Shown here: positions 1 through 61,373 of the stretch, piece after piece
Layout of the letters: every line of letters begins with the position of its first letter
Numbering within the stretch: the first letter of the stretch is position 1
Virus record (IMG/VR): IMGVR_UViG_3300019776_000299
Span: 1-61,373 of that record
Length of the DNA stretch: 61,373 nucleotides
Source: a virus
Strand: one strand, 5' to 3'
Position numbers and translations under genes: made by a program
Notes under the pieces: model-generated
What the model saw: only the letters and a program-made list of their open reading frames with translations
The model's database searches: none
What the model was told of the DNA's origin: nothing

Positions 1-99
1 CTGCCCCCAACACGGAGATACGACAATGACCAACAACCTTCTCGCGGACCAGATTGGCCAGCTTGACGCCCAGATCAAGGTCCTGACGGAACAGCTTGA
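1..99. repeat. Terminal direct repeat, left copy (circular closure)
   Basis: These 99 bases are identical to the last 99 bases of the window (61275-61373). An exact overlap of this odd length is what an assembler leaves when it closes a circular or circularly permuted genome. It starts mid-leader and ends mid-gene, so it is unlikely to be a biological terminal repeat. The promoter for the first gene therefore lies at the far end of the window. Confidence 0.9.
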
Positions 100-304
100 A
101 GCCCTCAAGAAGCAGGCGAAGTCCTCCGGCCTTGACGAAATCGTTGGCCAGACGTTCGTGGTTTCGATTGGCAACAGCATTCGCGCCTCTTTCGACACCG
201 CTCAAGTCAAGAAGGAATTTGGCCAGCAGTGGTACGATGACCGCTGCAAGCTGGCGGAAGTGACTACCGTTCGCATTAAGGTCCGCCCTGAGGCGCTGGT
301 CTAA
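26..304 (+). CDS. Small early protein with N-terminal coiled coil
   Basis: A 92-residue protein of unknown function. Residues 5-35 form a heptad-rich helix (QIGQLDAQIKVLTEQLEALK), followed by a compact mixed domain ending in alternating hydrophobic residues (TTVRIKVRPEALV). It is the first gene of a rightward early transcript. Its promoter and leader lie at 61223-61299, and the ribosome site CGGAG precedes the ATG. A hairpin terminator follows directly, so it may be expressed alone. The coiled coil suggests an oligomer or a partner-binding protein. I do not recognise the family. Confidence 0.8.
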   Translation: MTNNLLADQIGQLDAQIKVLTEQLEALKKQAKSSGLDEIVGQTFVVSIGNSIRASFDTAQVKKEFGQQWYDDRCKLAEVTTVRIKVRPEALV

Positions 305-309
305 ACCGG

Positions 310-335
310 GGGGGCCTAGCGCCCCCTTCACTTTT
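310..335 (+). terminator. Probable intrinsic terminator
   Basis: GGGGGC at 310-315 pairs with GCCCCC at 321-326 around a 5-base loop, followed by a T-rich run (TTCACTTTT). It sits just after the stop of the 92-residue gene. The T-run is broken, so termination may be partial. Confidence 0.6.
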
Positions 336-368
336 CGCATTCTAAATCAATAGGAGGTATTTAGACCA

Positions 369-560
369 ATGACATCTGACGATTTCCGTGCCTACCTCGC
401 CCTGTGCGCCCAGCGCGGCACGCCCGAATGGCGCGTGGCCGAAATGCTGGGATGCGGGCGTAACAGCATCACGTCTTGGAAGCGCAAAGGCGCTCCCCTG
501 TATATCGCATTGGCCGTAGCAGCCTTAGAGAAGGAATTGTCACCGTGGACAAGCAAGTAA
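369..560 (+). CDS. Small Cro-like helix-turn-helix protein
   Basis: A 63-residue protein whose residues 18-42 (EWRVAEMLGCGRNSITSWK) form a helix-turn-helix: a helix, a G-C-G turn and a recognition helix ending in WKRKG. The size fits the smallest Cro/XRE-type DNA-binding proteins. AGGAGG lies upstream but 11 bases from the ATG. It overlaps the next gene's GTG start by 16 bases. It is one of three candidates for the factor that binds the shared early-promoter dyads. Confidence 0.65.
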   Translation: MTSDDFRAYLALCAQRGTPEWRVAEMLGCGRNSITSWKRKGAPLYIALAVAALEKELSPWTSK

Positions 561-904
561 ATCACACGCCGTTTCCGTGGCACCGTCATGATGACGGCGG
601 CACGCTCCCGGGAGTTTATGAAAAGTCTGGGGGCTGGAAGTATGGCCCTGAGGCGTCTGACTGGGTCTGGGGGCCCCGTGGCCCGGGTTATGGGGTTGTG
701 GCCGATTGCAGCCCTAACGATCCCTGCACCACACAAAGCCGCGCCAATGCGCAGTTGATCGTGTCCATTCCAGACCTCATCAGGGCGCTGGAGGCGTGCA
801 TCGCAGAGCTTCCTGCCCCCTGCGGGCGTGAAGGCTGCTCCTGCGGCTCTGATGCCCGGGAAGCGGCCATCAAGGCTCTTGCAAAGGCAAGGGGGCTGGC
901 ATGA
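545..904 (+). CDS. Conserved phage protein (HTPFPW...NAQLIVSIPDL family)
   Basis: A GTG start at 545 is chosen because AAGGAA precedes it at the right distance and because the protein then begins MDKQVNHTPFPW, the usual start of this family. The in-frame ATG at 476 would overlap most of the previous gene. Of about 119 residues, the diagnostic C-terminal part is NAQLIVSIPDLIRALEACI. A Cys-rich stretch (PCGREGCSCG) follows and might bind metal. The family is widespread in phages and prophages and its function is unknown. It overlaps the next gene by ATGA, implying coupled translation. Confidence 0.75.
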   Translation: MDKQVNHTPFPWHRHDDGGTLPGVYEKSGGWKYGPEASDWVWGPRGPGYGVVADCSPNDPCTTQSRANAQLIVSIPDLIRALEACIAELPAPCGREGCSCGSDAREAAIKALAKARGLA

Positions 905-1122
905 GCGATCACCCGCGCAAGATGCTCAAGGAAGTCACCCGGATGCTGGAGAAGTACGGGATAACGCTGGTGGGCGATGAGCGCACCAAACGTCATCGCA
1001 GGCTTTGGGTCAGCGCAAACGGGAAAACAGTAGCCGTCATCGTTGCAATTTCACCTTCTGACCACCGGGCATACATGAACATAGTTCAGACAGCCCGCCA
1101 GATGCTCAGGGAGGCCCCTTAG
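901..1122 (+). CDS. Small basic protein, HicA-like fold possible
   Basis: A 73-residue basic protein beginning with the ATGA overlap with the previous gene. An N-terminal helix (MLKEVTRMLEKYG) is followed by a beta-rich core (TKRHRRLWVSANGKTVAVIV) and a final helix. That order resembles small double-stranded-RNA-binding-like proteins such as HicA toxins, but the key HicA histidine context is not clear. No HicB partner is adjacent. I treat it as a conserved phage protein of unknown role. Confidence 0.65.
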   Translation: MSDHPRKMLKEVTRMLEKYGITLVGDERTKRHRRLWVSANGKTVAVIVAISPSDHRAYMNIVQTARQMLREAP

Positions 1123-1137
1123 GGGGCCTTTTCTATT
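1112..1137 (+). terminator. Intrinsic terminator with stop codon in the loop
   Basis: AGGCCCC (1112-1118) pairs with GGGGCCT (1123-1129). The loop TTAG contains the TAG stop of the preceding gene. A T-rich tail (TTTCTATTTT) follows. It ends the rightward early transcript before the convergent replication operon. Confidence 0.8.
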
Positions 1138-1196
1138 TTAAGCTAGGGTGGTAGCGGCCCACCCCAAGAAGGCCGCCAGCGCGCCAACGTCCGCGC

Positions 1197-1218
1197 AAAA
1201 AACAGGGTTCCAACCCCT
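1197..1218 (-). terminator. Probable terminator of the replication operon
   Basis: Read leftward, the helicase stop codon is followed by a short GGGGT/ACCC stem and then TGTTTTTT. The stem is only 4-5 base pairs, so strength is uncertain. Its position between converging transcripts supports the call. Confidence 0.45.
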
Positions 1219-2728
1219 ACCCGTCCGTCTCTGACACGCTCTCCACGAACAGCCGCTTTTCAGCATCGTATTGCAGCACAGCATCCCCAAGGCGGCCAGC
1301 CTCAGGCTGATAGCGGATTTTGGTGATGTACACGCCTGTTGAGGTGCTTTCGCTCATTTCCCCGATCCGGCCAATCGTGACGCCGATATCAGCCTTGTTC
1401 GCCCAGTGTGCGCTATCCGAAATATCCGAAAGTCCGATCTGCTCCGGGTCACGCCCGCGTGAAGACTTGTCAGGATGCGCCACGACGATCACCAGAACGT
1501 CATAGCGCTTGGCAAACACCTTCAGCTTGCGGATGGCCCGCCCGACATATTCCGTTAACGTCTCATCCCGTTCGCGCCTGTGGTCAATTTCGTTCCACGG
1601 GTCAATGAGGCAAACCTTCATGCCGTGGCGGATGACGGCTGTGGCCATGCGATCCAGAAGCCATTCCATGTCGTGAACGATATCTTCATCCGCGTCAGGG
1701 GCGATAAAGCTGAACCGCCGCTCCATGAACACGTCAGGGGGAAGACGCGCGTCAGGCGTTGCCGCCACCAGCCTGCGCCTCATGAAGACGTTCCTGATCT
1801 GGTTCGTGACATACGGCTTGATGCGCATTTCAAAACTGGCAATGCCAACGTTCCAGCCGTGCCACATCGCAAGCTGTGTCACCAACTGGACTGTCCACGT
1901 TGACTTGCCATGGTTGGGCAAGCCCGTCACAACCATGAAGGCGGGCGTGTAAGGCATCAGGTGGGCGTCCATGCTTGGCCATCCTGTCGTGACAGTTGAA
2001 ATCGGCGCTTCGTCGGGAAGGTCGCTGAAAGAGTAAACGCCAGAAACCGGGTAAGGCTTGGCCGTCACGATCAGGTCCATGACCGACTTCTGGCCATGCG
2101 CAACCAAGACCTCGTTCAGGTCCTTGCAGCCTTCCGGGTAAGTGATGAACTTGCAGCGGACCCGGTCAAGGCGGCGGACCAATTCCTTGGCAAGCCTCAT
2201 ACCCGGCTCATCAGCATCAGAGGCGATGACGATGGATTTTACTTTCGACAAAAGCTCCCAATCGTTCAGCAGGAAGGCGTACTTTTCATCGCTGTCGGGG
2301 TCTATGTCATATGTCGTTTCGGGAACGGCGATCAGCTTGCCCTGAGCATCGCGCGCAGGCGGGGCCCCGTCAGGGACAGACACCACAAACGGATAGCCCG
2401 CCGTGATTGCCGCCATGCAGTCAAGTTCACCCTCGCAAATCACCAGAGGGTGAGAGCCATCGTGCAAGCTGGGGTCTGCCAGTATGTCACGATTGAACAG
2501 AAGCTTCTTGCCGCCAGCCTTCTGCCAGAACCGCTTACCCGGGGCCCGGTACTTGGCGTTCAGTTCAGCGCCGTCTTCAAGATACGGGAAAACAAGAATG
2601 CGGCCATCAGGGTCAGGCTCAACGCCATTGGGCCCGCGCTTGCCTGAGTAACAGCCCATATTTGTCGCCACTTCCACGCTGATGCTGCGGCTTTCCAACC
2701 ATTCCTGATGTGTAAGGCTTAACGTCAT
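1217..2728 (-). CDS. TOPRIM primase-DnaB-type helicase (T7 gp4-like, lacking zinc domain)
   Basis: A 503-residue replicative helicase with a fused primase core. Residues 95-180 form a TOPRIM domain with EGELD at 99-103 and DAD at 171-173, the metal-binding acidic residues of bacterial-type primases. Residues 245-480 form a RecA-like DnaB helicase domain with Walker A GLPNHGKST (269-277), Walker B LIDPW (374-378) and the VVAHP motif (415-419). The ATG at 2728 is preferred over the upstream frame opening because GGAAGG lies 9 bases before it. The zinc-ribbon part that T7 gp4 carries at its N-terminus is encoded separately, in another frame, by the overlapping gene. It should unwind and prime the fork for host polymerase. 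Confidence 0.9.
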   Translation of the reverse strand: MTLSLTHQEWLESRSISVEVATNMGCYSGKRGPNGVEPDPDGRILVFPYLEDGAELNAKYRAPGKRFWQKAGGKKLLFNRDILADPSLHDGSHPLVICEGELDCMAAITAGYPFVVSVPDGAPPARDAQGKLIAVPETTYDIDPDSDEKYAFLLNDWELLSKVKSIVIASDADEPGMRLAKELVRRLDRVRCKFITYPEGCKDLNEVLVAHGQKSVMDLIVTAKPYPVSGVYSFSDLPDEAPISTVTTGWPSMDAHLMPYTPAFMVVTGLPNHGKSTWTVQLVTQLAMWHGWNVGIASFEMRIKPYVTNQIRNVFMRRRLVAATPDARLPPDVFMERRFSFIAPDADEDIVHDMEWLLDRMATAVIRHGMKVCLIDPWNEIDHRRERDETLTEYVGRAIRKLKVFAKRYDVLVIVVAHPDKSSRGRDPEQIGLSDISDSAHWANKADIGVTIGRIGEMSESTSTGVYITKIRYQPEAGRLGDAVLQYDAEKRLFVESVSETDG

Positions 2729-2927
2729 CGTAATACCTTCCGTCCGTATGTCCGCAATTGAAGCACCGGGTTCCCACGCCCTTGTTGTCGATCCGCACCG
2801 ACAAGCAGGGGTCATCCTTGTGCTTGCGGGTGTGGCTACATTGTGGGCACAGCGTCTTGAAGCTGCGCGTTGGGGAACCCCTATATTTTACGCCTAGTTC
2901 GTCCAGTATCGCAGTTACAGATTTCAC
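2619..2927 (-). CDS. Primase zinc-ribbon protein (detached T7 gp4 zinc domain)
   Basis: A 102-residue protein. Residues 20-60 are a zinc ribbon of the phage primase type, with Cys27/Cys30 (LCPQC) and Cys55/Cys58 (RCFNC), as in proteins that recognise the priming trinucleotide. The last 35-40 residues overlap the start of the TOPRIM-helicase gene in a different frame and look unstructured and basic. In T7 gp4 this ribbon and the TOPRIM-helicase are one chain, so the two products probably act together. It begins inside an ATGA-type overlap with the initiator gene. A ribosomal frameshift joining the two genes is an alternative. Confidence 0.8.
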   Translation of the reverse strand: MKSVTAILDELGVKYRGSPTRSFKTLCPQCSHTRKHKDDPCLSVRIDNKGVGTRCFNCGHTDGRYYDDVKPYTSGMVGKPQHQRGSGDKYGLLLRQARAQWR

Positions 2928-4018
2928 GTCTTCACCTTAACAGGCTTCAGAACAGGATACCGCTCAACAGGGTTGCGGTAGATGTAATAGGCGTCCATTT
3001 CGCGCCACTTGAACTTCAGCCAAGTGTCCAGAGTGGTCGCCGCCATGTCTACCCCATTCTGGCGCATCTGCTTAACGTAGAGGGCATACTTCTGAGCCGC
3101 CTCAACGATTTTCTTAAGTTCAATGCCCTTGGCCAATTCTGCCGCCAAAACAACCTTGGCGCGGTCAAGGTCGCCAGACGGGCCTTTGTAGACCGCCGTA
3201 ATTGCAGCCATCTGCTCATCACTGGCCGCCGGGACTGAGAGCTTAGGCTTGGAGACAGTGGAGACAGGCTCAGAATAGTCGGTTTCCCATCCCTCCTTGT
3301 TCAGCCACGTTTCCGCCATTTGGGTAAATGTCGGGCTATCACCGTTAGCGACTGCTTTGTTACGCATGGCGGCGTAATCCCTCAGGCCCGCCATGATGAT
3401 GACATGAGGAACACCGCGCTTGCGGGCAGCGATGTATTTCTTCTTTGCAGCCGCCTTGGAGTTGTTAGGGCGTTTGGGATAGGTAGACCAAAATTCCCCG
3501 AAGTCTTCATCGTACGATATATCTTTTGTAGTCTTTGAAGTACTCTCTGTAGTACTCTCTGTAATAGATGTGCGTTTCCCGACACTAGAGTTTTCATCAT
3601 TTGTTGAACAGAGAATGGCGCTTTCCGCCATACTAGAATTATGGCGCGAATTGCTATTGTTTTGCGCAATTTTCTGCAACCTTTCGGCCAAAACCTCCAT
3701 ATCCACCCTGAAATACAATTTGGCGGGGATGCCCTTCCTTTGCTCCTCCAAAATCCCCAGTTTCTTTAAGGCAACGCGCACAGTCTCCTGCTCCCGGCGG
3801 GAAAGAAAAGTTTCCCCCTGCCAATCTTCAGCAGTCTTGTAAAACCACCCCTCAGGAGACTTGGTAATGTTCGACCAATACATGGCCTGAGACAGAAACA
3901 CCCCTCCATTAACGGAACCAGACACCTCTGCCAGAATGCGGTGGAAAGCAATCGGCCTTTTAAACAGATGAGGCAAAAGCTCCTTGACGCCCAAATCAGT
4001 CATTGCCGTGGTGGACAT
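2924..4018 (-). CDS. Replication initiator / helicase-loader-like protein (lambda O / DnaD type)
   Basis: A 364-residue protein. Residues 10-115 read as a winged-helix domain with the common phage pattern FHRILAEVSG and GVFLSQAMYW. A low-complexity Ser/Thr linker (SITESTTEST, 151-160) follows. Residues 173-245 hold the conserved C-terminal block FGEFWSTYPKR...MAETWLNKEGWE found in phage replisome organisers. Such proteins bind the phage origin and recruit or load the helicase. It sits directly upstream of the primase-helicase genes and overlaps the previous gene at TAATG. Confidence 0.8.
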   Translation of the reverse strand: MSTTAMTDLGVKELLPHLFKRPIAFHRILAEVSGSVNGGVFLSQAMYWSNITKSPEGWFYKTAEDWQGETFLSRREQETVRVALKKLGILEEQRKGIPAKLYFRVDMEVLAERLQKIAQNNSNSRHNSSMAESAILCSTNDENSSVGKRTSITESTTESTSKTTKDISYDEDFGEFWSTYPKRPNNSKAAAKKKYIAARKRGVPHVIIMAGLRDYAAMRNKAVANGDSPTFTQMAETWLNKEGWETDYSEPVSTVSKPKLSVPAASDEQMAAITAVYKGPSGDLDRAKVVLAAELAKGIELKKIVEAAQKYALYVKQMRQNGVDMAATTLDTWLKFKWREMDAYYIYRNPVERYPVLKPVKVKT

Positions 4019-4281
4019 TATTCGTACCCCGGAAGATTTAAAGTTACTCGCTGAATGTCCCCGTTCAGGGGGAGGCGCACGCTAATGTACGCAGCAGCAC
4101 ACAAAACTTCTAAAGCGTCCACCAACTCCCACTTTTCGATTGGGATCAGTTCGCAAAGTTCTTTAACCGAAAACACGACCTTATCGCCAAAGGACATATC
4201 GGCCAAAAACAGCAAAATGGCACGTTGTGCTGGATTTTTGACTGGCACATCAAATGCCCAGTGCAAGACACCTATCGTCAT
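4018..4281 (-). CDS. Winged-helix protein of the replication operon
   Basis: The ATG at 4281 is chosen for its GGAG site (TTGGAGTAGTCCAG). The product is 87 residues, MTIGVLHWAFDVPV..., and looks like a single winged-helix domain: the first half matches the N-terminal domain of phage replication proteins (NPAQRAILLFLADMS) and it ends with a beta-hairpin (YISVRLPLNGDIQRVTLNL). It may work with the initiator encoded immediately downstream, with which it overlaps at TAATG. DNA binding is inferred from fold pattern only. Confidence 0.65.
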   Translation of the reverse strand: MTIGVLHWAFDVPVKNPAQRAILLFLADMSFGDKVVFSVKELCELIPIEKWELVDALEVLCAAAYISVRLPLNGDIQRVTLNLPGYE

Positions 4282-4346
4282 CTGGACTACTCCAAGATTT
4301 GGCTTGCCCAGATGTCCATTGCGCAATATGTTGTGTGCGCAATAAC

Positions 4347-4461
4347 AACTGAACCCGCACTGTTCAGTTTCTGAAACGCTCTGGACTGCAATCCGGGGCG
4401 TTTCGCTTTTTAACACAGGAGCGGCCTGTCAGGGTGTGGATTGGGGACCCCCAACAGGCCG
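4347..4461. other. Cluster of three inverted repeats; candidate origin or attenuator
   Basis: The longest non-coding stretch of the replication operon (4282-4472) holds three dyads. AACTGAAC/GTTCAGTT is at 4347-4354 and 4362-4369. GAAACGC/GCGTTTC is at 4373-4379 and 4398-4404, followed by CTTTTT on the plus strand. CGGCCTGT/ACAGGCCG is at 4422-4429 and 4454-4461, with an inner TTGGGG/CCCCAA stem. It lies between the DnaA-like gene and the initiator genes. TGTGGATT at 4435 is a near match to a DnaA box. An origin, a transcription attenuator or a processing region all fit. Confidence 0.45.
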
Positions 4462-4472
4462 TTGTGTGTGTC

Positions 4473-5120
4473 CTACGCCAGAGGGTGGATCACTGACGTA
4501 AGGCGTTTATCTTCGCGCTTCTTGGACTGTTCATCAAGGAGCCGATTGCGCACCTTGTAGACGGCGTGCATCACTGATGTGTGATCGCGCTTCATGAGGA
4601 TTGCAATTTTCTCATAGCTCAATTTGACATCAACGCGCAGACGGTAGAACACCTCAAACCGCGCAGAGATGATGTCCTTGCGGCGCGACCTACCCAAAAT
4701 CTCATCCGGGGAGATGTTGTGATGCTTGGCAACAGCGACCAGCACCTTCATCCAGCGCAGGCCACCCTGCTCCGACAAATTCAAACCGGGCAACGGTGGA
4801 AGCTTTGGAGACAGCCGCAATTCATCGTCAAACCGCTCAGCCTGAGCGCGGGTGCGCCCGCCCATGAACGGCTCATACTTCGGCAGCGCCGTAACGGTCA
4901 GCGCCTCATCAAGGAGCTTTTTTTCTTCCTGCTCTGACAGGAGCCCCGGCTTGCAGGAAGGCTCTGTATTCAGAGGCTGTTGCTCTTCCTGAAGCCCCAA
5001 AACCATGTTTGGAATGGGGGCCATCGCCTGAGCCCTTACCACCGCTGTCTTTGCGGGGGCCATCCTTAGGCGCTCCCTGACTGCCTTGTAATGCTCTTTC
5101 AATTGCTGCTGATAGCTCAT
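4473..5120 (-). CDS. DnaA domain IV-like DNA-binding protein
   Basis: A 215-residue protein starting at the ATG preceded by GAGGGAG. Residues 1-120 are charged and poorly conserved. Residues 125-195 match DnaA domain IV: a helix containing SPDEILGRSRRKDI, the YEKIAILM turn and the signature DHTSVMHAV (179-187), which in DnaA contacts the DnaA box. It lacks the AAA+ ATPase of full DnaA. It may mark the phage origin, or compete with host DnaA. Its first 212 bases lie inside the RusA gene in another frame. Confidence 0.8.
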   Translation of the reverse strand: MSYQQQLKEHYKAVRERLRMAPAKTAVVRAQAMAPIPNMVLGLQEEQQPLNTEPSCKPGLLSEQEEKKLLDEALTVTALPKYEPFMGGRTRAQAERFDDELRLSPKLPPLPGLNLSEQGGLRWMKVLVAVAKHHNISPDEILGRSRRKDIISARFEVFYRLRVDVKLSYEKIAILMKRDHTSVMHAVYKVRNRLLDEQSKKREDKRLTSVIHPLA

Positions 5121-5469
5121 GTTCGTCTCCCTCTGAGCAAATAGATACCACTGTGTCTGGCCCATCATCCACCCATGCCGCCAGCATCATCTGACAAAGA
5201 CAATCGTCTTCAACGATGCCAGCTTTCTGCAATAGGTCAGAAAGCGCCTTGGACCCGACATTGTCTAAGTCCCTGCGGCGCTTGTCAGGCCGCCTCACAC
5301 ATACGACTAGCTTATACTTCCCCTTGATCGGCGCAATCTCTTGCTGCCGTATAAGATACAAACACTCATCAAGCCATTCCATGTACTGGCGTGACCTGAA
5401 CATTTTCCCCCTGCCCATCCGCCACAACCGATTAGTGCTGGGCGGCCTTGGGATGACAATATCCACCAT
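4909..5469 (-). CDS. rusA: RusA-like Holliday junction resolvase
   Basis: The first ~115 of 186 residues match RusA: PPSTNRLWRMGRGK near the start, a basic strand, the acidic catalytic block RRDLDNVGSKALSDLLQKAG, and a DD pair near the end of the core. RusA dimers cut four-way junctions, here serving recombination and packaging of branched DNA. Residues after about 115 are Gly/Lys/Arg-rich and overlap the DnaA-like gene, so they are constrained by two frames and may not fold. It is the first gene of the leftward replication operon. No strong ribosome site is seen. Confidence 0.85.
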   Translation of the reverse strand: MVDIVIPRPPSTNRLWRMGRGKMFRSRQYMEWLDECLYLIRQQEIAPIKGKYKLVVCVRRPDKRRRDLDNVGSKALSDLLQKAGIVEDDCLCQMMLAAWVDDGPDTVVSICSEGDEHELSAAIERALQGSQGAPKDGPRKDSGGKGSGDGPHSKHGFGASGRATASEYRAFLQAGAPVRAGRKKAP

Positions 5470-5486
5470 TTCTTTTACCGGAAGCC

Positions 5487-5533
5487 GTCAAATCAGGGTC
5501 AAAACAGTATAGACTGCTCAGCGGTCTTTACAA
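5487..5533 (-). promoter_or_regulatory. Leftward promoter of the replication operon with TTTGAC direct repeats
   Basis: Read leftward: -35 TTGTAA (5528-5533), 16 bases, -10 TATACT (5506-5511). Just downstream lie two direct copies of TTTGAC (5498-5503 and 5487-5492), 11 bases apart, about one helical turn, as expected for a regulator site covering the transcription start. The same half-site forms a dyad at the small terminase promoter. The region also serves as the divergent start of the recombination operon, whose promoter I cannot place firmly. Confidence 0.55.
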
Positions 5534-5544
5534 CCGGAGAAACG

Positions 5545-6045
5545 ATGCAAAATCCCCTTATCGCCGCTGAAGATGTCTTGCGTGAAGTATCATCCCTTTT
5601 GGAAGTATTCCCCCAGCTTGCAGAGGATGAAGAGCTATTCAAGGACACGCTTGAAGGAAACACACGGTTCCACGAAGTAATGGACCGTCTTCTTACAGAA
5701 ATGAAGGACAACGAAACCTTGGCCGAAGCTACGGCTTCCCGCATTGGGAAGCTCAGGGAGCGCCAAACACGCCTTGTTCATCGTGCGCAATTCCACAGAG
5801 CGTTGATACACCGCCTCATGGAGCGTGTCGGCCTCAAATCGCTTACGTTGCCTGAGGCTAAGATTTCTGTGGTTAACACGCCGGAAAAAGTGATCGTAAC
5901 GGACGAAAGTGCTATTCCTGATGCGTTCTGTAAAATAACGCGGGAGCCTAACAAAACCGCTATCAAGAATGCTCTGAAGTCTGGAACGTATATCCCCGGT
6001 GCAACGCTCTCTAACGGCGGAAGAACAATATTGGTGCGCACATGA
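5545..6045 (+). CDS. Gp157 family recombination-associated protein
   Basis: A 166-residue protein matching the siphovirus Gp157 family: a long N-terminal helical region (residues 1-95) with [19 protein letters not shown], then the conserved C-terminal beta domain with [25 protein letters not shown] and [15 protein letters not shown]. Such proteins sit beside single-strand annealing proteins and SSBs, as this one does beside ERF. It is the first gene of the rightward operon, with site CCGGAGAAACG before the ATG. It overlaps the inserted HNH gene by ATGA. Confidence 0.85.
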
Positions 6046-6521
6046 ATAAAACTGGACCCAAACCTAAGCCTATTCGCCAGCGCATCTTAGAAAAGATAAA
6101 CCGCAATTACCCTAATGGGTGTTGGCAATGGAATGGAAGCGTAAACCAAAACGGATACGGGAAAATTGGCATTGGGAGCCGCTCAGATGGCACTAAGAAA
6201 AATGTCCTTGCTCATCGCCTAATGTTTGAGTTGTTTAAAGGTAAGATACCGGACGGTCATGAAGTTTGCCATACCTGCGACAATCCGCGTTGCGTAAATC
6301 CAGACCATTTGTTTGCTGGGACGCACATTGATAATATGCAGGATTGTGTGCGTAAGGGCCGCACTAAAAAAGCAACAGCTACCCACTGTAAAAGCGGTCA
6401 CCCGTTTAATGATGAAAACACAAGCTATACTGGTGGACAGCGCTCATGCCGCGTGTGTCGCCGGGATAGCTCTCGCCGTCAATACTACAAAAATAAGGAG
6501 GTTACTGGCGCAATAATGTAG
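6042..6521 (+). CDS. HNH homing endonuclease
   Basis: A 159-residue free-standing HNH_3-type nuclease. It opens with [16 protein letters not shown], then [16 protein letters not shown], then [19 protein letters not shown], which carries the zinc Cys residues and the catalytic His, Asn and His. A second CxxC region near the C-terminus (CKSGHPF...CRVC) is a likely DNA-binding zinc knuckle. It is visibly more A/T-rich than its neighbours. It lies between two genes of one recombination pathway, as expected for a mobile gene. A short TTGTA/TACAA dyad follows at 6535-6548. Confidence 0.9.
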
Positions 6522-6573
6522 TTAAAAGCTAGATTTGTATAAGTACAAAATCCACTATCCAAGTGAGGTAATT

Positions 6574-7257
6574 ATGGCCAAAGATGTACCTTTGATTACT
6601 GAAAATCCCACGCCTGAACAATCCATCATCCGCGCGCTTCACGCCGTGATGCAGGACGCTTCATACGTGCAGAAGACTGGCGAAAACGATTTCCACGGTT
6701 ACAGCTATGCAACAGAAGCAGACGTGCTGGAGCGCATCCGCCCTGCCATGATCAAGCACGGGCTGGTTCTCATCCCCAGCATCAATCAGGTTTCGTCGAT
6801 TGATCAGCACGGCAATACCAGCGTCACGGTAAACTACACGCTGGCCCACATCAGCGGCGCTGTCTGGCCCCACCCGATCATTGCTGCTGGCTGCGGGAAC
6901 GACAGGAACAAGAACGGCACTGGCGACAAGGGCCTGTACAAGGCGCTGACTGGCGCAAACAAGTACCTCCTGTTCAAGCTCTTCCAGATCGAAACTGGTG
7001 ATGACCCTGAGCAGTCGCAGTCCGACAGGAACCGCGAAGAGGGCCTTAAGGCAGTCAAGCAGTTCTACCTTGAGGGTGCGCGTATCGCCATTAGCAAGGC
7101 AGAAAACACCAAGGACCTGAAGGATTGGTGGGGCTCTGAAGCGGCTAACCGCGAAGCGGCTGGCGTGACGAAGGGCAGCGAAACGTATTCAGAAATTTAT
7201 AACGCCTTCCTTGCGCGCGGCAAGGAATTGAGCGCGAAGGAGAAGTCTAATGGCTGA
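6574..7257 (+). CDS. erf: ERF family single-strand annealing protein
   Basis: The ATG at 6574 is chosen for its GTGAGG site, giving 227 residues. Residues 10-130 match the ERF core: AVMQDASYVQKTGEN, the FHGYSYATEADVLERIRPAM block, and GDKGLYKALTGANKYLL. ERF-type proteins anneal complementary single strands to circularise or recombine phage DNA. The C-terminal third is variable and helical. The gene overlaps the SSB-like gene by 8 bases, and with Gp157, SSB and RusA it forms a complete annealing-type pathway. Confidence 0.9.
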   Translation: MAKDVPLITENPTPEQSIIRALHAVMQDASYVQKTGENDFHGYSYATEADVLERIRPAMIKHGLVLIPSINQVSSIDQHGNTSVTVNYTLAHISGAVWPHPIIAAGCGNDRNKNGTGDKGLYKALTGANKYLLFKLFQIETGDDPEQSQSDRNREEGLKAVKQFYLEGARIAISKAENTKDLKDWWGSEAANREAAGVTKGSETYSEIYNAFLARGKELSAKEKSNG

Positions 7258-7576
7258 GTATGATAACACGAACAGCGGCGCGCTGTTCCAGAACGACAGG
7301 AAGACCAAGAACAGCCACCCCGACTTCAAGGGGCAATGCACCATCAAGACGCCTGACGGTGAGCTTGTTGAGTTCTGGGTTAGTGGCTGGGAGAAGACTG
7401 GCCGCAAGGGCCCTTTCTTGTCCTTGGCTTTCACCCCGAAAGATGAAGCAGGGGAGCGCGAAGAACGCCCCGCCGCTCAGAAGAGCAGCCTGTTTGGCAA
7501 GCGCAGTGCTGAGGCCGCCCAGCCCGCTCAGAAGACTTCTGAGGCCGAGCTTGACGACGAAGTCCCTTTTAGTTAG
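7250..7576 (+). CDS. SSB-like protein with acidic C-terminal tail
   Basis: A 108-residue protein. Residues 10-65 form one small beta-rich domain (HPDFKGQCTIKTPDGELVEF, then VSGWEKTGRKGPFLSLAF) of OB-like appearance. A linker and an acidic C-terminus LDDEVPFS follow, closely like the DDDIPF tail by which SSB recruits partners. It follows the ERF gene with overlap. Together these support single-stranded-DNA binding during annealing, although the domain is shorter than classical SSB. Confidence 0.75.
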   Translation: MAEYDNTNSGALFQNDRKTKNSHPDFKGQCTIKTPDGELVEFWVSGWEKTGRKGPFLSLAFTPKDEAGEREERPAAQKSSLFGKRSAEAAQPAQKTSEAELDDEVPFS

Positions 7577-7611
7577 CCTTCGGGGGTAAACTCCCAGCCC
7601 CGGAGGATAGA

Positions 7612-8085
7612 ATGGGAACCAAACTTTGCACTTCTTGCTTTGTCGAGAAAGACCCTGAAGCTAATTTTTACAAACACTTTCAAATGGCTGACGGGTATCT
7701 CAACAAATGCAAGGAGTGCGTAAAAAACAGGGTTAGCAAGTACAGAGAAGCAAACCTAGAGCAGTGTAGGAAGTACGACAAAAAACGCTATCTTGAACAG
7801 CCGCACAGAAAAGAAGACTTGAGGCGTTCGTATGATAATTGGGTATCTAAAAATCCTGATGGGCCAACAGTTGTATGCAGAGAATGGCGCAAAAGAAACC
7901 CTGAAAAATACAAAGCTCAAAATACCGTTAACAACGCGATAAGAGATGGGAAGCTGCAAAGACAAAAATGCATGATATGCGGCGGGAAAGCCCACGCTCA
8001 TCATGAGGATTATTCCAAACCTTTGGATATTGTTTGGCTTTGCCCGGTCCATCACTCTGAACTTCACAGGACACGAAGAGCATGA
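7612..8085 (+). CDS. HNH-like endonuclease with N-terminal zinc knuckle
   Basis: A 157-residue protein with two parts. Residues 5-45 hold CTSCFVEK and CKECVKN, a zinc-binding recognition knuckle common in phage endonucleases. Residues 120-155 hold CMICGG, AHAHHEDYSKPLDIVWLCP and HHSELH, an HNH-type metal site. Codon use and base composition are more A/T-rich than in the flanking SSB-like gene. It is the second homing-type insertion of this operon and overlaps the next gene by ATGA. Confidence 0.85.
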   Translation: MGTKLCTSCFVEKDPEANFYKHFQMADGYLNKCKECVKNRVSKYREANLEQCRKYDKKRYLEQPHRKEDLRRSYDNWVSKNPDGPTVVCREWRKRNPEKYKAQNTVNNAIRDGKLQRQKCMICGGKAHAHHEDYSKPLDIVWLCPVHHSELHRTRRA

Positions 8086-8327
8086 ATTACGCTGAAAATC
8101 CCGCCGCCGAAAACGGTGACGTGGCGTCCCGCGACAACGATATGTGGGATGTCATGCACTACAAGACTGATCGCAAGGGCCGCACCAATTGGCTCAAGAT
8201 CGGGCGCGCATGGGCCAAGCCTGACGGCGACAACATCACGCTGAAGCTGTTTGCGCTTCCCGTTCCCAACATTGATGGCGAGGTCATTTTGAGCCTTGTC
8301 TTCAACGATAGTCGCAAGGCTGGATGA
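8082..8327 (+). CDS. Small conserved phage protein of the recombination operon
   Basis: An 81-residue protein with a disordered start and a beta-rich core (MWDVMHYKTDRKGRTNWLKIGRAWAK broken by charged residues, then LKLFALPVPN and EVILSLVF). The pattern recalls small phage proteins located beside SSB genes. Overlaps at both ends (ATGA) place it in one translational unit with its neighbours. Function unknown. Confidence 0.7.
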   Translation: MNYAENPAAENGDVASRDNDMWDVMHYKTDRKGRTNWLKIGRAWAKPDGDNITLKLFALPVPNIDGEVILSLVFNDSRKAG

Positions 8328-8665
8328 GCAAGCGTCTTGTAACAGACGAAATGATGGAGGAGGTGCTAAACTACTTGGCAACCTCCTCCGAACACATTGC
8401 CGCCGCACGCGCGAACCGCATCCGGGCAGAGTTCAAGCGCAAGCGCATCAGGGCCAAGCTGATACTGGAGAGCAACCAGTCTTCCGCAATCGCGCGCGAA
8501 GCTTGGGCTGAGGCACACGCCCTGTATCATGAGGCGTGCGAGGAAGAGGTTCTTGCGGTAGAGGCGGATGAGCTTGCCCGCGCAGAGCGCAACAAGGCTG
8601 ATGCAGTATTGGAAGCATGGAGGACTGAAAACGCCAACCACAGGGCGGGTCAAAACTTCAGATGA
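8324..8665 (+). CDS. Helical conserved phage protein (AAARANRI family)
   Basis: A 113-residue, almost wholly helical, charged protein. The pattern EHIAAARANRIRAEFKRKR ... SAIAREAWAEAH ... ERNKADAVLEAWRTENANHR matches a family common in phages and prophages, usually beside annealing proteins and exonucleases. Function is unknown. It overlaps both neighbours by ATGA. Confidence 0.75.
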   Translation: MSKRLVTDEMMEEVLNYLATSSEHIAAARANRIRAEFKRKRIRAKLILESNQSSAIAREAWAEAHALYHEACEEEVLAVEADELARAERNKADAVLEAWRTENANHRAGQNFR

Positions 8666-9144
8666 ACAAAAACAGCACGAAAGCTTTTCTTGAGAGGCTT
8701 GATAAGTCGCGCCATTCTGTGTTCTTGGTTGCAGAGTATCTCCACAAAGCCGGATATAATATTCACATACCCGCTTTTGACTACAGGCCGCTCAATAGTA
8801 ATTGGGAGGACCACACAGATAACGGCGATATGTACATATGGAAAGAACAGGACAAGCAGCACAGAGTTGACGTAAAGCACAGAAATATAGACTTCACAAC
8901 CAAAGATGATTTCCCGTTTGGGGAGATTTTTGTTTCAGACATTCGGGCGATAGAGCGCGCCAACCCGCTCCCCCTCGCCTACATAGTAGTAAATAATTCA
9001 TGCACGCACATAGGCGTTGTGTGGTGGAAAACAAAGCCGCACTGGATTTCAAAAACAGTGTTCGCAAAAAACACAGACATGGTTGTTACGGCTATGGCGT
9101 GCCCGATACAGCACGTAGACTTCAGGAGCCTCAAAAATGGTTGA
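8662..9144 (+). CDS. Possible PD-(D/E)XK-fold nuclease
   Basis: A 160-residue A/T-rich gene. The segment GDMYIWKEQDKQHRVDVKH contains an acidic residue followed by a strand with DVK, compatible with a PD-(D/E)XK active site. It is followed by alternating hydrophobic strands (AYIVVNNSCTHIGVVWW). The position at the end of a recombination operon would suit an exonuclease or junction nuclease. No further family match is evident, so this is a fold-level suggestion only. Confidence 0.5.
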   Translation: MNKNSTKAFLERLDKSRHSVFLVAEYLHKAGYNIHIPAFDYRPLNSNWEDHTDNGDMYIWKEQDKQHRVDVKHRNIDFTTKDDFPFGEIFVSDIRAIERANPLPLAYIVVNNSCTHIGVVWWKTKPHWISKTVFAKNTDMVVTAMACPIQHVDFRSLKNG

Positions 9145-9493
9145 GGACGTTGGCACTACCGCGCGCGGCCACCTGTCTACACGCCGCAAGCTGGCAATAT
9201 GGGAGCGTGAGAAAGGGGTCTGCATGATGTGCGGGTGCAGGCTTCTCCCGGGTAAATTTATCTATGAGCATGTCCGGGCTCTTGAGCTAGGCGGCGAAGA
9301 TACAGACGAAAACATACGCCTTACATGCCTTCCCTGTGCCGGGGAAAAGACGCGCGATGACCACAGGCGTGGAGCAAAGGCAAAGCGCGCAAAAGCCAAG
9401 CATTTGGGCCTTAAGAAAAGCAAGAACCCCCTGCCGGGTAGCAAGGGGTCCAAGTGGAAACGTAAGATGAATGGTGAGATAGTCCCGCGCTAA
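9137..9493 (+). CDS. HNH endonuclease (McrA-like)
   Basis: A 118-residue nuclease with a clear HNH core: CMMCGCRL, then FIYEHVRALELGGEDTDENI, then LTCLPCAGEKTRDDH, giving the two CxxC zinc pairs with His and Asn in the usual spacing. The C-terminus is very basic (KAKRAKAKHLGLKK). This layout occurs in phage nucleases linked to packaging or recombination as well as in homing enzymes. It ends the operon. Its stop overlaps that of the convergent tail-fibre gene. Confidence 0.85.
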   Translation: MVEDVGTTARGHLSTRRKLAIWEREKGVCMMCGCRLLPGKFIYEHVRALELGGEDTDENIRLTCLPCAGEKTRDDHRRGAKAKRAKAKHLGLKKSKNPLPGSKGSKWKRKMNGEIVPR

Positions 9494-10512
9494 ATTTTGA
9501 TGATGTAATTCAGGATGATTGTGGGCTGGACGTTGTTGTGAGCACCGCCACCGCCCGTTGAGGCCGAAGTCGTCGCCGAGCCAACTCCAGTATAGTAACG
9601 CCCGCCGCCAGAACTGAAATTACCTTCGCTGCCGCTGATGTTGTGCGTGTGGGCTGGCATCTGCGCGGTGGTCAATGTGTGCGTTTCAAGGCCGCCTGCC
9701 CCGCCAAGAACATCCCCATCCACGCCGCCAGCTAGGCCAGTGAGGCGATTAGCGGAAGTACCACCCATGTCATCCTGACCAGCGACAACACGGCCACGCA
9801 AATCGGGAAGAGCAAATGTGTTTACGCCATCTCCTGCTCCATAAGTCGTTCCAATGGCCGCAAAAAGAGCAGCATATGTGACACGGGAAACTGTTTGGCC
9901 GAAAGCAAACAACCACCCAGTTGGTTCTGTAGAGCCAGCATACGGCATAACTGAGCCAGTGGGGATTGAAACAGCCACGGGCAAATCAGCCCAAGATGGG
10001 GCTAAAGCTGAACCGCCAGAAGTAAGAACTTGTCCCAAAGTGCCATAATTTGCACCCCCCGCGCCTAGTGGGCCATATGTATCAAATGCGCGAGTGTTTT
10101 TAATTTCAACCACTGTCTGCATTGTATTTGCGACAGAACCAGACGAACTGACGGGAGCAGTACGGAACAAAAAGCTGCCAGAACCGCCAGTGCCAGTTCC
10201 GTTGATCGCGTCAAACTGGATATTGGAGCCAGCTACGTTCGTGCCAGTACGGGCTGCTCCGCGAATGGTCGGGGCATTTACAGTGCCAGTTCCATCGCCA
10301 GAGCCAAGGATGACGGTGCCGCCAGCAATCAGGGTGCCGCCTACGTTGGCAGTCTTGCCAGTTCCCACATTGATCCCGACAGACGGGCCCGCACCGCTTG
10401 CGGCAAACAGGTCATCAATCAGCGTGAAGTCAGTGTTGAGCGTACTGCCCCAGCCAGTGTCTACGTTAGGCGTGGGAAGCGTGAGGCCAAGATTTGGGGT
10501 TGTCGTGGGCAT
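9490..10512 (-). CDS. Tail fibre with tail-collar domain
   Basis: A 340-residue protein beginning PNLGLTLPTPNVDTGWG, a usual start for short fibres that attach to the tail. Residues 60-175 are Gly/Thr-rich beta repeats. Residues 185-250 match the phage tail collar domain (PTGSVMPYAG, EPTGWLFAFGQ, YGAGDGVNTFALPDLRGR). The end is His/Gly-rich (MPAHTHNISGS). It probably forms trimeric receptor-binding fibres. It is the last gene of the late transcript and abuts the ejection-protein gene. Confidence 0.85.
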   Translation of the reverse strand: MPTTTPNLGLTLPTPNVDTGWGSTLNTDFTLIDDLFAASGAGPSVGINVGTGKTANVGGTLIAGGTVILGSGDGTGTVNAPTIRGAARTGTNVAGSNIQFDAINGTGTGGSGSFLFRTAPVSSSGSVANTMQTVVEIKNTRAFDTYGPLGAGGANYGTLGQVLTSGGSALAPSWADLPVAVSIPTGSVMPYAGSTEPTGWLFAFGQTVSRVTYAALFAAIGTTYGAGDGVNTFALPDLRGRVVAGQDDMGGTSANRLTGLAGGVDGDVLGGAGGLETHTLTTAQMPAHTHNISGSEGNFSSGGGRYYTGVGSATTSASTGGGGAHNNVQPTIILNYIIKI

Positions 10513-12692
10513 TAGGTCCTCTTCGCAATGTGAAGGGCTGTTGCGATGGCATCGTCAGGCAGAGATAGCATGTTCGCAGTCTTCTGCGAAAGCAGCGTGC
10601 GCACACGTTTTACTTCGGCACTAATGGGGCTGGTTTTTACCCGGCCACCAGACTTGCGCTCCTGACGGGGAACAATCTTGAAGTCGGCGTCTTCAGTGTC
10701 GCCAGCCTCACCAGCGGCATACACGCCGCCACGCTTGGTCGCGGATGTAAGCCTATCAATAACAGTTTTTATAACCGTTGGCGGGTGGCGCTCCAAGGCG
10801 GCGAAAGTGCGCGGGTCCTTGCTGGAGATAGCCTTAAGGATTTCCTCAGAGACGCGCGCCTCATAGGCATTCTTGGCGGCACCAAGGAGCTTCTTGGCAG
10901 TAAACGCCAACCCAGCGCCGCCAATACCAATCGCAGTTCCAACGGTAATCGGATGCTGGATGATGTTAGCGACCTGAGGAAGGTTCTGAAGAAGTTTTTC
11001 ACCGCCGAAAGCAAGACCAGCACCCACGCCAACGGCGGCGGGGAACCCGATCCTGCCCCTTCCGGCTTGCGGGCCGACAACCTCAGGGACCACAGGGGCA
11101 ACGCCCTCGTTCACGATCTTCTGAAGCTGTATCTGGTTGCCCAGACGCATGGCGGGATCGGGACCAAGAATGCTTTCAATCTTTTCGTACATCTTGGGGT
11201 TAGAACCGTCGAACCAAGATGTGACTTTGTTAATCTGATTGCTAAGCGCAGCGTCCTTGATGTTGGCAAGAAGACCAACGCGGAACTGTTCCTTTTGTGT
11301 CGGGCTATAACGGGCATATGCCGCCCGCACGTCACGTAGTTTCAGAGGGTCAGCCGTTCTGGCAAACTTGTATCCCGCTTCAAGGGCGTTATTCGCTCCG
11401 AAGACCTCTGACGCATCGTCGCGGATGGCTTTGTAAACGGAATTGCCAGACGGATCACGCGCAGCCGCATTGTCCAAGGCTTCACGAAGTGCGTTTGCCG
11501 CAGCTTTGTAGTCATTGCCGCGAACGCTGTCTCCAGCCTCAAACGCCGCTGTCGCCTTGTTCCTTACATCGCGATACACCTCATCAAGATACTTCAAGGA
11601 AGGTGCATTAAAGGGCTGGATATTAAGCGTCCCCCGCGCGCCGTAGATCGGCGGCGGCTGTTCACCGCGATTGACTGCGCCCTCAGCACGCTCTTTCAGG
11701 ATGTTCCTGAAGATGGGGCGTCCTTCCAAAATATTTTTAATCTCAGGGGAGAAAACGCTCTGATGCTGTGGCATCGACATGACTTGCTTGTAAGCAGGGT
11801 CATTCGTTTTCTTGATAAGCTCAAGGGCAGCCTGAAATTCATCGCCAGTGGCGATCTGCTTCCCGGCAATCTCATCGACTGTCTGACCAATGTAAGCGCC
11901 AGTGTCGCGCGCACGCTCAGCCATTTGCTGCGCAATCTGGACAGCAGGGGCGCGATCCGGGGCCTTGGCCGCAGCCTCCTCAACAAGGCCGCGCATAGAC
12001 GGCCCCGCAGACAGGTCATAGGCGCTCACAGGAACGCCCTCTGCGGCTAGAGACGCCAATTCCTCAGGCGTTGCACCGGGCTGGACGCGCGGCCCAAATT
12101 GAGTGCGGCGCGCAGGATCAAGCCCGCGAACCTTGCCAGTTTCAACGTCCTCTCCAATCGCAGACGCGATACGGCGGCGGGCCGCAGTTTCGGTCAAAGG
12201 CATGGCCTTGCCAAATACCGTTCCCGGCATGGCGAAACTGGAGAACTTAAGGCTTTCAGCGATTGCTTCAGGGCGCACATTACCCTGAACGTCAAACATG
12301 GGGACCTCGCCCGTCATGAGCTTGCGCGGCGCGGCAACAGCTTCCTTGCCAGCCTGATAAAGCTGACCGGGGAGTTCGCTGACCCTGAACTTGCCCTGAC
12401 CACCAAGCGCCTCCGGGGCCATGTAGCTCACAACATCGCGGACGTTCGCGGCGGTGTCAGATGCGATCTGGCCCGCACTGCGCGGATCGCCGCGCTGCTG
12501 GAGCATGGCGCGTTTTGCAGCTTCAAGCTCCTCAGGGTAATACCCAAGCTCCTGCGGCGTCTTTACAGGCGCTCCAGTTGATGGGGAAACAGCCTCAAAG
12601 CCCATTTCACTAGGCGAGACAAAATCCGTGCGAGGGCCAAACTGCTCAGGCGCTTCAAAGCCAAAGTCAGAAGGCTTTAGAATGTCATCCAT
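10512..12692 (-). CDS. Large internal virion (ejection) protein with two membrane-like segments
   Basis: A 726-residue protein. The N-terminus repeats short PSDFGFE/PSEMGFE/PQELGYY units. The long centre is helical with Ala, Gln and Arg. Around residues 545-610 two Gly/Ala-rich hydrophobic stretches occur (FPAAVGVGAGLAFGG and TVGTAIGIGGAGLAF), which could enter a membrane during DNA ejection. Near the C-terminus the hinge RKSGGRVKT is followed by a short helix, a pattern shared with other virion proteins here. It lies with the nozzle and S74 genes. The role is inferred from position and composition. Confidence 0.65.
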   Translation of the reverse strand: MDDILKPSDFGFEAPEQFGPRTDFVSPSEMGFEAVSPSTGAPVKTPQELGYYPEELEAAKRAMLQQRGDPRSAGQIASDTAANVRDVVSYMAPEALGGQGKFRVSELPGQLYQAGKEAVAAPRKLMTGEVPMFDVQGNVRPEAIAESLKFSSFAMPGTVFGKAMPLTETAARRRIASAIGEDVETGKVRGLDPARRTQFGPRVQPGATPEELASLAAEGVPVSAYDLSAGPSMRGLVEEAAAKAPDRAPAVQIAQQMAERARDTGAYIGQTVDEIAGKQIATGDEFQAALELIKKTNDPAYKQVMSMPQHQSVFSPEIKNILEGRPIFRNILKERAEGAVNRGEQPPPIYGARGTLNIQPFNAPSLKYLDEVYRDVRNKATAAFEAGDSVRGNDYKAAANALREALDNAAARDPSGNSVYKAIRDDASEVFGANNALEAGYKFARTADPLKLRDVRAAYARYSPTQKEQFRVGLLANIKDAALSNQINKVTSWFDGSNPKMYEKIESILGPDPAMRLGNQIQLQKIVNEGVAPVVPEVVGPQAGRGRIGFPAAVGVGAGLAFGGEKLLQNLPQVANIIQHPITVGTAIGIGGAGLAFTAKKLLGAAKNAYEARVSEEILKAISSKDPRTFAALERHPPTVIKTVIDRLTSATKRGGVYAAGEAGDTEDADFKIVPRQERKSGGRVKTSPISAEVKRVRTLLSQKTANMLSLPDDAIATALHIAKRT

Positions 12693-12694
12693 GG

Positions 12695-15600
12695 TTAGCC
12701 CCCGTACTTTTCTTCATACTGCTCAGGCGTCATGAAGTAGCGATCTTCCCTGTTGCCTGTGAACACTTTAACGCCGCCATCAGCCGTCACGTACTGGTAT
12801 CCCGGCTTAAGCATACTGGACATCGCAGCGCGTTGGTATTCGGGGTCAGAGAAGAACGCATTCCAGTTAATCTCTCCAGCCACAGGGGTGGAAGCGATTG
12901 ACGTTTCAACAAACTGGCTGGAAGGATTGTCCCTGTTCCACTGCATCTCCCACTTGGCGATTTCCTTACGCGAAAGCGGCTTGTCTCCAGCCTGATCAGC
13001 GAACGCCAGCCAATCTGCGGCGCGCTTTGCTTCCATTTCAAGAAGGCCACGCATCGTTCCAACGATGAAGCGGTTAGCCCCCGGCTCAAGGTTAACATCG
13101 CCGTAGCCACGGCTGAACATTTCAAGCTCACTCGCAGCAATCTGAGAGCCAATCTTGCTCTTCAGGTCGCCAGTAAACAGTATCTGCGAGAAGAGCTTGC
13201 GCAGTTCCTGAGTATTCTTCGCCTGCTCAATCAGCTTGGCGTCATTCGTCAGGCCAAGAGAGTTGAGCGCCGTGACAAAGTAAGTCTTGGTGTCCGCGAA
13301 CTGCCCAGTCGGGGTGCGGGCCAAAACATTTGCTGCCTGATCAAGGGTGTTTTTGGCAACGGGGAATGTCTGGATATTAGACTGAGCGCGTTCATTCTGT
13401 TCGCTGGTCGCCTTATAGGCACCTTCGGTCTGAAGCTCAGATACCTTTTCGGCCTGCTGTTGCTCCAGCTTGCCGGGGTACGGGACACGCCCCTGACCGG
13501 GTACATTGAAGTACCCGCGCTCAAAATCCTTGGTGCGGATTTCGTCTGCTTTCTTGCGGTATTCATTCGCAAGTTCAGCGTTAGCGGCAGCTTCAGCCGT
13601 CTTCGCGCGCTGCTCCCAATAATACGGGCTCTGCTGGGGCGGGAGCTTTTCGTAGATAGAACGAAGCTCATCTTCAGCCGGGGCAGGCACCGCCTCTTCC
13701 TCGCCTTCAAGGGTGATTTCTTCTGCCCCATCAGGCGCTGGCATTTCGGCAACCTCAGCGACCTCTTCGCCGCCAACAGGCGGGATCGGCTCAACGCTTA
13801 CTTCGCCAAGATCGGGGGCCTGAACAGGCGGGGCAGACTGAACTTGGCTGTCGAACTCTTCACGCTCAGGAGAACCGGGCGGATATGCGTCATTGATCAT
13901 GCGCATATACTGGGGCGGGACGGGCTGGCCCAATGCCATGTAGTTGCGGATAATCGGCAAAATGAGAGCCGCCAACTGGCGCTGCGCGTTTCGCTCCTGA
14001 ACCTCAACACCCATGCGGCCCGTCTCAGCTTCAAAGCCCTGACGCGCCATGTCAGCCTGCTGTTTGGCAAGCTCACGCTTGTTCTGAAGCGCATTGTAAT
14101 AGGTCTGCATACCCACCTTGCCCGCCTCACCGACATTGACGCCCATGAAGGGGGAGCGCCCAGCCATCATGGCGAAGCTGGCGTTCATGACGGCGGCCCG
14201 CGCCTCAGGTGAAAGGCGGCGGCCCATGACGCGCTCAATCACGCTGGGGTTCTCATCGCTGGCAAAAAGGTTGCCCATCTTGAACCCTTCGTCAGGGCGC
14301 TCTTCAGCGGCAGCCAAACCAGCACCTTCATCAGCCATGGGCTCAGGCGCGGCGGCAAGGCCATCTTCATCCTCGACATACCCGTCAAGGGCGTAACCAT
14401 GGCGGCCAATCACACCGCCACGGGCATATTCATCACCTTCGTCGCTGCCGTACTCGACTTCGCCAAGGTCCTTGTAAACATCCTTCCCACCGGGCAGTTT
14501 GATGCCCATCTTCTCAGCCAACGCCTTTAGGCCGCCGACCTGATCTTTGGTGAGCGGCATCATGTCCTTCCAGCTTTCGGCCAGACCCTCATCCTTGAAC
14601 GGAGGGGGAGCGTCAGGGATGCCACGGCCACCGCTGCCAATTTTGCCTTCCGGCACATAGCCTACAGAAGCATACGGATAAGGTGCCACGCCCCCGCTTG
14701 CAAAGTCATGACGCTGCATCGCTGGCGTCACCAGCCCACCCATGCTGGCCGCTTCTTCTGTGGCGTCCCGGTAATCTACTCCCTTGATGCCGTCGAACTC
14801 GCGGACTGCGCTGGGGCGGCGTGTTTCGACTTCTTGCGCCAGAAGGCCAATTTGCGTCTTAGGATCGCCATTATAGTTATAGCGATAGATGGTCTGACCG
14901 TCATTCAACGTTCCGACAGCTTCAATGTTTTCCTTCACCCTCTCATCAGAGAAGATGCTCCCAACCGCGCCGATAGCGCCAAGCGCCTGAGAACCCCAAG
15001 ACGGGCCCGGAGTGGTCGTGCTGGATGTGCCGCCCGCGCCAGCGCCAAGGCCCTGCGCAATGTTTGCGAAGAACTGGGCCTGCTGATAGGGATACGCCTG
15101 CCTCTGCATCCACTGCTCATAGGCGGCCTGAAGCTGCGCCTGATCAGTAGCCTGCTGCTGCGCACCAGCGGCCAACTGCGCCTGAGCGCCCTGTAGAACA
15201 GAGCCCTGAGCGCCTACGCCAAGGCCAGCCAACTGCTGGCCCATAGCCCCGTAATTCTGCGCCTGCTGTCCAGCAAGCTGCATGGCCTGACCGTAACCCT
15301 GATTGTAAATTCCAGACATGGTCTGCCCAAGACCAAGCTGTTGCTGGCGGGCCATTTCGCCCTGCGCGATCCCAGCCCTGTCGCCACCAAACGCGCCAGC
15401 CTGAATGGCTCCGCTCTTAAGGCCAGACCGCTGCTGGGAGGCACTCTCCATCATGTTCGCGAAAGTCGTGTCAGCAACATCGCGCGTGTATGGAGAGTAA
15501 AACTGGTTGTAAAGTTCAGGCGTAATTCCCTGAGCAGCGCGGCGCGTCAGCCCAATGCCCTCAGAGATGGCTGGCAAAGCCATACCCTGAGAAGCGTCAA

Positions 15601-15778
15601 TGTTGGCAATACCTTGCGTCTGAGAGGGCGTAAGACCCGCCACAAGCTGCCCCTGATACGCCTGATAAGGCTGGGACGTGGCGGAAGTAGCCATATCGAT
15701 AGACTTTTTATAAGCCGCTTGAAATTCAGGCGGAAGACTGAATGACTGCTTTGTTGTCGAACTGCCCTTGCTGCCCAC
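12695..15778 (-). CDS. Large virion protein with an internal S74 (intramolecular chaperone) domain
   Basis: A 1027-residue protein. Residues 1-260 are Gln/Ala/Gly-rich helices. Residues 276-340 match the S74 self-cleaving chaperone: SDERVKENI, then DGQTIYRYNYNGDP, then QIGLLAQEVE. The putative catalytic pair is Ser277 and Lys282. In endosialidase fibres this domain is C-terminal and cleaves itself off. Here about 690 residues follow, with glycine hinges (FASGGVAPYPY, YARGGVIGRHGYA), acidic linkers and a long helical region. If Ser277 acts, the chain would split near residue 276. Its place beside the 726-residue gene suggests an ejected protein. Confidence 0.75.
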   Translation of the reverse strand: MGSKGSSTTKQSFSLPPEFQAAYKKSIDMATSATSQPYQAYQGQLVAGLTPSQTQGIANIDASQGMALPAISEGIGLTRRAAQGITPELYNQFYSPYTRDVADTTFANMMESASQQRSGLKSGAIQAGAFGGDRAGIAQGEMARQQQLGLGQTMSGIYNQGYGQAMQLAGQQAQNYGAMGQQLAGLGVGAQGSVLQGAQAQLAAGAQQQATDQAQLQAAYEQWMQRQAYPYQQAQFFANIAQGLGAGAGGTSSTTTPGPSWGSQALGAIGAVGSIFSDERVKENIEAVGTLNDGQTIYRYNYNGDPKTQIGLLAQEVETRRPSAVREFDGIKGVDYRDATEEAASMGGLVTPAMQRHDFASGGVAPYPYASVGYVPEGKIGSGGRGIPDAPPPFKDEGLAESWKDMMPLTKDQVGGLKALAEKMGIKLPGGKDVYKDLGEVEYGSDEGDEYARGGVIGRHGYALDGYVEDEDGLAAAPEPMADEGAGLAAAEERPDEGFKMGNLFASDENPSVIERVMGRRLSPEARAAVMNASFAMMAGRSPFMGVNVGEAGKVGMQTYYNALQNKRELAKQQADMARQGFEAETGRMGVEVQERNAQRQLAALILPIIRNYMALGQPVPPQYMRMINDAYPPGSPEREEFDSQVQSAPPVQAPDLGEVSVEPIPPVGGEEVAEVAEMPAPDGAEEITLEGEEEAVPAPAEDELRSIYEKLPPQQSPYYWEQRAKTAEAAANAELANEYRKKADEIRTKDFERGYFNVPGQGRVPYPGKLEQQQAEKVSELQTEGAYKATSEQNERAQSNIQTFPVAKNTLDQAANVLARTPTGQFADTKTYFVTALNSLGLTNDAKLIEQAKNTQELRKLFSQILFTGDLKSKIGSQIAASELEMFSRGYGDVNLEPGANRFIVGTMRGLLEMEAKRAADWLAFADQAGDKPLSRKEIAKWEMQWNRDNPSSQFVETSIASTPVAGEINWNAFFSDPEYQRAAMSSMLKPGYQYVTADGGVKVFTGNREDRYFMTPEQYEEKYGG

Positions 15779-15790
15779 GCCAGTCTCCTG

Positions 15791-16285
15791 TTAGTTCAAA
15801 ATCTCTTGCTCAGGCACAGTTCCTGTCTTGATACCGTACAGGAAAAATGCTCCAGAAGGAGCGCCGAATTGCCGTTCGTAAAGCCGCGTTTTGGCGTCAG
15901 TGCGAGAATTGCTTAGTATGCCGATCATCAGGGGCAGTTCCAATTCTTCGCTCACCTTCTTGGCGAACTCCACTAATTTGCGCGCCCTGCCTCCCTTGGC
16001 CGCGCGGTAGTCAGGGTGAACATAAACACACATTTCCTCAAGAAACATGGCGTCAGAATACCAATACTCTGAAATCCTCAGGAGGACCAGACCTTCGATA
16101 TGTTCCTTCGACCCGATAACGCCGCAAATACCGCCATGCTGGTGCAGGGAAGGGCGCACCATCCCGCGAACTTTGTCCTCGTTCATCTTGAAGACGCCGT
16201 TCTCCTTGTTAACAAGGCGGGCAAGATGCATGATGCCCTCTTCGTCTTCAGGGTTAGCAACTCTTACCTTCACATTATCGTCCAT
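15791..16285 (-). CDS. GNAT-fold acetyltransferase
   Basis: A 164-residue protein with GNAT layout: an N-terminal strand-helix (VRVANPEDEEGIMHLARLV), a central strand (EHIEGLVLLRISEYWYS), the acetyl-CoA strand-loop-helix (FLEEMCVYVHPDYRAAKGGR, then ARKLVEFAKK), and a C-terminal YERQFGA. The acceptor is unknown. It lies inside the virion gene block, so it may modify a virion or host protein, or simply be carried in the late transcript. Confidence 0.8.
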   Translation of the reverse strand: MDDNVKVRVANPEDEEGIMHLARLVNKENGVFKMNEDKVRGMVRPSLHQHGGICGVIGSKEHIEGLVLLRISEYWYSDAMFLEEMCVYVHPDYRAAKGGRARKLVEFAKKVSEELELPLMIGILSNSRTDAKTRLYERQFGAPSGAFFLYGIKTGTVPEQEILN

Positions 16286-16294
16286 GTTTCTCCC

Positions 16295-16768
16295 CTAGTC
16301 CTTCTTGGGCGGTGACAACTTCTTTAGCGTGTTAATGGTGTTGGCACGCTCAGAAATAACCCATTCATCCAGAGCCTTGTGGCCCGCGTCCAGATCGCCG
16401 TCACCAAAACCGATAACGGCAGATGGCGGAATAACGTACTCACCGCCCGCAGCAACAATCGCTACCGGGGGAGAGTTTTCGCCAACTTCACCGCCAGACG
16501 CGCGCTGTTTCACCATGTAGTCGATGATTTCAAATCCGTGTTCCGTGTTCCCCTCGCCAATGGCTGACACAATGTCAGCCGGGATCACGTAGGAGCCTGA
16601 CGGGACATGCATAGGCAAGTGGTCGGTCCTGCCAGCGACAGGTGCCTTGATGGGGCCAACATGCAGCTTTGTAGCCTTGCCAATGGGCGTAATGGGCTCA
16701 GGGGCCTTCTTGGCAATCGACAGGGCCTTATCAATCGACTTCTGACCGGGTGCAGGCTTCTTGGCCAC
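16295..16768 (-). CDS. Conserved virion-region protein with duplicated VIP motif
   Basis: A 157-residue protein. The conserved block VPSGSYVIPADIVSAIGEGN is echoed later by AGGEYVIPPSAVIGFGDGD, so the protein has two related halves joined by RASGGEVGEN. This family occurs in phages among tail and ejection genes and has no known function. The start MAKKPAPGQKS is basic. It is closely spaced with neighbours on both sides. Confidence 0.7.
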   Translation of the reverse strand: MAKKPAPGQKSIDKALSIAKKAPEPITPIGKATKLHVGPIKAPVAGRTDHLPMHVPSGSYVIPADIVSAIGEGNTEHGFEIIDYMVKQRASGGEVGENSPPVAIVAAGGEYVIPPSAVIGFGDGDLDAGHKALDEWVISERANTINTLKKLSPPKKD

Positions 16769-17140
16769 TTAGCCCTCCGAATAGGTTATGCCGACAGTGG
16801 AGGCACTGGCGGGCTTGATCACAAGGCCATCGAAAAATGGCACGTTTACCAGCGTCAGGCCAACAGTGTTTGGGATCGGGAAAATGATATTGGACGTGTT
16901 GGCCCCGGCCACAGTTGAACTGTCATGGATCGTTCCGCCAGCCGCTGCGGCGGATACAATTACGTTCACAAGGCGTCCCTGACCCCTGTAAACAAGAGCG
17001 TTCTCTGTCACGCCAAGGTATGAGTTGGAACCAACTGCGCTGGCGTAAATGGCGCGAAACTGAGCCAGAACTTCAGTCAGGGCGTTAAGGGCAACAACAC
17101 CGTTTTTCTGTACTGTTACGACATCATCTAGGTTAGCCAC
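16769..17140 (-). CDS. Small beta-rich virion protein
   Basis: A 123-residue protein with an N-terminal helix (KNGVVALNALTEVLAQFRAIYA) and a beta-rich remainder (GRLVNVIVSAAAAGGTIHDS ... ITYSEG). The second half resembles small decoration or tail-surface proteins. It abuts the previous gene with no gap. The exact role cannot be read from sequence. Confidence 0.6.
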   Translation of the reverse strand: MANLDDVVTVQKNGVVALNALTEVLAQFRAIYASAVGSNSYLGVTENALVYRGQGRLVNVIVSAAAAGGTIHDSSTVAGANTSNIIFPIPNTVGLTLVNVPFFDGLVIKPASASTVGITYSEG

Positions 17141-17151
17141 TCAACTCCTCC

Positions 17152-19560
17152 TCAGTATTTGCCATCAGGCTGGAAGCGATACCTGATTGCGCCAAGACGC
17201 CAAAAGCTGTCGCTGTCTGTGCTGGAGACGCCGATTGAAACAAGCCTGCCCCTCATGCGGACACTCAGGTATTGAGTTGATTGCGTCACCGTATAGGGGC
17301 CGTACTCAATTGGGGGATCGCCCGGGTAGTTTGTAACGAAGAACGTAATTTTAACCTGAGCCGTCTTGGGCTCATCCACAAACCCCCACTTCATGTCAGG
17401 CCAGACCTGATCAATGAAGATCATGTTGTCGCCTTCGGACAGCGCGGCATAACCAGTCGTGAACCCGCACTCCATGGGCTGGCCGTCAGCGTTGTTAGAG
17501 GTTTCGTGCTGGTAGATATAGAAACCCGTTGTTTCGCCAGCCACGCTTGTTGCCGCTGCCGCGCCGATAGGCGGCCCAAGAACAGACTGGTCAATCCATG
17601 CCGTGCGGCCAACCAGAACATCAGGCTTGTCGGGATGCTGGTAGCCGTAGTCCCACTGGTTCAGGGCAACGTTGTATTTAACATAGGCGTTCACTTCCCC
17701 GGTGCCGATCTGTTGTGCGCTTAGGTTCAGGCCAGTGGCAGGGTCAATGTCATCAGTGTAATGGGCAGGGAAGAACCATGTAATCTCATTGAACTGGCTG
17801 TTGGGGGCGCACCGAATGCGATCCGTGTACGGATTGCCGTTGCTGTCAACGCCGGGGAAGAAGTTCTGGAATACCTGATCCCAAACAGGGCAAGGAATGA
17901 CTTCAACGCCATTCCCACCAAATTTGAAGAACTGCTTCTGGCTCATCCAGTACACAACGCCGCCCATCTGGCCAGCAGCTTTCTGGGAAATGAGGCCAGC
18001 ATTAGCGCCGATCTTGTTAAAGCCGTAGATGAACGGCGGCCCGATATACTGCATCGACCACAGGTCAAGGTCAGTCCACAGCAAGCCCTGCTGTGGGCCC
18101 TGAAGGCCGCCAACAATGCGCGATCCTGTGGGTATGCGATAGCTTCCAGCCTGATTTGACGCGGTGCCAAACCAATCTGTAAAGTCTTCCAGATCACACC
18201 AGCGCACAAGCAATGGGTCCTGAATAGAACCGAAGGACGAACCATAAGCGACCACTTGCCTCTGAGGCATAGCGACAAACGCGCCCGTATTGTAAACGGG
18301 GGAATTTGGCATATAGCTTAGGTTCTGGATCGCGCTGCCTACAGGCTGCCAGTAATAAAGCGCGCCGTCCTTGGGGCACCCAACCAAGATGGAGCCCCAG
18401 TTATCAAACGACCAATCAGTCGCGGTGATCTTGACGCCATTTGCAGCGGCGGGCACAAAACCGCTACCATAAGCGCCTTCATTGTAAATGCCGCCGCCGT
18501 AAACAAAGTTGTCGCCCTGATCGGCGTTCACAAGGCTGACGAAGCTTTGGACCCTAAGCTTGCCGCCGTTTTCAAAGCCGTTCGTGCTGCTGGTCGCGGG
18601 AAGCTCAGAAGTTATTTCAAACTGGTCTACGGTATTGATTTTTGTAACCGTATAAAGACCAGAAATGGTAATGCCGCCGACTGTCGTAGCAACCGGGACA
18701 TTAAACGTGTCACCGACAGAGTAGCCGTGGTTCACCAAGTCAACGATAACTGTGGCTGTCGCTGAAGTGGTGGTGAATTTGGGCGGGAGGCCACCCAGCG
18801 TCACGCGCGGGCTTACATTTCCACCAAATGAAGAGGCGGCGGTAGACACGCCTGTCTGTGTGTATGTTATTGTGTATGCGTCAACGGATGTAATTGTAAA
18901 GCTGCCGTTGAAGCTGGAAGTGTCAACGCCGTCAATGAAGATGGGCTGCCCAGCATAGAACGTGTGCGGCGCAGAGAAACGCACCGTAACCGTCCTGTTC
19001 GCGCCAGCGGTTACTGCGGTGATCTTAGAAATAGGGGTCAGAATTTCTGGAACAATAAACGTAAGAAACCCAGAGCCAATTGTGACAATGTCATACGGAC
19101 CAAGAAGGTTTATGTTGCCCACATTGACTATGGTCGGGAAAAAAAGATACGAAGCAGAGCTTGGAACATTTGGCGTGTAAAGCGTCAAAGACGATGAATT
19201 GCTGGTTGTCGTAATGCCATAAGTTGCGCCAACCGTCAGGTCATCAGTGAGGGTGCGAGGCGTAACGTCGATTAGGGAGTTGTCGCTTTGCCGATAGACC
19301 TGAGCGCCAACAGTGCCGTCACCTCCAATAGCAAGATAATTTGTGTACTCAAGATCACTCCACGCCTTCAGGGCGCGGATCGAATTGGAGAAACCACCAG
19401 CAATATATCGGGTCCAGCCACCAATCTTTTGCACCAACCCCATCCCGCTCCTGTCGGGCATGAAGCGGATAAGGTCAGTGTAGGAAATGGCGGCTTCGTT
19501 GAGCGTAGGCGTCTTGTTGGTATCGACGCCCGGGATCACGCGGAGGGTGGCGTGCGGCAT
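17152..19560 (-). CDS. Tail nozzle / DNA stabilisation protein (P22 gp10 or T7 gp12-like)
   Basis: An 802-residue protein beginning VIPGVDTNKTPTLNEAAI, typical of podovirus hub proteins of the P22 gp10 type. The middle contains Ig-like inserts (about residues 185-330). A beta-propeller-like second half follows, with LLWTDLDLWSMQYIGPP, YGFNKIGANAGLIS and GGVVYWMSQKQFFKFGG. Such proteins form the ring that plugs the portal-adaptor channel and holds the fibres. The adaptor gene is 3 bases away. GGGGGTAAG precedes the ATG. Confidence 0.8.
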   Translation of the reverse strand: MPHATLRVIPGVDTNKTPTLNEAAISYTDLIRFMPDRSGMGLVQKIGGWTRYIAGGFSNSIRALKAWSDLEYTNYLAIGGDGTVGAQVYRQSDNSLIDVTPRTLTDDLTVGATYGITTTSNSSSLTLYTPNVPSSASYLFFPTIVNVGNINLLGPYDIVTIGSGFLTFIVPEILTPISKITAVTAGANRTVTVRFSAPHTFYAGQPIFIDGVDTSSFNGSFTITSVDAYTITYTQTGVSTAASSFGGNVSPRVTLGGLPPKFTTTSATATVIVDLVNHGYSVGDTFNVPVATTVGGITISGLYTVTKINTVDQFEITSELPATSSTNGFENGGKLRVQSFVSLVNADQGDNFVYGGGIYNEGAYGSGFVPAAANGVKITATDWSFDNWGSILVGCPKDGALYYWQPVGSAIQNLSYMPNSPVYNTGAFVAMPQRQVVAYGSSFGSIQDPLLVRWCDLEDFTDWFGTASNQAGSYRIPTGSRIVGGLQGPQQGLLWTDLDLWSMQYIGPPFIYGFNKIGANAGLISQKAAGQMGGVVYWMSQKQFFKFGGNGVEVIPCPVWDQVFQNFFPGVDSNGNPYTDRIRCAPNSQFNEITWFFPAHYTDDIDPATGLNLSAQQIGTGEVNAYVKYNVALNQWDYGYQHPDKPDVLVGRTAWIDQSVLGPPIGAAAATSVAGETTGFYIYQHETSNNADGQPMECGFTTGYAALSEGDNMIFIDQVWPDMKWGFVDEPKTAQVKITFFVTNYPGDPPIEYGPYTVTQSTQYLSVRMRGRLVSIGVSSTDSDSFWRLGAIRYRFQPDGKY

Positions 19561-19563
19561 GTC

Positions 19564-20277
19564 TTACCCCCTGCCCGGTGTCGCGACAGGCGAAGGAGAA
19601 TTGGAAGTCCACGCCGAAGCAGCAAACTTCTTCCTGTACTCTTCAATCGTCGCACCCTTCAGAAGCGCCATGTATTGGCTTTCATAAGACTGGGCCATCT
19701 GCGGATCGTCGCTCTGGCGGCCAAAGTTGCGCTGGTAGCCGCTGACAAAGATCATGGAGGCCATCAGGAATAAGTCAGGCAGATACTGGGATATAAACGT
19801 GGTTACGTTCACAGAAGACAGGGACGGCGGCCTGATGGTGCCGATAATCTCCAGCGTGTAGGTGGCGTTTGGCCAAGGTCCCAGAGAAAAGGAATGATCA
19901 TCCTGCATGGCGAAATACTGGGGCACGCCCGCACTTGAAGCGCTTGGCCATGCATACTGGATGTATTCCTTGCTCACAGGCAGGAGCGGGACGCGAGTTC
20001 CTGCATCCGGGTTAGCTGTTCCAGACGGCGTGATGATGTTAATATTTTGAATGGTGACAAACGCTCCCTGCGGGAGCGTCACCTTGGATGCGTTAATCGC
20101 TGTAGAATACGATGTATTAGCCGAAACAGTCGAAAGCAGATCAAGGTCGCGATAGATGCGCAGTTCAGCGTAATCAATCGCGCTGGGCAGGATAGCCAGC
20201 CAGTTCGTATCTGTCTCAGGAACAACGGAAAGGGTGGCGAGAGCCGTCTTGTAAGTGGCGTATGTTAACCCCGGCAT
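19564..20277 (-). CDS. Head-tail adaptor protein (phage adaptor family)
   Basis: A 237-residue protein of the podovirus adaptor family: YATYKTALATLSVVPETDTN, then IDYAELRIYRDLDLL, later FAMQDDHSFSLGPWPNATYTL and a C-terminal helical part (QYLPDLFLMASMIFVSGY). Such proteins form the ring below the portal and bind the nozzle, which is the next gene. A second related protein is at 24126-24821. Confidence 0.75.
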   Translation of the reverse strand: MPGLTYATYKTALATLSVVPETDTNWLAILPSAIDYAELRIYRDLDLLSTVSANTSYSTAINASKVTLPQGAFVTIQNINIITPSGTANPDAGTRVPLLPVSKEYIQYAWPSASSAGVPQYFAMQDDHSFSLGPWPNATYTLEIIGTIRPPSLSSVNVTTFISQYLPDLFLMASMIFVSGYQRNFGRQSDDPQMAQSYESQYMALLKGATIEEYRKKFAASAWTSNSPSPVATPGRG

Positions 20278-20346
20278 ATGACGCCTCTTTTAACTTGGTT
20301 TTATGTGGCTTACCATAGCTTGTGGCTCTTGTCTAAGCCATCAAAA

Positions 20347-20589
20347 TCAGTCCCGGCAGCGCTTTCGGAAATTGTCCCAAGTTCCGCCCCTGCGGATGCA
20401 ATCATGCATCTTGGCCTCAATTTCAGGCGGGTTTCTCTTAGAGATGTATTTGAAAATAATCGGCCACAAATCCTTGGCGACATGCGCCGCAAGCCCGTAC
20501 CAAAAGCTAGGCCGCTGAGCCACTAAGAACCCAGCGGCCCCAACGCCGACAAGAATGGCGGCAATTGCAGCTATTTCAAGCCAGTTCAT
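20347..20589 (-). CDS. Small membrane protein of the lysis cassette
   Basis: An 80-residue protein with one N-terminal transmembrane helix (IAAIAAILVGVGAAGFLVA, residues 6-24) and a basic C-terminal region with two Cys (HDCIRRGG...NFRKRCRD). It overlaps the holin gene by ATGA, so it is part of the lysis unit. It might be a second holin-like protein, a spanin component or a lysis regulator. The 69 bases after it (20278-20346) hold no gene. Confidence 0.6.
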   Translation of the reverse strand: MNWLEIAAIAAILVGVGAAGFLVAQRPSFWYGLAAHVAKDLWPIIFKYISKRNPPEIEAKMHDCIRRGGTWDNFRKRCRD

Positions 20590-20768
20590 GCCTTGGGCTT
20601 ATTCGGGACCATGTAAGTCACAGCAGATGTGAGGACCGCGCCAAGGATAACAGAAATGCCCTCAATCAGGGTGGGGCTGGCCCATTCTGTAGAAACGCCA
20701 AACATGGCGACTAGAGCTAGAAGGCTTGTCAAAAAGGCTGCAATAGCCTTATGCGCTGTTGTCTGCAT
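20586..20768 (-). CDS. Holin (two transmembrane segments)
   Basis: The ATG at 20768 follows AGGAGATACGTGT. The 60-residue product has two hydrophobic helices (AAFLTSLLALVAMFGV at about 8-23 and IEGISVILGAVLTSAVTYMV at about 35-54) and a short basic tail (PNKPKA), a class II holin layout. It should form inner-membrane lesions that release the endolysin encoded 11 bases upstream. Confidence 0.8.
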   Translation of the reverse strand: MQTTAHKAIAAFLTSLLALVAMFGVSTEWASPTLIEGISVILGAVLTSAVTYMVPNKPKA

Positions 20769-20779
20769 ACACGTATCTC

Positions 20780-21190
20780 CTATTTTGTTCCCGGGTATTT
20801 GTTCCACGGAAGCTGATAATGGGGTCCGTCCTTAAAGGAAATCCAATCCCCTCCCCATTCTAGCGGAACTTTTTCTGCTTTTGCAGCAGCCTTCATTGCC
20901 TTCGCAAGCTTATTGTAAAGCGGCCAATCCCAGCGGATAGCTCCGTTTACGGAGAATGCAAGATCAACGGCGTGGCTGTATCCGTTTGCTGCCGGGATAT
21001 GGCGGGACCGAAGCGTTCTGCTGGCACCCTTGGCCTTCAGGACCTTTTGCTCTTCCAATGTCCTGACGCCACAGGTCACGATGAACCCTGTATCAGGGTC
21101 TTTCCAATCGCTGGCGCAACGGCGAACAACGCGGACCAGATCAGGATGAACGCCCCTTAGTCGGGCTTCGGATGTGGAGTTTAACTTCAT
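20780..21190 (-). CDS. Endolysin, M15-type L-alanyl-D-glutamate peptidase
   Basis: A 136-residue zinc peptidase of the VanY/phage T5 endolysin type. It begins with the family pattern LRGVHPDLVRVVRRC, then GVRTLEEQK. The metal ligands lie in SRHIPAANGYSHAVDLAF (His and Asp) and in KDGPHYQL (His), with LEWGGDW just before the last. It cleaves the peptide stem of peptidoglycan. No signal peptide is visible, so it needs the neighbouring holin for export. It overlaps the upstream gene by ATGA. Confidence 0.9.
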   Translation of the reverse strand: MKLNSTSEARLRGVHPDLVRVVRRCASDWKDPDTGFIVTCGVRTLEEQKVLKAKGASRTLRSRHIPAANGYSHAVDLAFSVNGAIRWDWPLYNKLAKAMKAAAKAEKVPLEWGGDWISFKDGPHYQLPWNKYPGTK

Positions 21191-21426
21191 TTGCGCAACG
21201 CTGCCTCTATGCTATCCAGCTTGGCCATAATTGCGCGGCTTGTCTCACGGATTTCTTTGATTTCGCGGTCATGAGCCAACGTAGCCGCTTGGGTTGCCGC
21301 CTCTAGAACGGCAATCGCAGTTTCATGCCTCTGTTGCTTTTGGTATATCCAAAGCACGAATGCACCTACTGGGGCGACGATCCATTGCATGATTACGCCC
21401 AAAACTTGCAATGCACTGGCTTCCAT
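21187..21426 (-). CDS. Membrane-anchored coiled-coil protein of the lysis cassette
   Basis: The ATG at 21426 has an AGGGG site and gives 79 residues. An N-terminal hydrophobic helix (VIMQWIVAPVGAFVLWIY) is followed by a long coiled coil (AIAVLEAATQAATLAH ... RAIMAKLDSIEAAL). This type II layout resembles inner-membrane spanins or holin-associated proteins. No outer-membrane lipoprotein partner is evident nearby. It is the first gene of the four-gene lysis unit. Confidence 0.65.
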   Translation of the reverse strand: MEASALQVLGVIMQWIVAPVGAFVLWIYQKQQRHETAIAVLEAATQAATLAHDREIKEIRETSRAIMAKLDSIEAALRK

Positions 21427-21490
21427 CGCTGCCCCTAAAGATGCACTTTTTATAGCGTAATGGCTATACCAAAATTCGTTCATATTGAAG

Positions 21491-22573
21491 CTATTTCTGC
21501 ATCCCAAAGGTGCGGCCTTCGTACCACCCATCATCCCAAAGATGTAACAATCGCGTGAAGTATTCCTCGTACTTCCGGCCAATCGTCTCCAGAGAGTATT
21601 TGCTAACGGCACGGTCCCTAATCGTGTGCGGGTCAAGGTACTGGGCATCTATGGCCGCCCGCTTGAACTCACCAAATGTGCGGCACCGAAAGCCAGTTGC
21701 GCCATGCACGACAGTCTCTGTAAAAGCACCCCAGTCTGTCGTGATCACTGGCGTTCCGCACGCCTGCGCTTCAATGTTCACGTTCCCAAAAGGCTCCACG
21801 TAGATCGTAGGGACGAACACAGCCTTGGCACCAGCCATAAGCTTGCCGCGCTCCTCCGGGCCGACAACGCCAACGTATTCCGATCCAAGTGGCGGCGTGC
21901 CTTGCCCGGCCACAATCAGGCGGGCACCCAAGTCAAAGCAGACATCCGCTGCGATCCTGTAGCCCTTGCGATCTACAAGGCGGCCAATGAACAGGTAATA
22001 GTCATCTTTGTCCGCTCTGAACGGGAACATGGCTGGGTCAAGATAGCCCGGGATTACCGCATCCCACCAGCTACCGTCAGCATCATGAGGATTGCCCATC
22101 GTAGCCGCGCCGTAGCAAGTGTGCATCCATGCGTAGCTTTCAAATACGCGGTACTTGGAGAATGTGCCGCCATATCCCACGCCAAACTCAACGGTGATCA
22201 TGTGGGGGAGTGCGTCAGCAATCTGCTTCTGAGCATACCCGCCAATAACGCAAATGAAGTCTTTCTGCTCAGCCCGCTTGGCTATTTCTGCGGCGACTTT
22301 GGCGTTGGCGTTAGTCCAGAACGGCAAACTGTAATCAAAACTGGCTGATGTGAAATGCTTGTCACCAACATGATCAGCCCGACACTTTTCAGTGACGCAC
22401 GGTATATGTTCAGTACAAGGTGCTTCGTTCTGTTCGCCTGAGTACAGGTAGACCTCATGCCCCCTGTCCATCATCATCCGACAGAAGCCTAGAACCTTTC
22501 CGGTATATGCGCAGGAAGAGTATGACCAAACGGTCTGGGTGTGTGGCAAAGCACAGACATGCAACCGCATCAT
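21491..22573 (-). CDS. GT4-type glycosyltransferase
   Basis: A 360-residue protein of the GT-B fold. The N-terminal half carries an acceptor-binding Rossmann domain. The C-terminal half has [19 protein letters not shown] and the nucleotide-sugar motif [18 protein letters not shown] with the E-x7-E pair, then GATGFRC. It would transfer a sugar from an activated donor. It lies between the collagen-like fibre gene (ATGA overlap) and the lysis genes, so it may decorate a fibre or alter a host surface glycan. The substrate cannot be told from sequence. Confidence 0.85.
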
Positions 22574-23619
22574 GAAACAACGCCGATTTTGTAAGTGTTC
22601 CCGCCAATGACAACTTCAATGTAATTTGAAGTTGACAGGACCAATGCACCGCCGCCGTCAGTTTTGTATGTTCCTATTGATCCGGCTGGCCCTGTAGCGC
22701 CCGTATCTCCTTTAGGCCCAGTCCCGCCAGTGGGTCCGGTGGCACCTGTGGCACCTGTTGGTCCCTGCATACCAGTTGCACCAATCGGTCCCGTAGCACC
22801 AGTTGGACCAGTGACACCCGTAGCACCAGCGGGGCCTGTGTTGCCCTGCGGGCCAGTTGCGCCAGTCGGGCCAGTTGCGCCCGTCACGCCAGTCGGCCCA
22901 GTCGCACCCGTGGCACCCGTGGGGCCGACCTGAGTATACATGACCTGTGTGGCCGTCAGGATGACGCTGGGCGTAAGAGGCACAGAACCAGACGCCGCCA
23001 TGGTATCAAGCGTTACAAGGCTGCTGTCAGTTTTCCAGAAAAGCTGAACCGTGTCGCCCGGGGTGACTGCCGTATCAACGTAGTTGACCGTGCCAACCGT
23101 ATACCCCGGAACGCCACCTTGCTGCTTCGGGATATGAAAGCGGGTGTTGCTGTCAGGGTATGCAGAGCCGTTGAACACCAGCCAAACGTCAGCGTAATGC
23201 TCAGAACTGTCCGTGTTCAAGAACTGAAGCGAATAGGTCAGGCTGTACACAGCAGGATTGGCGAACGTAACAGCGTTTCCGCCAGTGACGCTGACGCCGT
23301 TTGCCGACACAGTAGAGTTGAGGCCGATAGCGGCCCCAGAAGCGCCCGTAGGCCCCGTCTGGTCAGTTGTATCGTAAAAGCTGCCGTAGTAGCCCAGCGC
23401 ACCGCCCGCGCCAGTGGCTCCTGTGGGGCCTACAGGGCCAGTGACGCCCGTGGGGCCAGTGGGGCCTACAGGGCCCGTAGCGCCTGTGGGGCCAGCCTGA
23501 AGGCCAGCAATCTGGCTTGTGGTCGTGCGCACAGACACGCCAGCCTGTACGATTTCGACTTCCTCTGTCCCGTTAAGAGAGGTAGCCGCAGGCAAATTTG
23601 GTATCTGGATCGACGCCAT
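22570..23619 (-). CDS. Collagen-like tail fibre protein
   Basis: A 349-residue protein with N-terminal attachment sequence [15 protein letters not shown], two blocks of Gly-X-Y triplets (about residues 44-75 and 230-325, mostly GPTGATG), a globular beta domain between them (about 80-225), and a short C-terminal strand cap. The triplets should form a collagen-like triple helix giving a stiff trimeric fibre. It overlaps the glycosyltransferase gene by ATGA, which suggests a functional link. Confidence 0.85.
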
Positions 23620-24119
23620 TACAATGTTCCTGTCTTCGGTACAGTTGTGTTGCTGTACGGCAATCCGGGGCTGCTGTTGCCCGGGGCATTCGGATCAGTA
23701 CCCGGTTCAGTGTTCAAGCTTCCGTCAGCCACGCCAGTCTGTTGCGTGACGCGCGTGTCATCATTTTCCGTAATACGCATCGTCGTGCCCGGGATCGGGA
23801 TGCCCGTTCTGGGGTCAATTGTGTCCTGACCAGACGTGGTGCGGAAATTGCCCTCAGCCGCCTGCCAGTTGTTCACGCGCGGGTTCATGACGGGCATGGG
23901 GTCTGCGGGCAGGACAATGGCGCGAAGCTGGGTCTGGGGAATGTCATTACAACGCCTACACACAAGCTGGCGCAGATTTACAAGCTTGTTGCCAGACCAC
24001 TGCATCTGCCAGCGTAATTCTGAGTGCTGATAAATGAAGCCGCAATTATCGCACACGCCCGCTGCCTGCGGATCGCGGCTGCTAATCTTTGCCCTACCAA
24101 GGCGAGAGGCATACCCCAT
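23619..24119 (-). CDS. Zinc-knuckle virion protein
   Basis: A 166-residue protein. Residues 20-60 contain CDNCGF and CRRCND, a four-Cys zinc site with a Trp/Gln-rich insert ([12 protein letters not shown]), then the family block [17 protein letters not shown]. The C-terminal half is low in complexity and probably flexible. This family recurs near adaptor and fibre genes of podovirus-like phages, and its function is unknown. Confidence 0.65.
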
Positions 24120-24125
24120 GGGTCA

Positions 24126-24821
24126 TTAGCTCCTGAAGTATCCGCCAATCATGGGGGACACGTAAACAGGAACGTTCTCGACATCCTGATTGGCAGCAAT
24201 CGTGTACGCCTCATCAGCTTCCTGCTTAAGCTGGGCAGTCAACTGAGGCTGCCAGATGCGTGAAAGGTAATACGCCAAGCCATTCGCAAACGCATCCAGC
24301 CAGCGGTACGGGATATCGACAGTCTCGCCGCCCGGGAGATTGGCGTCCTGTATCTGAGTGACGCGGTAATACGTGATGCTTGTCGGCGCGCCAGTGCCAT
24401 CAGGAACGGGCCAGATCGTGACATTGGGGCTGATCAGGCGGTCAAACCAGAAGACCGTGGGGAAACCCTGCTGGGCCTTGTTGGGGTACGTGGCGTACTC
24501 CGTGCGGCTGATAGGCATCATGATGCGGTCTGTGTTTGTAGTCCCGCTGGGAGTGCGGGCATACATATCCAAGATCATGACCGTGTCAGCGGGGACGGGG
24601 TATGTAGACTGCCCAGCCACTAAAGTGATGGTTTCAGTGTCTACCTTCCAGAGGGACGGACCCATGTTGCTCCAGCGGGAGAGCATCATGTTCATAGCGT
24701 TGCGCGCGGAGTTAAGGTGTTCCTGTGTCAGAGAGGTTGGCCTGACCTGACACAGGTTGAAGGAGTACAGAACGATTTCCCCTATTGAAGGGTTATACGT
24801 GTATGTGCCACTGCTTGTCAT
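24126..24821 (-). CDS. Head-tail adaptor (P22 gp4 / T7 gp11-like)
   Basis: A 231-residue protein matching the tail-accessory/adaptor family: IGEIVLYSFNLCQVRPTSL, NAMNMMLSRWSNMGPSLWKV, LVAGQSTYPVPADTVMIL, and the helical end YRWLDAFANGLAYYLSRIW. Such proteins bind the underside of the portal. A second, more distant adaptor lies at 19564-20277, so the neck probably has two different rings. A sigma-70 promoter is placed just upstream. Confidence 0.8.
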   Translation of the reverse strand: MTSSGTYTYNPSIGEIVLYSFNLCQVRPTSLTQEHLNSARNAMNMMLSRWSNMGPSLWKVDTETITLVAGQSTYPVPADTVMILDMYARTPSGTTNTDRIMMPISRTEYATYPNKAQQGFPTVFWFDRLISPNVTIWPVPDGTGAPTSITYYRVTQIQDANLPGGETVDIPYRWLDAFANGLAYYLSRIWQPQLTAQLKQEADEAYTIAANQDVENVPVYVSPMIGGYFRS

Positions 24822-24838
24822 GCTCTCACCTTAGATAA

Positions 24839-24866
24839 ATAATAGCCTAACAGCAATGGCCGCCAA
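24839..24866 (-). promoter_or_regulatory. Leftward promoter upstream of the adaptor gene
   Basis: Read leftward: -35 TTGGCG (24861-24866), 16-base spacer, -10 TATTAT (24839-24844). It lies in the 47-base gap before the adaptor gene, and its -35 abuts the end of the previous gene. It could boost late expression of the adaptor, fibre and lysis genes. Confidence 0.5.
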
Positions 24867-24868
24867 GA

Positions 24869-25453
24869 TTATTCAGTCGGCGGCGCACCGTGCGGGGGCT
24901 CAACAGGCGTGATCGGGGGCACGTTGTTAGCCGCGTCAGTGCCAGCCTGCACCTTCTCCCAGTTAAGGGTATCGGCGAGAAGGCTGTTCATGACCGCAGT
25001 GGCATACGCCTTGGCGGCCTCCTCAGGAGTGGCCTGACGGGTTTCCCACCTCTGCGCCCAGTAGAAAGGACGATCATCCTCAGTCTGGCCGGGAGCGGGC
25101 ACCCAAGAGGCGTCAGGGATAAGCGGGGCCTCAGAAGGCCAATTCGGATCGGGGATGAGCGGACGATCAGCCTCAGACTGACCTTCTTCCGGCACCCAAT
25201 TCGGGTCAGGAATGAGCGGAGCATCCGGCGTCCAAGAGGGATCGGGGATCAGCGGACGGTCGGCCTCAGTCTGGCCGGGTTCCGGCGTCCAGCTTTCGTC
25301 ATAGACCTTGTACTGGACGTTCTCAGTCACGGTGCCGTAGGAAGACCCCGCGACAAGGTAAGTCATGATGCGCTGACTGTCGGCGTCCGAAAGCTCCATC
25401 TTGACATCAAGATTGAGGTCAGGGCTAGTCACGCCATAGAAGATAATGGCCAT
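24869..25453 (-). CDS. Virion-region protein with PLIPDxxW repeats
   Basis: A 194-residue protein. Residues 1-50 look folded (YGVTSPDLNLDVKMELSD). Residues 52-135 are a repeat array with four copies of PLIPDxxW separated alternately by a short spacer and by PxPGQTEADR-type spacers. A helical segment with EEAAKAYATAVMNSLLA follows, then a Pro-rich tail. The array probably forms an extended stalk. The start overlaps the 58-residue gene upstream at TAATG. Confidence 0.65.
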   Translation of the reverse strand: MAIIFYGVTSPDLNLDVKMELSDADSQRIMTYLVAGSSYGTVTENVQYKVYDESWTPEPGQTEADRPLIPDPSWTPDAPLIPDPNWVPEEGQSEADRPLIPDPNWPSEAPLIPDASWVPAPGQTEDDRPFYWAQRWETRQATPEEAAKAYATAVMNSLLADTLNWEKVQAGTDAANNVPPITPVEPPHGAPPTE

Positions 25454-25629
25454 TAGTCGTTCTCCTTGGGTTCAGCGGCGTTTGCTTCGGCCACGGCGGC
25501 TTCGAGCTTCACAAGCAATGCTGCGGCGCTCTTGGCAGCGGAAAGCCCGGTGGCCTTAAGCCCCGCATCGATCAAGCCCACAAGCGATTGAAGCTCGTTG
25601 TTATCAAGGGTAAGCGTTACGGTGTTCAT
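25453..25629 (-). CDS. 58-residue helical protein
   Basis: A small gene between the fibre gene and the repeat protein. The ATG at 25629 follows AGAGAGCAAC and the TAA stop overlaps the next ATG as TAATG. The product begins MNTVTLTLDNNELQSLVG and continues as an amphipathic Ala/Lys/Leu helix ending in an acidic tail. Position suggests a virion assembly or fibre-associated role. No family is recognised. Confidence 0.7.
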   Translation of the reverse strand: MNTVTLTLDNNELQSLVGLIDAGLKATGLSAAKSAAALLVKLEAAVAEANAAEPKEND

Positions 25630-25638
25630 GTTGCTCTC

Positions 25639-27192
25639 TTAGTTAAGGACCGCCGGGACGCGATATGCAGTGCCCGTGCTGTCGTACAGGACAAGGTAGC
25701 CAGTGGCCGTGGGGGCACCAGCGGTGTAAGCGGTATCGGTGGTCAGCTTGCCCTGCACAGGAGCGAAGGCGCTGTCATCCGCGAGGCGGGCTTGCAGCGT
25801 GGTGCTGGACCGCTTGAGGGCGGGGAAGCTGGAGGTGGTGCCGCCAAAACCAAGCGTTACATCGCCAGTTCCCCAGCGGCCAATGGTCAGAATGCCAACA
25901 CCAGTTGCCTGCAACTCAGCACGATTTGCGGCGGCAGAGCCAAAGTAAACACCGCCATTCCCGTTTAGAGCAGCGGCTGCTGTCTGGAAATATAAACCAG
26001 CAGTAACTGTTCCGCCGAACACGCCATTTGTTCCAACGTAAATACTACGCGGCCTGCTCGCGCCGGATGCGCCGATATCTTGGGCATTGTCTGCGTTGAA
26101 AAGCACGGGAACATGGAATGTAAACGAAGTAGTTTGCGTGTTACCGTAGTCAAATCTAGTGACACCGTCCGTCTGAAAGACAAGACGCTTTGTGACTGAC
26201 ACACCGCTACCGTTGCCCGTGACGTTTATTCCAAGCCTTCCATCCAGACCAGCCATTTCAAACTCAGACCAGACGCCGTTGGACGCATCAGTGTAAGTAT
26301 CGTACACCCGGAACCTCTGCGCGTTCGCCCCGTTCCGCAGCGCGAGGGTGTTGGCGGCGTCGCGGGTAATAATGGTATCGACCGTGCCAACTGTAGGATC
26401 AGCGAAGCCAAGTTGAGGCGCAGTGCCCGCAGAGCTACCGCCACTCAGCGATGCACCGAGCTTTGCGTCCGCATACGCCACAAAGCTGCTAACGCTGCCG
26501 CCGCCACGGTTTAACCCAAGCACACCCCCAGCCCACATTCCGATTTGGTTGATGGCACTTGGCTGCGCGTTGGTGATTATCGTCCCGTCAGGGAACACAA
26601 GGTTTCGTGCGCTATTAATCGTCAGCGCCGTAGCCAGCGCATTCTGCGCGCTGCCAGCGGTCCCAGCCGGGGCCACTTGGAAGATGATGCTTCCGCCCGC
26701 AGCGCTACCCGTTGAGCGCGAACCCGCGATTGTGAAATCAGCACCCGCGATGTTGGTGCCAGATGCCCACTGAACGCCAAGCGTCTGCGGAACGGGAGTT
26801 GCGCTATCGGCAGCGCCAAGGCGAAGGGAGGCGGTGTCACGGCGGCCAAGAAAAAGATCAATAGTGCCCGCCCAAGACGTACTAGATGCCCAGCGGATGC
26901 CTACCGCACTACCGAGAAGCAGGTTACCATTTAAAGCGCCATCATAGCCGCCAATGACGCCATTATCGGCATTGATGCGACCATTGGTGCTGAAGGCGTT
27001 CGTCCCGCTAGCCAGCGTGGATGTAATGGCACCCGTTTTGTCTACCTTGAACCTACTGCTCCCGCCCACCTGCAAGTCCATCAGCAGCGAGCCGGATGCG
27101 GAGGCGTTATCAACTACGTTGAATTTAAACGCCGTAAACGTGGTTCCAGAGTTGGCCCACGTTGCGAGGAGATTGTCGATTGTCTGAGGCAT
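25639..27192 (-). CDS. Tail fibre / beta-repeat fibre protein
   Basis: A 517-residue protein starting PQTIDNLLATWANSGTTFTA and FKFNVVDNASASGSLLMDL, typical of fibre proteins that wrap around a beta-helix or triple-beta shaft. It contains recurrent blocks such as GGSSRFKVDKTGAI, and a late NADNAQDIGASGASRPRSIY segment common in phage fibres. It is probably trimeric and receptor-facing. Confidence 0.75.
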   Translation of the reverse strand: MPQTIDNLLATWANSGTTFTAFKFNVVDNASASGSLLMDLQVGGSSRFKVDKTGAITSTLASGTNAFSTNGRINADNGVIGGYDGALNGNLLLGSAVGIRWASSTSWAGTIDLFLGRRDTASLRLGAADSATPVPQTLGVQWASGTNIAGADFTIAGSRSTGSAAGGSIIFQVAPAGTAGSAQNALATALTINSARNLVFPDGTIITNAQPSAINQIGMWAGGVLGLNRGGGSVSSFVAYADAKLGASLSGGSSAGTAPQLGFADPTVGTVDTIITRDAANTLALRNGANAQRFRVYDTYTDASNGVWSEFEMAGLDGRLGINVTGNGSGVSVTKRLVFQTDGVTRFDYGNTQTTSFTFHVPVLFNADNAQDIGASGASRPRSIYVGTNGVFGGTVTAGLYFQTAAAALNGNGGVYFGSAAANRAELQATGVGILTIGRWGTGDVTLGFGGTTSSFPALKRSSTTLQARLADDSAFAPVQGKLTTDTAYTAGAPTATGYLVLYDSTGTAYRVPAVLN

Positions 27193-27202
27193 CGTGGTGT
27201 CC

Positions 27203-29170
27203 TTACTGGTATTGCACAGTCATGTAAATTGGATCGCCATCTGCGGCGGTTATTTCAGTCACGCCATCGGCTGCGTAAACCGGATCTGTGTAAACATACG
27301 CCATGTCCTTGCCGAAGGTTTTGACTTCCATGTAGTCTTCAGTATTGGCGATCTCCGTGGCTGTCGCGGTGCGTCCGAGGACGATGAGGCCGTAGTCGCG
27401 GCCATAGAACCAGAAGCTGCTTCCGGCCCGTGCGCCGAGGTAGAGCGGGTAGTTGCCGAAGTTGCCAGCACTTGTGATGCTGTTTACTTCGGTGCCCGAT
27501 ACAGCGGAGCCATTGATGCGAGTTGAAACTGCCTCGCCAGCGGCGGGCAAACGGTTGTACAAAAGAGCCGACAATACGTTAGTTATTGGCGCTGCATAAG
27601 GCGTGTAGGTTTCGTATGCCCGGCCAGTTGTTGCCCGTATGTACGGCTGGTATGTCGTTGCGGCTGTTCCATCTGGAGCGGCAATATAAAACGCCCCTTG
27701 GTTTGCAGAGGCGTCCGCGCTTGTCTCAAGGAGAAGACCAAGCTGCGCGTCACTCAGCTTCCGCACCCCCGCGAACACGCTCATCGCTGCCGTGCTTGTG
27801 AAGTCGATGCTGGCCGTCTGCATCGTGGAGTTCGTCCCGTTGTAGCGGAGGTACAGCGGGAAGCCCGTGGTGTCGTAGTCCGTGGCGGTGGTTACGCGCT
27901 GATACGCGGGGAGGCCCACGCCATCGTTGGAGACGCGGAGGTCAAGAGCGGAAACGTATGAAGCATTTCCAGAAACACCCGCGAATGAGGGATTTCCAAA
28001 TGCAACCGTCATTCCAGAATATGTTGCGGCATTCGCATGGGCAACTGTTACAAAGCCAGATGTTGCACTAGTCGTGCCATTCACTGAAATCCGATACCAA
28101 CTGTCGCCAAGACTTGAGATGGAGCCGGAGACAAATGTCTGCGTGCTTCCGACGCTGGCAACATTGTTGTCAAGGTACGTCCCAGTATCAAGATCGAACA
28201 GCGCCGCGAACCAGCCGTTCCCGGTGCTATTGACAAAATTTATTGTTACGTAACGACGGTCTATCTTCCTGACGATGGCAGATACGGTCAGCGCCCCGGC
28301 GGGGACTGTAATGGCAGAAACACGCCCCACAAGATGTCGCCCGGTCGAGCTATCTTCTGACAGTTTGAAGATGGAGGTAACGCCAGAAGGAGGCGAAACG
28401 TCTACTGATGATGCGATGGTGCCGCCCAGAGACGCCCACACCGCATTTGTCAGCGTTTCACTGTACGTCAGCAGATTGTACCTTGCCGACAGCACGGGCC
28501 TGTTGATGTCCGTGGTCTGGAAGGCGTGGGAGCCGGGGAGTTCGCGGATTGAAATGCTTTCAACGACAATTGAGAATGCGGTGTCTGCTTGTAAACCGGC
28601 ATTCCCGTTTGCACTGCTGTTCAGAAGGCGAACCGTTGTGACGCCAGTTGTAAGAGGGGCGCTAGTCACTCCAAGGCCACCGTTGACCACCAGCCTCACG
28701 GTGCCGGTCACAGACACAACATTGACGGTCATCTCGTAGTATTTGCTTGTCGAAGCCGAGACGTTTTGAAAAAAGAATATGGCACCGCTTGCCGAAGACC
28801 AGTTTGCTCTTCCGCTCGACACAGTAAATGTTGAGCCGCCAGTCGCTGTCCACCCAGTCGTGCCGTTGCTGAAGTCGCCATTCGTGAACAACTCGCTGCC
28901 CAGCACCAGCCCCCGGCTCTTGTCCAGCCGCAGGCCCACGGGCTGCTCCACCGCCGTCACGGGCGTGGTGCCTGTGGCGTCTTGGAACATGGTGCTGAAA
29001 TCGGAACTATCGTACCAGACGCCGGGTGCGCCTGTGGCAAACAGTTCTAGCGGGCTAAATGACTGCGCAGCGTCCGCCAAAAGGCCCGGGGGAGTAGACA
29101 GAGCGGTTCCATATAGCAGCCCTGAGAAGCCGCCCCATAGACCTGTAGCCCCTGTGTAAAGCCCCGGCAT
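27203..29170 (-). CDS. Fibre protein with carbohydrate-binding and LamG-like domains
   Basis: A 655-residue protein. Residues 30-90 hold the anchor FATGAPGVWYDSSDFSTMFQ, then LRLDKSRGL. Residues 95-210 look like a carbohydrate-binding beta-sandwich (ELFTNGDFSNGTTGWTATGG). Residues 235-410 form a second sandwich with YNLLTYSETLTNAVWASLG. Residues 440-610 resemble a LamG/concanavalin-like domain (FPLYLRYNGTNSTMQTASID). These fit binding of host surface polysaccharide. Confidence 0.75.
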   Translation of the reverse strand: MPGLYTGATGLWGGFSGLLYGTALSTPPGLLADAAQSFSPLELFATGAPGVWYDSSDFSTMFQDATGTTPVTAVEQPVGLRLDKSRGLVLGSELFTNGDFSNGTTGWTATGGSTFTVSSGRANWSSASGAIFFFQNVSASTSKYYEMTVNVVSVTGTVRLVVNGGLGVTSAPLTTGVTTVRLLNSSANGNAGLQADTAFSIVVESISIRELPGSHAFQTTDINRPVLSARYNLLTYSETLTNAVWASLGGTIASSVDVSPPSGVTSIFKLSEDSSTGRHLVGRVSAITVPAGALTVSAIVRKIDRRYVTINFVNSTGNGWFAALFDLDTGTYLDNNVASVGSTQTFVSGSISSLGDSWYRISVNGTTSATSGFVTVAHANAATYSGMTVAFGNPSFAGVSGNASYVSALDLRVSNDGVGLPAYQRVTTATDYDTTGFPLYLRYNGTNSTMQTASIDFTSTAAMSVFAGVRKLSDAQLGLLLETSADASANQGAFYIAAPDGTAATTYQPYIRATTGRAYETYTPYAAPITNVLSALLYNRLPAAGEAVSTRINGSAVSGTEVNSITSAGNFGNYPLYLGARAGSSFWFYGRDYGLIVLGRTATATEIANTEDYMEVKTFGKDMAYVYTDPVYAADGVTEITAADGDPIYMTVQYQ

Positions 29171-29179
29171 ATCTTCTCC

Positions 29180-29833
29180 TTAGAGAGATACGTTGTTGTG
29201 CTGAACAAGCGTCATGGTCACAGAACCAGTGCCGCTATTCAGGGTGACACGCGCGTAGAGCGGAGCGTAGCCGTAGTTCCCCTGCCTTGTAACAGTGGCC
29301 GCCACAAGATTGGTGTCAGGGTGATCAACCCAGTTCACCGCCTGAGGGGCAACCGGGAGCGTATCGCTATTCGGATCATCCAACGTCTGCTGGACCGTGT
29401 AATTTACCGTGCCAGACACATCGCACTGGATCGCCACCTGAGGGAAGGCCCAGTTGTCAAGGCGGAGCCAGCGGGAAGAGGCAACGCCGCTAGTACCGAC
29501 CGTAATAGCACCCGCCGCAGCCGCGCTGATCGTGATGGAGGTAACTGTCTTGAAGTCCAGTGTAGACTGAACCGTAGTGGCATTCGGACCCACCAGAGTT
29601 TCAATCTGGGTCTTGCCGTTAGCTGCCGTACCAGTGACGGTAAACGTCTTGGTGCTTTCGTTGCCAGCGCACGTAATCAGAACGCGGCGGGCAGTGTCTA
29701 GAATGGCAACCCCGCCAGATACCAGCGCACCATTTAGCGTCAGGGCACCAGCACCGCCCGGGGTCTGTGAGAGGCAGATCGCATTAGCAGAAGCAGCGGT
29801 AAGCGGCCCAACAGTGGCATGAATAGGACGCAT
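29180..29833 (-). CDS. Beta-rich virion structural protein
   Basis: A 217-residue Thr/Ala/Val-rich protein of alternating strands with a conserved-looking core (RRVLITCAGNESTKTFTVTG, then KTVTSITISAAAAGAI). A C-terminal part contains VNYTVQQTLDDPNSD. Its composition and place between fibres and small basic proteins suggest a decoration or fibre-associated protein. No family name can be assigned. Confidence 0.65.
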   Translation of the reverse strand: MRPIHATVGPLTAASANAICLSQTPGGAGALTLNGALVSGGVAILDTARRVLITCAGNESTKTFTVTGTAANGKTQIETLVGPNATTVQSTLDFKTVTSITISAAAAGAITVGTSGVASSRWLRLDNWAFPQVAIQCDVSGTVNYTVQQTLDDPNSDTLPVAPQAVNWVDHPDTNLVAATVTRQGNYGYAPLYARVTLNSGTGSVTMTLVQHNNVSL

Positions 29834-29836
29834 GAG

Positions 29837-30004
29837 TTAGCCTTTCTTCTTGGAACGGGCGACTGCTATATTGTCTACAGCATTTGGATAAGGCCGTCCA
29901 GCAGCACGCGCCTTGGCTTTCGCCTGCTCAATCTGCTTCTTCTTCATTGGCTTGGACTTATGGTCAGACGGGAGCTTTTTGTCCCAAATAGGCTTCATGG
30001 GCAT
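29837..30004 (-). CDS. 55-residue basic protein (GRPYPNxVDN family)
   Basis: A short gene overlapping the end of the next upstream gene by 10 bases. The ATG at 30004 follows AGGAAGTGGAA, and an in-frame ATG two codons later is the alternative. The Lys-rich product contains KPIWDKKLPSDHKSK, QIEQAKAKARAAGRPYPNAV and VARSKKKG. This pattern recurs in small phage proteins of virion gene blocks. It could bind DNA inside the head or a virion partner. Confidence 0.7.
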   Translation of the reverse strand: MPMKPIWDKKLPSDHKSKPMKKKQIEQAKAKARAAGRPYPNAVDNIAVARSKKKG

Positions 30005-30237
30005 TTCCACTTCCTGAGAGCCAGCGCCTTGCGCGTGGGCTTGCCATTTTCGTCCTTCATGGGACCGGGCATCCCGCCCATCCTAGCGCAGAAGCTGTTC
30101 TTGCGCGGCCCGCCTTCAGGCTGCGGCGGCTTCAGGTTCATGCCTTCACGCTTCGCGCTGGCGCGGCCCTTGGCGTTCAATCCGCCAGTTTCGCTTTTAC
30201 CCTCTTTACGCTGCCATGCGGGAGACTTGGCCATCAT
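29995..30237 (-). CDS. DUF6321-like small basic protein
   Basis: An 80-residue protein with the family signature SPAWQRKEGKSETGGLNAKG, RASAKREG, then RKNSFCARMGGMPG and the end KALALRKWKCP. The family is frequent in phages and its function is unknown. It is basic, with two Cys. TTTAGGAGAAC precedes two adjacent ATGs. Confidence 0.8.
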   Translation of the reverse strand: MMAKSPAWQRKEGKSETGGLNAKGRASAKREGMNLKPPQPEGGPRKNSFCARMGGMPGPMKDENGKPTRKALALRKWKCP

Positions 30238-30245
30238 GTTCTCCT

Positions 30246-30279
30246 AAAGAAAAGGGCAGGGTTGACGAAGCCCTGCCCT
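30246..30279 (-). terminator. Strong intrinsic terminator
   Basis: Read leftward, a perfect 9-bp stem AGGGCAGGG/CCCTGCCCT with a 9-base loop, followed by TTTTCTTT. It lies between the 80-residue SGG protein gene and the DUF6321-like gene and should separate or attenuate the two parts of the late transcript. Confidence 0.85.
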
Positions 30280-30344
30280 CACCAGCCCCCACCATAGAGG
30301 CTTATTCCGGGCGCAGTCGGGGAGGTCGCCCACGCCCGAAACCG

Positions 30345-30587
30345 TTAGCCGCGCGGCTTCTGGCCTTCGCCCTGAGCAGCCGTCCAGTCAGACGAACACA
30401 TGCCGCCAGACTTGCGGGCCTTGCGATCACCGCGCATTGCGGCCATCTTGCCCTTCATCTTGCCCATGTCCTTCATGGCCTTGCCGCCAGACTTCCGCAT
30501 CTTGCGGGCAGCCGCGACAACGTCCTTGTTACCGGAAACCAGTTCCGGCGTATTCTTCTTCGGGGCAACGCCCTTCATCTTTTCCAT
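30345..30587 (-). CDS. Small basic protein with RKSGG hinge motifs
   Basis: An 80-residue, very Lys/Arg/Met-rich protein. Two copies of the hinge RKSGG occur (RKMRKSGGKAMKDMG and RKARKSGGMCSSDW). It probably lacks a stable core. Similar glycine hinges occur in at least six virion-region proteins of this genome. A role inside the capsid, perhaps contacting DNA, is plausible but unproven. Confidence 0.65.
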   Translation of the reverse strand: MEKMKGVAPKKNTPELVSGNKDVVAAARKMRKSGGKAMKDMGKMKGKMAAMRGDRKARKSGGMCSSDWTAAQGEGQKPRG

Positions 30588-30609
30588 GCTCTTGGCTCCT
30601 TACGCCGGA

Positions 30610-31080
30610 TTAGTTGTTAGACTGGATGTAGGTAACGACAAGGTTGCCAACGCCAGCACCTGTGCCGTTAGAAAGGGCGTAGATGGCAACATCAGATGTT
30701 CCGACATTGATCCACTTTCCGGTCCTTGTGGCGTCAGTACCGGGAGTCAATGCCAAAACACCGATTGCCGATACTGCTGTTGCAGCAACCAGTTCATTGG
30801 CGGTCACAGAAGTACCAAGGCTCAAAGTATTAGAGCCTGTACTCCATGCAGTAGTGGCAAACACCTTGATGTCAACGATCTGGCTGTTAGCCGGGATCAC
30901 GATGCCCGTAAGGGTGGCAGCAGTTGTGCCCGCCTGAGTGATGGCAACTTCCTGCGAAAGGACAACGTCACCAACATTCTTGACGTTGCGCCCGACAGTC
31001 GTGCCGCTGGTGTTCTGGATAGGACCCGCTTTAATCGGGCCACTGAAGTGCGTTTTTCCCACCGGGAACTCCTTGCACAT
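30610..31080 (-). CDS. Beta-rich structural protein, possible capsid decoration
   Basis: A 156-residue Thr/Val/Ala-rich protein. After a short start (EFPVGKTHFSGPIKAGP) it alternates strands with GTDATRTGKWINVGTSDVAI and ends LVVTYIQSNN. This pattern is common in capsid decoration proteins located near the capsid gene, here two genes downstream. Role inferred from composition and position. Confidence 0.65.
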   Translation of the reverse strand: MCKEFPVGKTHFSGPIKAGPIQNTSGTTVGRNVKNVGDVVLSQEVAITQAGTTAATLTGIVIPANSQIVDIKVFATTAWSTGSNTLSLGTSVTANELVAATAVSAIGVLALTPGTDATRTGKWINVGTSDVAIYALSNGTGAGVGNLVVTYIQSNN

Positions 31081-31163
31081 GCACTGTACCGTCTGTGCAA
31101 AGTCCGCTGGTCCGGTCGGTACAGTAGGTTAAAACCAGAAAAGGAGACGGGGTTAGCCGCCAA

Positions 31164-31838
31164 CTAATTGGTATCAGTAATGCTGTGCTTGCGCAAGTAG
31201 TCAATCGCGTTGCTTATCACGTTAACATCCTCGCCAAACAATCCGACAGCCTGATTGCACCGGGCGCAGAGAAGGCCGCGTATCTTTTCACTGTCATGGC
31301 AATGATCGACAGCAAGCGGCTTGATCTTGCCGTTAACAACGCTTGTTTCAGGCTTGAAGCAAATAGCGCACACGCCGTTCTGAGCCAGCAGCATTTCCTG
31401 ATATTTAGCAAGGTCAATGCCGTAATGGCGTTTAAGCCCATAGTGGCGCTGAGCTTCGGCAGACATTTTGTATTTTTTCCTGCCTTCTGAAAACACTTTT
31501 ATGGCCTTAAACTTACCCTCACGAAGGTTGGACAGCTTCAGGTTTTCAGGGTTTCCGTCATCAAAAAGAACATTGAATTTGGGCCATTTTTTATATGTCA
31601 AAAGCCAAGCGGCCCGGGCAGCGGGAAATTCATGATTATCAAGGCGGATGTAAAGATAGCGCGTTTGCTTGCCAGTCTTAACGCTTGCGCGGCCACCCTT
31701 GAGACAGCCAGCAACTGTTCCAGCTTTCACGTTTTTGGAAATATCTATCTTCCAAGTAAGCGCGCCAGTATCAGGGTTGTAATCCAAAACCTCAGAAACA
31801 CGCTCATAGGTAAGTTCGTTGGGTTTTACAAAAGCCAT
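31164..31838 (-). CDS. Homing-type endonuclease: degenerate HNH_3 domain fused to endonuclease VII-like domain
   Basis: The ATG at 31838 follows GGAGGCCCTG. The product is 224 residues. Residues 10-110 have the HNH_3 layout (NPDTGALTWK, then ARAAWLLTYKKWPK, then NPENLKLSNLR), but the usual AHRLAW and IDHxNGD positions read AARAAW and VLFDDGN, so the catalytic His residues are lost. Residues 145-220 are an intact endonuclease VII domain (GVCAICFKPE, LAVDHCHDSEK, RGLLCARCNQAVG). It is A/T-rich and interrupts the capsid gene block, as a mobile gene would. Confidence 0.85.
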   Translation of the reverse strand: MAFVKPNELTYERVSEVLDYNPDTGALTWKIDISKNVKAGTVAGCLKGGRASVKTGKQTRYLYIRLDNHEFPAARAAWLLTYKKWPKFNVLFDDGNPENLKLSNLREGKFKAIKVFSEGRKKYKMSAEAQRHYGLKRHYGIDLAKYQEMLLAQNGVCAICFKPETSVVNGKIKPLAVDHCHDSEKIRGLLCARCNQAVGLFGEDVNVISNAIDYLRKHSITDTN

Positions 31839-31935
31839 CAGGGCCTCCATTTTGTTGCATCAGAGAGTGTACCCTCTTTTGCAATGAATGGAAGCCCTGA
31901 CTGTACCCTTTGTGGATAAGCGCCTAACCTATTGG

Positions 31936-32847
31936 TTAGGTTGGCAGCGAACCCCAAATCGACCTAAAGTTGTAGTACCCAAAGCTGTAGCGCTCGTACC
32001 CTTTAACCAAGAGGTTGTCAGTAACGAAATCTACCTGCATATCCGTCTCAAACTTGACGCGCTCCATGTAGGAGAGGCCGTCAATGTTCGTGAGCAGGAA
32101 CCAAGCAGTAGCGGACGTGAGGAAGTCATTGGTCATGTAGCCTTCAGGCAGGCCGCCCGAAGTGCTGATGATCGCATTGACATCGTTGTCAGCCGTGCCG
32201 GGGCGCAGTTCCGACTTCGTGAGGCGGATCGCAACGGGCTCAAGCTGCGGGGGAACCAGCAGCTTACGGGCGCGGGCGAAGACCTTGAGGCCAGCCTGAT
32301 CCTTGAAGTTGGTACGGATGGCGATCATGCCAGCAAGCAGGGTGGCCTCATTGAGTTCCACGTCTGTTGCGGGGCGGTTCGCAACCGTGCCGCCATCAAT
32401 CGGATGGTCGGTGGCAATCAGGGCCTTACCGTCACCGCCCACGGAGGCGTTATAGGTCGTAGCCGTGTTGATGACGTTAGCGCCGTAGATTTCCTTCGTC
32501 TGATTGAAGCTCTCAATCAGGCCAAGGTTAGAGGGCTGGAACTGGGTCTTGTACAGGTTATCGTCAATCGCCTTGCGGGTGATTGCGTAGCCCAGAGCGA
32601 TTTCCGTGTGTTCCTGATTGTAGACATAACGCTCACCAGCGCCGTTGTCGAAAGCGGTCTGGCCGCCTTCGGTCTTAAGCTGGGCAAGGCCGAGGTAACG
32701 CATTTCAGCGGTACGCTCAAGGGCCATGCGGCTTTCGTGCTTGGTGAAGATTTTGTCGTACTGAGACGGAATTTGCTCGTACTTGCCTTCGATCCCACGG
32801 AGGCCGGGGAGGAGAAGGTCCTTGATGGCACTAAGATTAACAGCCAT
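31936..32847 (-). CDS. Major capsid protein (Mu gpT-like)
   Basis: A 303-residue protein starting VNLSAIKDLLLPGLRGIEGK. Features of the Mu gpT-like HK97-fold group include YAITRKAIDDNLYK, VGGDGKALIATDHPIDGG, FKDQAGLKVFARARKLLVPP and the end GYYNFRSIW. No long N-terminal delta domain is present, consistent with the separate scaffold gene upstream. A CCTAACC/GGTTAGG stem overlaps its stop. Its promoter is placed at 33545-33573. Confidence 0.85.
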   Translation of the reverse strand: MAVNLSAIKDLLLPGLRGIEGKYEQIPSQYDKIFTKHESRMALERTAEMRYLGLAQLKTEGGQTAFDNGAGERYVYNQEHTEIALGYAITRKAIDDNLYKTQFQPSNLGLIESFNQTKEIYGANVINTATTYNASVGGDGKALIATDHPIDGGTVANRPATDVELNEATLLAGMIAIRTNFKDQAGLKVFARARKLLVPPQLEPVAIRLTKSELRPGTADNDVNAIISTSGGLPEGYMTNDFLTSATAWFLLTNIDGLSYMERVKFETDMQVDFVTDNLLVKGYERYSFGYYNFRSIWGSLPT

Positions 32848-32862
32848 TGGTCAATGCTCCTC

Positions 32863-33450
32863 TTAGATGCCAGTCGGGCCAGCGCCGTTGTTGCGGCTGG
32901 TGACATTGTTGAAGCCGACAATGATCTGATTGTAAGCAGACGAAATGTCGGTCCCGTTGGCACCGGGCGGGTCCTGAATGAACCCAATGATGCGGAAAGG
33001 AAGGGTGGCGGTGACGGCGGGGCTTTCCACGAAGGCACCAGAGATGCCAGTGGAAGCGTTGCCAGTGCCAAGGTTGAACTGGATGTTCAGACCCATGTCA
33101 GCAAGACCAATGGCGGTGCCGCCAGCCTGCACGACAAACTGAGCATTCGGGGCGTCAATGATATACGCCTCGACATCAGCGGCAGCGTCAGAACCCGGCC
33201 AATAGTTAGACCAGACAGTGCGCTTCTGCGAAGTCGAGAGGTACTTGCAGCCAGCAAAAATGCCAGAAATCTGAGCGGTTCCAGCCGTGGCGCGGGCAAT
33301 GTAGCCCGTGGCAAGGTTGCTGACGGGGTCACCAAAGTAAATCGCAGTCGTGTTGTCAGACTTCACCAGACGAACGGAAAGTTCGTAGGTCGGGTCCGCA
33401 CCCATGCCACGATAAACCCTGAAGCCAAAGGGAGCGTTTGTATTCGGCAT
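32863..33450 (-). CDS. Head decoration / capsid-associated protein
   Basis: A 195-residue protein of a common phage head family: start NAPFGFRVYRGMG, a strand with AIYFGDPVSNLATGYIARA, then GIFAGCKYLSTSQKRTVWSN and YWPGSDAAADVEAYIID. It lies directly before the capsid gene, 15 bases apart, so the two are co-expressed in quantity. AGGAGAACCGGG precedes its ATG. Confidence 0.75.
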   Translation of the reverse strand: MPNTNAPFGFRVYRGMGADPTYELSVRLVKSDNTTAIYFGDPVSNLATGYIARATAGTAQISGIFAGCKYLSTSQKRTVWSNYWPGSDAAADVEAYIIDAPNAQFVVQAGGTAIGLADMGLNIQFNLGTGNASTGISGAFVESPAVTATLPFRIIGFIQDPPGANGTDISSAYNQIIVGFNNVTSRNNGAGPTGI

Positions 33451-33544
33451 CCCGGTTCTCCTAAGGGACGATCATATCAAGGTAAGCACCGGGCCACCGC
33501 ATGATCAAACAAAGGTTAATCCTTCGCCGGGAAGGAATGAGATG

Positions 33545-33573
33545 TTTATATGCTGTAAATGGAACCTTGACAA
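33545..33573 (-). promoter_or_regulatory. Leftward late promoter of the capsid genes
   Basis: Read leftward: -35 TTGTCA (33568-33573), 17 bases, -10 TATAAA (33545-33550), an excellent sigma-70 match about 95 bases before the decoration-protein start. It lies just downstream of a strong terminator, so the decoration and capsid genes have their own transcript. Confidence 0.75.
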
Positions 33574-33578
33574 TAGAC

Positions 33579-33610
33579 AAAAACAACCCCGCTAAGTTAA
33601 TAGCGGGGTT
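33579..33610 (-). terminator. Strong intrinsic terminator after the scaffold operon
   Basis: Read leftward, AACCCCGCTA/TAGCGGGGTT form a perfect 10-bp stem with a 6-base loop, followed by GTTTTTG. It ends the transcript carrying the GroES-like, scaffold and 190-residue genes and is followed within 6 bases by the capsid promoter. Confidence 0.85.
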
Positions 33611-33640
33611 GCTCGACAGGCAGAAAGCTGACGCCCCTGC

Positions 33641-34213
33641 TTACTCCGTGGCAATTTTTATAGCCTCGAAAGACTTCTTGATGGACGGGCGAACGCGCGG
33701 GTCATCGCGCTCAAAGGTCCCATCCGGGGCCTGATTAAGCTGGGCCTCCTTTGCGCGGACCTGAAGGCGTGCGCTCTTCAGGTTTGTATTGTGCGCGTCA
33801 TCCGTGAGGACCTTCGGACGCTCCATCAGGATCATTCCGTCACGCTCAATTGTCTGCCAGTTGCCCTTGGGCATCATTTCCGGGTGGCGAGACGCCGGGA
33901 CAGGCTCCCAGCCCTTGCGCGCAAGCTCGACCTCATGCGCCGGGTCTTCCTTGCCCCAGATGGTCTTGCGCTTCCATTCGTAAGACCAGCCGTCAGGGAT
34001 GGTTGCCGGGTTGATGTAGAAGCGGTCAGCGCCATCCGAATTGTCATTGACCAAATGCTTGCGGATTTCAGCAGCCCTGCGTTCAGCGCGGGCGCGCGGG
34101 TCTTCCTCACGCGGGGTGGCGCGCATCTCATCGCGCACTTCCTCTGAGAAATTGGGCCGCATTTCCTTCGGGATACGCCCGGGACTGCGCTTCACTGTGT
34201 TTTCTTCAGACAT
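33641..34213 (-). CDS. Conserved phage head-region protein (DGWSYEWKR family)
   Basis: A 190-residue protein with the widespread blocks DPRARAERRAAEIRKHL, IPDGWSYEWKRKTIWGKEDP, WEPVPASRHPEMMPKG, ERDGMILMERP and LNQAPDGTFERDDPRV. It is usually found next to scaffold and capsid genes and has no established function. It is charged and may be an assembly co-factor. Its start overlaps the scaffold stop. Confidence 0.75.
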   Translation of the reverse strand: MSEENTVKRSPGRIPKEMRPNFSEEVRDEMRATPREEDPRARAERRAAEIRKHLVNDNSDGADRFYINPATIPDGWSYEWKRKTIWGKEDPAHEVELARKGWEPVPASRHPEMMPKGNWQTIERDGMILMERPKVLTDDAHNTNLKSARLQVRAKEAQLNQAPDGTFERDDPRVRPSIKKSFEAIKIATE

Positions 34214-35106
34214 TAGTTCAATTTCCCTTCCTTTTTGAGGGCCAGCTTGTTTTTGGCGTACTCTTCAGGGGTCATGCCCATAATTCCCGCCATTTCACGC
34301 TCTTCGCGGGTCAGTGTAACCGTATTCCGGCCCCCACTTCCGTTAGAAGCGGTGCGAGAAGACGGTGCAGCGGGCGGGGGAGGCTTGCGGGCAACAGGTT
34401 TTGCCGCCATGGACGAAGGTTCCTCGACATCTTCAGCCTGAACCGCCGTCTGAGGCTTCACATAGCCCATTTGGCGTTCAATTTCCGCGAAATATTCGTC
34501 TGTATCGGCCTGAAAACCGTCTGCAACAGCGATATTATGCGCCCCAATCATCTTCATGTAGAGGCGGCGGTCACGGACACACTCAGGATGAGCCCTAACC
34601 CACGCCGCAGAACGTGGAGAAAGCTGAGAAGCGATGGCTTCGACGGGGTCAGCGGGGGCCTCAGGCTCAGTTTTCGGCGGCGTCTTCAGCCTCTGCTCAA
34701 GAGCAGAACGCCCATTTTCAAGCTGAAGCAGTTTCGCGCCGTTGATCGACATATTCGACTGGATTTCAGCCGCAGCCTCATAGTCTCCAGCCGTCATCGC
34801 CGTGGCATAATCACGCTTCAGCATGTCATTGGTGCGCTTGACGCTGTCAATTGCGCTCATGATAAGCTGAAGATTGCTGTCCTGCACCTCATAGGATGCA
34901 CGATTGGCCTGATTGCTTGCCTCACGGGCCCTGCGCTCAGCTTCCGCCCGCGCCTGACGCTCGACTTCAAGCTGCTTCTTAAGAGCCTGAATGCCACTTT
35001 CGGCGTCATCCGCGCTGTCTTCGGGCTTGTCAGGAGTGTCATCGCTTTCCTTCGGAGGGGCAATGACGATTTCTTCTTCCTGAACGTTCTCTTCAGTGTC
35101 TGCCAT
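34213..35106 (-). CDS. Capsid scaffolding protein
   Basis: A 297-residue acidic, helical protein. Residues 35-85 form a strong coiled coil (LKKQLEVERQARAEAERRAR). Later come SQLSPRSAAWVRAHPECVRD and a C-terminal basic helix region (LTREEREMAGIMGMTPEEY). Lack of aromatic core residues, acidic N-terminus and basic C-terminus fit a scaffold that guides capsid assembly and is then removed. It is followed by the 190-residue gene and then the capsid genes. Confidence 0.75.
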   Translation of the reverse strand: MADTEENVQEEEIVIAPPKESDDTPDKPEDSADDAESGIQALKKQLEVERQARAEAERRAREASNQANRASYEVQDSNLQLIMSAIDSVKRTNDMLKRDYATAMTAGDYEAAAEIQSNMSINGAKLLQLENGRSALEQRLKTPPKTEPEAPADPVEAIASQLSPRSAAWVRAHPECVRDRRLYMKMIGAHNIAVADGFQADTDEYFAEIERQMGYVKPQTAVQAEDVEEPSSMAAKPVARKPPPPAAPSSRTASNGSGGRNTVTLTREEREMAGIMGMTPEEYAKNKLALKKEGKLN

Positions 35107-35116
35107 TTATGTCCTC

Positions 35117-35509
35117 CTACCAGACAGTGTCAGGCGTAGGGATGCGCCCGCGAATGTCGGTGTCATCAAGAATGCGGCACAACTGCCCATGCACGGTGAT
35201 CGCCCAACCATCGCTGGGGCGGAAGTAAATCCAGTCACCAACGTCAAGGTTCACGCCTTTGAACCACTTGCCGCTTTCATCAACAAAGGCATCCGCGCCC
35301 TTCTTGATGATAAGGCCAACCTTGCCCTGATACTTGTCTTCGTCGCGGGTCTGCGCAGACAGGTACAATCCGCTCTTGGTCTTCTCAGGGCGGATGTAAA
35401 TGGCGACAAGAACCTGATTGTGGAAAATCTCAATGTCGCTGATGTCGCCCATTTCCTTGCGGATGGCCTCAGCGGGATCGGTGGCGTGTTCCATACGCAT
35501 GTATGGCAT
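35117..35509 (-). CDS. GroES-like co-chaperonin
   Basis: A 130-residue protein whose residues 24-120 follow the GroES order. A first strand (DIEIFHNQVLVAIYIRPEK) leads to the mobile-loop position TKSGLYLSAQ, then YQGKVGLIIKKG, DVGDWIYFRPSDG and a C-terminal strand with CRILDDTDIRGRI. Phage GroES homologues replace the host co-chaperonin to fold capsid proteins. It lies just upstream of the scaffold gene. No GroEL gene is present, so it would work with host GroEL. Confidence 0.8.
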   Translation of the reverse strand: MPYMRMEHATDPAEAIRKEMGDISDIEIFHNQVLVAIYIRPEKTKSGLYLSAQTRDEDKYQGKVGLIIKKGADAFVDESGKWFKGVNLDVGDWIYFRPSDGWAITVHGQLCRILDDTDIRGRIPTPDTVW

Positions 35510-35511
35510 GT

Positions 35512-35733
35512 CTAGCTCCCCTGTTGTGCTTTGTTGATTTCGGTATTCACTTCGTCAATCATCTCAAAGGCAATGTTGATGCCCCGGACGATGCCAGCCT
35601 GATACTTGTAATCGGCAAAATTTTCGGCGTTACCCGTCACAATGCGTTCGCTTTCGCGGATCGCCGCCTCTTGCAAGCGCTTCGCAAATACCTTTTGCCA
35701 AAACGTGTCGTAAGTCTGCATCGCATACAACAC
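35512..35733 (-). CDS. Small helical protein of the head operon
   Basis: A 73-residue helical protein (69 if the second ATG, at 35721, is used; neither has a clear ribosome site). It contains FAKRLQEAAIRESERIV and YKYQAGIVRGINIAFEMIDE. Similar short proteins lie by portal, scaffold or capsid genes in other phages. Its function is unknown. It is the first gene after the promoter at 35770. Confidence 0.6.
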   Translation of the reverse strand: MLYAMQTYDTFWQKVFAKRLQEAAIRESERIVTGNAENFADYKYQAGIVRGINIAFEMIDEVNTEINKAQQGS

Positions 35734-35769
35734 GTAGTAAATGGCAAGAAGTTAATCTATTTACTTGCT

Positions 35770-35798
35770 ATTATGTAAATGTGGTTATGCACTGTTAA
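35770..35798 (-). promoter_or_regulatory. Leftward late promoter of the GroES-scaffold operon
   Basis: Read leftward: -35 TTAACA (35793-35798), 17-base spacer, -10 CATAAT (35770-35775). The -35 overlaps the T-run of the terminator that ends the upstream transcript, giving a compact terminator/promoter junction like the one at 33545-33610. Confidence 0.65.
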
Positions 35799-35827
35799 TA
35801 AAAAGGGCCGGGAGTTACCCCAGCCCT
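35797..35827 (-). terminator. Intrinsic terminator
   Basis: Read leftward, AGGGCTGGG pairs with CCCGGCCCT (one T-G pair) around a short loop, followed by TTTTTATT. It ends the transcript from the terminase, portal and 483-residue genes. The stretch 35828-35908 holds a CCTGTC/GACAGG stem and no gene. Confidence 0.75.
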
Positions 35828-35908
35828 AAAATTGGTGCCGCAAGGGGAAGCACACTTATGTCGGCTTGCTTCCTGTCAGGCGACCGACAGGCCCCTTGCA
35901 GCGCGGCC

Positions 35909-37360
35909 TTAGTAAGCTTTCTTCCCGTAGGCGTCAATCTTCTGAAGACGCCCTTCCCCGGAGCCAGCGCCAGCCGTCATGCCAAGGCCGCCACCGTCCC
36001 TCTTGGGCGGACGCGCGCCATACCATTCCTTCTTCTGAAGGCGGCCCTCACCAGAACCAGCGCCAGCCGTCATCATGGCGCGGCCGCCGCGCTTACGGGG
36101 GAGCGGCATGGGGCCCGGAGCGGGGCCGGGACCGGGCATGGGGCCAGCGCCAAGGCCGCCCATGGGAGGGCCGGGAGGAGGGGCACCCATGCCAGCAATC
36201 GGCGGGACAGGCGCAGGCGGTGCGCCCAGAGGCATTGTCGGACCACCCGGAACCATGGGCTCAGGCTGCTTGGGGGCAGAGTTGATCGTGATGTTGATCA
36301 CGGGAACCTTGCTCCCCTTGGACGGCTTGTCAGACTTGGCCTTGGGGTTGTTCATCTCTTCGCCAAACCCGCCGCCATACGCCTTGGCAACGCGGCCACC
36401 GGACTTGCGCTCCTTGCGCTCATCCTCTTCGTCTTCGTACTCTTCGTTCTCGCCCATGTACGCCTTCATGGCAGCGCCGACAGCGTGACCAATAGCCTTG
36501 TGGGCATCATGGTCAACTTTGCCACCGGACTTGCGGCCCATGTAAACGCGGTCCTCATACGGGTCAGCCTTGGGGGTGTATTTCCCAGCGTCCATCTTGC
36601 GCCTGACAGAAGGCGTCATTTCGGGACGCGGGCGCGGCTTCGGAGGGGTGACGCCAACCATGGAGCTTTCCGCGTAAGGGTCACGCCCAGCCATCAGCGC
36701 CGCAGCTTCCTTCGCCGTCATGCCGCCGCCTTCCTGCTTCTTGGCGCGGCCACCAGCCCTCAGGCCCTTGGAGGACTGCTGGGCGTCATGCTTCTTATCA
36801 AGCTTTGACTTTTCCCACTTCTCCATGGACATGCCATGCTTCTTGGCAAGCTTCTTGTCCTGCTTCAGGTCTGCCTTGGAGTGTTCCCACGTCTCGCCGG
36901 AAACCTTGCCACCCTTCTTGTAGCCAGCCATTTCGCGCACCTTGCTGACGCCAGTGCCCTGCGGGATGCCGAAGTTTGCCCCGCCATACGGCATTCCGCC
37001 GCCCACATACTTCTTGGCACGGCCACCGGACTTCATGCCGCCAACGTGCTTCTTGCCATCGCGCTCTTCGTTGGCTTCCTTCATGTTGCGGTTGGCATAC
37101 GCCATGGCAATCGCCTTGCCGCCGTCCTTCTTGGCCTTTCGATCCGCGCGGCCACCGCACATCTTGCCTTCAGGCTTCGCGTCAACTTTGCCGCCCGACT
37201 TGTAGGCGCGGCGCGAAACCGGGCGCATACCAGTCTTAACATCCGCGTCCAGCGGGTCATAAGCAGTCCAACCAGAGGCATCAACCGGGCCCTTAAGCGG
37301 CGCGGTCATGCGGCTGATCTTTTCGTTCATCGCGGCCTTCGCCTGCTTCCGGTATTCCAT
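35909..37360 (-). CDS. Virion-region protein rich in SGGR/GGK hinges
   Basis: A 483-residue basic protein made of short helices separated by about a dozen glycine hinges: YKSGGKV, KMCGGRAD, KKDGGKA, MKSGGRA, YKKGGKV, RAGGRA, RKSGGKV, RKSGGRV and RKRGGRA. Residues 350-435 are Pro/Gly-rich. The C-terminus has two tandem copies of MTAGAGSGEGRLQK followed by Tyr-Gly. Little globular structure is expected. Position between the polyvalent protein block and scaffold suggests a packaged, perhaps DNA-contacting, protein. CAAGGAG precedes the ATG. Confidence 0.65.
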   Translation of the reverse strand: MEYRKQAKAAMNEKISRMTAPLKGPVDASGWTAYDPLDADVKTGMRPVSRRAYKSGGKVDAKPEGKMCGGRADRKAKKDGGKAIAMAYANRNMKEANEERDGKKHVGGMKSGGRAKKYVGGGMPYGGANFGIPQGTGVSKVREMAGYKKGGKVSGETWEHSKADLKQDKKLAKKHGMSMEKWEKSKLDKKHDAQQSSKGLRAGGRAKKQEGGGMTAKEAAALMAGRDPYAESSMVGVTPPKPRPRPEMTPSVRRKMDAGKYTPKADPYEDRVYMGRKSGGKVDHDAHKAIGHAVGAAMKAYMGENEEYEDEEDERKERKSGGRVAKAYGGGFGEEMNNPKAKSDKPSKGSKVPVINITINSAPKQPEPMVPGGPTMPLGAPPAPVPPIAGMGAPPPGPPMGGLGAGPMPGPGPAPGPMPLPRKRGGRAMMTAGAGSGEGRLQKKEWYGARPPKRDGGGLGMTAGAGSGEGRLQKIDAYGKKAY

Positions 37361-37402
37361 GTTTGTCTCCTTGAGTACGCTCAGTGTACTGTTTTTATTT
37401 GT

Positions 37403-39331
37403 TTACGAAAAGAGCTTTGCAAGCCTGATGGCCGCGTCAATCCCATCGCCTACCCCGCCACCGTTTCGGTACGGATAACGGTACATCTGTCCTTGCTGCG
37501 GCATAGCCGGGTCAAGAAACTGACCATTCGCGTACTGCGCAACCAATGGCGAAGCTCCCAAGCCCCCCGTATACCCAAGGCTTCCATAGTTTGGCGGAAG
37601 CTGCTGGTAGTTAACATAAGGCGGGAGGGGCGGCAGAGCAGAGGAAGCAGGCTGCTCTTTTGGGGTGGTAGCGGCGACAGGCGGCGGGGCAGACGGCCTA
37701 GGCAGCCCTGTTTCGTTGCTGCTACGCTGGCCAGCCATCGCCATGGTGCGGGCATATGCGCTGTCGGGGCTGGGTTCGCCAAAGACATTCCGCAAACCCT
37801 GATCCAAGCGGCCCATCCAGCTATCTTGCTGGGAGGGGGCAACGCGCGTCCCAAGCTTTTCAGCAGCCCACTGAGAAATTGGCTCCACTAGCTTCGCTAC
37901 GCCGGGGCTGTAATTGGGGTTGTAGGTATCCGCATCCGTTACAGCCTCACGGACCATTCTTTCAGAAGGTGTTTCGTTGGTATTAACGGGCGATATCTCA
38001 TTCACCGCGTTGTTTACAACGCCGCCCGCATAAGGGTTTGTGAACCCGTACTGCGGAACCTGAGTATTGACAGGCGTGTATGTCGGAACCTGATTGGCAG
38101 CAAGCTGCGCGTTGAGGGCCGCTTGGTCACTTGGGGAAAGCTGCCCAATTTGCTCAGGGCTTACGTTGTAGGAAACTCCGTTAATAGTAACAACGCGGTC
38201 CTGCCTTGTCTTGGCAGGAGGGGCCGCAGCCTGCGCAGGCGTCCCAACAAAAGTATTGTCAGGCACACCCATAGCAAGCCGATAATCATTTACATTGGCG
38301 CGCGGGTCTTGAGCAACGTCATATGCGGGAACTCCCGGAGGCGACCTATACTTGCCGTATTGAGCAGCAAGACGCTGGGCCTCTGACACAGGCGCTGGGC
38401 TAACTTGCTGGGATACAGGGAATGCGCGCCCAGAAGGCATTGGGATGCCTGTCGGGTCTTGAGCAGCCGCGTACCTCCCCATGGCGCTAGTGTACGCCTC
38501 AGTGGTCGGGGCAGGAGCAGAGCGATACTGACCATATTGCCCCGCCAGCCTAGCAGCGTTTGGCTGGTTATATGTGCCGCGATCATATTGCTTCACGCCT
38601 TCGTCAGCAAAGGGGGAGTTTGCCCCCTCAAACATAGAGGACGTGGAGTAATCTGACGGGCGCGCGGGCGTGCTGCCCAGACCACGATTGGGGCCAGCAG
38701 TCGGCTCTTGAGACAGCTTGACAGGCGTAGCACTGCGGGTCAGGGGCGCATTAGGGGCGATACGATCCTGAATTTTCCCAGTATACCCGCTAACGACAGA
38801 ACTGCCTGACGCAATACGGTCCAAAGTATTCTGGGACGCCATGCTTGAAGGGGAAATCGTGCCAGCAGTCTTATCGACGCCCACGCGCGGCCCAAAACCC
38901 TTTTGCCGCTGTTCAGCCATGCGCTCTTCATTTTTAGAGCGCGTAGTGTCCATAAACGATTTGTTTACGGCTTTTGATGTTGCTTCACGCGCCGCCTCAG
39001 GAGACTTATAACTTGCCCCCTGACCCGACATAGGGCTTTTGGAAGCAGCATTTGCGCTGGCCTTTTGACTTCCCATGCCTGAACCACCGCCGCCTCCACC
39101 TGATGGAGGGGCAGAGCGGGATGGAGCAGTACGCGATGGGGCGTTGAGGGAGCCGCCACCGGGGCCGCTTGATTTACCAGCGCCAACATTGCTTGATTTA
39201 GACTGACTAGCAGACTTCACAGAGGCGCTGGCGGCGGTGCCCTTAATGTTTGCGCCGCCTAGAACGCGATGCTTGCGAAGACTGGCCGCCTTTTCATCAG
39301 AAATCGTAAGATACTTGGGCTTCTTCGCCAT
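37403..39331 (-). CDS. Low-complexity putative ejected virion protein
   Basis: A 642-residue protein. The start (AKKPKYLTISDEKAASLRKH) is basic and residues 30-150 are Ser/Gly/Lys-rich and disordered. The middle contains repeated AARLAGQYGQYRSAP / AQRLAAQYGKYRSPP units about 60 residues apart. The end is Pro/Tyr-rich, finishing YRNGGGVGDGIDAAIRLAKL, the glycine-hinge plus short-helix tag also seen in the next gene. It abuts the 2116-residue gene, so co-packaging is plausible. Confidence 0.6.
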   Translation of the reverse strand: MAKKPKYLTISDEKAASLRKHRVLGGANIKGTAASASVKSASQSKSSNVGAGKSSGPGGGSLNAPSRTAPSRSAPPSGGGGGGSGMGSQKASANAASKSPMSGQGASYKSPEAAREATSKAVNKSFMDTTRSKNEERMAEQRQKGFGPRVGVDKTAGTISPSSMASQNTLDRIASGSSVVSGYTGKIQDRIAPNAPLTRSATPVKLSQEPTAGPNRGLGSTPARPSDYSTSSMFEGANSPFADEGVKQYDRGTYNQPNAARLAGQYGQYRSAPAPTTEAYTSAMGRYAAAQDPTGIPMPSGRAFPVSQQVSPAPVSEAQRLAAQYGKYRSPPGVPAYDVAQDPRANVNDYRLAMGVPDNTFVGTPAQAAAPPAKTRQDRVVTINGVSYNVSPEQIGQLSPSDQAALNAQLAANQVPTYTPVNTQVPQYGFTNPYAGGVVNNAVNEISPVNTNETPSERMVREAVTDADTYNPNYSPGVAKLVEPISQWAAEKLGTRVAPSQQDSWMGRLDQGLRNVFGEPSPDSAYARTMAMAGQRSSNETGLPRPSAPPPVAATTPKEQPASSALPPLPPYVNYQQLPPNYGSLGYTGGLGASPLVAQYANGQFLDPAMPQQGQMYRYPYRNGGGVGDGIDAAIRLAKLFS

Positions 39332-39332
39332 G

Positions 39333-42300
39333 TCAGACCTCAGAAGTTAAAGCCAGAGCGCGGCCAACTGTGTCACTATCAGCATATTTTGTGCTGCCTG
39401 TCACGCGGCCACCCTTTTTGAAGTCAGAGAACCGGGCCCTCTGGAAGTCATCAGTCAGGCGGAAACCAAGCTGCTCACGCGGGCCATCAGCCGTCTGGAC
39501 GGGGATGACCTCCCACTGGACCTTCTGACCCGTGGCGTCCTTGACTACCTTCTCTACGCGCTTTTTGTAGATGTTATTGTAGTAATCAATCATGCCCTCG
39601 CCGCCCGTCTTCAGATCAAGACCAGACAATTCAAGCGGGCTGCTGGCGAACTCATTGGCCAGCATTTCATTCAGGTAATCTTTGGCGTGGCCCTTGCTGG
39701 GGAATGTTTCGCCACTTGGCTCACCGTAAAGATAAACGCCCCACTCTCCGGTTTCAGGGTCCTTCACAATTTCGTACTCTTCAATAGCGGAACGGCGGCT
39801 TTCCTCCTCCAAGCGCATCTTATCAGCCAATTCCTTGCCGATATATTCGTCAAGGTCAGATGGATCGCTGATGCTTTCGTTGACCACCATCTTGCCATTG
39901 GGGTCATAAGCCAAAAGGCTTCCATCATCCGGATTATACTGGACCTTGCTGATATGTTTTTGAAGATTGAAGCGCTCAGCCTGAGCTTCGCCCGGGGTAA
40001 ATGTGAAGTAATCCGCGCCAGCGTCCAACGCCTGATCCAGAGACTTCTTGATTGAAAGGTCTGTCCAGCCCTGTGTAGAACTAATGTAAGGGGCGGCCTC
40101 AACCATGTACTGCTCTTTGTTCATGGCTTCAAATAGGCTTCTATATTCTTCGCCACGCCCCAGTTCATCTGCGATTTTGTTTGCGCCCTTCTGACGCGCA
40201 ACCGTAAGAGCGTAACTCCGGGCCTTTTCAAAATCATTGTCATAGTAGTGCGGGGCAGCATCAAAGGCGGCCTTCGCCTTTTGCTCGACCCATTCATTGG
40301 TGTTGGCCTTTACGGCATTATCATATTCTTTCCGCCAGTTTTTGCTAAGGTCCTTGACGCCGCTCTTACGCCCTGCCTGAGCCCAGTCACTCTGGGTTTC
40401 ATCAACATTAAACGCCTTGTAAGGGCGGTTAGCGCCTTCAGGGGTCACATCAAGAATTTGGCTGCGGACATGGCTGATCACGTCAGGTTCATCCCAGTGC
40501 CCTGACCGGAACTTCCCGCCTTCACGGTGCAGAGACTTCGCAGCACGCTCCGCGTCAGCCTGACTGTAATAGGTGTACGGGCCGCCAGACTGGTTCCTAA
40601 GCGTTTCTCCGTCAGGACCGACGATGTGCCACATGCGGTCCTTTTGGACAACATTCGGGCGCTGAGAGCTTCCAAGCCGGATCAAGGTTTCGCGATAATC
40701 TTGACCGCCCGGGGTGGAGTAATCTTGGTACTTTGTAGGGGTGCTAAGTCCGCCAATGCTGTCAACGTACTCCTGCTTCATAGCCTCATGGAGGTCAATA
40801 ATTTCGCCATTATAATCTATGCCGTCTTGCAGCAGACTTAGATAAGTCTGGTCCTTTAAATGAAGTGGGTTGGTAGGGTCGCCTCCTAAAGATTGCTTTA
40901 TGCCGCGCGCCGCAAGATTTGCGCGCGTCTTTTTTTCCATCAATTCGTTTATTTTTGGTTCGTATTTCTGGCGAATTTCAGCGGGTACATCCTCAACCTT
41001 AACATCAGCAAGGCGCGTTGGCTTATTACCGCCCAAAACAACGTTCTGTGTCTGAACGCGGTTCTTCGTCAGATAGTCCACAAGGTCCTGCTTCGTGATT
41101 TGCTTCTGCTGGGGCAGGAATGCCTCCGCGCCAGTCCAGCGAAGCTCTTCAGGCGAAACGCTCTTGCGCAGCATGGCCAAAGCCTGCTGGCCAGTCATCT
41201 TCTCCATGGGAAGAGCTTGCGCGGCTTCCATGGCCTTGGAGAACCAACGCGCAGGGCCAGCTTCAGCCTCCGCAGGGTCTAAGAAGTAATTAGCAGCACC
41301 AATGCCAGCGGCCTTGGCGTACTTGCCGCCCGGGCCGAAGCCAATGGCAAGGCTGGCCGTCAGCGGGTCATTCGTGGCCACGCCCTCGGCCACATCCATT
41401 CCAGCGGCAACGGGGGCGGTGAACGGATTAAGATAGAACGGGACGGTCTTCAGGTCATATGCGGTTTGCGCCATGCCGCTCATGCCGGGAGCAACGTCAT
41501 AAGGAGCCGTGCCCATGCTGTACTCGCCGCCAAACAGAGGCATGTCTACAGTGACTTCGCGGCGCGGCTTTGCCCCCACATGCGTCATCTGCTGAGTTTC
41601 GCGGGGCTGGGCGGCGACCGCAGCCTTGGTGGCCTCATAGTCCGCAATATCGCGGTCAGGGACGGCGTAATACTCCATGAGCGCGTCATAGGTAGCCGGG
41701 TTAGATACAGCCCGCTGGGCGACCGCCTGAGGGGCATCTGTACGTGCTGGGTTAGGACCGGGTGCCGTAGGCGGGATCAGATTGCCCTGAGCATCGTACT
41801 TGTTGCCCTTGGCATCCTCCATCATGACGGGCGCAGTACCGCCGCCCACATCCTTGGCGAGGCGAACGGCGTCAACAATGTCATCGTCAACCGCGCCGCC
41901 GTCAGCGTATCCCCACGGCATTGGGTTTTCCTCCCAATACTTTTCAATGTTATCAGCCCACTCATTTGTGGCCTTCTGCTTGGGGAATTGCGTAATCATT
42001 GACCACTGAGCCTTGGAGGGGTCCACTTTTGCGTTTGGGTGCAATTTCTCAAACCATTGGGGGAACATAAGGCGAGAAGGCGTAATATTTTGGAAACCTC
42101 CAGAATACCCTTCTGGCGATTTTATCTTGTTGCTGTATGTGCCGTGCTGTGGGCCAGCAGTCATTGTTTCAAGGGTTGGCTCTACCTTCATGAAAGAAAA
42201 GCCGGAAGAACCCAGCGGCAGCCCGATCAGACGGGGTTCAGATACAGCAAACCTAACCTCTCCAGCATCTGGGAAGCCAGCCGCTCGATACTCTTTTTTG

Positions 42301-45300
42301 TCCATTTTCTTTACAAAATCTGAAAGGTGCGATCCGGGCCTTCCGCGCGCGTTCATAAACGCCAACGCCTTGTCAGTTTTTGCGATACCCGGCCAATCCG
42401 GGTAAGTTTTCTTCATTTCTGCGTCAAATTTAGCAATATCTGCCCGCGCAATCTTGCTGTTTGGTATCATTTTTATGATCGTGTCAGCCATCATGTGGGT
42501 GCTATCTACCGCCTCTGGCCCCATGGAGACAGATGTCAAATATGGAACTTCGCCCTCCTTGGTGCGCTCCGCAAGCCGTTCTGCCATGGTATTTGCGGCG
42601 TCTTCGCGGCTGGCCCACGCAGCGGGCGCGTCCCCTTGGCCAAACCTGTCCCGCGCAAACTCAAACCCGCCATGGAGGTCCGTAGGATTTGCAAGACGAT
42701 TGGCTCCAACTTTGGCAAGGCGTTTCCCAGCGGCGCTTAGATCGCCGACAGCCGGATAAATGACGGCGTTTTCCTTAACCAAATCGTGCGGGCGCTTTTT
42801 TAAGTAATCAATAAGCGGGCGAACCTCATCATATTCAGCCTGCATTTCTGTCAACGGCACGCCATAACGCTCGTTCCCTAAAGCGGGAACGCCACGCTCA
42901 AAATTGCGCGATTTCCTGACAAGATCACTGCCCTCAGAACGGAAAACCTTGTCAACAGGCGCTGGAGGGAGGTTGCCAAATTCACGCTGCAAATACTTAA
43001 GCGCAGCCTCAACATTTTTATCAGACACAAACCCCTTTCCAGCATACCCCTCGCGCACAGCGCCGCCACCAGCCTTCTCAAGATATGTAAACGGCTCCAT
43101 GACGCCTGTTTTCTGGTCTGCGAAGACCGTGTCCTCAGACGCCGCATTGCGGTTGCTGGGGCCGTGCGGGCCATAGTTCAGCCAGCTATTCTGACCGCGT
43201 GTTTCGCTGGTCATCGCAGGCAAAGCCTCAGGCGAATACATGCGGCGGTGCAGCAAGTAAGCGCGCTCTTCACCCGGAGCGCGGAAGAATGGGTTGCCGG
43301 GTCCATAATGTCCGTACAAATCATGCACGATACGGAAGGCGTCATTAACGGTAGCGTTATCAAGATCACCCACGCGGCCAATACGCTTCAGTAGAGGGTT
43401 CTGCGATGGATCAAATTCAATGCTAGAACCGAAGCCCGCGTCAGTCGGGAAAAAGCTGAGGCTCCCACGCTCTGCGATATCCGCATAGCCAAGAGACGGG
43501 CTGGCTGCATACGGGTCTTTGCCACGGATCGCAGTGAACGCAATCCCAGCATCTTCAGCGGCCTTAAGCTGGTCAATTGTCTCTTGCGCCATAGCATCAT
43601 AAGAACGGCGCACAGCCGGGTCATCAGGTGCGTGCTTCATGCGGTCGTAAGCCTCAGCGACACGCATAGCAAATTCTTCATCCAAAGATGGATATTGCTC
43701 CATCTCATGGCTTCCAATAACGCCACGCTTTTTCAAATATTCAGTCGCGGCGTCCATGATTTGTGGGATGGGCTTTGCCTCAGCCTCGCCAACAAAAGGC
43801 AGCTTCACAGACGATGGCTTTCCCGGAACGCCCTTATAACCGGACCCCGGAGGCGTGAGCGCAGAAAGCCCCTTACGCTCTGAAGGCCCTAAAAGCCCAA
43901 TAGTGGCGCGGCGAAGGAACCCGCCTCCATCTGCCTTTTCAACCCGCCCGCCATCAGCATCAGAAATTCTCTTACTGGACGCCTTGAACGGATCAAATGC
44001 ACCAAACCGTGAGCGGATGTTCTTGGGGTCAAACACAATGTAATGGCGCGTAGACCCACCAGTTCCCGGCATACCAACACGGCCAAGACCACCAGCAAAT
44101 ACGTCTGTGGCCATATCTATGCTGTCGTACCCCAAGCTTTGGAAGACATCAGCCATAACATGGCCGGGGCTGACCATGTTTCCATTGTCATCCATAAGAT
44201 CGAAGACGTTTTCGCCTACAACCTTCCTGTATGTCTTGGCGTCTATTCCTCCGTTATTGCTGATTTCATCATATAAAGCGGCAGAAACCCTATCAACTTC
44301 ACTGTCGCGCGTCCCATAATCGTACAGGGCTTGGCGTGTTTTCTCTACTAGATCGGCAGCGGGGCCACCCTCTGAAATGATGTCCCCGTCTTCGTCATAC
44401 TGGACATCATAAGGCCAGAAGGTCTGATTTGGGCTGTCAATTACAACAGGGTTTTTCATGCGAAGGTTTACAGGGTAAACAGCACCTTCGTTTGTGATGC
44501 CAAGGTTCTGGCGCGCAAGATCATCCGAAAACTGCTTTACAATTTTCGGGTCCATAGGGTTGCCAGTAAATTCCGTGCCGTACTTGTCGCGGTGCCAATC
44601 CAACACGTCATTCGGGTGGAAGTTATCTAGAATGTTTTCAGCCTCCCGCTCAAGACGCATGGTCAGGTCAGGGCCAGCCGCCGTGGCATAGTTCTCACTG
44701 GCGTCTACAGGGCTTGTGGTAAAGTATTGATGGCCACCCCAGTAGCCTTCGGGATTGCTATACCTGTTGGAGAACTGAGAAATGTTGCGCGGGCTTCCAT
44801 GGTAAGCCGGGACATTCACGCCAAGGTCTTGGCGGCGCTCCTCCAAGCTCTGCGGATCAAACGCAAGATTAGGATCGCGCTGATTAAGATACTCAACCAG
44901 ACTGCGCGTCTCAGCGTCCGCCCCCGGGGCAACGTCAACCTTAAAACCGGGCTTAAGGTGGGAAGGGATTTCATCGACGCCGTAACGCATGGCGGGGGCG
45001 GCTTCTTCACCAGCGCCAGACGTCAGCTTCAGCGCCTGCTCCACAACATCACCGACTACACGCCCTTTGCCAGCGTACCCTTCGCGGCGGGGCAAGTCAG
45101 ACACGCCAGCCGCTTCGTTAATGGCTTTTACCTCATCATCTGTCAGGAGGCGGTTTACGCGCATGTCACCACCAATGAGCCAGTTCCCGGTCATGTTTGG
45201 GTTAGTTTTGTAACGGTAGTGGCCTCCAAAAGGCACCTGATCGGTGATGTGGGCAGTTTTGGGATCAGGCGTGCCTTTTTTAGTAATACGGGCCCGTTCA

Positions 45301-45683
45301 TTGGCTACCTTCTGCCAATCTACATCATCAGCCATTTCCACCTCAGCCCATACTTGGCTAGACGGGCGAGTGTCCGGGGGGAGCTTTGGATCACCGTGAG
45401 AACGGGCACCAATATGTGTGGCGACAGGCAAGTCACCCGCGTGCCATCCCGGCCTGTAGGCAAGCTCACCAAGCTTTGACTTTACTTTGCCGCTTGCAGA
45501 CTGCTCTCCAGCCTTGGCCTTGAGCCATTCGCCAAGCGCAACTTCTTCATTTGCGTCAACGAATAAAGGGTACAGCTTTCCATCTTTCTGGCGGAATAAC
45601 TTGTAAGCCTTCACTGTCTTCTGCGGGTCGCTGCCAGCGACGAGCTTCAACGCCTGCCCTACAACGTCCTTTTTGCCAGCCAT
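39333..45683 (-). CDS. Giant polyvalent protein with ADP-ribosyltransferase-like and other domains
   Basis: A 2116-residue chain of at least four domains. Residues 20-195 are a domain of phage polyproteins (RPGWHAGDLPVATHIG). Residues 290-565 form an ADP-ribosyltransferase-like domain (AYHGSPRNISQF, GGHQYFTTSPVDASENYA, HYIVFDPKNIRSRFGAFDP). Residues 640-865 hold FRIVHDLYGHYG and TSETRGQNSWLNYGP, with an HD...GH metal-like pattern. Residues 900-1250 are another polyprotein domain. Residues 1440-2080 carry NVDETQSDWAQAGRK and TPGEAQAERFNL. Domain borders carry repeated glycine-hinge/helix tags. Such polyvalent proteins are thought to be injected with phage DNA to act on host defences. That role is inferred here. 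Confidence 0.75.
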   Translation of the reverse strand: MAGKKDVVGQALKLVAGSDPQKTVKAYKLFRQKDGKLYPLFVDANEEVALGEWLKAKAGEQSASGKVKSKLGELAYRPGWHAGDLPVATHIGARSHGDPKLPPDTRPSSQVWAEVEMADDVDWQKVANERARITKKGTPDPKTAHITDQVPFGGHYRYKTNPNMTGNWLIGGDMRVNRLLTDDEVKAINEAAGVSDLPRREGYAGKGRVVGDVVEQALKLTSGAGEEAAPAMRYGVDEIPSHLKPGFKVDVAPGADAETRSLVEYLNQRDPNLAFDPQSLEERRQDLGVNVPAYHGSPRNISQFSNRYSNPEGYWGGHQYFTTSPVDASENYATAAGPDLTMRLEREAENILDNFHPNDVLDWHRDKYGTEFTGNPMDPKIVKQFSDDLARQNLGITNEGAVYPVNLRMKNPVVIDSPNQTFWPYDVQYDEDGDIISEGGPAADLVEKTRQALYDYGTRDSEVDRVSAALYDEISNNGGIDAKTYRKVVGENVFDLMDDNGNMVSPGHVMADVFQSLGYDSIDMATDVFAGGLGRVGMPGTGGSTRHYIVFDPKNIRSRFGAFDPFKASSKRISDADGGRVEKADGGGFLRRATIGLLGPSERKGLSALTPPGSGYKGVPGKPSSVKLPFVGEAEAKPIPQIMDAATEYLKKRGVIGSHEMEQYPSLDEEFAMRVAEAYDRMKHAPDDPAVRRSYDAMAQETIDQLKAAEDAGIAFTAIRGKDPYAASPSLGYADIAERGSLSFFPTDAGFGSSIEFDPSQNPLLKRIGRVGDLDNATVNDAFRIVHDLYGHYGPGNPFFRAPGEERAYLLHRRMYSPEALPAMTSETRGQNSWLNYGPHGPSNRNAASEDTVFADQKTGVMEPFTYLEKAGGGAVREGYAGKGFVSDKNVEAALKYLQREFGNLPPAPVDKVFRSEGSDLVRKSRNFERGVPALGNERYGVPLTEMQAEYDEVRPLIDYLKKRPHDLVKENAVIYPAVGDLSAAGKRLAKVGANRLANPTDLHGGFEFARDRFGQGDAPAAWASREDAANTMAERLAERTKEGEVPYLTSVSMGPEAVDSTHMMADTIIKMIPNSKIARADIAKFDAEMKKTYPDWPGIAKTDKALAFMNARGRPGSHLSDFVKKMDKKEYRAAGFPDAGEVRFAVSEPRLIGLPLGSSGFSFMKVEPTLETMTAGPQHGTYSNKIKSPEGYSGGFQNITPSRLMFPQWFEKLHPNAKVDPSKAQWSMITQFPKQKATNEWADNIEKYWEENPMPWGYADGGAVDDDIVDAVRLAKDVGGGTAPVMMEDAKGNKYDAQGNLIPPTAPGPNPARTDAPQAVAQRAVSNPATYDALMEYYAVPDRDIADYEATKAAVAAQPRETQQMTHVGAKPRREVTVDMPLFGGEYSMGTAPYDVAPGMSGMAQTAYDLKTVPFYLNPFTAPVAAGMDVAEGVATNDPLTASLAIGFGPGGKYAKAAGIGAANYFLDPAEAEAGPARWFSKAMEAAQALPMEKMTGQQALAMLRKSVSPEELRWTGAEAFLPQQKQITKQDLVDYLTKNRVQTQNVVLGGNKPTRLADVKVEDVPAEIRQKYEPKINELMEKKTRANLAARGIKQSLGGDPTNPLHLKDQTYLSLLQDGIDYNGEIIDLHEAMKQEYVDSIGGLSTPTKYQDYSTPGGQDYRETLIRLGSSQRPNVVQKDRMWHIVGPDGETLRNQSGGPYTYYSQADAERAAKSLHREGGKFRSGHWDEPDVISHVRSQILDVTPEGANRPYKAFNVDETQSDWAQAGRKSGVKDLSKNWRKEYDNAVKANTNEWVEQKAKAAFDAAPHYYDNDFEKARSYALTVARQKGANKIADELGRGEEYRSLFEAMNKEQYMVEAAPYISSTQGWTDLSIKKSLDQALDAGADYFTFTPGEAQAERFNLQKHISKVQYNPDDGSLLAYDPNGKMVVNESISDPSDLDEYIGKELADKMRLEEESRRSAIEEYEIVKDPETGEWGVYLYGEPSGETFPSKGHAKDYLNEMLANEFASSPLELSGLDLKTGGEGMIDYYNNIYKKRVEKVVKDATGQKVQWEVIPVQTADGPREQLGFRLTDDFQRARFSDFKKGGRVTGSTKYADSDTVGRALALTSEV

Positions 45684-45689
45684 TTACTC

Positions 45690-48059
45690 TTACCCCGCAA
45701 GACCCGGATTAGGCTTCTTCTTACCCGGCTTCTTGGGCGCGGGTTCAGGCTTCAGTGCCGCTTGGGTCTGCATTTTCTGCATATCAAGCTCATGCATTTC
45801 CTTGTCGTGATCCATCTTCAGCGCATCACGCTGCAAGTTGACCATGGCAAGCTTTTCACGGCTATCACGCTCCTCAGCGCGGTTCTGGCCGTCGAGCGTA
45901 ATGTCCTTATGGTCGATATCAAGCTGCTTGCGCTTAAGCTCAAGATCAGCGGCATCATTCTGGGCGCTCATCATAGCCGCCTGAGCATTCAGCATGTCAG
46001 CCGGGTTCTGCGGCTGCCCCTGCGGGCCCGCGCCAATCTCAGCAGCGGTCTTTGCCGCCTGAGCCTCCTTCAGCTTGGCGTCTGACTGGGCAGTCAGGCT
46101 TTCATTGGCGATCTTGGCCTTCTTCTCCTCCAGTTCAGCCATGGACTTCATGGCCTCAGGCGAGATGGAGCCGTCCTGCTTCTTTACAAACTCATCCGGG
46201 TTATAACCAATCGTGCGGATGGCCTGACGGTTGACCGCGTTCAGGTCGAACATATCGGGGGCCTGAGACGCCAACTGGATCAGCGCCACCGTTTTCATCA
46301 TGCGCTGGGTCTGGCTGGCGGTATTAGGATCGGCCTGCGGGATTAAATAGTAGTTGGATATGGCCTGCTCAAACGTCTTCTGGTCCCACGGGTAAGCGGG
46401 CTTCTTGTTGCGCTGCCAAAAGCTCTCCGGGTTCTCGCGGAAGCACTCCACCAGAAGCTGGAACTCATCAGCCTGAGCGGCGTGCAGGCGTTTGTGGACG
46501 CTGTTCATGACCTTGGTGGCCTGATCAATGATGGCCAGTGTGGTGCCCACAGGGGCGTCCTGACGGCCTTCGCCAACAGCCATCTCAGCGGTGCCGCCAA
46601 CGCGCTGGCCGTACTCAGCGATGTTCTGGGCAAGCTGGAACAGGGCGGGGCTGGGTTCCTTGTAGGGCAGCGGCATGATGGCATCGCTGATCTTCATGCC
46701 GTTGGTCTTGACCATGGCAGAGCCGCCCGGGGGAACGCGGAAGATGTTGGTGTTCTGGCGTGCGCCCTGATCGGCCATGAGGAAGCCGGGGAAGCTGGCG
46801 AACATGCCCGCGTCGAGAAGCTCACGCCATGCAGCCGTCACAGCATTTGTCGTGTTGCCCAGAATGTGAAGCAGGCCAATATCGTAAAAGCCAAGACCCG
46901 GGACAAACGGGTACTTGACGAACACACGCTTGGCCGTGGGCAGATCGTCATCTTCGCGATAGTTGCGAACGATGCTCAGGATTTGGCGGCTGCTCAAATC
47001 AATCGTGACACGATACGGGACCTCAAGGCCGGAAGGCTTGCCCTTCCATTTGTGTTCAAAGCCTTTGATGTCCAGTTCGCAGTAGCACTCATAAATCTCA
47101 CGGTCACGGTCTTCATGGTTCATGACCGTGTTGGACACGCCCTGCTGAGCGTTCTTTTCTTCCTTGGCGGCGTCCAGCTTGACTTCCTGCGGCTCAGCCA
47201 GAGGAATGTCCCGATACGCGCCAATGATCTGCATACGCTTGACCACACTAGGGCGCATCATGATGCGATGCGTGATGCGCTTGGCACTCTGCAAGTCAGT
47301 TGCGTTGTTATTAACAATCAGGTCTTCAGCGTCGATGCTTTCGCTAACCGGGCGATTACGGAGCGGGCAGAAATAGACCTTTTTGAAGCCATTTCCGCCA
47401 AAACCAACCATGAAAAGCATACGGTCTGTGTCAGGGTAGTATTCAGTCGCTACCGTTGTCAGGTAGTGGTTCATGTCCTTCTCAAGGGCGTTGGCAAGCT
47501 CATCCAGTTCGTCGCTGGAGTTATTGCTGTCATCCCTGATCTTGACGGGACCGTCAGTGGGCAGAAGTTCAGAGCGCGCGTTAGCCTGAAAACGCAATAC
47601 AGCTTCAAGCAGAAGCGGGTGGCGAACTTTGCTCATGCCTTCAACGGGTGCGCCATCGCTAGTGCCCTGCACGCCGGGAAGTTCGATCTTCAGGCCAAGC
47701 AGCTTCAGGCCCTGCGCGCGATCCTCCACCCAATCGCTGCGGGTCTGGATGTCGGCGTCAATGCCGCGCAGAAGCTCCTCGCCAATGCGCGACATTTCAA
47801 GCTCATCAATCTCTTCGGCTAGGTTGTCGTACCACCCTCTGGGCTCGTTGGAGGCGTCTGCACGACTGATTGGTCCTCCGTCAATACTGACGGTGATGTC
47901 GCCGTTCTCATGTTCGATACGCAGGACATTCCCTGCTTCGTCCAGTTGTTCGTTAGAACCGCCTTCGTCCGCGTCAACAACGACAATATCATTCAGGTCA
48001 AACTCCTCTTCACTGGGCGGCACAAGACGCAAATTAGGGTTAAGGCCCGGTACAGCCAT
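45690..48059 (-). CDS. Portal protein
   Basis: A 789-residue portal of the large podovirus (P22-like) type. Recognisable blocks are RHPLLLEAVLRFQANARSEL, KDMNHYLTTVATEYYPDTD, FGGNGFKKVYFCPLRNRPVS, FVKYPFVPGLGFYDIGLLHI and EGRQDAPVGTTLAIIDQATK. The C-terminal ~150 residues are a charged coiled coil (barrel region) with a Lys/Pro-rich end. Twelve copies form the ring at one capsid vertex through which DNA is pumped. It lies between terminase and the polyvalent protein. Confidence 0.9.
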   Translation of the reverse strand: MAVPGLNPNLRLVPPSEEEFDLNDIVVVDADEGGSNEQLDEAGNVLRIEHENGDITVSIDGGPISRADASNEPRGWYDNLAEEIDELEMSRIGEELLRGIDADIQTRSDWVEDRAQGLKLLGLKIELPGVQGTSDGAPVEGMSKVRHPLLLEAVLRFQANARSELLPTDGPVKIRDDSNNSSDELDELANALEKDMNHYLTTVATEYYPDTDRMLFMVGFGGNGFKKVYFCPLRNRPVSESIDAEDLIVNNNATDLQSAKRITHRIMMRPSVVKRMQIIGAYRDIPLAEPQEVKLDAAKEEKNAQQGVSNTVMNHEDRDREIYECYCELDIKGFEHKWKGKPSGLEVPYRVTIDLSSRQILSIVRNYREDDDLPTAKRVFVKYPFVPGLGFYDIGLLHILGNTTNAVTAAWRELLDAGMFASFPGFLMADQGARQNTNIFRVPPGGSAMVKTNGMKISDAIMPLPYKEPSPALFQLAQNIAEYGQRVGGTAEMAVGEGRQDAPVGTTLAIIDQATKVMNSVHKRLHAAQADEFQLLVECFRENPESFWQRNKKPAYPWDQKTFEQAISNYYLIPQADPNTASQTQRMMKTVALIQLASQAPDMFDLNAVNRQAIRTIGYNPDEFVKKQDGSISPEAMKSMAELEEKKAKIANESLTAQSDAKLKEAQAAKTAAEIGAGPQGQPQNPADMLNAQAAMMSAQNDAADLELKRKQLDIDHKDITLDGQNRAEERDSREKLAMVNLQRDALKMDHDKEMHELDMQKMQTQAALKPEPAPKKPGKKKPNPGLAG

Positions 48060-48250
48060 TAGTTTGTCCTCTTGTTTGCGGCCACAAGGCTATCAAAGCC
48101 TTCCACGCGGCGTATTGCTTCCATAGCCGCATCTGTATCACTTTTTGCAGGAATGCTGAACACAAATGGCGTTTCAATGCCCTCAGCGCGGGCTTCCACT
48201 TTGTAAACGCCACTTTCGTGACCAAGGATGAAAGCCTGCACACGGAGCAT
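48059..48250 (-). CDS. Small protein between terminase and portal
   Basis: A 63-residue protein, VQAFILGHESGVYKVEARAE..., with a beta-rich first half and a helical second half (DTDAAMEAIRRVEGFDSLV). Its stop overlaps the portal start by one base and it starts 11 bases after the terminase stop. A packaging or portal-assembly role is suggested only by position. Confidence 0.65.
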   Translation of the reverse strand: MLRVQAFILGHESGVYKVEARAEGIETPFVFSIPAKSDTDAAMEAIRRVEGFDSLVAANKRTN

Positions 48251-48261
48251 GTAAATGGCCT

Positions 48262-49857
48262 TTACACGGGGTATAAGGGTTTATCGTCCGAATTGCCCTT
48301 AAATGCAAGGCTGTCCGCAAGCTCTGCCGTGCGCTCAGAGCCACGCATCAACATTCCAGTCGTGCGGAAGTAACGAAGAGCCTGTGTGACCGTGTCAACC
48401 AAGTCATCGTGCTTGCCCTTCGGGAAGCTGCCGCACTCCGTAACAACCATGTCGGCCCAAGAAAATGCCATGGGCGCATACACCAGACCATCCGCAAGAA
48501 GGTGCTGCACGCTGTAGGCCCGGGCGACCTTATCCTGCCCCTTAGGGTCCACAAGCTGGACGCCCCAGTCTTCGTAGCCGTAGACCCGCCTAAGCTCCTG
48601 TGCCACGCTCACACCAGCGGCCTTGTTTTCTATTAACATATGATCGACCTTGAACCGCCTGCACGTAGAGGCAACCTTCTCCACAAGCTCATGCAGTTCC
48701 AGCTTGGCACGCCATGCATTCATCAGCATCAGGCGTGGCACCTCATGGTCATCTTCAAAGATACCCCACACGGTCATAGCGGAGTAATCGTTCTCTTCCT
48801 TGGTCGTGTAAGCCGTGTCGATAGACGCCACAACGAAGCTGACTTGCGGGTAGTTCTCGCTCTCCCAGTCCTGCCACCAGTCACGCTTCAGGATGCCGCC
48901 GCCCTTGGGCTCCGGGCGCTGCTGTAGCTGGCCAGCCGCGCCGAAGGGGCCTAACTGGCGCTCCAGACGCGATACTGACTTTTCGTCGTACCTCTCCGGG
49001 GTCAGTAGCTCCCCGTCCTCTGTGCGCGGATCAGACCACCCAATGGCGTTTGGATACAGCACCGCCGCGCGCTCAGGCTCATAGCGCATGGGCAGCATAA
49101 GATGCACCCAGTCCGCGCCAGCGTCCGTGGACAGAATGTGCCCCGTCAGGTCTTCCTCATGCAATCTCTGCATGACTAGAATAATTGCACCAGTTCTAGG
49201 GTTGTTAAGGCGTGTGCTGAGGGAGTTGTCGAACCACTCCAGCGTACTGGTGCGCACGGCCTCGCTTTCGGCCTCCACGGCGTTGTGCGGATCGTCAATG
49301 ATGATGATGCCGCCGCCTTCGCCCGTCAGCGTACCGCCGACTGATGTGGCCAGCCTGTAGCCACCCTGCGCGTTGTCGAACCTGATCTTGGTGTTCTGGT
49401 CGCTGGTGATCTTGACGCGCTCACCCCAATACTTCTGATACCATGGGCTTTCGACCAAGCGGCGGGTCTTGACGCTGTCGCGGATGGAGAGGTTTTGCGC
49501 GTAGGATGCGTGGAGGAACTGCACGCCCGGGCCTGACGTGTCGCTGATATCGCGCTGGGACCACACCCACGGGTCAAACGCCACCAGCATGGATGACTTG
49601 GACGTGCGCGGCGGCTGATTGATGATCAGGCGTGTAATCTCCCCATCGCACACGGCCTGTAAATGCTCAGCAATCGCGCCAAGGTGCCAGCTATCAATGA
49701 ACGGATTAGGATCAATGTAGCGCCAGCCTGCCTTCATGAACTCATACAGGCTTTCCTCATACACCTCAGCCTCAAACTCACGCATAGTGGCCGCCGCGTC
49801 TACGGGGCGCGTAGGGTCAACGTTAAGCCCAGCGAACATCTTAGGGTCAAGCAACAT
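48262..49857 (-). CDS. terL: Terminase large subunit
   Basis: A 531-residue packaging motor. ATPase domain: adenine/Walker A region IINQPPRTSKSSM (79-90), Walker B IIIIDDP (about 184-190), and the coupling motif region LVMQRLHEEDLTGHIL. Nuclease domain: VVASIDTAYTTKEE, MLIENKAAG and GKHDDLVDTVTQALRYF supply the acidic metal ligands of an RNase H-like fold. It cuts concatemers and drives DNA through the portal. It abuts the HTH gene upstream with no gap. Confidence 0.95.
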   Translation of the reverse strand: MLLDPKMFAGLNVDPTRPVDAAATMREFEAEVYEESLYEFMKAGWRYIDPNPFIDSWHLGAIAEHLQAVCDGEITRLIINQPPRTSKSSMLVAFDPWVWSQRDISDTSGPGVQFLHASYAQNLSIRDSVKTRRLVESPWYQKYWGERVKITSDQNTKIRFDNAQGGYRLATSVGGTLTGEGGGIIIIDDPHNAVEAESEAVRTSTLEWFDNSLSTRLNNPRTGAIILVMQRLHEEDLTGHILSTDAGADWVHLMLPMRYEPERAAVLYPNAIGWSDPRTEDGELLTPERYDEKSVSRLERQLGPFGAAGQLQQRPEPKGGGILKRDWWQDWESENYPQVSFVVASIDTAYTTKEENDYSAMTVWGIFEDDHEVPRLMLMNAWRAKLELHELVEKVASTCRRFKVDHMLIENKAAGVSVAQELRRVYGYEDWGVQLVDPKGQDKVARAYSVQHLLADGLVYAPMAFSWADMVVTECGSFPKGKHDDLVDTVTQALRYFRTTGMLMRGSERTAELADSLAFKGNSDDKPLYPV

Positions 49858-50139
49858 TTACTTTCTCTTCCCCGCCAAAACTTCAGAAACCCGCCCCTGA
49901 TTGACCCCGAAACTGGACGCTATTTCCGACAAATGCAAATTGGGGTTTTTAAGAGCCATTTCGCGGATGCGGCGAGAAACATCTGGCGTCACGTTGCGCG
50001 ATTTAACAGGCGCTTTTCTGACATATTTTTGGCGGGTCATATATTTTGAAACAACATGACGGATGCGCCCCGCAGTGTCAGCGTCCGCCATTCTTGCAAT
50101 CATCAGCAATTGCCTTCTTGCTTCAGGTATATCGCTCAT
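49858..50139 (-). CDS. Basic helix-turn-helix protein next to terL
   Basis: The start at 50139 has a CAGGGG site, giving 93 residues. The first half is basic and helical. Residues 60-93 are a helix-turn-helix (LHLSEIASSFGVNQGRVSEVL). Its position immediately before terL is where a small terminase often lies, but a better small-terminase match is at 55083-55655. It may be an accessory packaging or regulatory DNA-binding protein. Confidence 0.6.
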   Translation of the reverse strand: MSDIPEARRQLLMIARMADADTAGRIRHVVSKYMTRQKYVRKAPVKSRNVTPDVSRRIREMALKNPNLHLSEIASSFGVNQGRVSEVLAGKRK

Positions 50140-50188
50140 TAAAACCCCTGCTTTGCCCCAGAACAAACCCGCAGAACGCAATATCTGC

Positions 50189-50494
50189 CTACGGCCTAAA
50201 CCTATCATCATTCCCAATTGAACGCTTTTTATAGCTCAACAAGAACAATATGCAGCATCCGGCGTGGGCAAGATGAGAGTAGCCAGTTTCCGGGTCCAAG
50301 TTTTCCCCACGCCACCAAGCCCACATATGGCGCATAAGCGCAGAGAACGGGCGCGACCAATCCATGCCTTTCTCCCAATTGCGGGGCGAGTATTTCCGCT
50401 GCCCGTAGTCAAGGACGCGCAATATCTCCTCAATCGCGTCAGACGGGAGCAGATGATACGGAAGCTTGCCCTGATCGTCTTTACGCCCCTCCAT
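50189..50494 (-). CDS. dATP/dGTP diphosphohydrolase-like protein (MazZ/DUF5664 type)
   Basis: A 101-residue protein matching the phage dATP/dGTP diphosphohydrolase N-terminal family of the all-alpha MazG group: KDDQGKLPYHLLPSDAIEEI, then YGQRKYSPRNWEKGMDWSR, ALMRHMWAWWRGENLDPETG and SHLAHAGCCILFLL. The metal site would use Glu/His residues of these helices. Such enzymes hydrolyse purine dNTPs to monophosphates. In Z-genome phages they act with PurZ, but no PurZ gene is seen here, so a nucleotide-pool role is more likely. Confidence 0.75.
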   Translation of the reverse strand: MEGRKDDQGKLPYHLLPSDAIEEILRVLDYGQRKYSPRNWEKGMDWSRPFSALMRHMWAWWRGENLDPETGYSHLAHAGCCILFLLSYKKRSIGNDDRFRP

Positions 50495-50726
50495 GGTCGC
50501 TCCCGCGCTTAATGGTCAACTCCATGCCAAGCACGGAGAAACAAGCAGCCAAATTGTGGACCTGAGGCACGCTGCGGCGCTTCCAATCATTAATCGTGTT
50601 TTTGTTAATTCCAGAACGCTTGGACATATCTAATATGCCTAATTGCTGATGGTTCATTTCCTCAAATAGCCGCCGCACCAGCGGGTGCGCGTGGGCCGGG
50701 ACCGTCAAGCGGCGGAAGCGTCTCAT
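50481..50726 (-). CDS. XRE-type transcription regulator
   Basis: An 81-residue protein. Residues 13-70 are a helix-turn-helix of the XRE/Cro group: LVRRLFEEMNHQQLGILDMS, then KRSGINKNTINDWKRRSVPQ, then LAACFSVLGMELTI. It overlaps both neighbours by 4-14 bases within the accessory late operon. It is a candidate regulator, with unknown target sites. Confidence 0.75.
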   Translation of the reverse strand: MRRFRRLTVPAHAHPLVRRLFEEMNHQQLGILDMSKRSGINKNTINDWKRRSVPQVHNLAACFSVLGMELTIKRGSDHGGA

Positions 50727-50971
50727 TCGGGAATAAGGTCGCGGATGGCGGCGGCAATCTTGCGTGGGTCTACTAACGGGTGGCCTTTTGTGACGGTAAT
50801 GTTGCCGTCATCAAACAAATCGCGGCGCGTTTCAACAGTGCGGTGATACCCCTCCGCCACCCGTGCCGCCTCCTCCAGCGCCACGTCCACAATGTGGTTG
50901 ATGCACGTCCCCGATCTAACCATCGTCTTGATCCGCTCGTTCAGCGCGGCACGGCGTTCAGCGGGGGTCAT
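50723..50971 (-). CDS. Small accessory protein
   Basis: The ATG at 50971 follows GGAGGACGTAGC. The 82-residue product begins MTPAERRAALNERIKTMV, contains a helix HIVDVALEEAARVAEGY, and ends with DPRKIAAAIRDLIPE. It is helical and charged, of unknown function. It overlaps neighbours by ATGA-type junctions. Confidence 0.65.
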   Translation of the reverse strand: MTPAERRAALNERIKTMVRSGTCINHIVDVALEEAARVAEGYHRTVETRRDLFDDGNITVTKGHPLVDPRKIAAAIRDLIPE

Positions 50972-51438
50972 GCTACGTCCTCCAATTCTTTCCACGCGCC
51001 GAAACCCCAGCGATGCTTGAGGCCAAGGGGGTGTTTGTCATCGCGCGGGCGCGATTTGACAGACCACGACTTTCCCGGTGTTTCGCCCATGTAATGCCAG
51101 CCAGATGCACGCAAACTGGCCCCGCCTTCTTCTGGCAAAGTGTATGTAATGCCGCGCCTATAGCCCTTATCCAAGGCAACTCGGCGCACTGCTGCATAAA
51201 GCATGGAACAGGCGTTAAAAGCGCCGTCCGTGCAAAGGCGCGTCACCTCTATGGTATAGCCATCGTCAATCTTCCGTGCGACAGGCCGCCCAACAATCGC
51301 AACGCCGCGCAATACGCCCTCATCGTCGCACACGCCATGCCACCACAAAGCGCCTACCGGGACATTGTGGTGCCTGTGGTGCTTGCGGATGAAATCAAAT
51401 GCTTCTGCCTGTGTTACCGGACGAAGTTCAAGCGTCAT
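50968..51438 (-). CDS. XF1762-family protein, GNAT-like
   Basis: A 156-residue protein of a phage/prophage family: FIRKHHRHHNVPVGALWWHG, VAIVGRPVARKIDDG, YTIEVTRLCTDGAFNACSML, YRRGITYTLPEEGGASLRAS and GWHYMGETPGKSWS. The strand-helix-strand order with RLCTDG and a C-terminal GW resembles the acyltransferase fold assigned to phage Mu Mom. A DNA-modification or acylation role is a possibility only. Confidence 0.7.
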   Translation of the reverse strand: MTLELRPVTQAEAFDFIRKHHRHHNVPVGALWWHGVCDDEGVLRGVAIVGRPVARKIDDGYTIEVTRLCTDGAFNACSMLYAAVRRVALDKGYRRGITYTLPEEGGASLRASGWHYMGETPGKSWSVKSRPRDDKHPLGLKHRWGFGAWKELEDVA

Positions 51439-51583
51439 GCGTCACCATCTTCAACCATTTCCTCATCCGCCTCGCATAGCTGCGCTTTGCCTTCTTGCGC
51501 TCTCCGGGCCGGAACTTCATCAGTTTGCGCCAGCCCGTCAGCGCGTCATGCTCGTCGCCGCCTTTGAGCGGTATCTTGATCAT
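51428..51583 (-). CDS. 51-residue basic protein (MIKIPLKGGDEHDAL family)
   Basis: A short gene overlapping its neighbours by 11 and 4 bases. The product starts MIKIPLKGGDEHDALTGWR, continues with KFRPGERKKAKRSYARR and is very basic. This small family is widespread in phages and prophages, with unknown function. Its arginine/lysine content suggests nucleic-acid contact. Confidence 0.75.
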   Translation of the reverse strand: MIKIPLKGGDEHDALTGWRKLMKFRPGERKKAKRSYARRMRKWLKMVTHDA

Positions 51584-51834
51584 GCGTCACCTACATCTTC
51601 GATGCTATCCTTCTGCGGCAAGGGGAGGATGAGCATGAGGCGTGACTGAACAAAGGTCGGGCGGCATTCCATCCCCGGCCACGCATTGAGAGCGGCGGCG
51701 ATGGCTGCGCGGGCTTCTCCACGCATCACATCGTGGGCGTATGGAATGTCACCCCAATTCAACTTGGCGTCATCGGCAAGCGCCCGCGCAGCCGCCTTCA
51801 CCACTTCATCCGGTATCTGCTCGGCGCGGATCAT
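51580..51834 (-). CDS. Tandem paralogue 1 of the AAARAL/ILPLPQ accessory family
   Basis: An 84-residue protein: PDEVVKAAARALADDAKLN, AAIAAALNAWPGM and a C-terminal tail LILPLPQKDSIEDVGDA. The family is common in phages and prophages and of unknown function. Its end is nearly identical in DNA and protein to the end of the next gene, showing recent duplication. Confidence 0.75.
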   Translation of the reverse strand: MIRAEQIPDEVVKAAARALADDAKLNWGDIPYAHDVMRGEARAAIAAALNAWPGMECRPTFVQSRLMLILPLPQKDSIEDVGDA

Positions 51835-52040
51835 GCGTCACCTACATCTTTGATGTTATCTTTCTGCGGCAGGGGGAGGACAAGGCAATTCGGAAATAGG
51901 TCCTTCACGCTCTTCGCTGAAATAGCATCCGGCCACGCATTGAGGGCGGCGGCGAGGGCATCATTCAGCGTCATGCCAGCGTTCATTGCTTTCCACGCAG
52001 CGTACATCGCATATGGCGGTATCATGTCAGGCTTGATCAT
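51831..52040 (-). CDS. Tandem paralogue 2 of the AAARAL/ILPLPQ accessory family
   Basis: A start at 52040 gives 69 residues: MIKPDMIPPYAMYAAWKAMN, then TLNDALAAALNAWPDAI and the tail LVLPLPQKDNIKDVGDA. Compared with paralogue 1 it has lost the first AAARAL helix and keeps the central and C-terminal parts. ATGA and 14-base overlaps with neighbours keep it in the same unit. Confidence 0.7.
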   Translation of the reverse strand: MIKPDMIPPYAMYAAWKAMNAGMTLNDALAAALNAWPDAISAKSVKDLFPNCLVLPLPQKDNIKDVGDA

Positions 52041-52269
52041 TGGTGTTCTCCGTAGGCAGGGGGAGGATGATGCCGGGGCCACGGCTATGCCACTCAACCA
52101 ACATCCTCGGCCACGCAGCGATCCCTGCGCGGAGGGCGGCGGTGGCGTGCGCCTTCCAATAGGTGCAGCCGCACTCGTCAGGCATACATTTGCACGGGCC
52201 GTTTTCCGTCTCACAAATAGCCCTCGCAGCCGCCTCCACCGCCTCAGGCGGGATGGTGATGTCAGTCAT
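52027..52269 (-). CDS. Tandem paralogue 3 of the AAARAL/ILPLPQ accessory family
   Basis: A start at 52269 gives 80 residues beginning MTDITIPPEAVEAAARAICE, the fullest family member. A Cys-rich insert (CKCMPDECGC) could bind metal, followed by ATAALRAGIAAWPRM and the tail ILPLPTENTND. Its first codons and upstream bases are repeated at 52385-52407 ahead of a truncated copy. Confidence 0.7.
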   Translation of the reverse strand: MTDITIPPEAVEAAARAICETENGPCKCMPDECGCTYWKAHATAALRAGIAAWPRMLVEWHSRGPGIILPLPTENTNDQA

Positions 52270-52361
52270 GCCCGCCTCCTGATGAGCAGCGCCCACAGCC
52301 AAAAGCCTATTCCGCCGATCATCAGGCTCGGCCAGATCACATCGAACAAGATGCCTTCCAT
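52266..52361 (-). CDS. 31-residue single-span membrane microprotein
   Basis: A very short gene with a near-perfect ribosome site (AAGGAGGTG, 6 bases from ATG). Its stop overlaps the next ATG as ATGA. The product has one hydrophobic helix (IWPSLMIGGIGFWLWALLI) flanked by an acidic N-terminus and RRRA, predicting an N-out membrane insertion. The strong site and coupling argue for real translation. Confidence 0.65.
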   Translation of the reverse strand: MEGILFDVIWPSLMIGGIGFWLWALLIRRRA

Positions 52362-52365
52362 CACT

Positions 52366-52407
52366 TCACCTCCTTCCCCGCGCGGGCGGGATGGTGATGT
52401 CAGTCAT
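52366..52407 (-). pseudogene. 13-codon remnant of a fourth tandem paralogue
   Basis: The first codons (MTDITIPP) and 22 surrounding bases match the start of paralogue 3 exactly, but the frame then runs into a stop (ARGRR-stop) just where the microprotein's ribosome site begins. It looks like the head of a deleted duplicate. It may still be translated as a leader peptide coupled to the microprotein. Confidence 0.6.
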
Positions 52408-52697
52408 CACGGCCTCCCCGCAAGGCCACAATAGCCGTGAGTGGTGGACGGTTCGCGCTCAATCCATTCAGCCGCAGGAGCGAACTTGTCATCCGCAGTA
52501 CGCACGACATCCACCAGCGCCCACCGCCACGCCATACAGCGGGAGCCAATACAAGCACACGACCAGTTTCCAGATGTGCGACCTGTGTTGATTTCGTTTC
52601 CCGCTTCAAAACCACGGTTAAATGTGCCGCCTTCTTCGCCGGGATGGCGTACATGAGGGCACCAACATTCACCAGCCTTCTTCTCTTCAACGATCAT
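52407..52697 (-). CDS. Conserved phage protein with CIGSRCMAWRW motif
   Basis: The ATG at 52697 (site AGGG, TGATG overlap with the upstream stop) gives 96 residues. Pairs of Cys (ECWCPH, CACIGSRCMAWRW, then HGYCGLAGRP) probably bind zinc or iron. This motif set is typical of a common phage protein annotated as unknown. Confidence 0.75.
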   Translation of the reverse strand: MIVEEKKAGECWCPHVRHPGEEGGTFNRGFEAGNEINTGRTSGNWSCACIGSRCMAWRWALVDVVRTADDKFAPAAEWIEREPSTTHGYCGLAGRP

Positions 52698-53041
52698 CAC
52701 AGACCCTCCCCTTCCTCGCAGTCAATCGTCAGGCAAACACAGGCAATTCGGCTATGGCAGGAACTCGCGTCTGCGGCGCTTTTGGAAAAGTAAAACCCTT
52801 CCGGTATCCCGCTTTCTTCAGGATACACATTCACCCACACCTCGCGCTTGATGCGGGGCTTCACTTCAATCAGGCTGTTGCAATCCAGCGCCGCTACGCC
52901 ATCATAAAGCCAAGTGTAAGCAATCCAGTTCTCGTCTTCACGGATCGCGCCGTGAATGGGTTTGTGACCACCCCCATCAGTCGCATAGATACGCACCTCA
53001 CGGCCATCGCGTGTGCGGTACTGCTTAGACTTGTCGATCAT
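52697..53041 (-). CDS. Conserved phage protein (YRTRDGREVRIYATDGGG family)
   Basis: A 114-residue protein with an N-terminal small beta domain (QYRTRDGREVRIYATDGGGH, IHGAI, WIAYTWLYDG) of a widespread phage family, and a second beta segment (KREVWVNVYPEESGIPEGF) followed by two Cys near the end. Function unknown. ATGA/TGATG overlaps join it to neighbours. Confidence 0.75.
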   Translation of the reverse strand: MIDKSKQYRTRDGREVRIYATDGGGHKPIHGAIREDENWIAYTWLYDGVAALDCNSLIEVKPRIKREVWVNVYPEESGIPEGFYFSKSAADASSCHSRIACVCLTIDCEEGEGL

Positions 53042-53331
53042 GCTTCCTCCTTCCCCGGCGCGGGCTGGCCGTCGAGGGCGGCGCGGGCGTTAACGTAGAT
53101 AACGTCATCCAACAGACCCACTGGAAGCCAGTGGTTCTTACTTATCAGTGTCAGGTCATCCATCACCTCCCGCAGCGCCGCCCGCAGCCGCATGTTCTCC
53201 GTTCGCTCATCAGCCAACCTGTTCAGTAGGCTGGTGATCTCCTTCGCCAGTTCCGCAGCCTGCGCCAGCATAGCCACGTACTCAGACCCCGTGAGCGTCA
53301 CGCAGGAAACAATCGCGGCGTCCTTACTCAT
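53038..53331 (-). CDS. Coiled-coil accessory protein, paralogue A
   Basis: The ATG at 53331 overlaps the previous stop as ATGA. The 97-residue product has a coiled coil (AELAKEITSLLNRLADERTE, then MRLRAALREVMDDL) and an end ARAALDGQPAPGKEEA. The LRxAL...ARAALxG pattern matches the next upstream gene, indicating an old duplication. Function unknown. Confidence 0.7.
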   Translation of the reverse strand: MSKDAAIVSCVTLTGSEYVAMLAQAAELAKEITSLLNRLADERTENMRLRAALREVMDDLTLISKNHWLPVGLLDDVIYVNARAALDGQPAPGKEEA

Positions 53332-53552
53332 CACTTTCCCTCCAGCGCGGCGCGGGCAACTTGAATGGCATAAACGCTGAAGCTGTCCGCAATGATGTCT
53401 TGCAGCGCCTCCCGCAGCCGCACGTTGGCGTAATACTCTGCGTGATATGAACTCGCCCACGTTTCATTAGCTTCACGCAGCCGCTCGTTGTCGGCGCGGA
53501 GGCTGGCGATCTCTGCCTTCAGCGCTTCAATCTCAATATCAAGCTGCGTCAT
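53331..53552 (-). CDS. Coiled-coil accessory protein, paralogue B
   Basis: A 73-residue protein: DIEIEALKAEIASLRADNER starts a coiled coil, then VRLREALQDIIADSF and the end VARAALEGK. It resembles the downstream gene in the second half. Such proteins are common in the small-gene blocks of alphaproteobacterial phages. Confidence 0.7.
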   Translation of the reverse strand: MTQLDIEIEALKAEIASLRADNERLREANETWASSYHAEYYANVRLREALQDIIADSFSVYAIQVARAALEGK

Positions 53553-53751
53553 TTGAAGGCCCCTTCATACTCAACGTGCAAACATCAACGCGCTTGCCAT
53601 TGCGCACCCGCTTGACGGTGACATCGCCTCCGTCCTGCGCGTACTGGTGCGCGGTGTGCATGATGTCAGAGAGCGCAAACGCCGAAGTGCCCTCGCAGGA
53701 AGCCACACGCTGGCCGCCCTGCCATACTTCGTACTTTACATATTTGACCAT
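53539..53751 (-). CDS. Small conserved phage protein (YEVWQGGQRVAS)
   Basis: A 70-residue protein with an N-terminal strand pair (KYEVWQGGQRVASCEG), a helix (LSDIMHTAHQYAQD) and a strand (VTVKRVRNGKRVDVC). It reads as a small alpha/beta domain. Function unknown. It overlaps the next gene by 14 bases. Confidence 0.65.
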   Translation of the reverse strand: MVKYVKYEVWQGGQRVASCEGTSAFALSDIMHTAHQYAQDGGDVTVKRVRNGKRVDVCTLSMKGPSNDAA

Positions 53752-53776
53752 AAGCTACTGATCCTATTGATAATCA

Positions 53777-53986
53777 CTAATCCGTGTTATCGGCTATCCC
53801 CGGCAAAACACTTTCACTGAGAGACTTTGACGCCTTAGACAGGAAACACTGGTCACTGTCCTCTTCGCCATCACCGTGAAACCAAACCGTTGTCTCAGAG
53901 TGTGTTAAACTATCCCACAAATAATGAACGCCCGTAACAGGGCGCTCACACAATCCACAGCTTATGTTAACTTCGCGGTTCTTCAT
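53777..53986 (-). CDS. Small CxxC protein
   Basis: A 69-residue protein beginning KNREVNISCGLCERPVTGVH, with a CGLC pair and a later Cys, perhaps a zinc knuckle. The remainder is acidic and Ser-rich. Its start overlaps the upstream stop by ATGA. Function unknown. Confidence 0.6.
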   Translation of the reverse strand: MKNREVNISCGLCERPVTGVHYLWDSLTHSETTVWFHGDGEEDSDQCFLSKASKSLSESVLPGIADNTD

Positions 53987-54264
53987 GGCTCATATCCCTT
54001 GGGGATCAGCGCGTCTGCGGCCTTGACGATGCGGCGCAGGGCCGTCTCATAGCCCTCAAACATGACGCCAGCAGCCGGGTGGTCCTTGTACTTCTCCGCA
54101 TAGTCCATGGCGACATTGGCGCAGGCGTGGACAAGGCTGGCCATGGCGCGGACGCCGCGTGCATAGGCGGCCCTAGTCTCAGGCGTGTCGCTGGTCCTCT
54201 GGTGCGCCTGAGCGGCGTTCAGCGCGGCCCGCATCATGTCGTGGACGATGTCTTCATTTGCCAT
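53983..54264 (-). CDS. Helical accessory protein
   Basis: A 93-residue all-helical protein: EDIVHDMMRAALNAAQAH, ARGVRAMASLVHACANVAMD and YETALRRIVKAADAL. No motif identifies a function. Overlapping junctions place it in the accessory operon upstream of terL. Confidence 0.65.
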   Translation of the reverse strand: MANEDIVHDMMRAALNAAQAHQRTSDTPETRAAYARGVRAMASLVHACANVAMDYAEKYKDHPAAGVMFEGYETALRRIVKAADALIPKGYEP

Positions 54265-54448
54265 TGGCGGCCTCCTGAAGCTCTATTGCGCGGGCGTGAT
54301 CCACGTAAGGCTCAATCGCCGCATCAAACGCCTTCTCCAATTCCTCAGCATCGTACATATCGCTGGCGAAATTGTCAGTGAACACGTCCAGTTTCTTCTG
54401 GGCTTCGCGCATACGTTTGCCCAACATGATGATCTGAAGCGGCGTCAT
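54254..54448 (-). CDS. Helical accessory protein
   Basis: A 64-residue helical, acidic protein beginning TPLQIIMLGKRMREAQKKL and containing YDAEELEKAFDAAIEPY. Function unknown. It overlaps both neighbours by 4-11 bases. Confidence 0.6.
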   Translation of the reverse strand: MTPLQIIMLGKRMREAQKKLDVFTDNFASDMYDAEELEKAFDAAIEPYVDHARAIELQEAANGK

Positions 54449-54615
54449 TCCATCCCCCTGAATTGCTTGGCGTCAATGCGCGCCATGGTTTCCTGCATAC
54501 GCTTGCGCCTCCGGTAATGCGCCAGCACGACATCCGTCATGATGTAGATCGCGGCGGCGAAGTACATCAGGACAGCCATGAAGGCCATCCACCAAATGAT
54601 ATCCAGCCCGCTCAT
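54445..54615 (-). CDS. 56-residue membrane protein
   Basis: The ATG at 54615 overlaps the upstream stop as ATGA. A long hydrophobic stretch (IIWWMAFMAVLMYFAAAIYI) is followed by a basic helix (AHYRRRKRMQETMARID). One span with a cytoplasmic basic tail is predicted. It pairs with the adjacent 54-residue membrane gene. Confidence 0.65.
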   Translation of the reverse strand: MSGLDIIWWMAFMAVLMYFAAAIYIMTDVVLAHYRRRKRMQETMARIDAKQFRGME

Positions 54616-54776
54616 GGACGCCACTCTCCATCGTAATCGCGGTAGATTTCGTTCTGCTGGCGCACATAATCGCGGGCGTCCTTGATTTCCGCGACAAGCT
54701 GGGCAGCGAAATACGCCAAGAAACACCCAATCAGGTGGATACCAAGCTCCATAAGCCCAATGAACATATCAATCAT
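54612..54776 (-). CDS. 54-residue membrane protein
   Basis: A short gene with ATGA overlap to the next and an 8-base overlap with the previous. It has an N-terminal hydrophobic helix (MFIGLMELGIHLIGCFLAYF) and a charged C-terminal helix (VAEIKDARDYVRQQNEIYRD). It might form a hetero-complex with the adjacent 56-residue membrane protein. Confidence 0.65.
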   Translation of the reverse strand: MIDMFIGLMELGIHLIGCFLAYFAAQLVAEIKDARDYVRQQNEIYRDYDGEWRP

Positions 54777-55086
54777 GGTCTTCGTCCTTCATCAGCTTGG
54801 CGATCTTGCGATTGATGGCAGAACGCGGCGGGGCTTCAATGGCCAGCGCGGGATTGGTCGCCATGGCCATGATAGCGCTATTGGTAGCGATTTCGCAAAA
54901 CTCCACCAGCTTGGTCGGGCTATCAAACTTGCCTGAGCGCATAGCCTCGCGCAGAAGTTCCCTGAACAGTTCGCCGTGGTCTGTCAGGTAAAGACGGGTG
55001 CGCATTGCGACCATGTGGCCGCCATCCGCAAGAGGGAATGCCGCTAACTCAGCATACTGGTTTGACTTGACCTTTACGAAATTCAT
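54769..55086 (-). CDS. Accessory protein next to the small terminase
   Basis: A 105-residue protein with a beta-rich start (KVKSNQYAELAAFPLADGGH, MVAMRTRLYL) and a helical second half (GELFRELLREAMRSGKF, TKLVEFCEIATNSAIM). It overlaps the small terminase gene by ATGA. Function unknown. Confidence 0.65.
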   Translation of the reverse strand: MNFVKVKSNQYAELAAFPLADGGHMVAMRTRLYLTDHGELFRELLREAMRSGKFDSPTKLVEFCEIATNSAIMAMATNPALAIEAPPRSAINRKIAKLMKDEDHD

Positions 55087-55655
55087 TCGTCTTCGTCCTC
55101 CTTGATTGTAGCGTCTGTTGCTTCAGCCTGTGCGGTGGCGATCTGAAGCGCCTGATACAGGGCTGCCTTGGCTTCCTTGGACAGGGAGCGCGGGTCTATG
55201 GTCTGAGGCGGGATCAGGTCCTTGCCATCTGCGCCAGTGACCTCTGTGACCTTGACCTCGCCCCACTTCTTACGCCTCAGCTTGCCCATGACCCACTTGC
55301 GGATTTCCGCGCTTTCCTTGCGCTGGCCTAGCTCTGCTGTCTCAAAGCCGGGATACCTACCGTCCATAATGTCTATGATGTTTTCAGCCATCAAATCCTG
55401 CTGAATATCCTTCGCACGCGCGTATTTGTGCTGGAAATCCTTATTTGACGCAACGTAAGCCATTATAGTTTCAAATGCCGGGAATGGCTTGCCCTTGAAG
55501 TCTTCTTCCTTGGCCGTCTGGACGATGGCGCGCAAGCTGTGGCCCGCGACAATCTTGGCGACGATGTAATCCTCTATCTCTTCCGTCCACTGGAACGGGG
55601 GCCTGCCCCTGCCGCGCGTGGGAAGCTTGATGATATTTTCGTCTTCTTGGCTCAT
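55083..55655 (-). CDS. terS: Terminase small subunit-like protein
   Basis: A start at 55655 gives 190 residues. Residues 20-110 match phage small terminases with an HTH: WTEEIEDYIVAKIVAGHSLR, IVQTAKEEDF, FETIMAYVASNKDFQHKYAR, AKDIQQDLMAENIIDI. Residues 120-145 contain the usual basic RKWVMGKLRRKKWG. The C-terminus is acidic. It should recognise the packaging site and engage TerL. It lies about 5 kb from terL and begins the late transcript. No ribosome site precedes the ATG, and a -10 box lies 7 bases away, so the mRNA may be leaderless. Confidence 0.8.
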   Translation of the reverse strand: MSQEDENIIKLPTRGRGRPPFQWTEEIEDYIVAKIVAGHSLRAIVQTAKEEDFKGKPFPAFETIMAYVASNKDFQHKYARAKDIQQDLMAENIIDIMDGRYPGFETAELGQRKESAEIRKWVMGKLRRKKWGEVKVTEVTGADGKDLIPPQTIDPRSLSKEAKAALYQALQIATAQAEATDATIKEDEDE

Positions 55656-55690
55656 GGTCAAATTGTAGCATGTTTCATGCAGTTTTGACC
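55656..55690 (-). promoter_or_regulatory. Leaderless terminase promoter within a nested dyad operator
   Basis: Read leftward: a -35-like GTCAAA (55684-55689), 16 bases, then -10 TACAAT (55662-55667), only 7 bases before the ATG at 55655. An outer dyad GGTCAAA/TTTGACC occupies 55656-55662 and 55684-55690, and an inner GCATG/CATGC occupies 55668-55672 and 55676-55680. A dimeric regulator bound here would cover the whole promoter. Confidence 0.6.
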
Positions 55691-55732
55691 CCGTTTTCCA
55701 CTGATATTGGCAGAAATAGTTCCTGACCCCTA

Positions 55733-55761
55733 TTGCAATCGTCCCTGATCCGTGACATATA
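55733..55761 (+). promoter_or_regulatory. Early promoter A with TCAC-N6-GTGA-type operator
   Basis: -35 TTGCAA (55733-55738), 17-base spacer, -10 CATATA (55756-55761). The spacer holds TCCC-TGATCC-GTGA (55742-55755), one mismatch from the shared dyad. Downstream are a GGCC-N6-GGCC stem (55771-55784) and the GGCCCCCA block shared with promoters B and C. Confidence 0.7.
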
Positions 55762-55800
55762 GTGGTCATAGGCCACTGATGGCCCCCACGGGAGACTAAA

Positions 55801-56091
55801 ATGACGAAGCTCAAGACCGAATACGATGCCACCCTTGAAGTCTGGTTTGCCTATGACGGCGACACCCGCGACAACAGCCGCGCCCTTGGTCAGGGCACCA
55901 CCCCTGAGGATGCACGCTCTGACTTCTGGTATCAGGTCAATGGCGAAGCGGCTGACCTGTACTATCAGGATGAGACGGAGTGCTGGGTCCTGAGGCAGGG
56001 TCCTTGGCATGGCCTGACCTTCGACAGCAAGGAGGCCGCCATCGCCTACGCTGACAATCACGAATGGCAAGTGAAGACATTGGGGGTTTAG
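55801..56091 (+). CDS. Early protein of unknown function
   Basis: A 96-residue acidic protein with a beta start (YDATLEVWFAYDGDTRD), a helix (TPEDARSDFWYQVN) and a second alpha-beta unit (FDSKEAAIAYADNHEWQVK). The order suggests two small repeats of a strand-helix unit. Its own promoter and a terminator flank it, so it is expressed as a single-gene transcript. Confidence 0.7.
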   Translation: MTKLKTEYDATLEVWFAYDGDTRDNSRALGQGTTPEDARSDFWYQVNGEAADLYYQDETECWVLRQGPWHGLTFDSKEAAIAYADNHEWQVKTLGV

Positions 56092-56105
56092 GCCCCCTTT
56101 TTCTT
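56082..56105 (+). terminator. Intrinsic terminator overlapping the stop codon
   Basis: GGGGG (56082-56086) pairs with CCCCC (56093-56097). The TAG stop lies in the loop, and TTTTTCTTT follows. It is the same design as the terminator at 1112-1137. Confidence 0.8.
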
Positions 56106-56116
56106 TACATACCCCG

Positions 56117-56145
56117 TTGACAGCATCACTGATACGGGATATGAG
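56117..56145 (+). promoter_or_regulatory. Early promoter B with TCAC-N6-GGGA operator
   Basis: -35 TTGACA (56117-56122), 17 bases, -10 TATGAG (56140-56145). The spacer holds TCAC-TGATAC-GGGA (56126-56139). The leader has GGCC-N6-GGCC (56156-56169), then CCCCCA and the ribosome site AGGAGC. Confidence 0.75.
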
Positions 56146-56190
56146 AGTGGTCATAGGCCAATCACGGCCCCCAACTAGGAGCTACCTCAA

Positions 56191-56841
56191 ATGACCTACG
56201 ATACTGAACTGACCCGCTTCCAGAACTTCACCCGCAACATTGGCGTCAATGTGCCGGATCACGTCAACCCGGACAACGAAGGCGCTTATGTCGCCTCTGC
56301 GGTCAACCGCATCACCGCCAACTGGGTCAAGGGCAATCACACCCGCTGGTTCGCCGCTCACTCTGACGCCCGCGTGCTGCGCGACTGGCTTCTGGGCTAC
56401 TCTGACGATCTACCCCGCCGTCCGTCCGGTTCTGGCTTCGGTGAGCTTCTGGACAAGCTGGCGCGCGATCTGGACGAATGCGGCAATCTGTCGGACAAGC
56501 AGACCGCGATTGTCCGCAACGCGCTGGCACGCCAGATTGAGTTCGCCGCCAAGCGCAAGACGGAGTTTGCGGCCAAGAACGCCTCCAGCCAGCACATTGG
56601 CACCCCGGGCAAGCGCGAAGTGTTCAACCTGACTGTCCAGTGGTTCAAGTCGTTTGAGGGAACCTTCGGCCTGTCCTACATCTTCGGCTTGCGCGATGCC
56701 GCTGACAACATCGTCATCTACAAGGGCACCAAGTACCTTGGCGACAAGGGTCAGGCCATCAACGTCAAGGCCACCGTGGCTGAGCATGGTGAGCGCGATG
56801 GTGCCAAGCAGACGATCATCAGCCGCCCCGCCGCAGTCTAA
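56191..56841 (+). CDS. Early protein with C-terminal KQTIISRP motif
   Basis: A 216-residue protein. Residues 1-80 are helical with FQNFTRNIGVNVPDH and TRWFAAHSDARVLRDWL. Residues 85-125 are a helical hairpin. Residues 138-216 form a beta-rich domain (VFNLTVQWFKSFEGTFGLSY, VIYKGTKYLGDKGQAINVKA) ending HGERDGAKQTIISRP, a C-terminal pattern recurrent in phage proteins and suggestive of a small nucleic-acid or partner-binding barrel. Function unknown. Confidence 0.7.
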   Translation: MTYDTELTRFQNFTRNIGVNVPDHVNPDNEGAYVASAVNRITANWVKGNHTRWFAAHSDARVLRDWLLGYSDDLPRRPSGSGFGELLDKLARDLDECGNLSDKQTAIVRNALARQIEFAAKRKTEFAAKNASSQHIGTPGKREVFNLTVQWFKSFEGTFGLSYIFGLRDAADNIVIYKGTKYLGDKGQAINVKATVAEHGERDGAKQTIISRPAAV

Positions 56842-56847
56842 GCCATA

Positions 56848-56869
56848 CAGGGGGCCTCAGTGCCCCCTG
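56848..56869 (+). terminator. G/C hairpin without T-run; weak terminator or attenuator
   Basis: CAGGGGGC (56848-56855) pairs with GCCCCCTG (56862-56869) in the gap after the 216-residue gene. No T-run follows, so read-through into the next gene is likely. It may protect the upstream mRNA end. Confidence 0.5.
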
Positions 56870-56889
56870 CCCACCATCAGGAGGATATT

Positions 56890-57132
56890 ATGAGAAACAC
56901 CGAAATCACCCACGTCCAAGAAATCCTGCGCCATATTCGGCAGGCCCTAGAGTTCATTGACGGCCAAAGCGACCGCCAGGCGGCCCATGTACACGCCGAT
57001 CTGAAGAACGCTGCATTGCGCGGGGAAATCTTGATCCGTGAATGGCGGCGGGACCAGCAGAAGGCGACAGAGGCACGCCTGAACCGCCGCTACAACCCGG
57101 CTGAAGACCCCGATTACGACGATATTTCGTGA
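56890..57132 (+). CDS. Small helical early protein
   Basis: The ATG at 56890 follows AGGAGGATATT. The 80-residue product is helical: ITHVQEILRHIRQALEFID, then ADLKNAALRGEILIREWRRD, and an acidic end DPDYDDIS. It has no recognised family. It is probably co-transcribed with the preceding gene. Confidence 0.7.
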   Translation: MRNTEITHVQEILRHIRQALEFIDGQSDRQAAHVHADLKNAALRGEILIREWRRDQQKATEARLNRRYNPAEDPDYDDIS

Positions 57133-57139
57133 CACCCCA

Positions 57140-57169
57140 TTGACCCATGTCACCTATACGTGATATGGG
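57140..57169 (+). promoter_or_regulatory. Early promoter C with perfect TCAC-N6-GTGA operator
   Basis: -35 TTGACC (57140-57145), 18-base spacer, -10 TATGGG (57164-57169). The spacer contains TCAC-CTATAC-GTGA (57150-57163), with perfect arms. The leader carries GGCC-N5-GGCC (57181-57193), then CCCCAATG and site GTGAGG. Confidence 0.75.
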
Positions 57170-57210
57170 TCTTTTCGTTAGGCCATCCCGGCCCCCAATG
57201 TGAGGTTCCA

Positions 57211-57384
57211 ATGTTCTCTGACACCGTAAAGTTCTCCACCCGCAAGCTGCCCAACGGGCACACGATCTTCACCATCCAGTTCAAGGACGGGCGCGCAATT
57301 GACTTCGCCACCGCCAAGCTGCTGGCAGCCTACCTCAACCAGCATGACCTCGAAATCGAACTGAACAACGGGAGGGCCGCTTGA
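57211..57384 (+). CDS. 57-residue early protein
   Basis: Starting at the ATG after GTGAGGTTCCA, the product is MFSDTVKFSTRKLPNGHTIF, TIQFKDGRAIDFATAKLLAA, then a helix YLNQHDLEIELNN. It reads as a small beta-beta-alpha domain. It is the first gene of a four-gene rightward unit. Confidence 0.7.
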   Translation: MFSDTVKFSTRKLPNGHTIFTIQFKDGRAIDFATAKLLAAYLNQHDLEIELNNGRAA

Positions 57385-57656
57385 CCCTCACAGAGACGTT
57401 CCCGGCCCCCACAACGGCAGCGGGGAGGCTATACTGGCTTCCCTGCTACGTTCGCCTCGCACGGGCTGTCTATGACACCTACATGCGCTCCCACGAAGAC
57501 CGTGAGCGGGAGCAACATATCCGCTCATGCGCTACCCGGTGGGGCATCACACGCCGCTGTGCGCTGGCCCTGCTGACTGGCGAAGCCACCTATGAACTGA
57601 CCGACGATACCGTAACCTTGACCCGTACTATTGTAGAGGACAACCATGCTCATTAA
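57381..57656 (+). CDS. 91-residue early protein (TTG start)
   Basis: Begins with TTG overlapping the previous stop (TTGA), with GGGAGGG upstream. Helical N-terminal half (LYWLPCYVRLARAVYDTYMR), a basic helix-turn-helix-like segment (IRSCATRWGITRRCALALLT) and an acidic strand-rich end. DNA binding is possible but weakly supported. Confidence 0.65.
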   Translation: MTLTETFPAPTTAAGRLYWLPCYVRLARAVYDTYMRSHEDREREQHIRSCATRWGITRRCALALLTGEATYELTDDTVTLTRTIVEDNHAH

Positions 57657-57822
57657 CATCACGCAATACCCCGTATCTACGCTGGAGCCTGAAGAGCGCG
57701 ACTTTTGGGGCGAGTATGAACTGGATGAGGTAGACGCGCCGCTGGCCCAAGACGAAGCCTTCCGGGTGCTAGAGGGCCGCGTGTTTGAAGCGGTTTGGCC
57801 CTGCGATGAGTTCCCTTGGTGA
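57646..57822 (+). CDS. 58-residue acidic early protein
   Basis: Overlaps the previous gene by 11 bases, with AGAGGACAACC before the ATG. The acidic product starts MLINITQYPVSTLEPEERDF and ends VFEAVWPCDEFPW. Small acidic early proteins often bind host enzymes or mimic DNA, but no target can be named. Confidence 0.7.
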   Translation: MLINITQYPVSTLEPEERDFWGEYELDEVDAPLAQDEAFRVLEGRVFEAVWPCDEFPW

Positions 57823-57830
57823 GGCGCGGC

Positions 57831-58001
57831 ATGAAGCGCCATGAACCCTGCGCCCATCTTCGCCCTGATTACGATAGGCTGGAAAGCGCCCACCATATCC
57901 GCCGCCACCCCGTCACAGATGAGATTAGCTGGGAACCTACTGGCATGATGCAGGAGCTTGCACGCCTTGGGCTGGTGGATGGTGCTGGCGGCAAGACTTG
58001 A
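57831..58001 (+). CDS. 56-residue early protein overlapping the tRNA on the other strand
   Basis: ATG at 57831 with GAGGCG just upstream. The product MKRHEPCAHLRPDYDRLESA ... SWEPTGMMQELARLGLVDGA ends with codons that lie opposite the 3' end of the tRNA-Thr gene. Function unknown. It is the last gene before the rightward terminator at 58061. Confidence 0.55.
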   Translation: MKRHEPCAHLRPDYDRLESAHHIRRHPVTDEISWEPTGMMQELARLGLVDGAGGKT

Positions 58002-58056
58002 ACTTGCGACCTACCGCTTACAAGGCGGTTGCTGCTACCAACTGAGCTACGCCAGC
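57980..58056 (-). tRNA. tRNA-Thr (anticodon UGU)
   Basis: Read leftward, the acceptor arms GCTGGCG/CGCCAGC pair fully. The anticodon stem ACCGC/GCGGT encloses CTTGTAA (anticodon TGT, codon ACA). The T stem GCAAG/CTTGC encloses TTCAAGT, and ACCA is encoded at the end. The D stem is only 3 base pairs (GCT/AGC, with a C-C mismatch). It is the last element of the leftward 58089-59851 operon and could supply a codon rare in the host. Confidence 0.9.
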
Positions 58057-58060
58057 ATGA

Positions 58061-58090
58061 GGGGAGGTTATTAGCCTCCCCTTTTCTTTT
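58061..58090 (+). terminator. Intrinsic terminator of the rightward early unit
   Basis: GGGGAGG/CCTCCCC, a perfect 7-bp stem with a 7-base loop, followed by TTTTCTTTT on the plus strand. It stops rightward transcripts that would run antisense through the tRNA and into the convergent operon. Confidence 0.85.
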
Positions 58091-58808
58091 AGGGAATATG
58101 CTTCTTGATGGCCGCTTCCAGCTTCTCCAGCTTGGCAACGCGGTCCAGAATAGACGGGATGTTAAGCCCGCCGACAATGGCGCGGATTTCCTCAATCTGC
58201 TTCCGCACCGCCTCTACAGACTTCAGCCCATCCTTAAAGACGCGAAGCTCCTCCACGCCCTTGCGGAACGCCTCAATATCCGCATTGGTGTTGATAGGGC
58301 CAAACATCTCCTCACGGACTTGCTCCACCCATGCGCGCGGAACCCCCAGATCGGTGGCAACCTTGTGGTCACTCCACTCCGGGTCATATCCGCGCTTTTC
58401 GTCCAGATAGACGCTGTTGAGCTTCTCAAAGATGATACGCCTGTCATCGCGCTGCATGATGCGCGGGGCGTCCGCATTTACAACCAACTCTGGCTTCAGC
58501 TTCACCGCCTCTGTCTCCTCAATAATTTCTGGTTCTTCCTTCGGCACCACCTTCAGGGCTGGCCTTGCCTCGCGCGACTGAACGCAATCAGGGCAAAAAT
58601 CCCAATTGTCGTTTGAACCTATCTCCCATCCCCTCTGGATGAACTTCTTTTCAATGGCCACGGGCGGCAACAGCCCATAGGCGGTCTTGATGGAAAGGTT
58701 CTCTACCTTGGCGCAATTGCGGCAAGCAATAACAGCTACACGCCGCCATTGCCCGCCAAGGTTCTCGCTAGCCTCCTTGAAGGTTCTTGTCTTGTGGCCC
58801 CTCTTCAT
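58089..58808 (-). CDS. Zinc-ribbon protein with predicted DNA-binding region
   Basis: A 239-residue protein. Residues 28-75 contain CRNC and CPDC, a zinc ribbon. Residues 115-170 contain RDDRRIIFEKLNSVYLDEKR, YDPEWSDHKVATDLGVPRAW, VEQVREEMFGP, a helix-turn-helix-like block of a family seen in alphaproteobacterial phages and genomes. Residues 180-239 are a coiled coil (EAVRKQIEEIRAIVGG, RVAKLEKLEAAIKKHI). It is a likely DNA-binding regulator, possibly oligomeric. Confidence 0.7.
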   Translation of the reverse strand: MKRGHKTRTFKEASENLGGQWRRVAVIACRNCAKVENLSIKTAYGLLPPVAIEKKFIQRGWEIGSNDNWDFCPDCVQSREARPALKVVPKEEPEIIEETEAVKLKPELVVNADAPRIMQRDDRRIIFEKLNSVYLDEKRGYDPEWSDHKVATDLGVPRAWVEQVREEMFGPINTNADIEAFRKGVEELRVFKDGLKSVEAVRKQIEEIRAIVGGLNIPSILDRVAKLEKLEAAIKKHIP

Positions 58809-59092
58809 GCCTGCTTTTTCCTGCGCTTGGATTTCTTGCGTTTGGACTTCTTGGCGGCCTTCTTCTTGGCCTCAGGCTTCTTGACTTCCGGGGGCATACG
58901 GTCATCCCGGGGCCCCTCTGTCCTGTGGACCTTACTGGCGTACTCCTGAGGGGTCAGGAACTGCCCTTCTTCGCGGACAAGGAAATGCGCCGTCTCCGGG
59001 CATGAGTACGCCACCGTTTCGGTTTTGCCGGGGAGCGTTGCCACCGCGCTCATGCAGGGCAGCAACACAACCGCGATAAACTGCTGCATCAT
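58805..59092 (-). CDS. Putative exported protein with lysine-rich tail
   Basis: A 95-residue protein. The start FIAVVLLPCMSAVATLPG looks like a signal peptide or lipobox-like region. The middle includes YSCPETAHFLVREEGQFLTP. The last 25 residues are nearly all Lys, Arg and Ser (KKAAKKSKRKKSKRRKKQ). Such a tail could bind nucleic acid or the membrane surface. The function is unknown. It overlaps both neighbours by ATGA. Confidence 0.6.
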   Translation of the reverse strand: MMQQFIAVVLLPCMSAVATLPGKTETVAYSCPETAHFLVREEGQFLTPQEYASKVHRTEGPRDDRMPPEVKKPEAKKKAAKKSKRKKSKRRKKQA

Positions 59093-59400
59093 GCAGCGGA
59101 GGCAACCTCGCCAGCGCTGCCATCGTCCTCGCCCTGATCAACGATCATTTCGGGCTTGGGCATGTTGGCGTTTTCGATAACAGTTGTGAACGGATGGCTG
59201 TTTCCGATCATGCGCGAAACAGCCCTGTCACGCTCATCGAAATTGGCGACAATGTCGCGCTCCAGAGCGTCTATGGCTTCCCGGATAATCTTAACGCCAT
59301 TCATCAGGTTGCGGCGTGCGTCAGCCGAAAACCGCTGTTCGCGGGCCAGATCGTTCTGAATGTCAGAAATAGACTGAGAGAGGTGAAGCAGGGTGGTCAA
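59089..59400 (-). CDS. Helical protein of the leftward early operon
   Basis: A 103-residue protein with a long coiled coil (HLSQSISDIQNDLAREQRFS, MNGVKIIREAIDALERDIVA) and an acidic tail. It contains no motif that reveals function. ATGA overlaps at both ends. Confidence 0.65.
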   Translation of the reverse strand: MTTLLHLSQSISDIQNDLAREQRFSADARRNLMNGVKIIREAIDALERDIVANFDERDRAVSRMIGNSHPFTTVIENANMPKPEMIVDQGEDDGSAGEVASAA

Positions 59401-59615
59401 TTACTGTCTCCATAAGTTACATCATCGCTTCTGGTGGAAGGGTTCAAGGTTTCGTCAATGAGTACCAGCACCTCATCAACGGCCATGTCATACCCGGCGT
59501 CAAAATCATCTACGACAACCGGAATGTTCATACGGACGATCTGATCGCGAAGCGTCACCAGCGCCTGTTCAGCGGTGGAGTGCTTCAAGTGCTTCCTGCG
59601 CAACCAGCGGAACAT
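59397..59615 (-). CDS. Small protein of the leftward early operon
   Basis: A 72-residue protein with a basic start (FRWLRRKHLKHSTAEQALV) and an acidic second half (DFDAGYDMAVDEVLVLIDE). Function unknown. It overlaps neighbours by 1-4 bases. Confidence 0.65.
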   Translation of the reverse strand: MFRWLRRKHLKHSTAEQALVTLRDQIVRMNIPVVVDDFDAGYDMAVDEVLVLIDETLNPSTRSDDVTYGDSN

Positions 59616-59851
59616 CAGTTCATCACCCTCTTAGCTGCCTCAATAGACATCTCCTCAAGGCGGTCCATGATGGCGTCAGCCTCATCAGGGTGGTCATCCG
59701 CTATCGCGTTGATGGCGGCGACACACAGGTGAAGGGCGGCATTCAGGAGCGTAGCCCGGTCAATCGGCTTCAAATCCATGAAAGCCTTTTCGGACTGCAA
59801 CTGGACCCCGGGGGAACCGTTATCCAGTATGATCATGCGAATTGTCGCCAT
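59615..59851 (-). CDS. Small helical protein, first gene of the leftward early operon
   Basis: A start at 59851 gives 78 residues: ATIRMIILDNGSPGVQLQSE, then a helical part (RATLLNAALHLCVAAINAIA, EADAIMDRLEEMSIEAAK). The ribosome site is weak (GCAAGAA), and the ATG five codons later is the alternative. Function unknown. Confidence 0.6.
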   Translation of the reverse strand: MATIRMIILDNGSPGVQLQSEKAFMDLKPIDRATLLNAALHLCVAAINAIADDHPDEADAIMDRLEEMSIEAAKRVMN

Positions 59852-59881
59852 TTCTTGCAAATTCAGCCCTCCGAATAGCCC

Positions 59882-59912
59882 AATATAGCACAAAACCGGG
59901 CCTTATGGCCCG
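59882..59912 (-). promoter_or_regulatory. Leftward extended -10 promoter with upstream hairpin
   Basis: Read leftward, TGCTATATT (59882-59890) is an extended -10 element. In place of a -35 there is a CGGGCC/GGCCCG hairpin sequence (59897-59912) followed by GGTTTTG. It would start the 59851-57980 operon. The hairpin might instead be a weak terminator for transcripts from the right. Confidence 0.5.
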
Positions 59913-59948
59913 TAATCCACTGTTTTTAACAAAAACGCATTCAGGGTG

Positions 59949-60004
59949 TTGACAGGCGTCACTGATAAGTGCATAGAAGTCTCACGAACGAAATGGTTTC
60001 GTTC
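59949..60004 (+). promoter_or_regulatory. Early promoter E with operator and leader stem-loop
   Basis: -35 TTGACA (59949-59954), 17 bases, -10 CATAGA (59972-59977). The spacer contains TCAC-TGATAA-GTGC (59959-59972). The leader lacks the GGCCCCCA block but has a strong GAACGAAA/TTTCGTTC dyad at 59986-60004, upstream of the AAGGAG site. Confidence 0.7.
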
Positions 60005-60029
60005 AAAACCCCACCAAGGAGCTACTAAA

Positions 60030-60929
60030 ATGAACAATATCAGCATCGCCCGTCAGGTTCGTCGTTTTGGTCGCGGCGGCATCCAGCTTCAGGCCCAGCG
60101 CGGCGAGGCCCTTTCCTATGAGCAGATCGCCCAGTTCGCCCCCACCGTCTTTGCCAGCGAACGCCACGCCTCGCGCTCTGAGCGGTTTCAGGTGATCCCC
60201 ACCCACGAACTGCTGTCAGGCCTTTCCAAGGAAGGCTTCGTGCCCGTCAAGGTTCAGGTCGGCGGTTCGCGCGACGAAGAGAAGCGCGCCTTCACCAAGC
60301 ACCTGATCCGTTTCCGCCGTCAGGATGACCTCGCTGGCGTTCCCAAGGTTGGCGACAGCCACCCGGAAGTGGTTCTGCTCAACGCCCACGATGGCACGTC
60401 TTCCTACCAGCTTCACGCTGGCCTGTTCCGTCTGGTCTGCCTCAACGGCCTCACCGTTTCTGACGCCAACTTCGGCAGCGTCAAGGTGGGCCACTCTGGC
60501 AGGAACGTTCTGGACAAGGTGATTGAGGGCACGTACCGCGTTCTGGACGATGCGGTGCTGGCGCTGGAGAGCGCGCAAGAACTGCGTTCCGTGCCGCTCA
60601 GCAGGGATGAGCAGCGCATCTTCGGTGAGGCCGCCCTGCGCCTGCGCTTCGACGAAGAGAAGCTGCCGCTTGTTGAAGGCACTCAGGTCATCCGCCCGCG
60701 CCGTGAGGCTGACGTTGGAAATGACCTGTGGCTGACCTTCAACCGCGCTCAGGAAAACCTCATCCGTGGCGGCCTCCAGTATCGCCACCAGAACGAAGAG
60801 ACGAACCGCGTGACCTATCGCGACACGCGGGCCGTCAACAGCGCTGACGGAGACCTGAAGCTCAACAGGGCCTTGTGGCACCTCGCCAATGAGTTTGCCA
60901 AGCTCAAGGGCGCGACAGTGGCAGCCTAA
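60030..60929 (+). CDS. DUF932 family protein
   Basis: The ATG at 60030 follows AAGGAGCTACTAAA, giving 299 residues. The DUF932 pattern is clear: ASERHASRSERFQVIPTHEL, LSKEGFVPVKVQVG, LIRFRRQDD, HPEVVLLNAHDGTSSYQLHA and GLFRLVCLNGLTVSD. A helical C-terminal half follows (VIEGTYRVLDDAVLALESAQ). DUF932 proteins are frequent on phages and plasmids and may take part in DNA maintenance or anti-defence, but no activity is established. It is transcribed alone from promoter E. Confidence 0.85.
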   Translation: MNNISIARQVRRFGRGGIQLQAQRGEALSYEQIAQFAPTVFASERHASRSERFQVIPTHELLSGLSKEGFVPVKVQVGGSRDEEKRAFTKHLIRFRRQDDLAGVPKVGDSHPEVVLLNAHDGTSSYQLHAGLFRLVCLNGLTVSDANFGSVKVGHSGRNVLDKVIEGTYRVLDDAVLALESAQELRSVPLSRDEQRIFGEAALRLRFDEEKLPLVEGTQVIRPRREADVGNDLWLTFNRAQENLIRGGLQYRHQNEETNRVTYRDTRAVNSADGDLKLNRALWHLANEFAKLKGATVAA

Positions 60930-61162
60930 TCCTCAGCAGACGGGGCATAGGGCGTAGGGGAAATAACCTCTACGCCCTTTTTCTTTTGATACCTCCAGCG
61001 CTTCTCAGGGCGAAGCGCGAAGTAAACGGCAGTCGGCGTGACGCCCACGGCTTCCGCGATCTGGGCGTAGGTGTGGCCCTGATCACGCATCGTCTTGGCC
61101 CATTCGTGCCAAGAGCCGCGCTTCACTTTCGGGGTTTGTACGGGTTCTGGTGTGTTGGTCAT
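60926..61162 (-). CDS. Small HTH protein, candidate early repressor
   Basis: A 78-residue protein. Residues 15-52 form a helix-turn-helix (SWHEWAKTMRDQGHTYAQIA, EAVGVTPTAVYFALR) flanked by basic segments (KRWRYQKKKG). It is a lone leftward gene between the two rightward early units, divergent from promoter D, the layout expected of a regulator controlling that promoter. It is the strongest candidate to bind the TCAC-N6-GTGA sites. Confidence 0.75.
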   Translation of the reverse strand: MTNTPEPVQTPKVKRGSWHEWAKTMRDQGHTYAQIAEAVGVTPTAVYFALRPEKRWRYQKKKGVEVISPTPYAPSAED

Positions 61163-61222
61163 CCAGAAAACTTACATTCATTTCAGGAAGTAAAAAAGTT
61201 GGTTGTCCACCGATTTTAACTA

Positions 61223-61251
61223 TTGCAATCATCCCTGATCCGTGAGAGAAG
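61223..61251 (+). promoter_or_regulatory. Early promoter D (serves the gene at position 26 across the join)
   Basis: -35 TTGCAA (61223-61228), 17 bases, -10-like GAGAAG (61246-61251, poor). The spacer contains TCCC-TGATCC-GTGA (61232-61245), nearly identical to promoter A. The leader has GCATAGG and TGCCCCCAA. The poor -10 suggests weak or activator-dependent use. Confidence 0.6.
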
Positions 61252-61274
61252 GGGTGCATAGGCGGTCGCGGTGA

Positions 61275-61373
61275 CTGCCCCCAACACGGAGATACGACAA
61301 TGACCAACAACCTTCTCGCGGACCAGATTGGCCAGCTTGACGCCCAGATCAAGGTCCTGACGGAACAGCTTGA
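61275..61373. repeat. Terminal direct repeat, right copy
   Basis: Identical to bases 1-99. It holds the second copy of the ribosome site and the first 74 bases (from 61300) of the 92-residue early gene, which is complete at the left end. It should be counted once in the circular genome. Confidence 0.9.

Follow-up and report, generated by a model that had tools for sequence, protein, structure and literature searches.

A putative regulon of early phage promoters with operator-like dyads between the -35 and -10 boxes

How genes are timed is poorly understood in phages that depend on the polymerase of the host and lack a lysogeny cassette. The window analysed here is the 61,373-nt record of an uncultured phage, IMGVR_UViG_3300019776_000299 (G000), in which the dyad TCMC-N6-GKGM stands between the -35 and -10 boxes of five rightward early promoters (Table 1). 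What do these dyads do, and which protein would read them? The original prediction took them for a phage regulon, a view that we find well supported by sequence comparison, since the orthologous promoters are conserved, dyad symmetry recurs in three separately diverged classes of element, and the same design occurs in cultured phages.

Dyads in the early promoter spacers

All five 14-base dyads were located where they had been predicted, touching the -10 box. They start 3 or 4 bases past a TTGACA, TTGACC or TTGCAA box and abut the -10 position or overlap it by one base. The predicted -10 hexamers are mediocre across the promoters and that of promoter 5, GAGAAG at 61246, is poor, its counterpart in G001, a phage about 80% identical to the window, being GATAAG. 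One promoter was thought to act across the genome join, and rightly so: the record ends form a 99-base direct terminal repeat, and promoter 5 reads over this repeat into the gene at position 26.

Table 1. Promoters, leader hairpins and genes in the window
Feature	Coordinates	Strand	Details
Early promoter 1	55733-55761	+	-35 TTGCAA 55733-55738; dyad TCCCTGATCCGTGA 55742-55755; -10 CATATA 55756-55761; G001 ortholog TCACTGATACGTGA
Early promoter 2	56117-56145	+	-35 TTGACA 56117-56122; dyad TCACTGATACGGGA 56126-56139; -10 TATGAG 56140-56145; G001 ortholog TCACGGATCAGTGA
Early promoter 3	57140-57169	+	-35 TTGACC 57140-57145; dyad TCACCTATACGTGA 57150-57163; -10 TATGGG 57164-57169; G001 ortholog TCCCTGATGCGTGA
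Early promoter 4	59949-59977	+	-35 TTGACA 59949-59954; dyad TCACTGATAAGTGC 59959-59972; -10 CATAGA 59972-59977; G001 ortholog TCACGGATGCGTGC
Early promoter 5	61223-61251	+	-35 TTGCAA 61223-61228; dyad TCCCTGATCCGTGA 61232-61245; -10 GAGAAG 61246-61251; G001 ortholog dyad identical
Leader hairpin 1	55771-55784	+	GGCCA-CTGA-TGGCC
Leader hairpin 2	56156-56169	+	GGCC-AATCAC-GGCC
Leader hairpin 3	57181-57193	+	GGCC-ATCCC-GGCC
Leader hairpin 4	59986-60004	+	GAACGAAA-TGG-TTTCGTTC
Leader hairpin 5	61261-61279	+	GGCGGTC stem; perfect in G001 ortholog
Early gene	55801-56091	+	96 aa, no assigned function
Early gene P0002	56191-56841	+	216 aa, phrog_27218 (unknown function)
Early gene	57211-57384	+	57 aa, no assigned function
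DUF932 protein	60030-60929	+	299 aa, PF06067 E=2e-40
P0006	26-304	+	92 aa, first gene of promoter 5 operon
P0004	369-560	+	four-helix HTH protein of 63 aa, second in the promoter 5 operon; favoured regulator candidate
P0001	60926-61162	-	HTH protein of 78 aa, encoded divergently from promoter 5; less favoured regulator candidate; HTH_7 E=3e-5

The motif search that the original prediction called for gave a divided answer. Within the window the bare TCAC-N6-GTGA dyad, allowing up to one mismatch, is not enriched (18 found against 19.4 expected), whereas the dyad behind a -35 box was found five times against a mean of 0.25 and a maximum of 1 in dinucleotide shuffles. This combined pattern was fitted to the window, and G001 is the independent test; there the same pattern was found five times against 0.13 expected. 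The element has the conservation beyond chance on which the prediction hung: in G001 each of the five promoter orthologs keeps the dyad, and a sixth promoter there has it too. Two further well-formed dyads, at 4571 and 53774, are probably chance occurrences and were not counted as operators, since they lie inside leftward coding sequence without a promoter module; an unspecific scan for palindromes of any kind after TTG gave too much noise to be of use.

The base changes between the G000 and G001 orthologs still fit TCMC/GKGM. In more distant relatives the layout and the leader are retained while the element is replaced by another that is common to the promoters of that phage, either TCACCAATTGGG-like, TCCCGNANNCGGGA or TCCARATMTGTGCGAT, the last of these not clearly palindromic. 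The putative operators fall into class I (TCMC..GKGA; G000, G001 and G015), class II (TCACCAATTGGG; G002), class III (TCCCG..CGGGA; G003 and G016) and class IV (TCCARATMTGTGCGAT; G014). Compared with shuffled spacers, dyad symmetry reached the lowest p value that the test allows, 0.0005, in G000, G001, G003 and G016, and p=0.004 in G002. The right half-site of class II is imperfect, and no significant dyad symmetry was seen in the class IV element (p=0.6 and 0.24). Between G000 and G002 the early genes share about 80% protein identity and the leaders are very similar, yet every operator has switched together. Since the layout is kept but the palindrome has changed together across the early promoters, this pattern points to a phage-made off-switch for the early genes.

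A covarying hairpin stands at the start of the leader in 21 of 21 promoters from five phages. The summed hairpin score was 318 against 142 +/- 19 in shuffles, as scored at the hairpin position only, and the folding z-scores of individual leaders were unremarkable, with a mean of -0.62. The G002 ortholog of leader hairpin 4 is equal in form and unrelated in sequence. The mRNA leader would open with this hairpin a few bases past the predicted start, where it probably shields the 5' end. Most matches of a second search with the leader pattern were chance ones in other genes, and it also brought up the new relatives L077 and L089; L047, from the first such search, was discarded as a chance match inside a tail gene.

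Candidate regulators beside promoter 5

No obvious repressor cassette had been seen in this genome. This needs some qualification, as two small HTH genes, P0001 and P0004, flank promoter 5. No integrase was found: PF00589 was not detected in G000, G001, G002, G003, G015 or G016, nor PF00239 in G000, some of the records being incomplete. Both genes are present in those relatives with the module that have this region on record (P0001 in G001, G002, G003 and G016); neither occurs in ten phages that are more distant.

P0004, which the prediction had named second, is the better fit. It lies 3' of P0006 in an operator-driven operon in five of the five phages whose record covers the region, and the dyad, an inverted repeat, falls within the core promoter that drives this operon. 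In the two phages of class I its recognition helix reads GCGRNSITSW; the class II sequence is GCGVNSVVRW and that of class III GCGKNSIK(T/A)W. Since the helix is identical where the operators are alike and different where they differ, P0004 is the likelier operator reader, although a P0004 sequence is available for three operator classes only and phages of one class are closely related, so that the match could also reflect common descent. The structural model of P0004 is a confident four-helix HTH (pLDDT 85), whose best PDB matches are mostly XRE proteins and are weak (E 0.5 and above). Its weak structural neighbours include SinR, HipB, P22 Cro, the 434 repressor and Aca1 (all E >=0.5), and by sequence Aca1 is a weak match (E about 0.9). 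Against family models P0004 had no HTH_3 match, the sole entry being HTH_23 at E=0.0013, below its cut-off. No relative of the P0004 family was found in bacterial genomes, where the P0001 family gave one 22-residue match in a Gemmatimonadota MAG. Neither protein had a match in cultured phages by tblastn, and the window had none by megablast.

It is doubtful that the operators are instead read by the divergent P0001, the candidate that the prediction had named first, in a CI/Cro-type arrangement. P0001 does occur in the same phages as the module, adjoins promoter 5 in G000, G001 and G002, has an HTH core, and has an identical recognition helix in both class III phages. However, that helix reads VTPTAVYFALR in G000 and VSTPAVYFAVN in G001, which have the operator in common, and the protein is only 58% identical between these two phages, compared with 90% for P0004. 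Furthermore, in G003 it adjoins no operator, and its AlphaFold model (pLDDT 68) is a bare three-helix core without a dimer domain that resembles recombinase-type HTHs. A third candidate, at 50481-50726, was set aside since it did not turn up among the ORFs that the window has in common with G002 and with phages of class III.

Proposed mechanism and alternatives

We propose, with a probability of roughly 0.6, that the dyads are the operators of a small phage-encoded HTH protein, most likely P0004, which shuts off the early promoters including that of its own operon. On entry, host sigma-70 RNA polymerase would fire the five rightward early promoters, and the regulator would be made from the promoter 5 operon. 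Once enough of it is present it would bind the dyads between -35 and -10, presumably as a dimer that blocks the polymerase, and all five promoters would be shut, its own included. The early genes would then be expressed as a burst, since the accumulated regulator closes every one of these promoters in a negative feedback of the Cro-like or Aca-like kind. The dyads may, however, serve activation instead of repression. In related phages the operator and the specificity of the regulator would have changed together, with the remaining promoter constant, and the operator classes and matching regulator variants found in nature offer ready material for asking how the specificity of a repressor shifts over an entire regulon in one step.

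Alternatively, a host regulator could bind the dyads, in which case the phage would time its early genes by host control and the classes would correspond to different hosts. The hosts could indeed differ between contigs, and the evidence for P0004 and P0001 is correlative; even so, all operators have switched between the otherwise similar G000 and G002, and the operon under operator control contains a small HTH gene that tracks the change, which makes this very unlikely. Equally improbable is that the element is a part of the promoter, either shared spacer sequence or an activator site, that spread as promoter cassettes were duplicated: promoters 1 and 5 are near-duplicates over 23 bases, which indicates that such copying does happen, but copying alone is insufficient for dyad symmetry in three different sequences and for ortholog changes that preserve TCMC/GKGM, and in Agrobacterium phage 7-7-1 the corresponding position is taken by near-perfect dyads that differ in sequence.

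If the dyads are indeed operators of a phage repressor, a wider generalisation can be put forward, though we would not expect it to hold: that an autoregulated early regulon, in which each promoter has a single operator in its spacer, is widespread among phages of Alphaproteobacteria in which no integrase is detectable, that operator-regulator pairs diversify into incompatible classes among close relatives, and that an infecting phage would silence the early genes of a co-infecting phage of the same class, which would amount to heteroimmunity without lysogeny.

Cultured phages and known systems

Homologs of P0002 occur in Rhizobium, Sinorhizobium, Agrobacterium and Roseobacter phages. Two cultured phages, Agrobacterium phage 7-7-1 and Roseobacter phage CRP-901, have the same design, each with its own dyads; Rhizobium phage P106B has no clear repeated spacer dyad. 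In 7-7-1, every TACAA-N5-TTGTA site, seven in all, lies inside the spacer of an early promoter, and the early genes include a small HTH gene. The genome paper of this phage found no evidence for how transcription is timed (PMC3517404), a question to which seven dyads of the same type in seven early promoter spacers, together with the small HTH gene, offer a concrete and testable answer.

The proposed regulon is similar to lambdoid systems of the Cro/CI type (434, P22) in that a small phage HTH protein is encoded in an operon under its own, here putative, operators. In the 434 operator 6 bases separate two half-sites of 4 bases each, an arrangement shared by the dyads described here, and the P0004 model weakly resembles the 434 and P22 proteins. 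Unlike those systems, there is one operator per promoter at five to six scattered promoters, an integrase was not found, and P0004 has no significant HTH_3 match. Aca proteins are small HTH autorepressors whose site, an inverted repeat, lies within the core promoter of an early operon (PMC9410906). The position of the repeat is thus shared, and Aca1 is a weak neighbour of P0004 in sequence and structure, but Aca controls the acr-aca operon whereas here the site sits in several separate early promoters. In mycobacteriophages of cluster K, the SAS/ESAS are repeated start-associated elements with inverted repeats that occur at many genes, are kept per gene family and vary in consensus by phage (PMC3203893). 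The present elements are alike in all of these respects, but an ESAS is an inverted repeat of 17 bases, variable in its spacer and tied to a start-codon element, whereas here a 13-15-base dyad lies in the promoter spacer. With P1 C1 and the stoperators of L5/Bxb1, one phage repressor acts at many genome sites, which are asymmetric, belong to temperate phages and serve immunity. A single repressor for many sites is putatively the case here as well, but with dyads that are confined to the spacers of early promoters.

Spacer dyads of the window and its nearest relatives

Reading of the window sequence placed all five dyads where the original prediction had put them (Table), each starting 3 or 4 bases 3' of a TTGACA, TTGACC or TTGCAA box and ending at the -10 hexamer or one base inside it (5/5). 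By motif count the bare dyad shows no enrichment across this genome (18 found, 19.4 expected), and the dyad together with the -35 pattern is found 5 times versus 0.25 expected, the pattern having been fitted to the window itself. The nearest relative, IMGVR_UViG_3300045580_000138 (approximately 80% nucleotide identity), provides an independent test of this pattern, which occurs there 5 times versus 0.13 expected. In this relative the dyad is present in all five orthologous promoters and in a sixth at 2380 (minus strand), and the TCMC/GKGM pattern is preserved through the changes between the orthologous promoters of the two genomes. A site of the same class (class I) is also found at the first promoter of contig 3300045580_000303.

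Since the record ends in a 99-base direct terminal repeat, it is probably a complete genome, and the fifth promoter therefore does drive the gene at 26 across the genome join, as had been proposed. Among the window's products are an SU10-like portal, a terminase, a primase-helicase and tail proteins; its structural and replication genes point leftward, and the early genes that carry the operators point rightward. No resolvase was found in the window and no tyrosine integrase in the window or five relatives, although incomplete records weaken this negative; the simplest reading is a lytic phage with early shut-off.

Features of the window and of cultured phages
Genome	Position	Strand or direction	Feature
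Window	55742	rightward	promoter 1 dyad, TCCCTGATCCGTGA
Window	56126	rightward	promoter 2 dyad, TCACTGATACGGGA
Window	57150	rightward	promoter 3 dyad, TCACCTATACGTGA
Window	59959	rightward	promoter 4 dyad, TCACTGATAAGTGC
Window	61232	rightward	promoter 5 dyad, TCCCTGATCCGTGA
Window	369-560	plus	P0004, 63-residue HTH protein
Window	60926-61162	minus	P0001, 78-residue HTH protein
Window	56842-56893		intercistronic hairpin (CAGGGGGC..GCCCCCTG), then ribosome site and ATG; layout like the promoter leaders, without a promoter; comparable one in a relative found by leader pattern search
Window	57980-58056	minus	tRNA-Thr (TGT), within early block between promoters 3 and 4
Window	39333-45683	minus	2116-residue protein, weak match to ADP-ribosyltransferase-in-polyvalent-protein (PF18760); adjoins portal gene
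Window	21491-22573, 22570-23619	minus	glycosyltransferase-family gene adjoining gene with collagen-like repeats, among structural genes
7-7-1	25865-39122		TACAAATnATTTGTA between -35 and -10 of seven to eight early promoters
CRP-901	12025-14301	rightward	TTGTAATCTGTGACAnnTGTCAC common to four promoters; degenerate copy at 1592, other strand
HMSP1-Susan	968, 2241, 43580, 44241, 45219, 46167		GCAATGTTCCAT common to about six promoters, mostly after TTGACAAAT-like -35 regions; palindromy not clear

Operator classes and leader hairpins

In 3300032318_000380 (class II), whose P0006 and DUF932 early proteins are 80-83% identical to those of the window, the -35, leaders and genes are retained and 4/4 promoters carry TCACCAATTGGG-like elements in place of the class I dyad. 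A TCCCGNANNCGGGA-like element is found at all six promoters of 3300037042_002822 and 3300032287_002763 (class III), and TCCARATMTGTGCGAT is common to three promoters of 3300017747_002027 (class IV). Against shuffled spacers, dyad symmetry gave p=0.0005 (the test floor) in the window, its nearest relative and both class III phages and p=0.004 in class II; the class IV spacers were not significant (p=0.6 and 0.24).

Each leader at 21/21 promoters of five phages contains a hairpin, 4-9 bp long with one mismatch permitted. It starts 13-17 bases past the dyad, which places it a few bases past the predicted transcription start, and is followed by a C-run, ribosome site and ATG. At least six stem sequences are represented (GGCC/GGCC; GGGC/GCCC and longer; GGCGGTC/GACYGCC; GAACGAAA/TTTCGTTC; GGTCGGAA/TTCTGACC; ACTGAGGC/GCTTCAGT). 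The summed hairpin score was 318 versus 142 +/- 19 in shuffled leaders; folding energies of whole leaders, taken alone, were unremarkable.

Candidate regulators of the dyad

Homologs of both P0004 and P0001 are present in the nearest relative and the class II and III phages, and in 0/10 of the more distant phages carrying a related primase-helicase. Within the compared part of 3300032287_002763, P0006, P0004, P0001 and the product of 59615-59893 are the only window products that it has in common with each of the four others. In 5/5 phages an operator-bearing promoter heads the operon in which P0004 lies downstream of P0006. The recognition helix of P0004 is identical in both class I phages (GCGRNSITSW), reads GCGVNSVVRW in class II and is nearly identical within class III (GCGKNSIKTW, GCGKNSIKAW), whereas that of P0001 is unlike between the two class I phages, which share 58% identity in P0001 versus 90% in P0004. 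The AlphaFold model of P0004 is a confident four-helix HTH (pLDDT 85), and the protein's matches to XRE repressors and Aca1 are weak; that of P0001 has a three-helix core at lower confidence (pLDDT 68), its closest neighbours being an archaeal virus ORF and recombinase HTHs. The original prediction had named P0001 first; these observations instead favour P0004, its second-named candidate, as probably the dyad regulator, short of proof with few (three) paired classes.

The same design in cultured phages

P0002 homologs occur in cultured phages of Rhizobium, Sinorhizobium, Agrobacterium and Roseobacter, and reading their promoters revealed a repeated, phage-specific spacer element in three. Agrobacterium phage 7-7-1 has seven TACAA-N5-TTGTA sites in its 69-kb genome versus 0.08 expected, all seven at rightward early promoters, after a TTG box and right before a TA-rich -10. 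Its genome paper lists five putative promoters, does not mention a palindrome in the main text and reports no evidence on transcription timing (PMC3517404). A small XRE gene, 7-7-1_00068, sits among the early genes. In Roseobacter phage CRP-901, TTGTAATCTGTGACANNTGTCA precedes an AT-rich -10 at four promoters; the third phage is Sinorhizobium phage HMSP1-Susan. Neither P0004 nor P0001 has a detectable homolog in the cultured-phage collection, and therefore the design is shared and the regulators differ.

The spacer dyads at five early promoters are thus confirmed on stronger grounds, and their reading as a phage regulon is supported. Small phage HTH proteins that repress early genes are known; here such repression would extend over several promoters, with operator classes switching among relatives.
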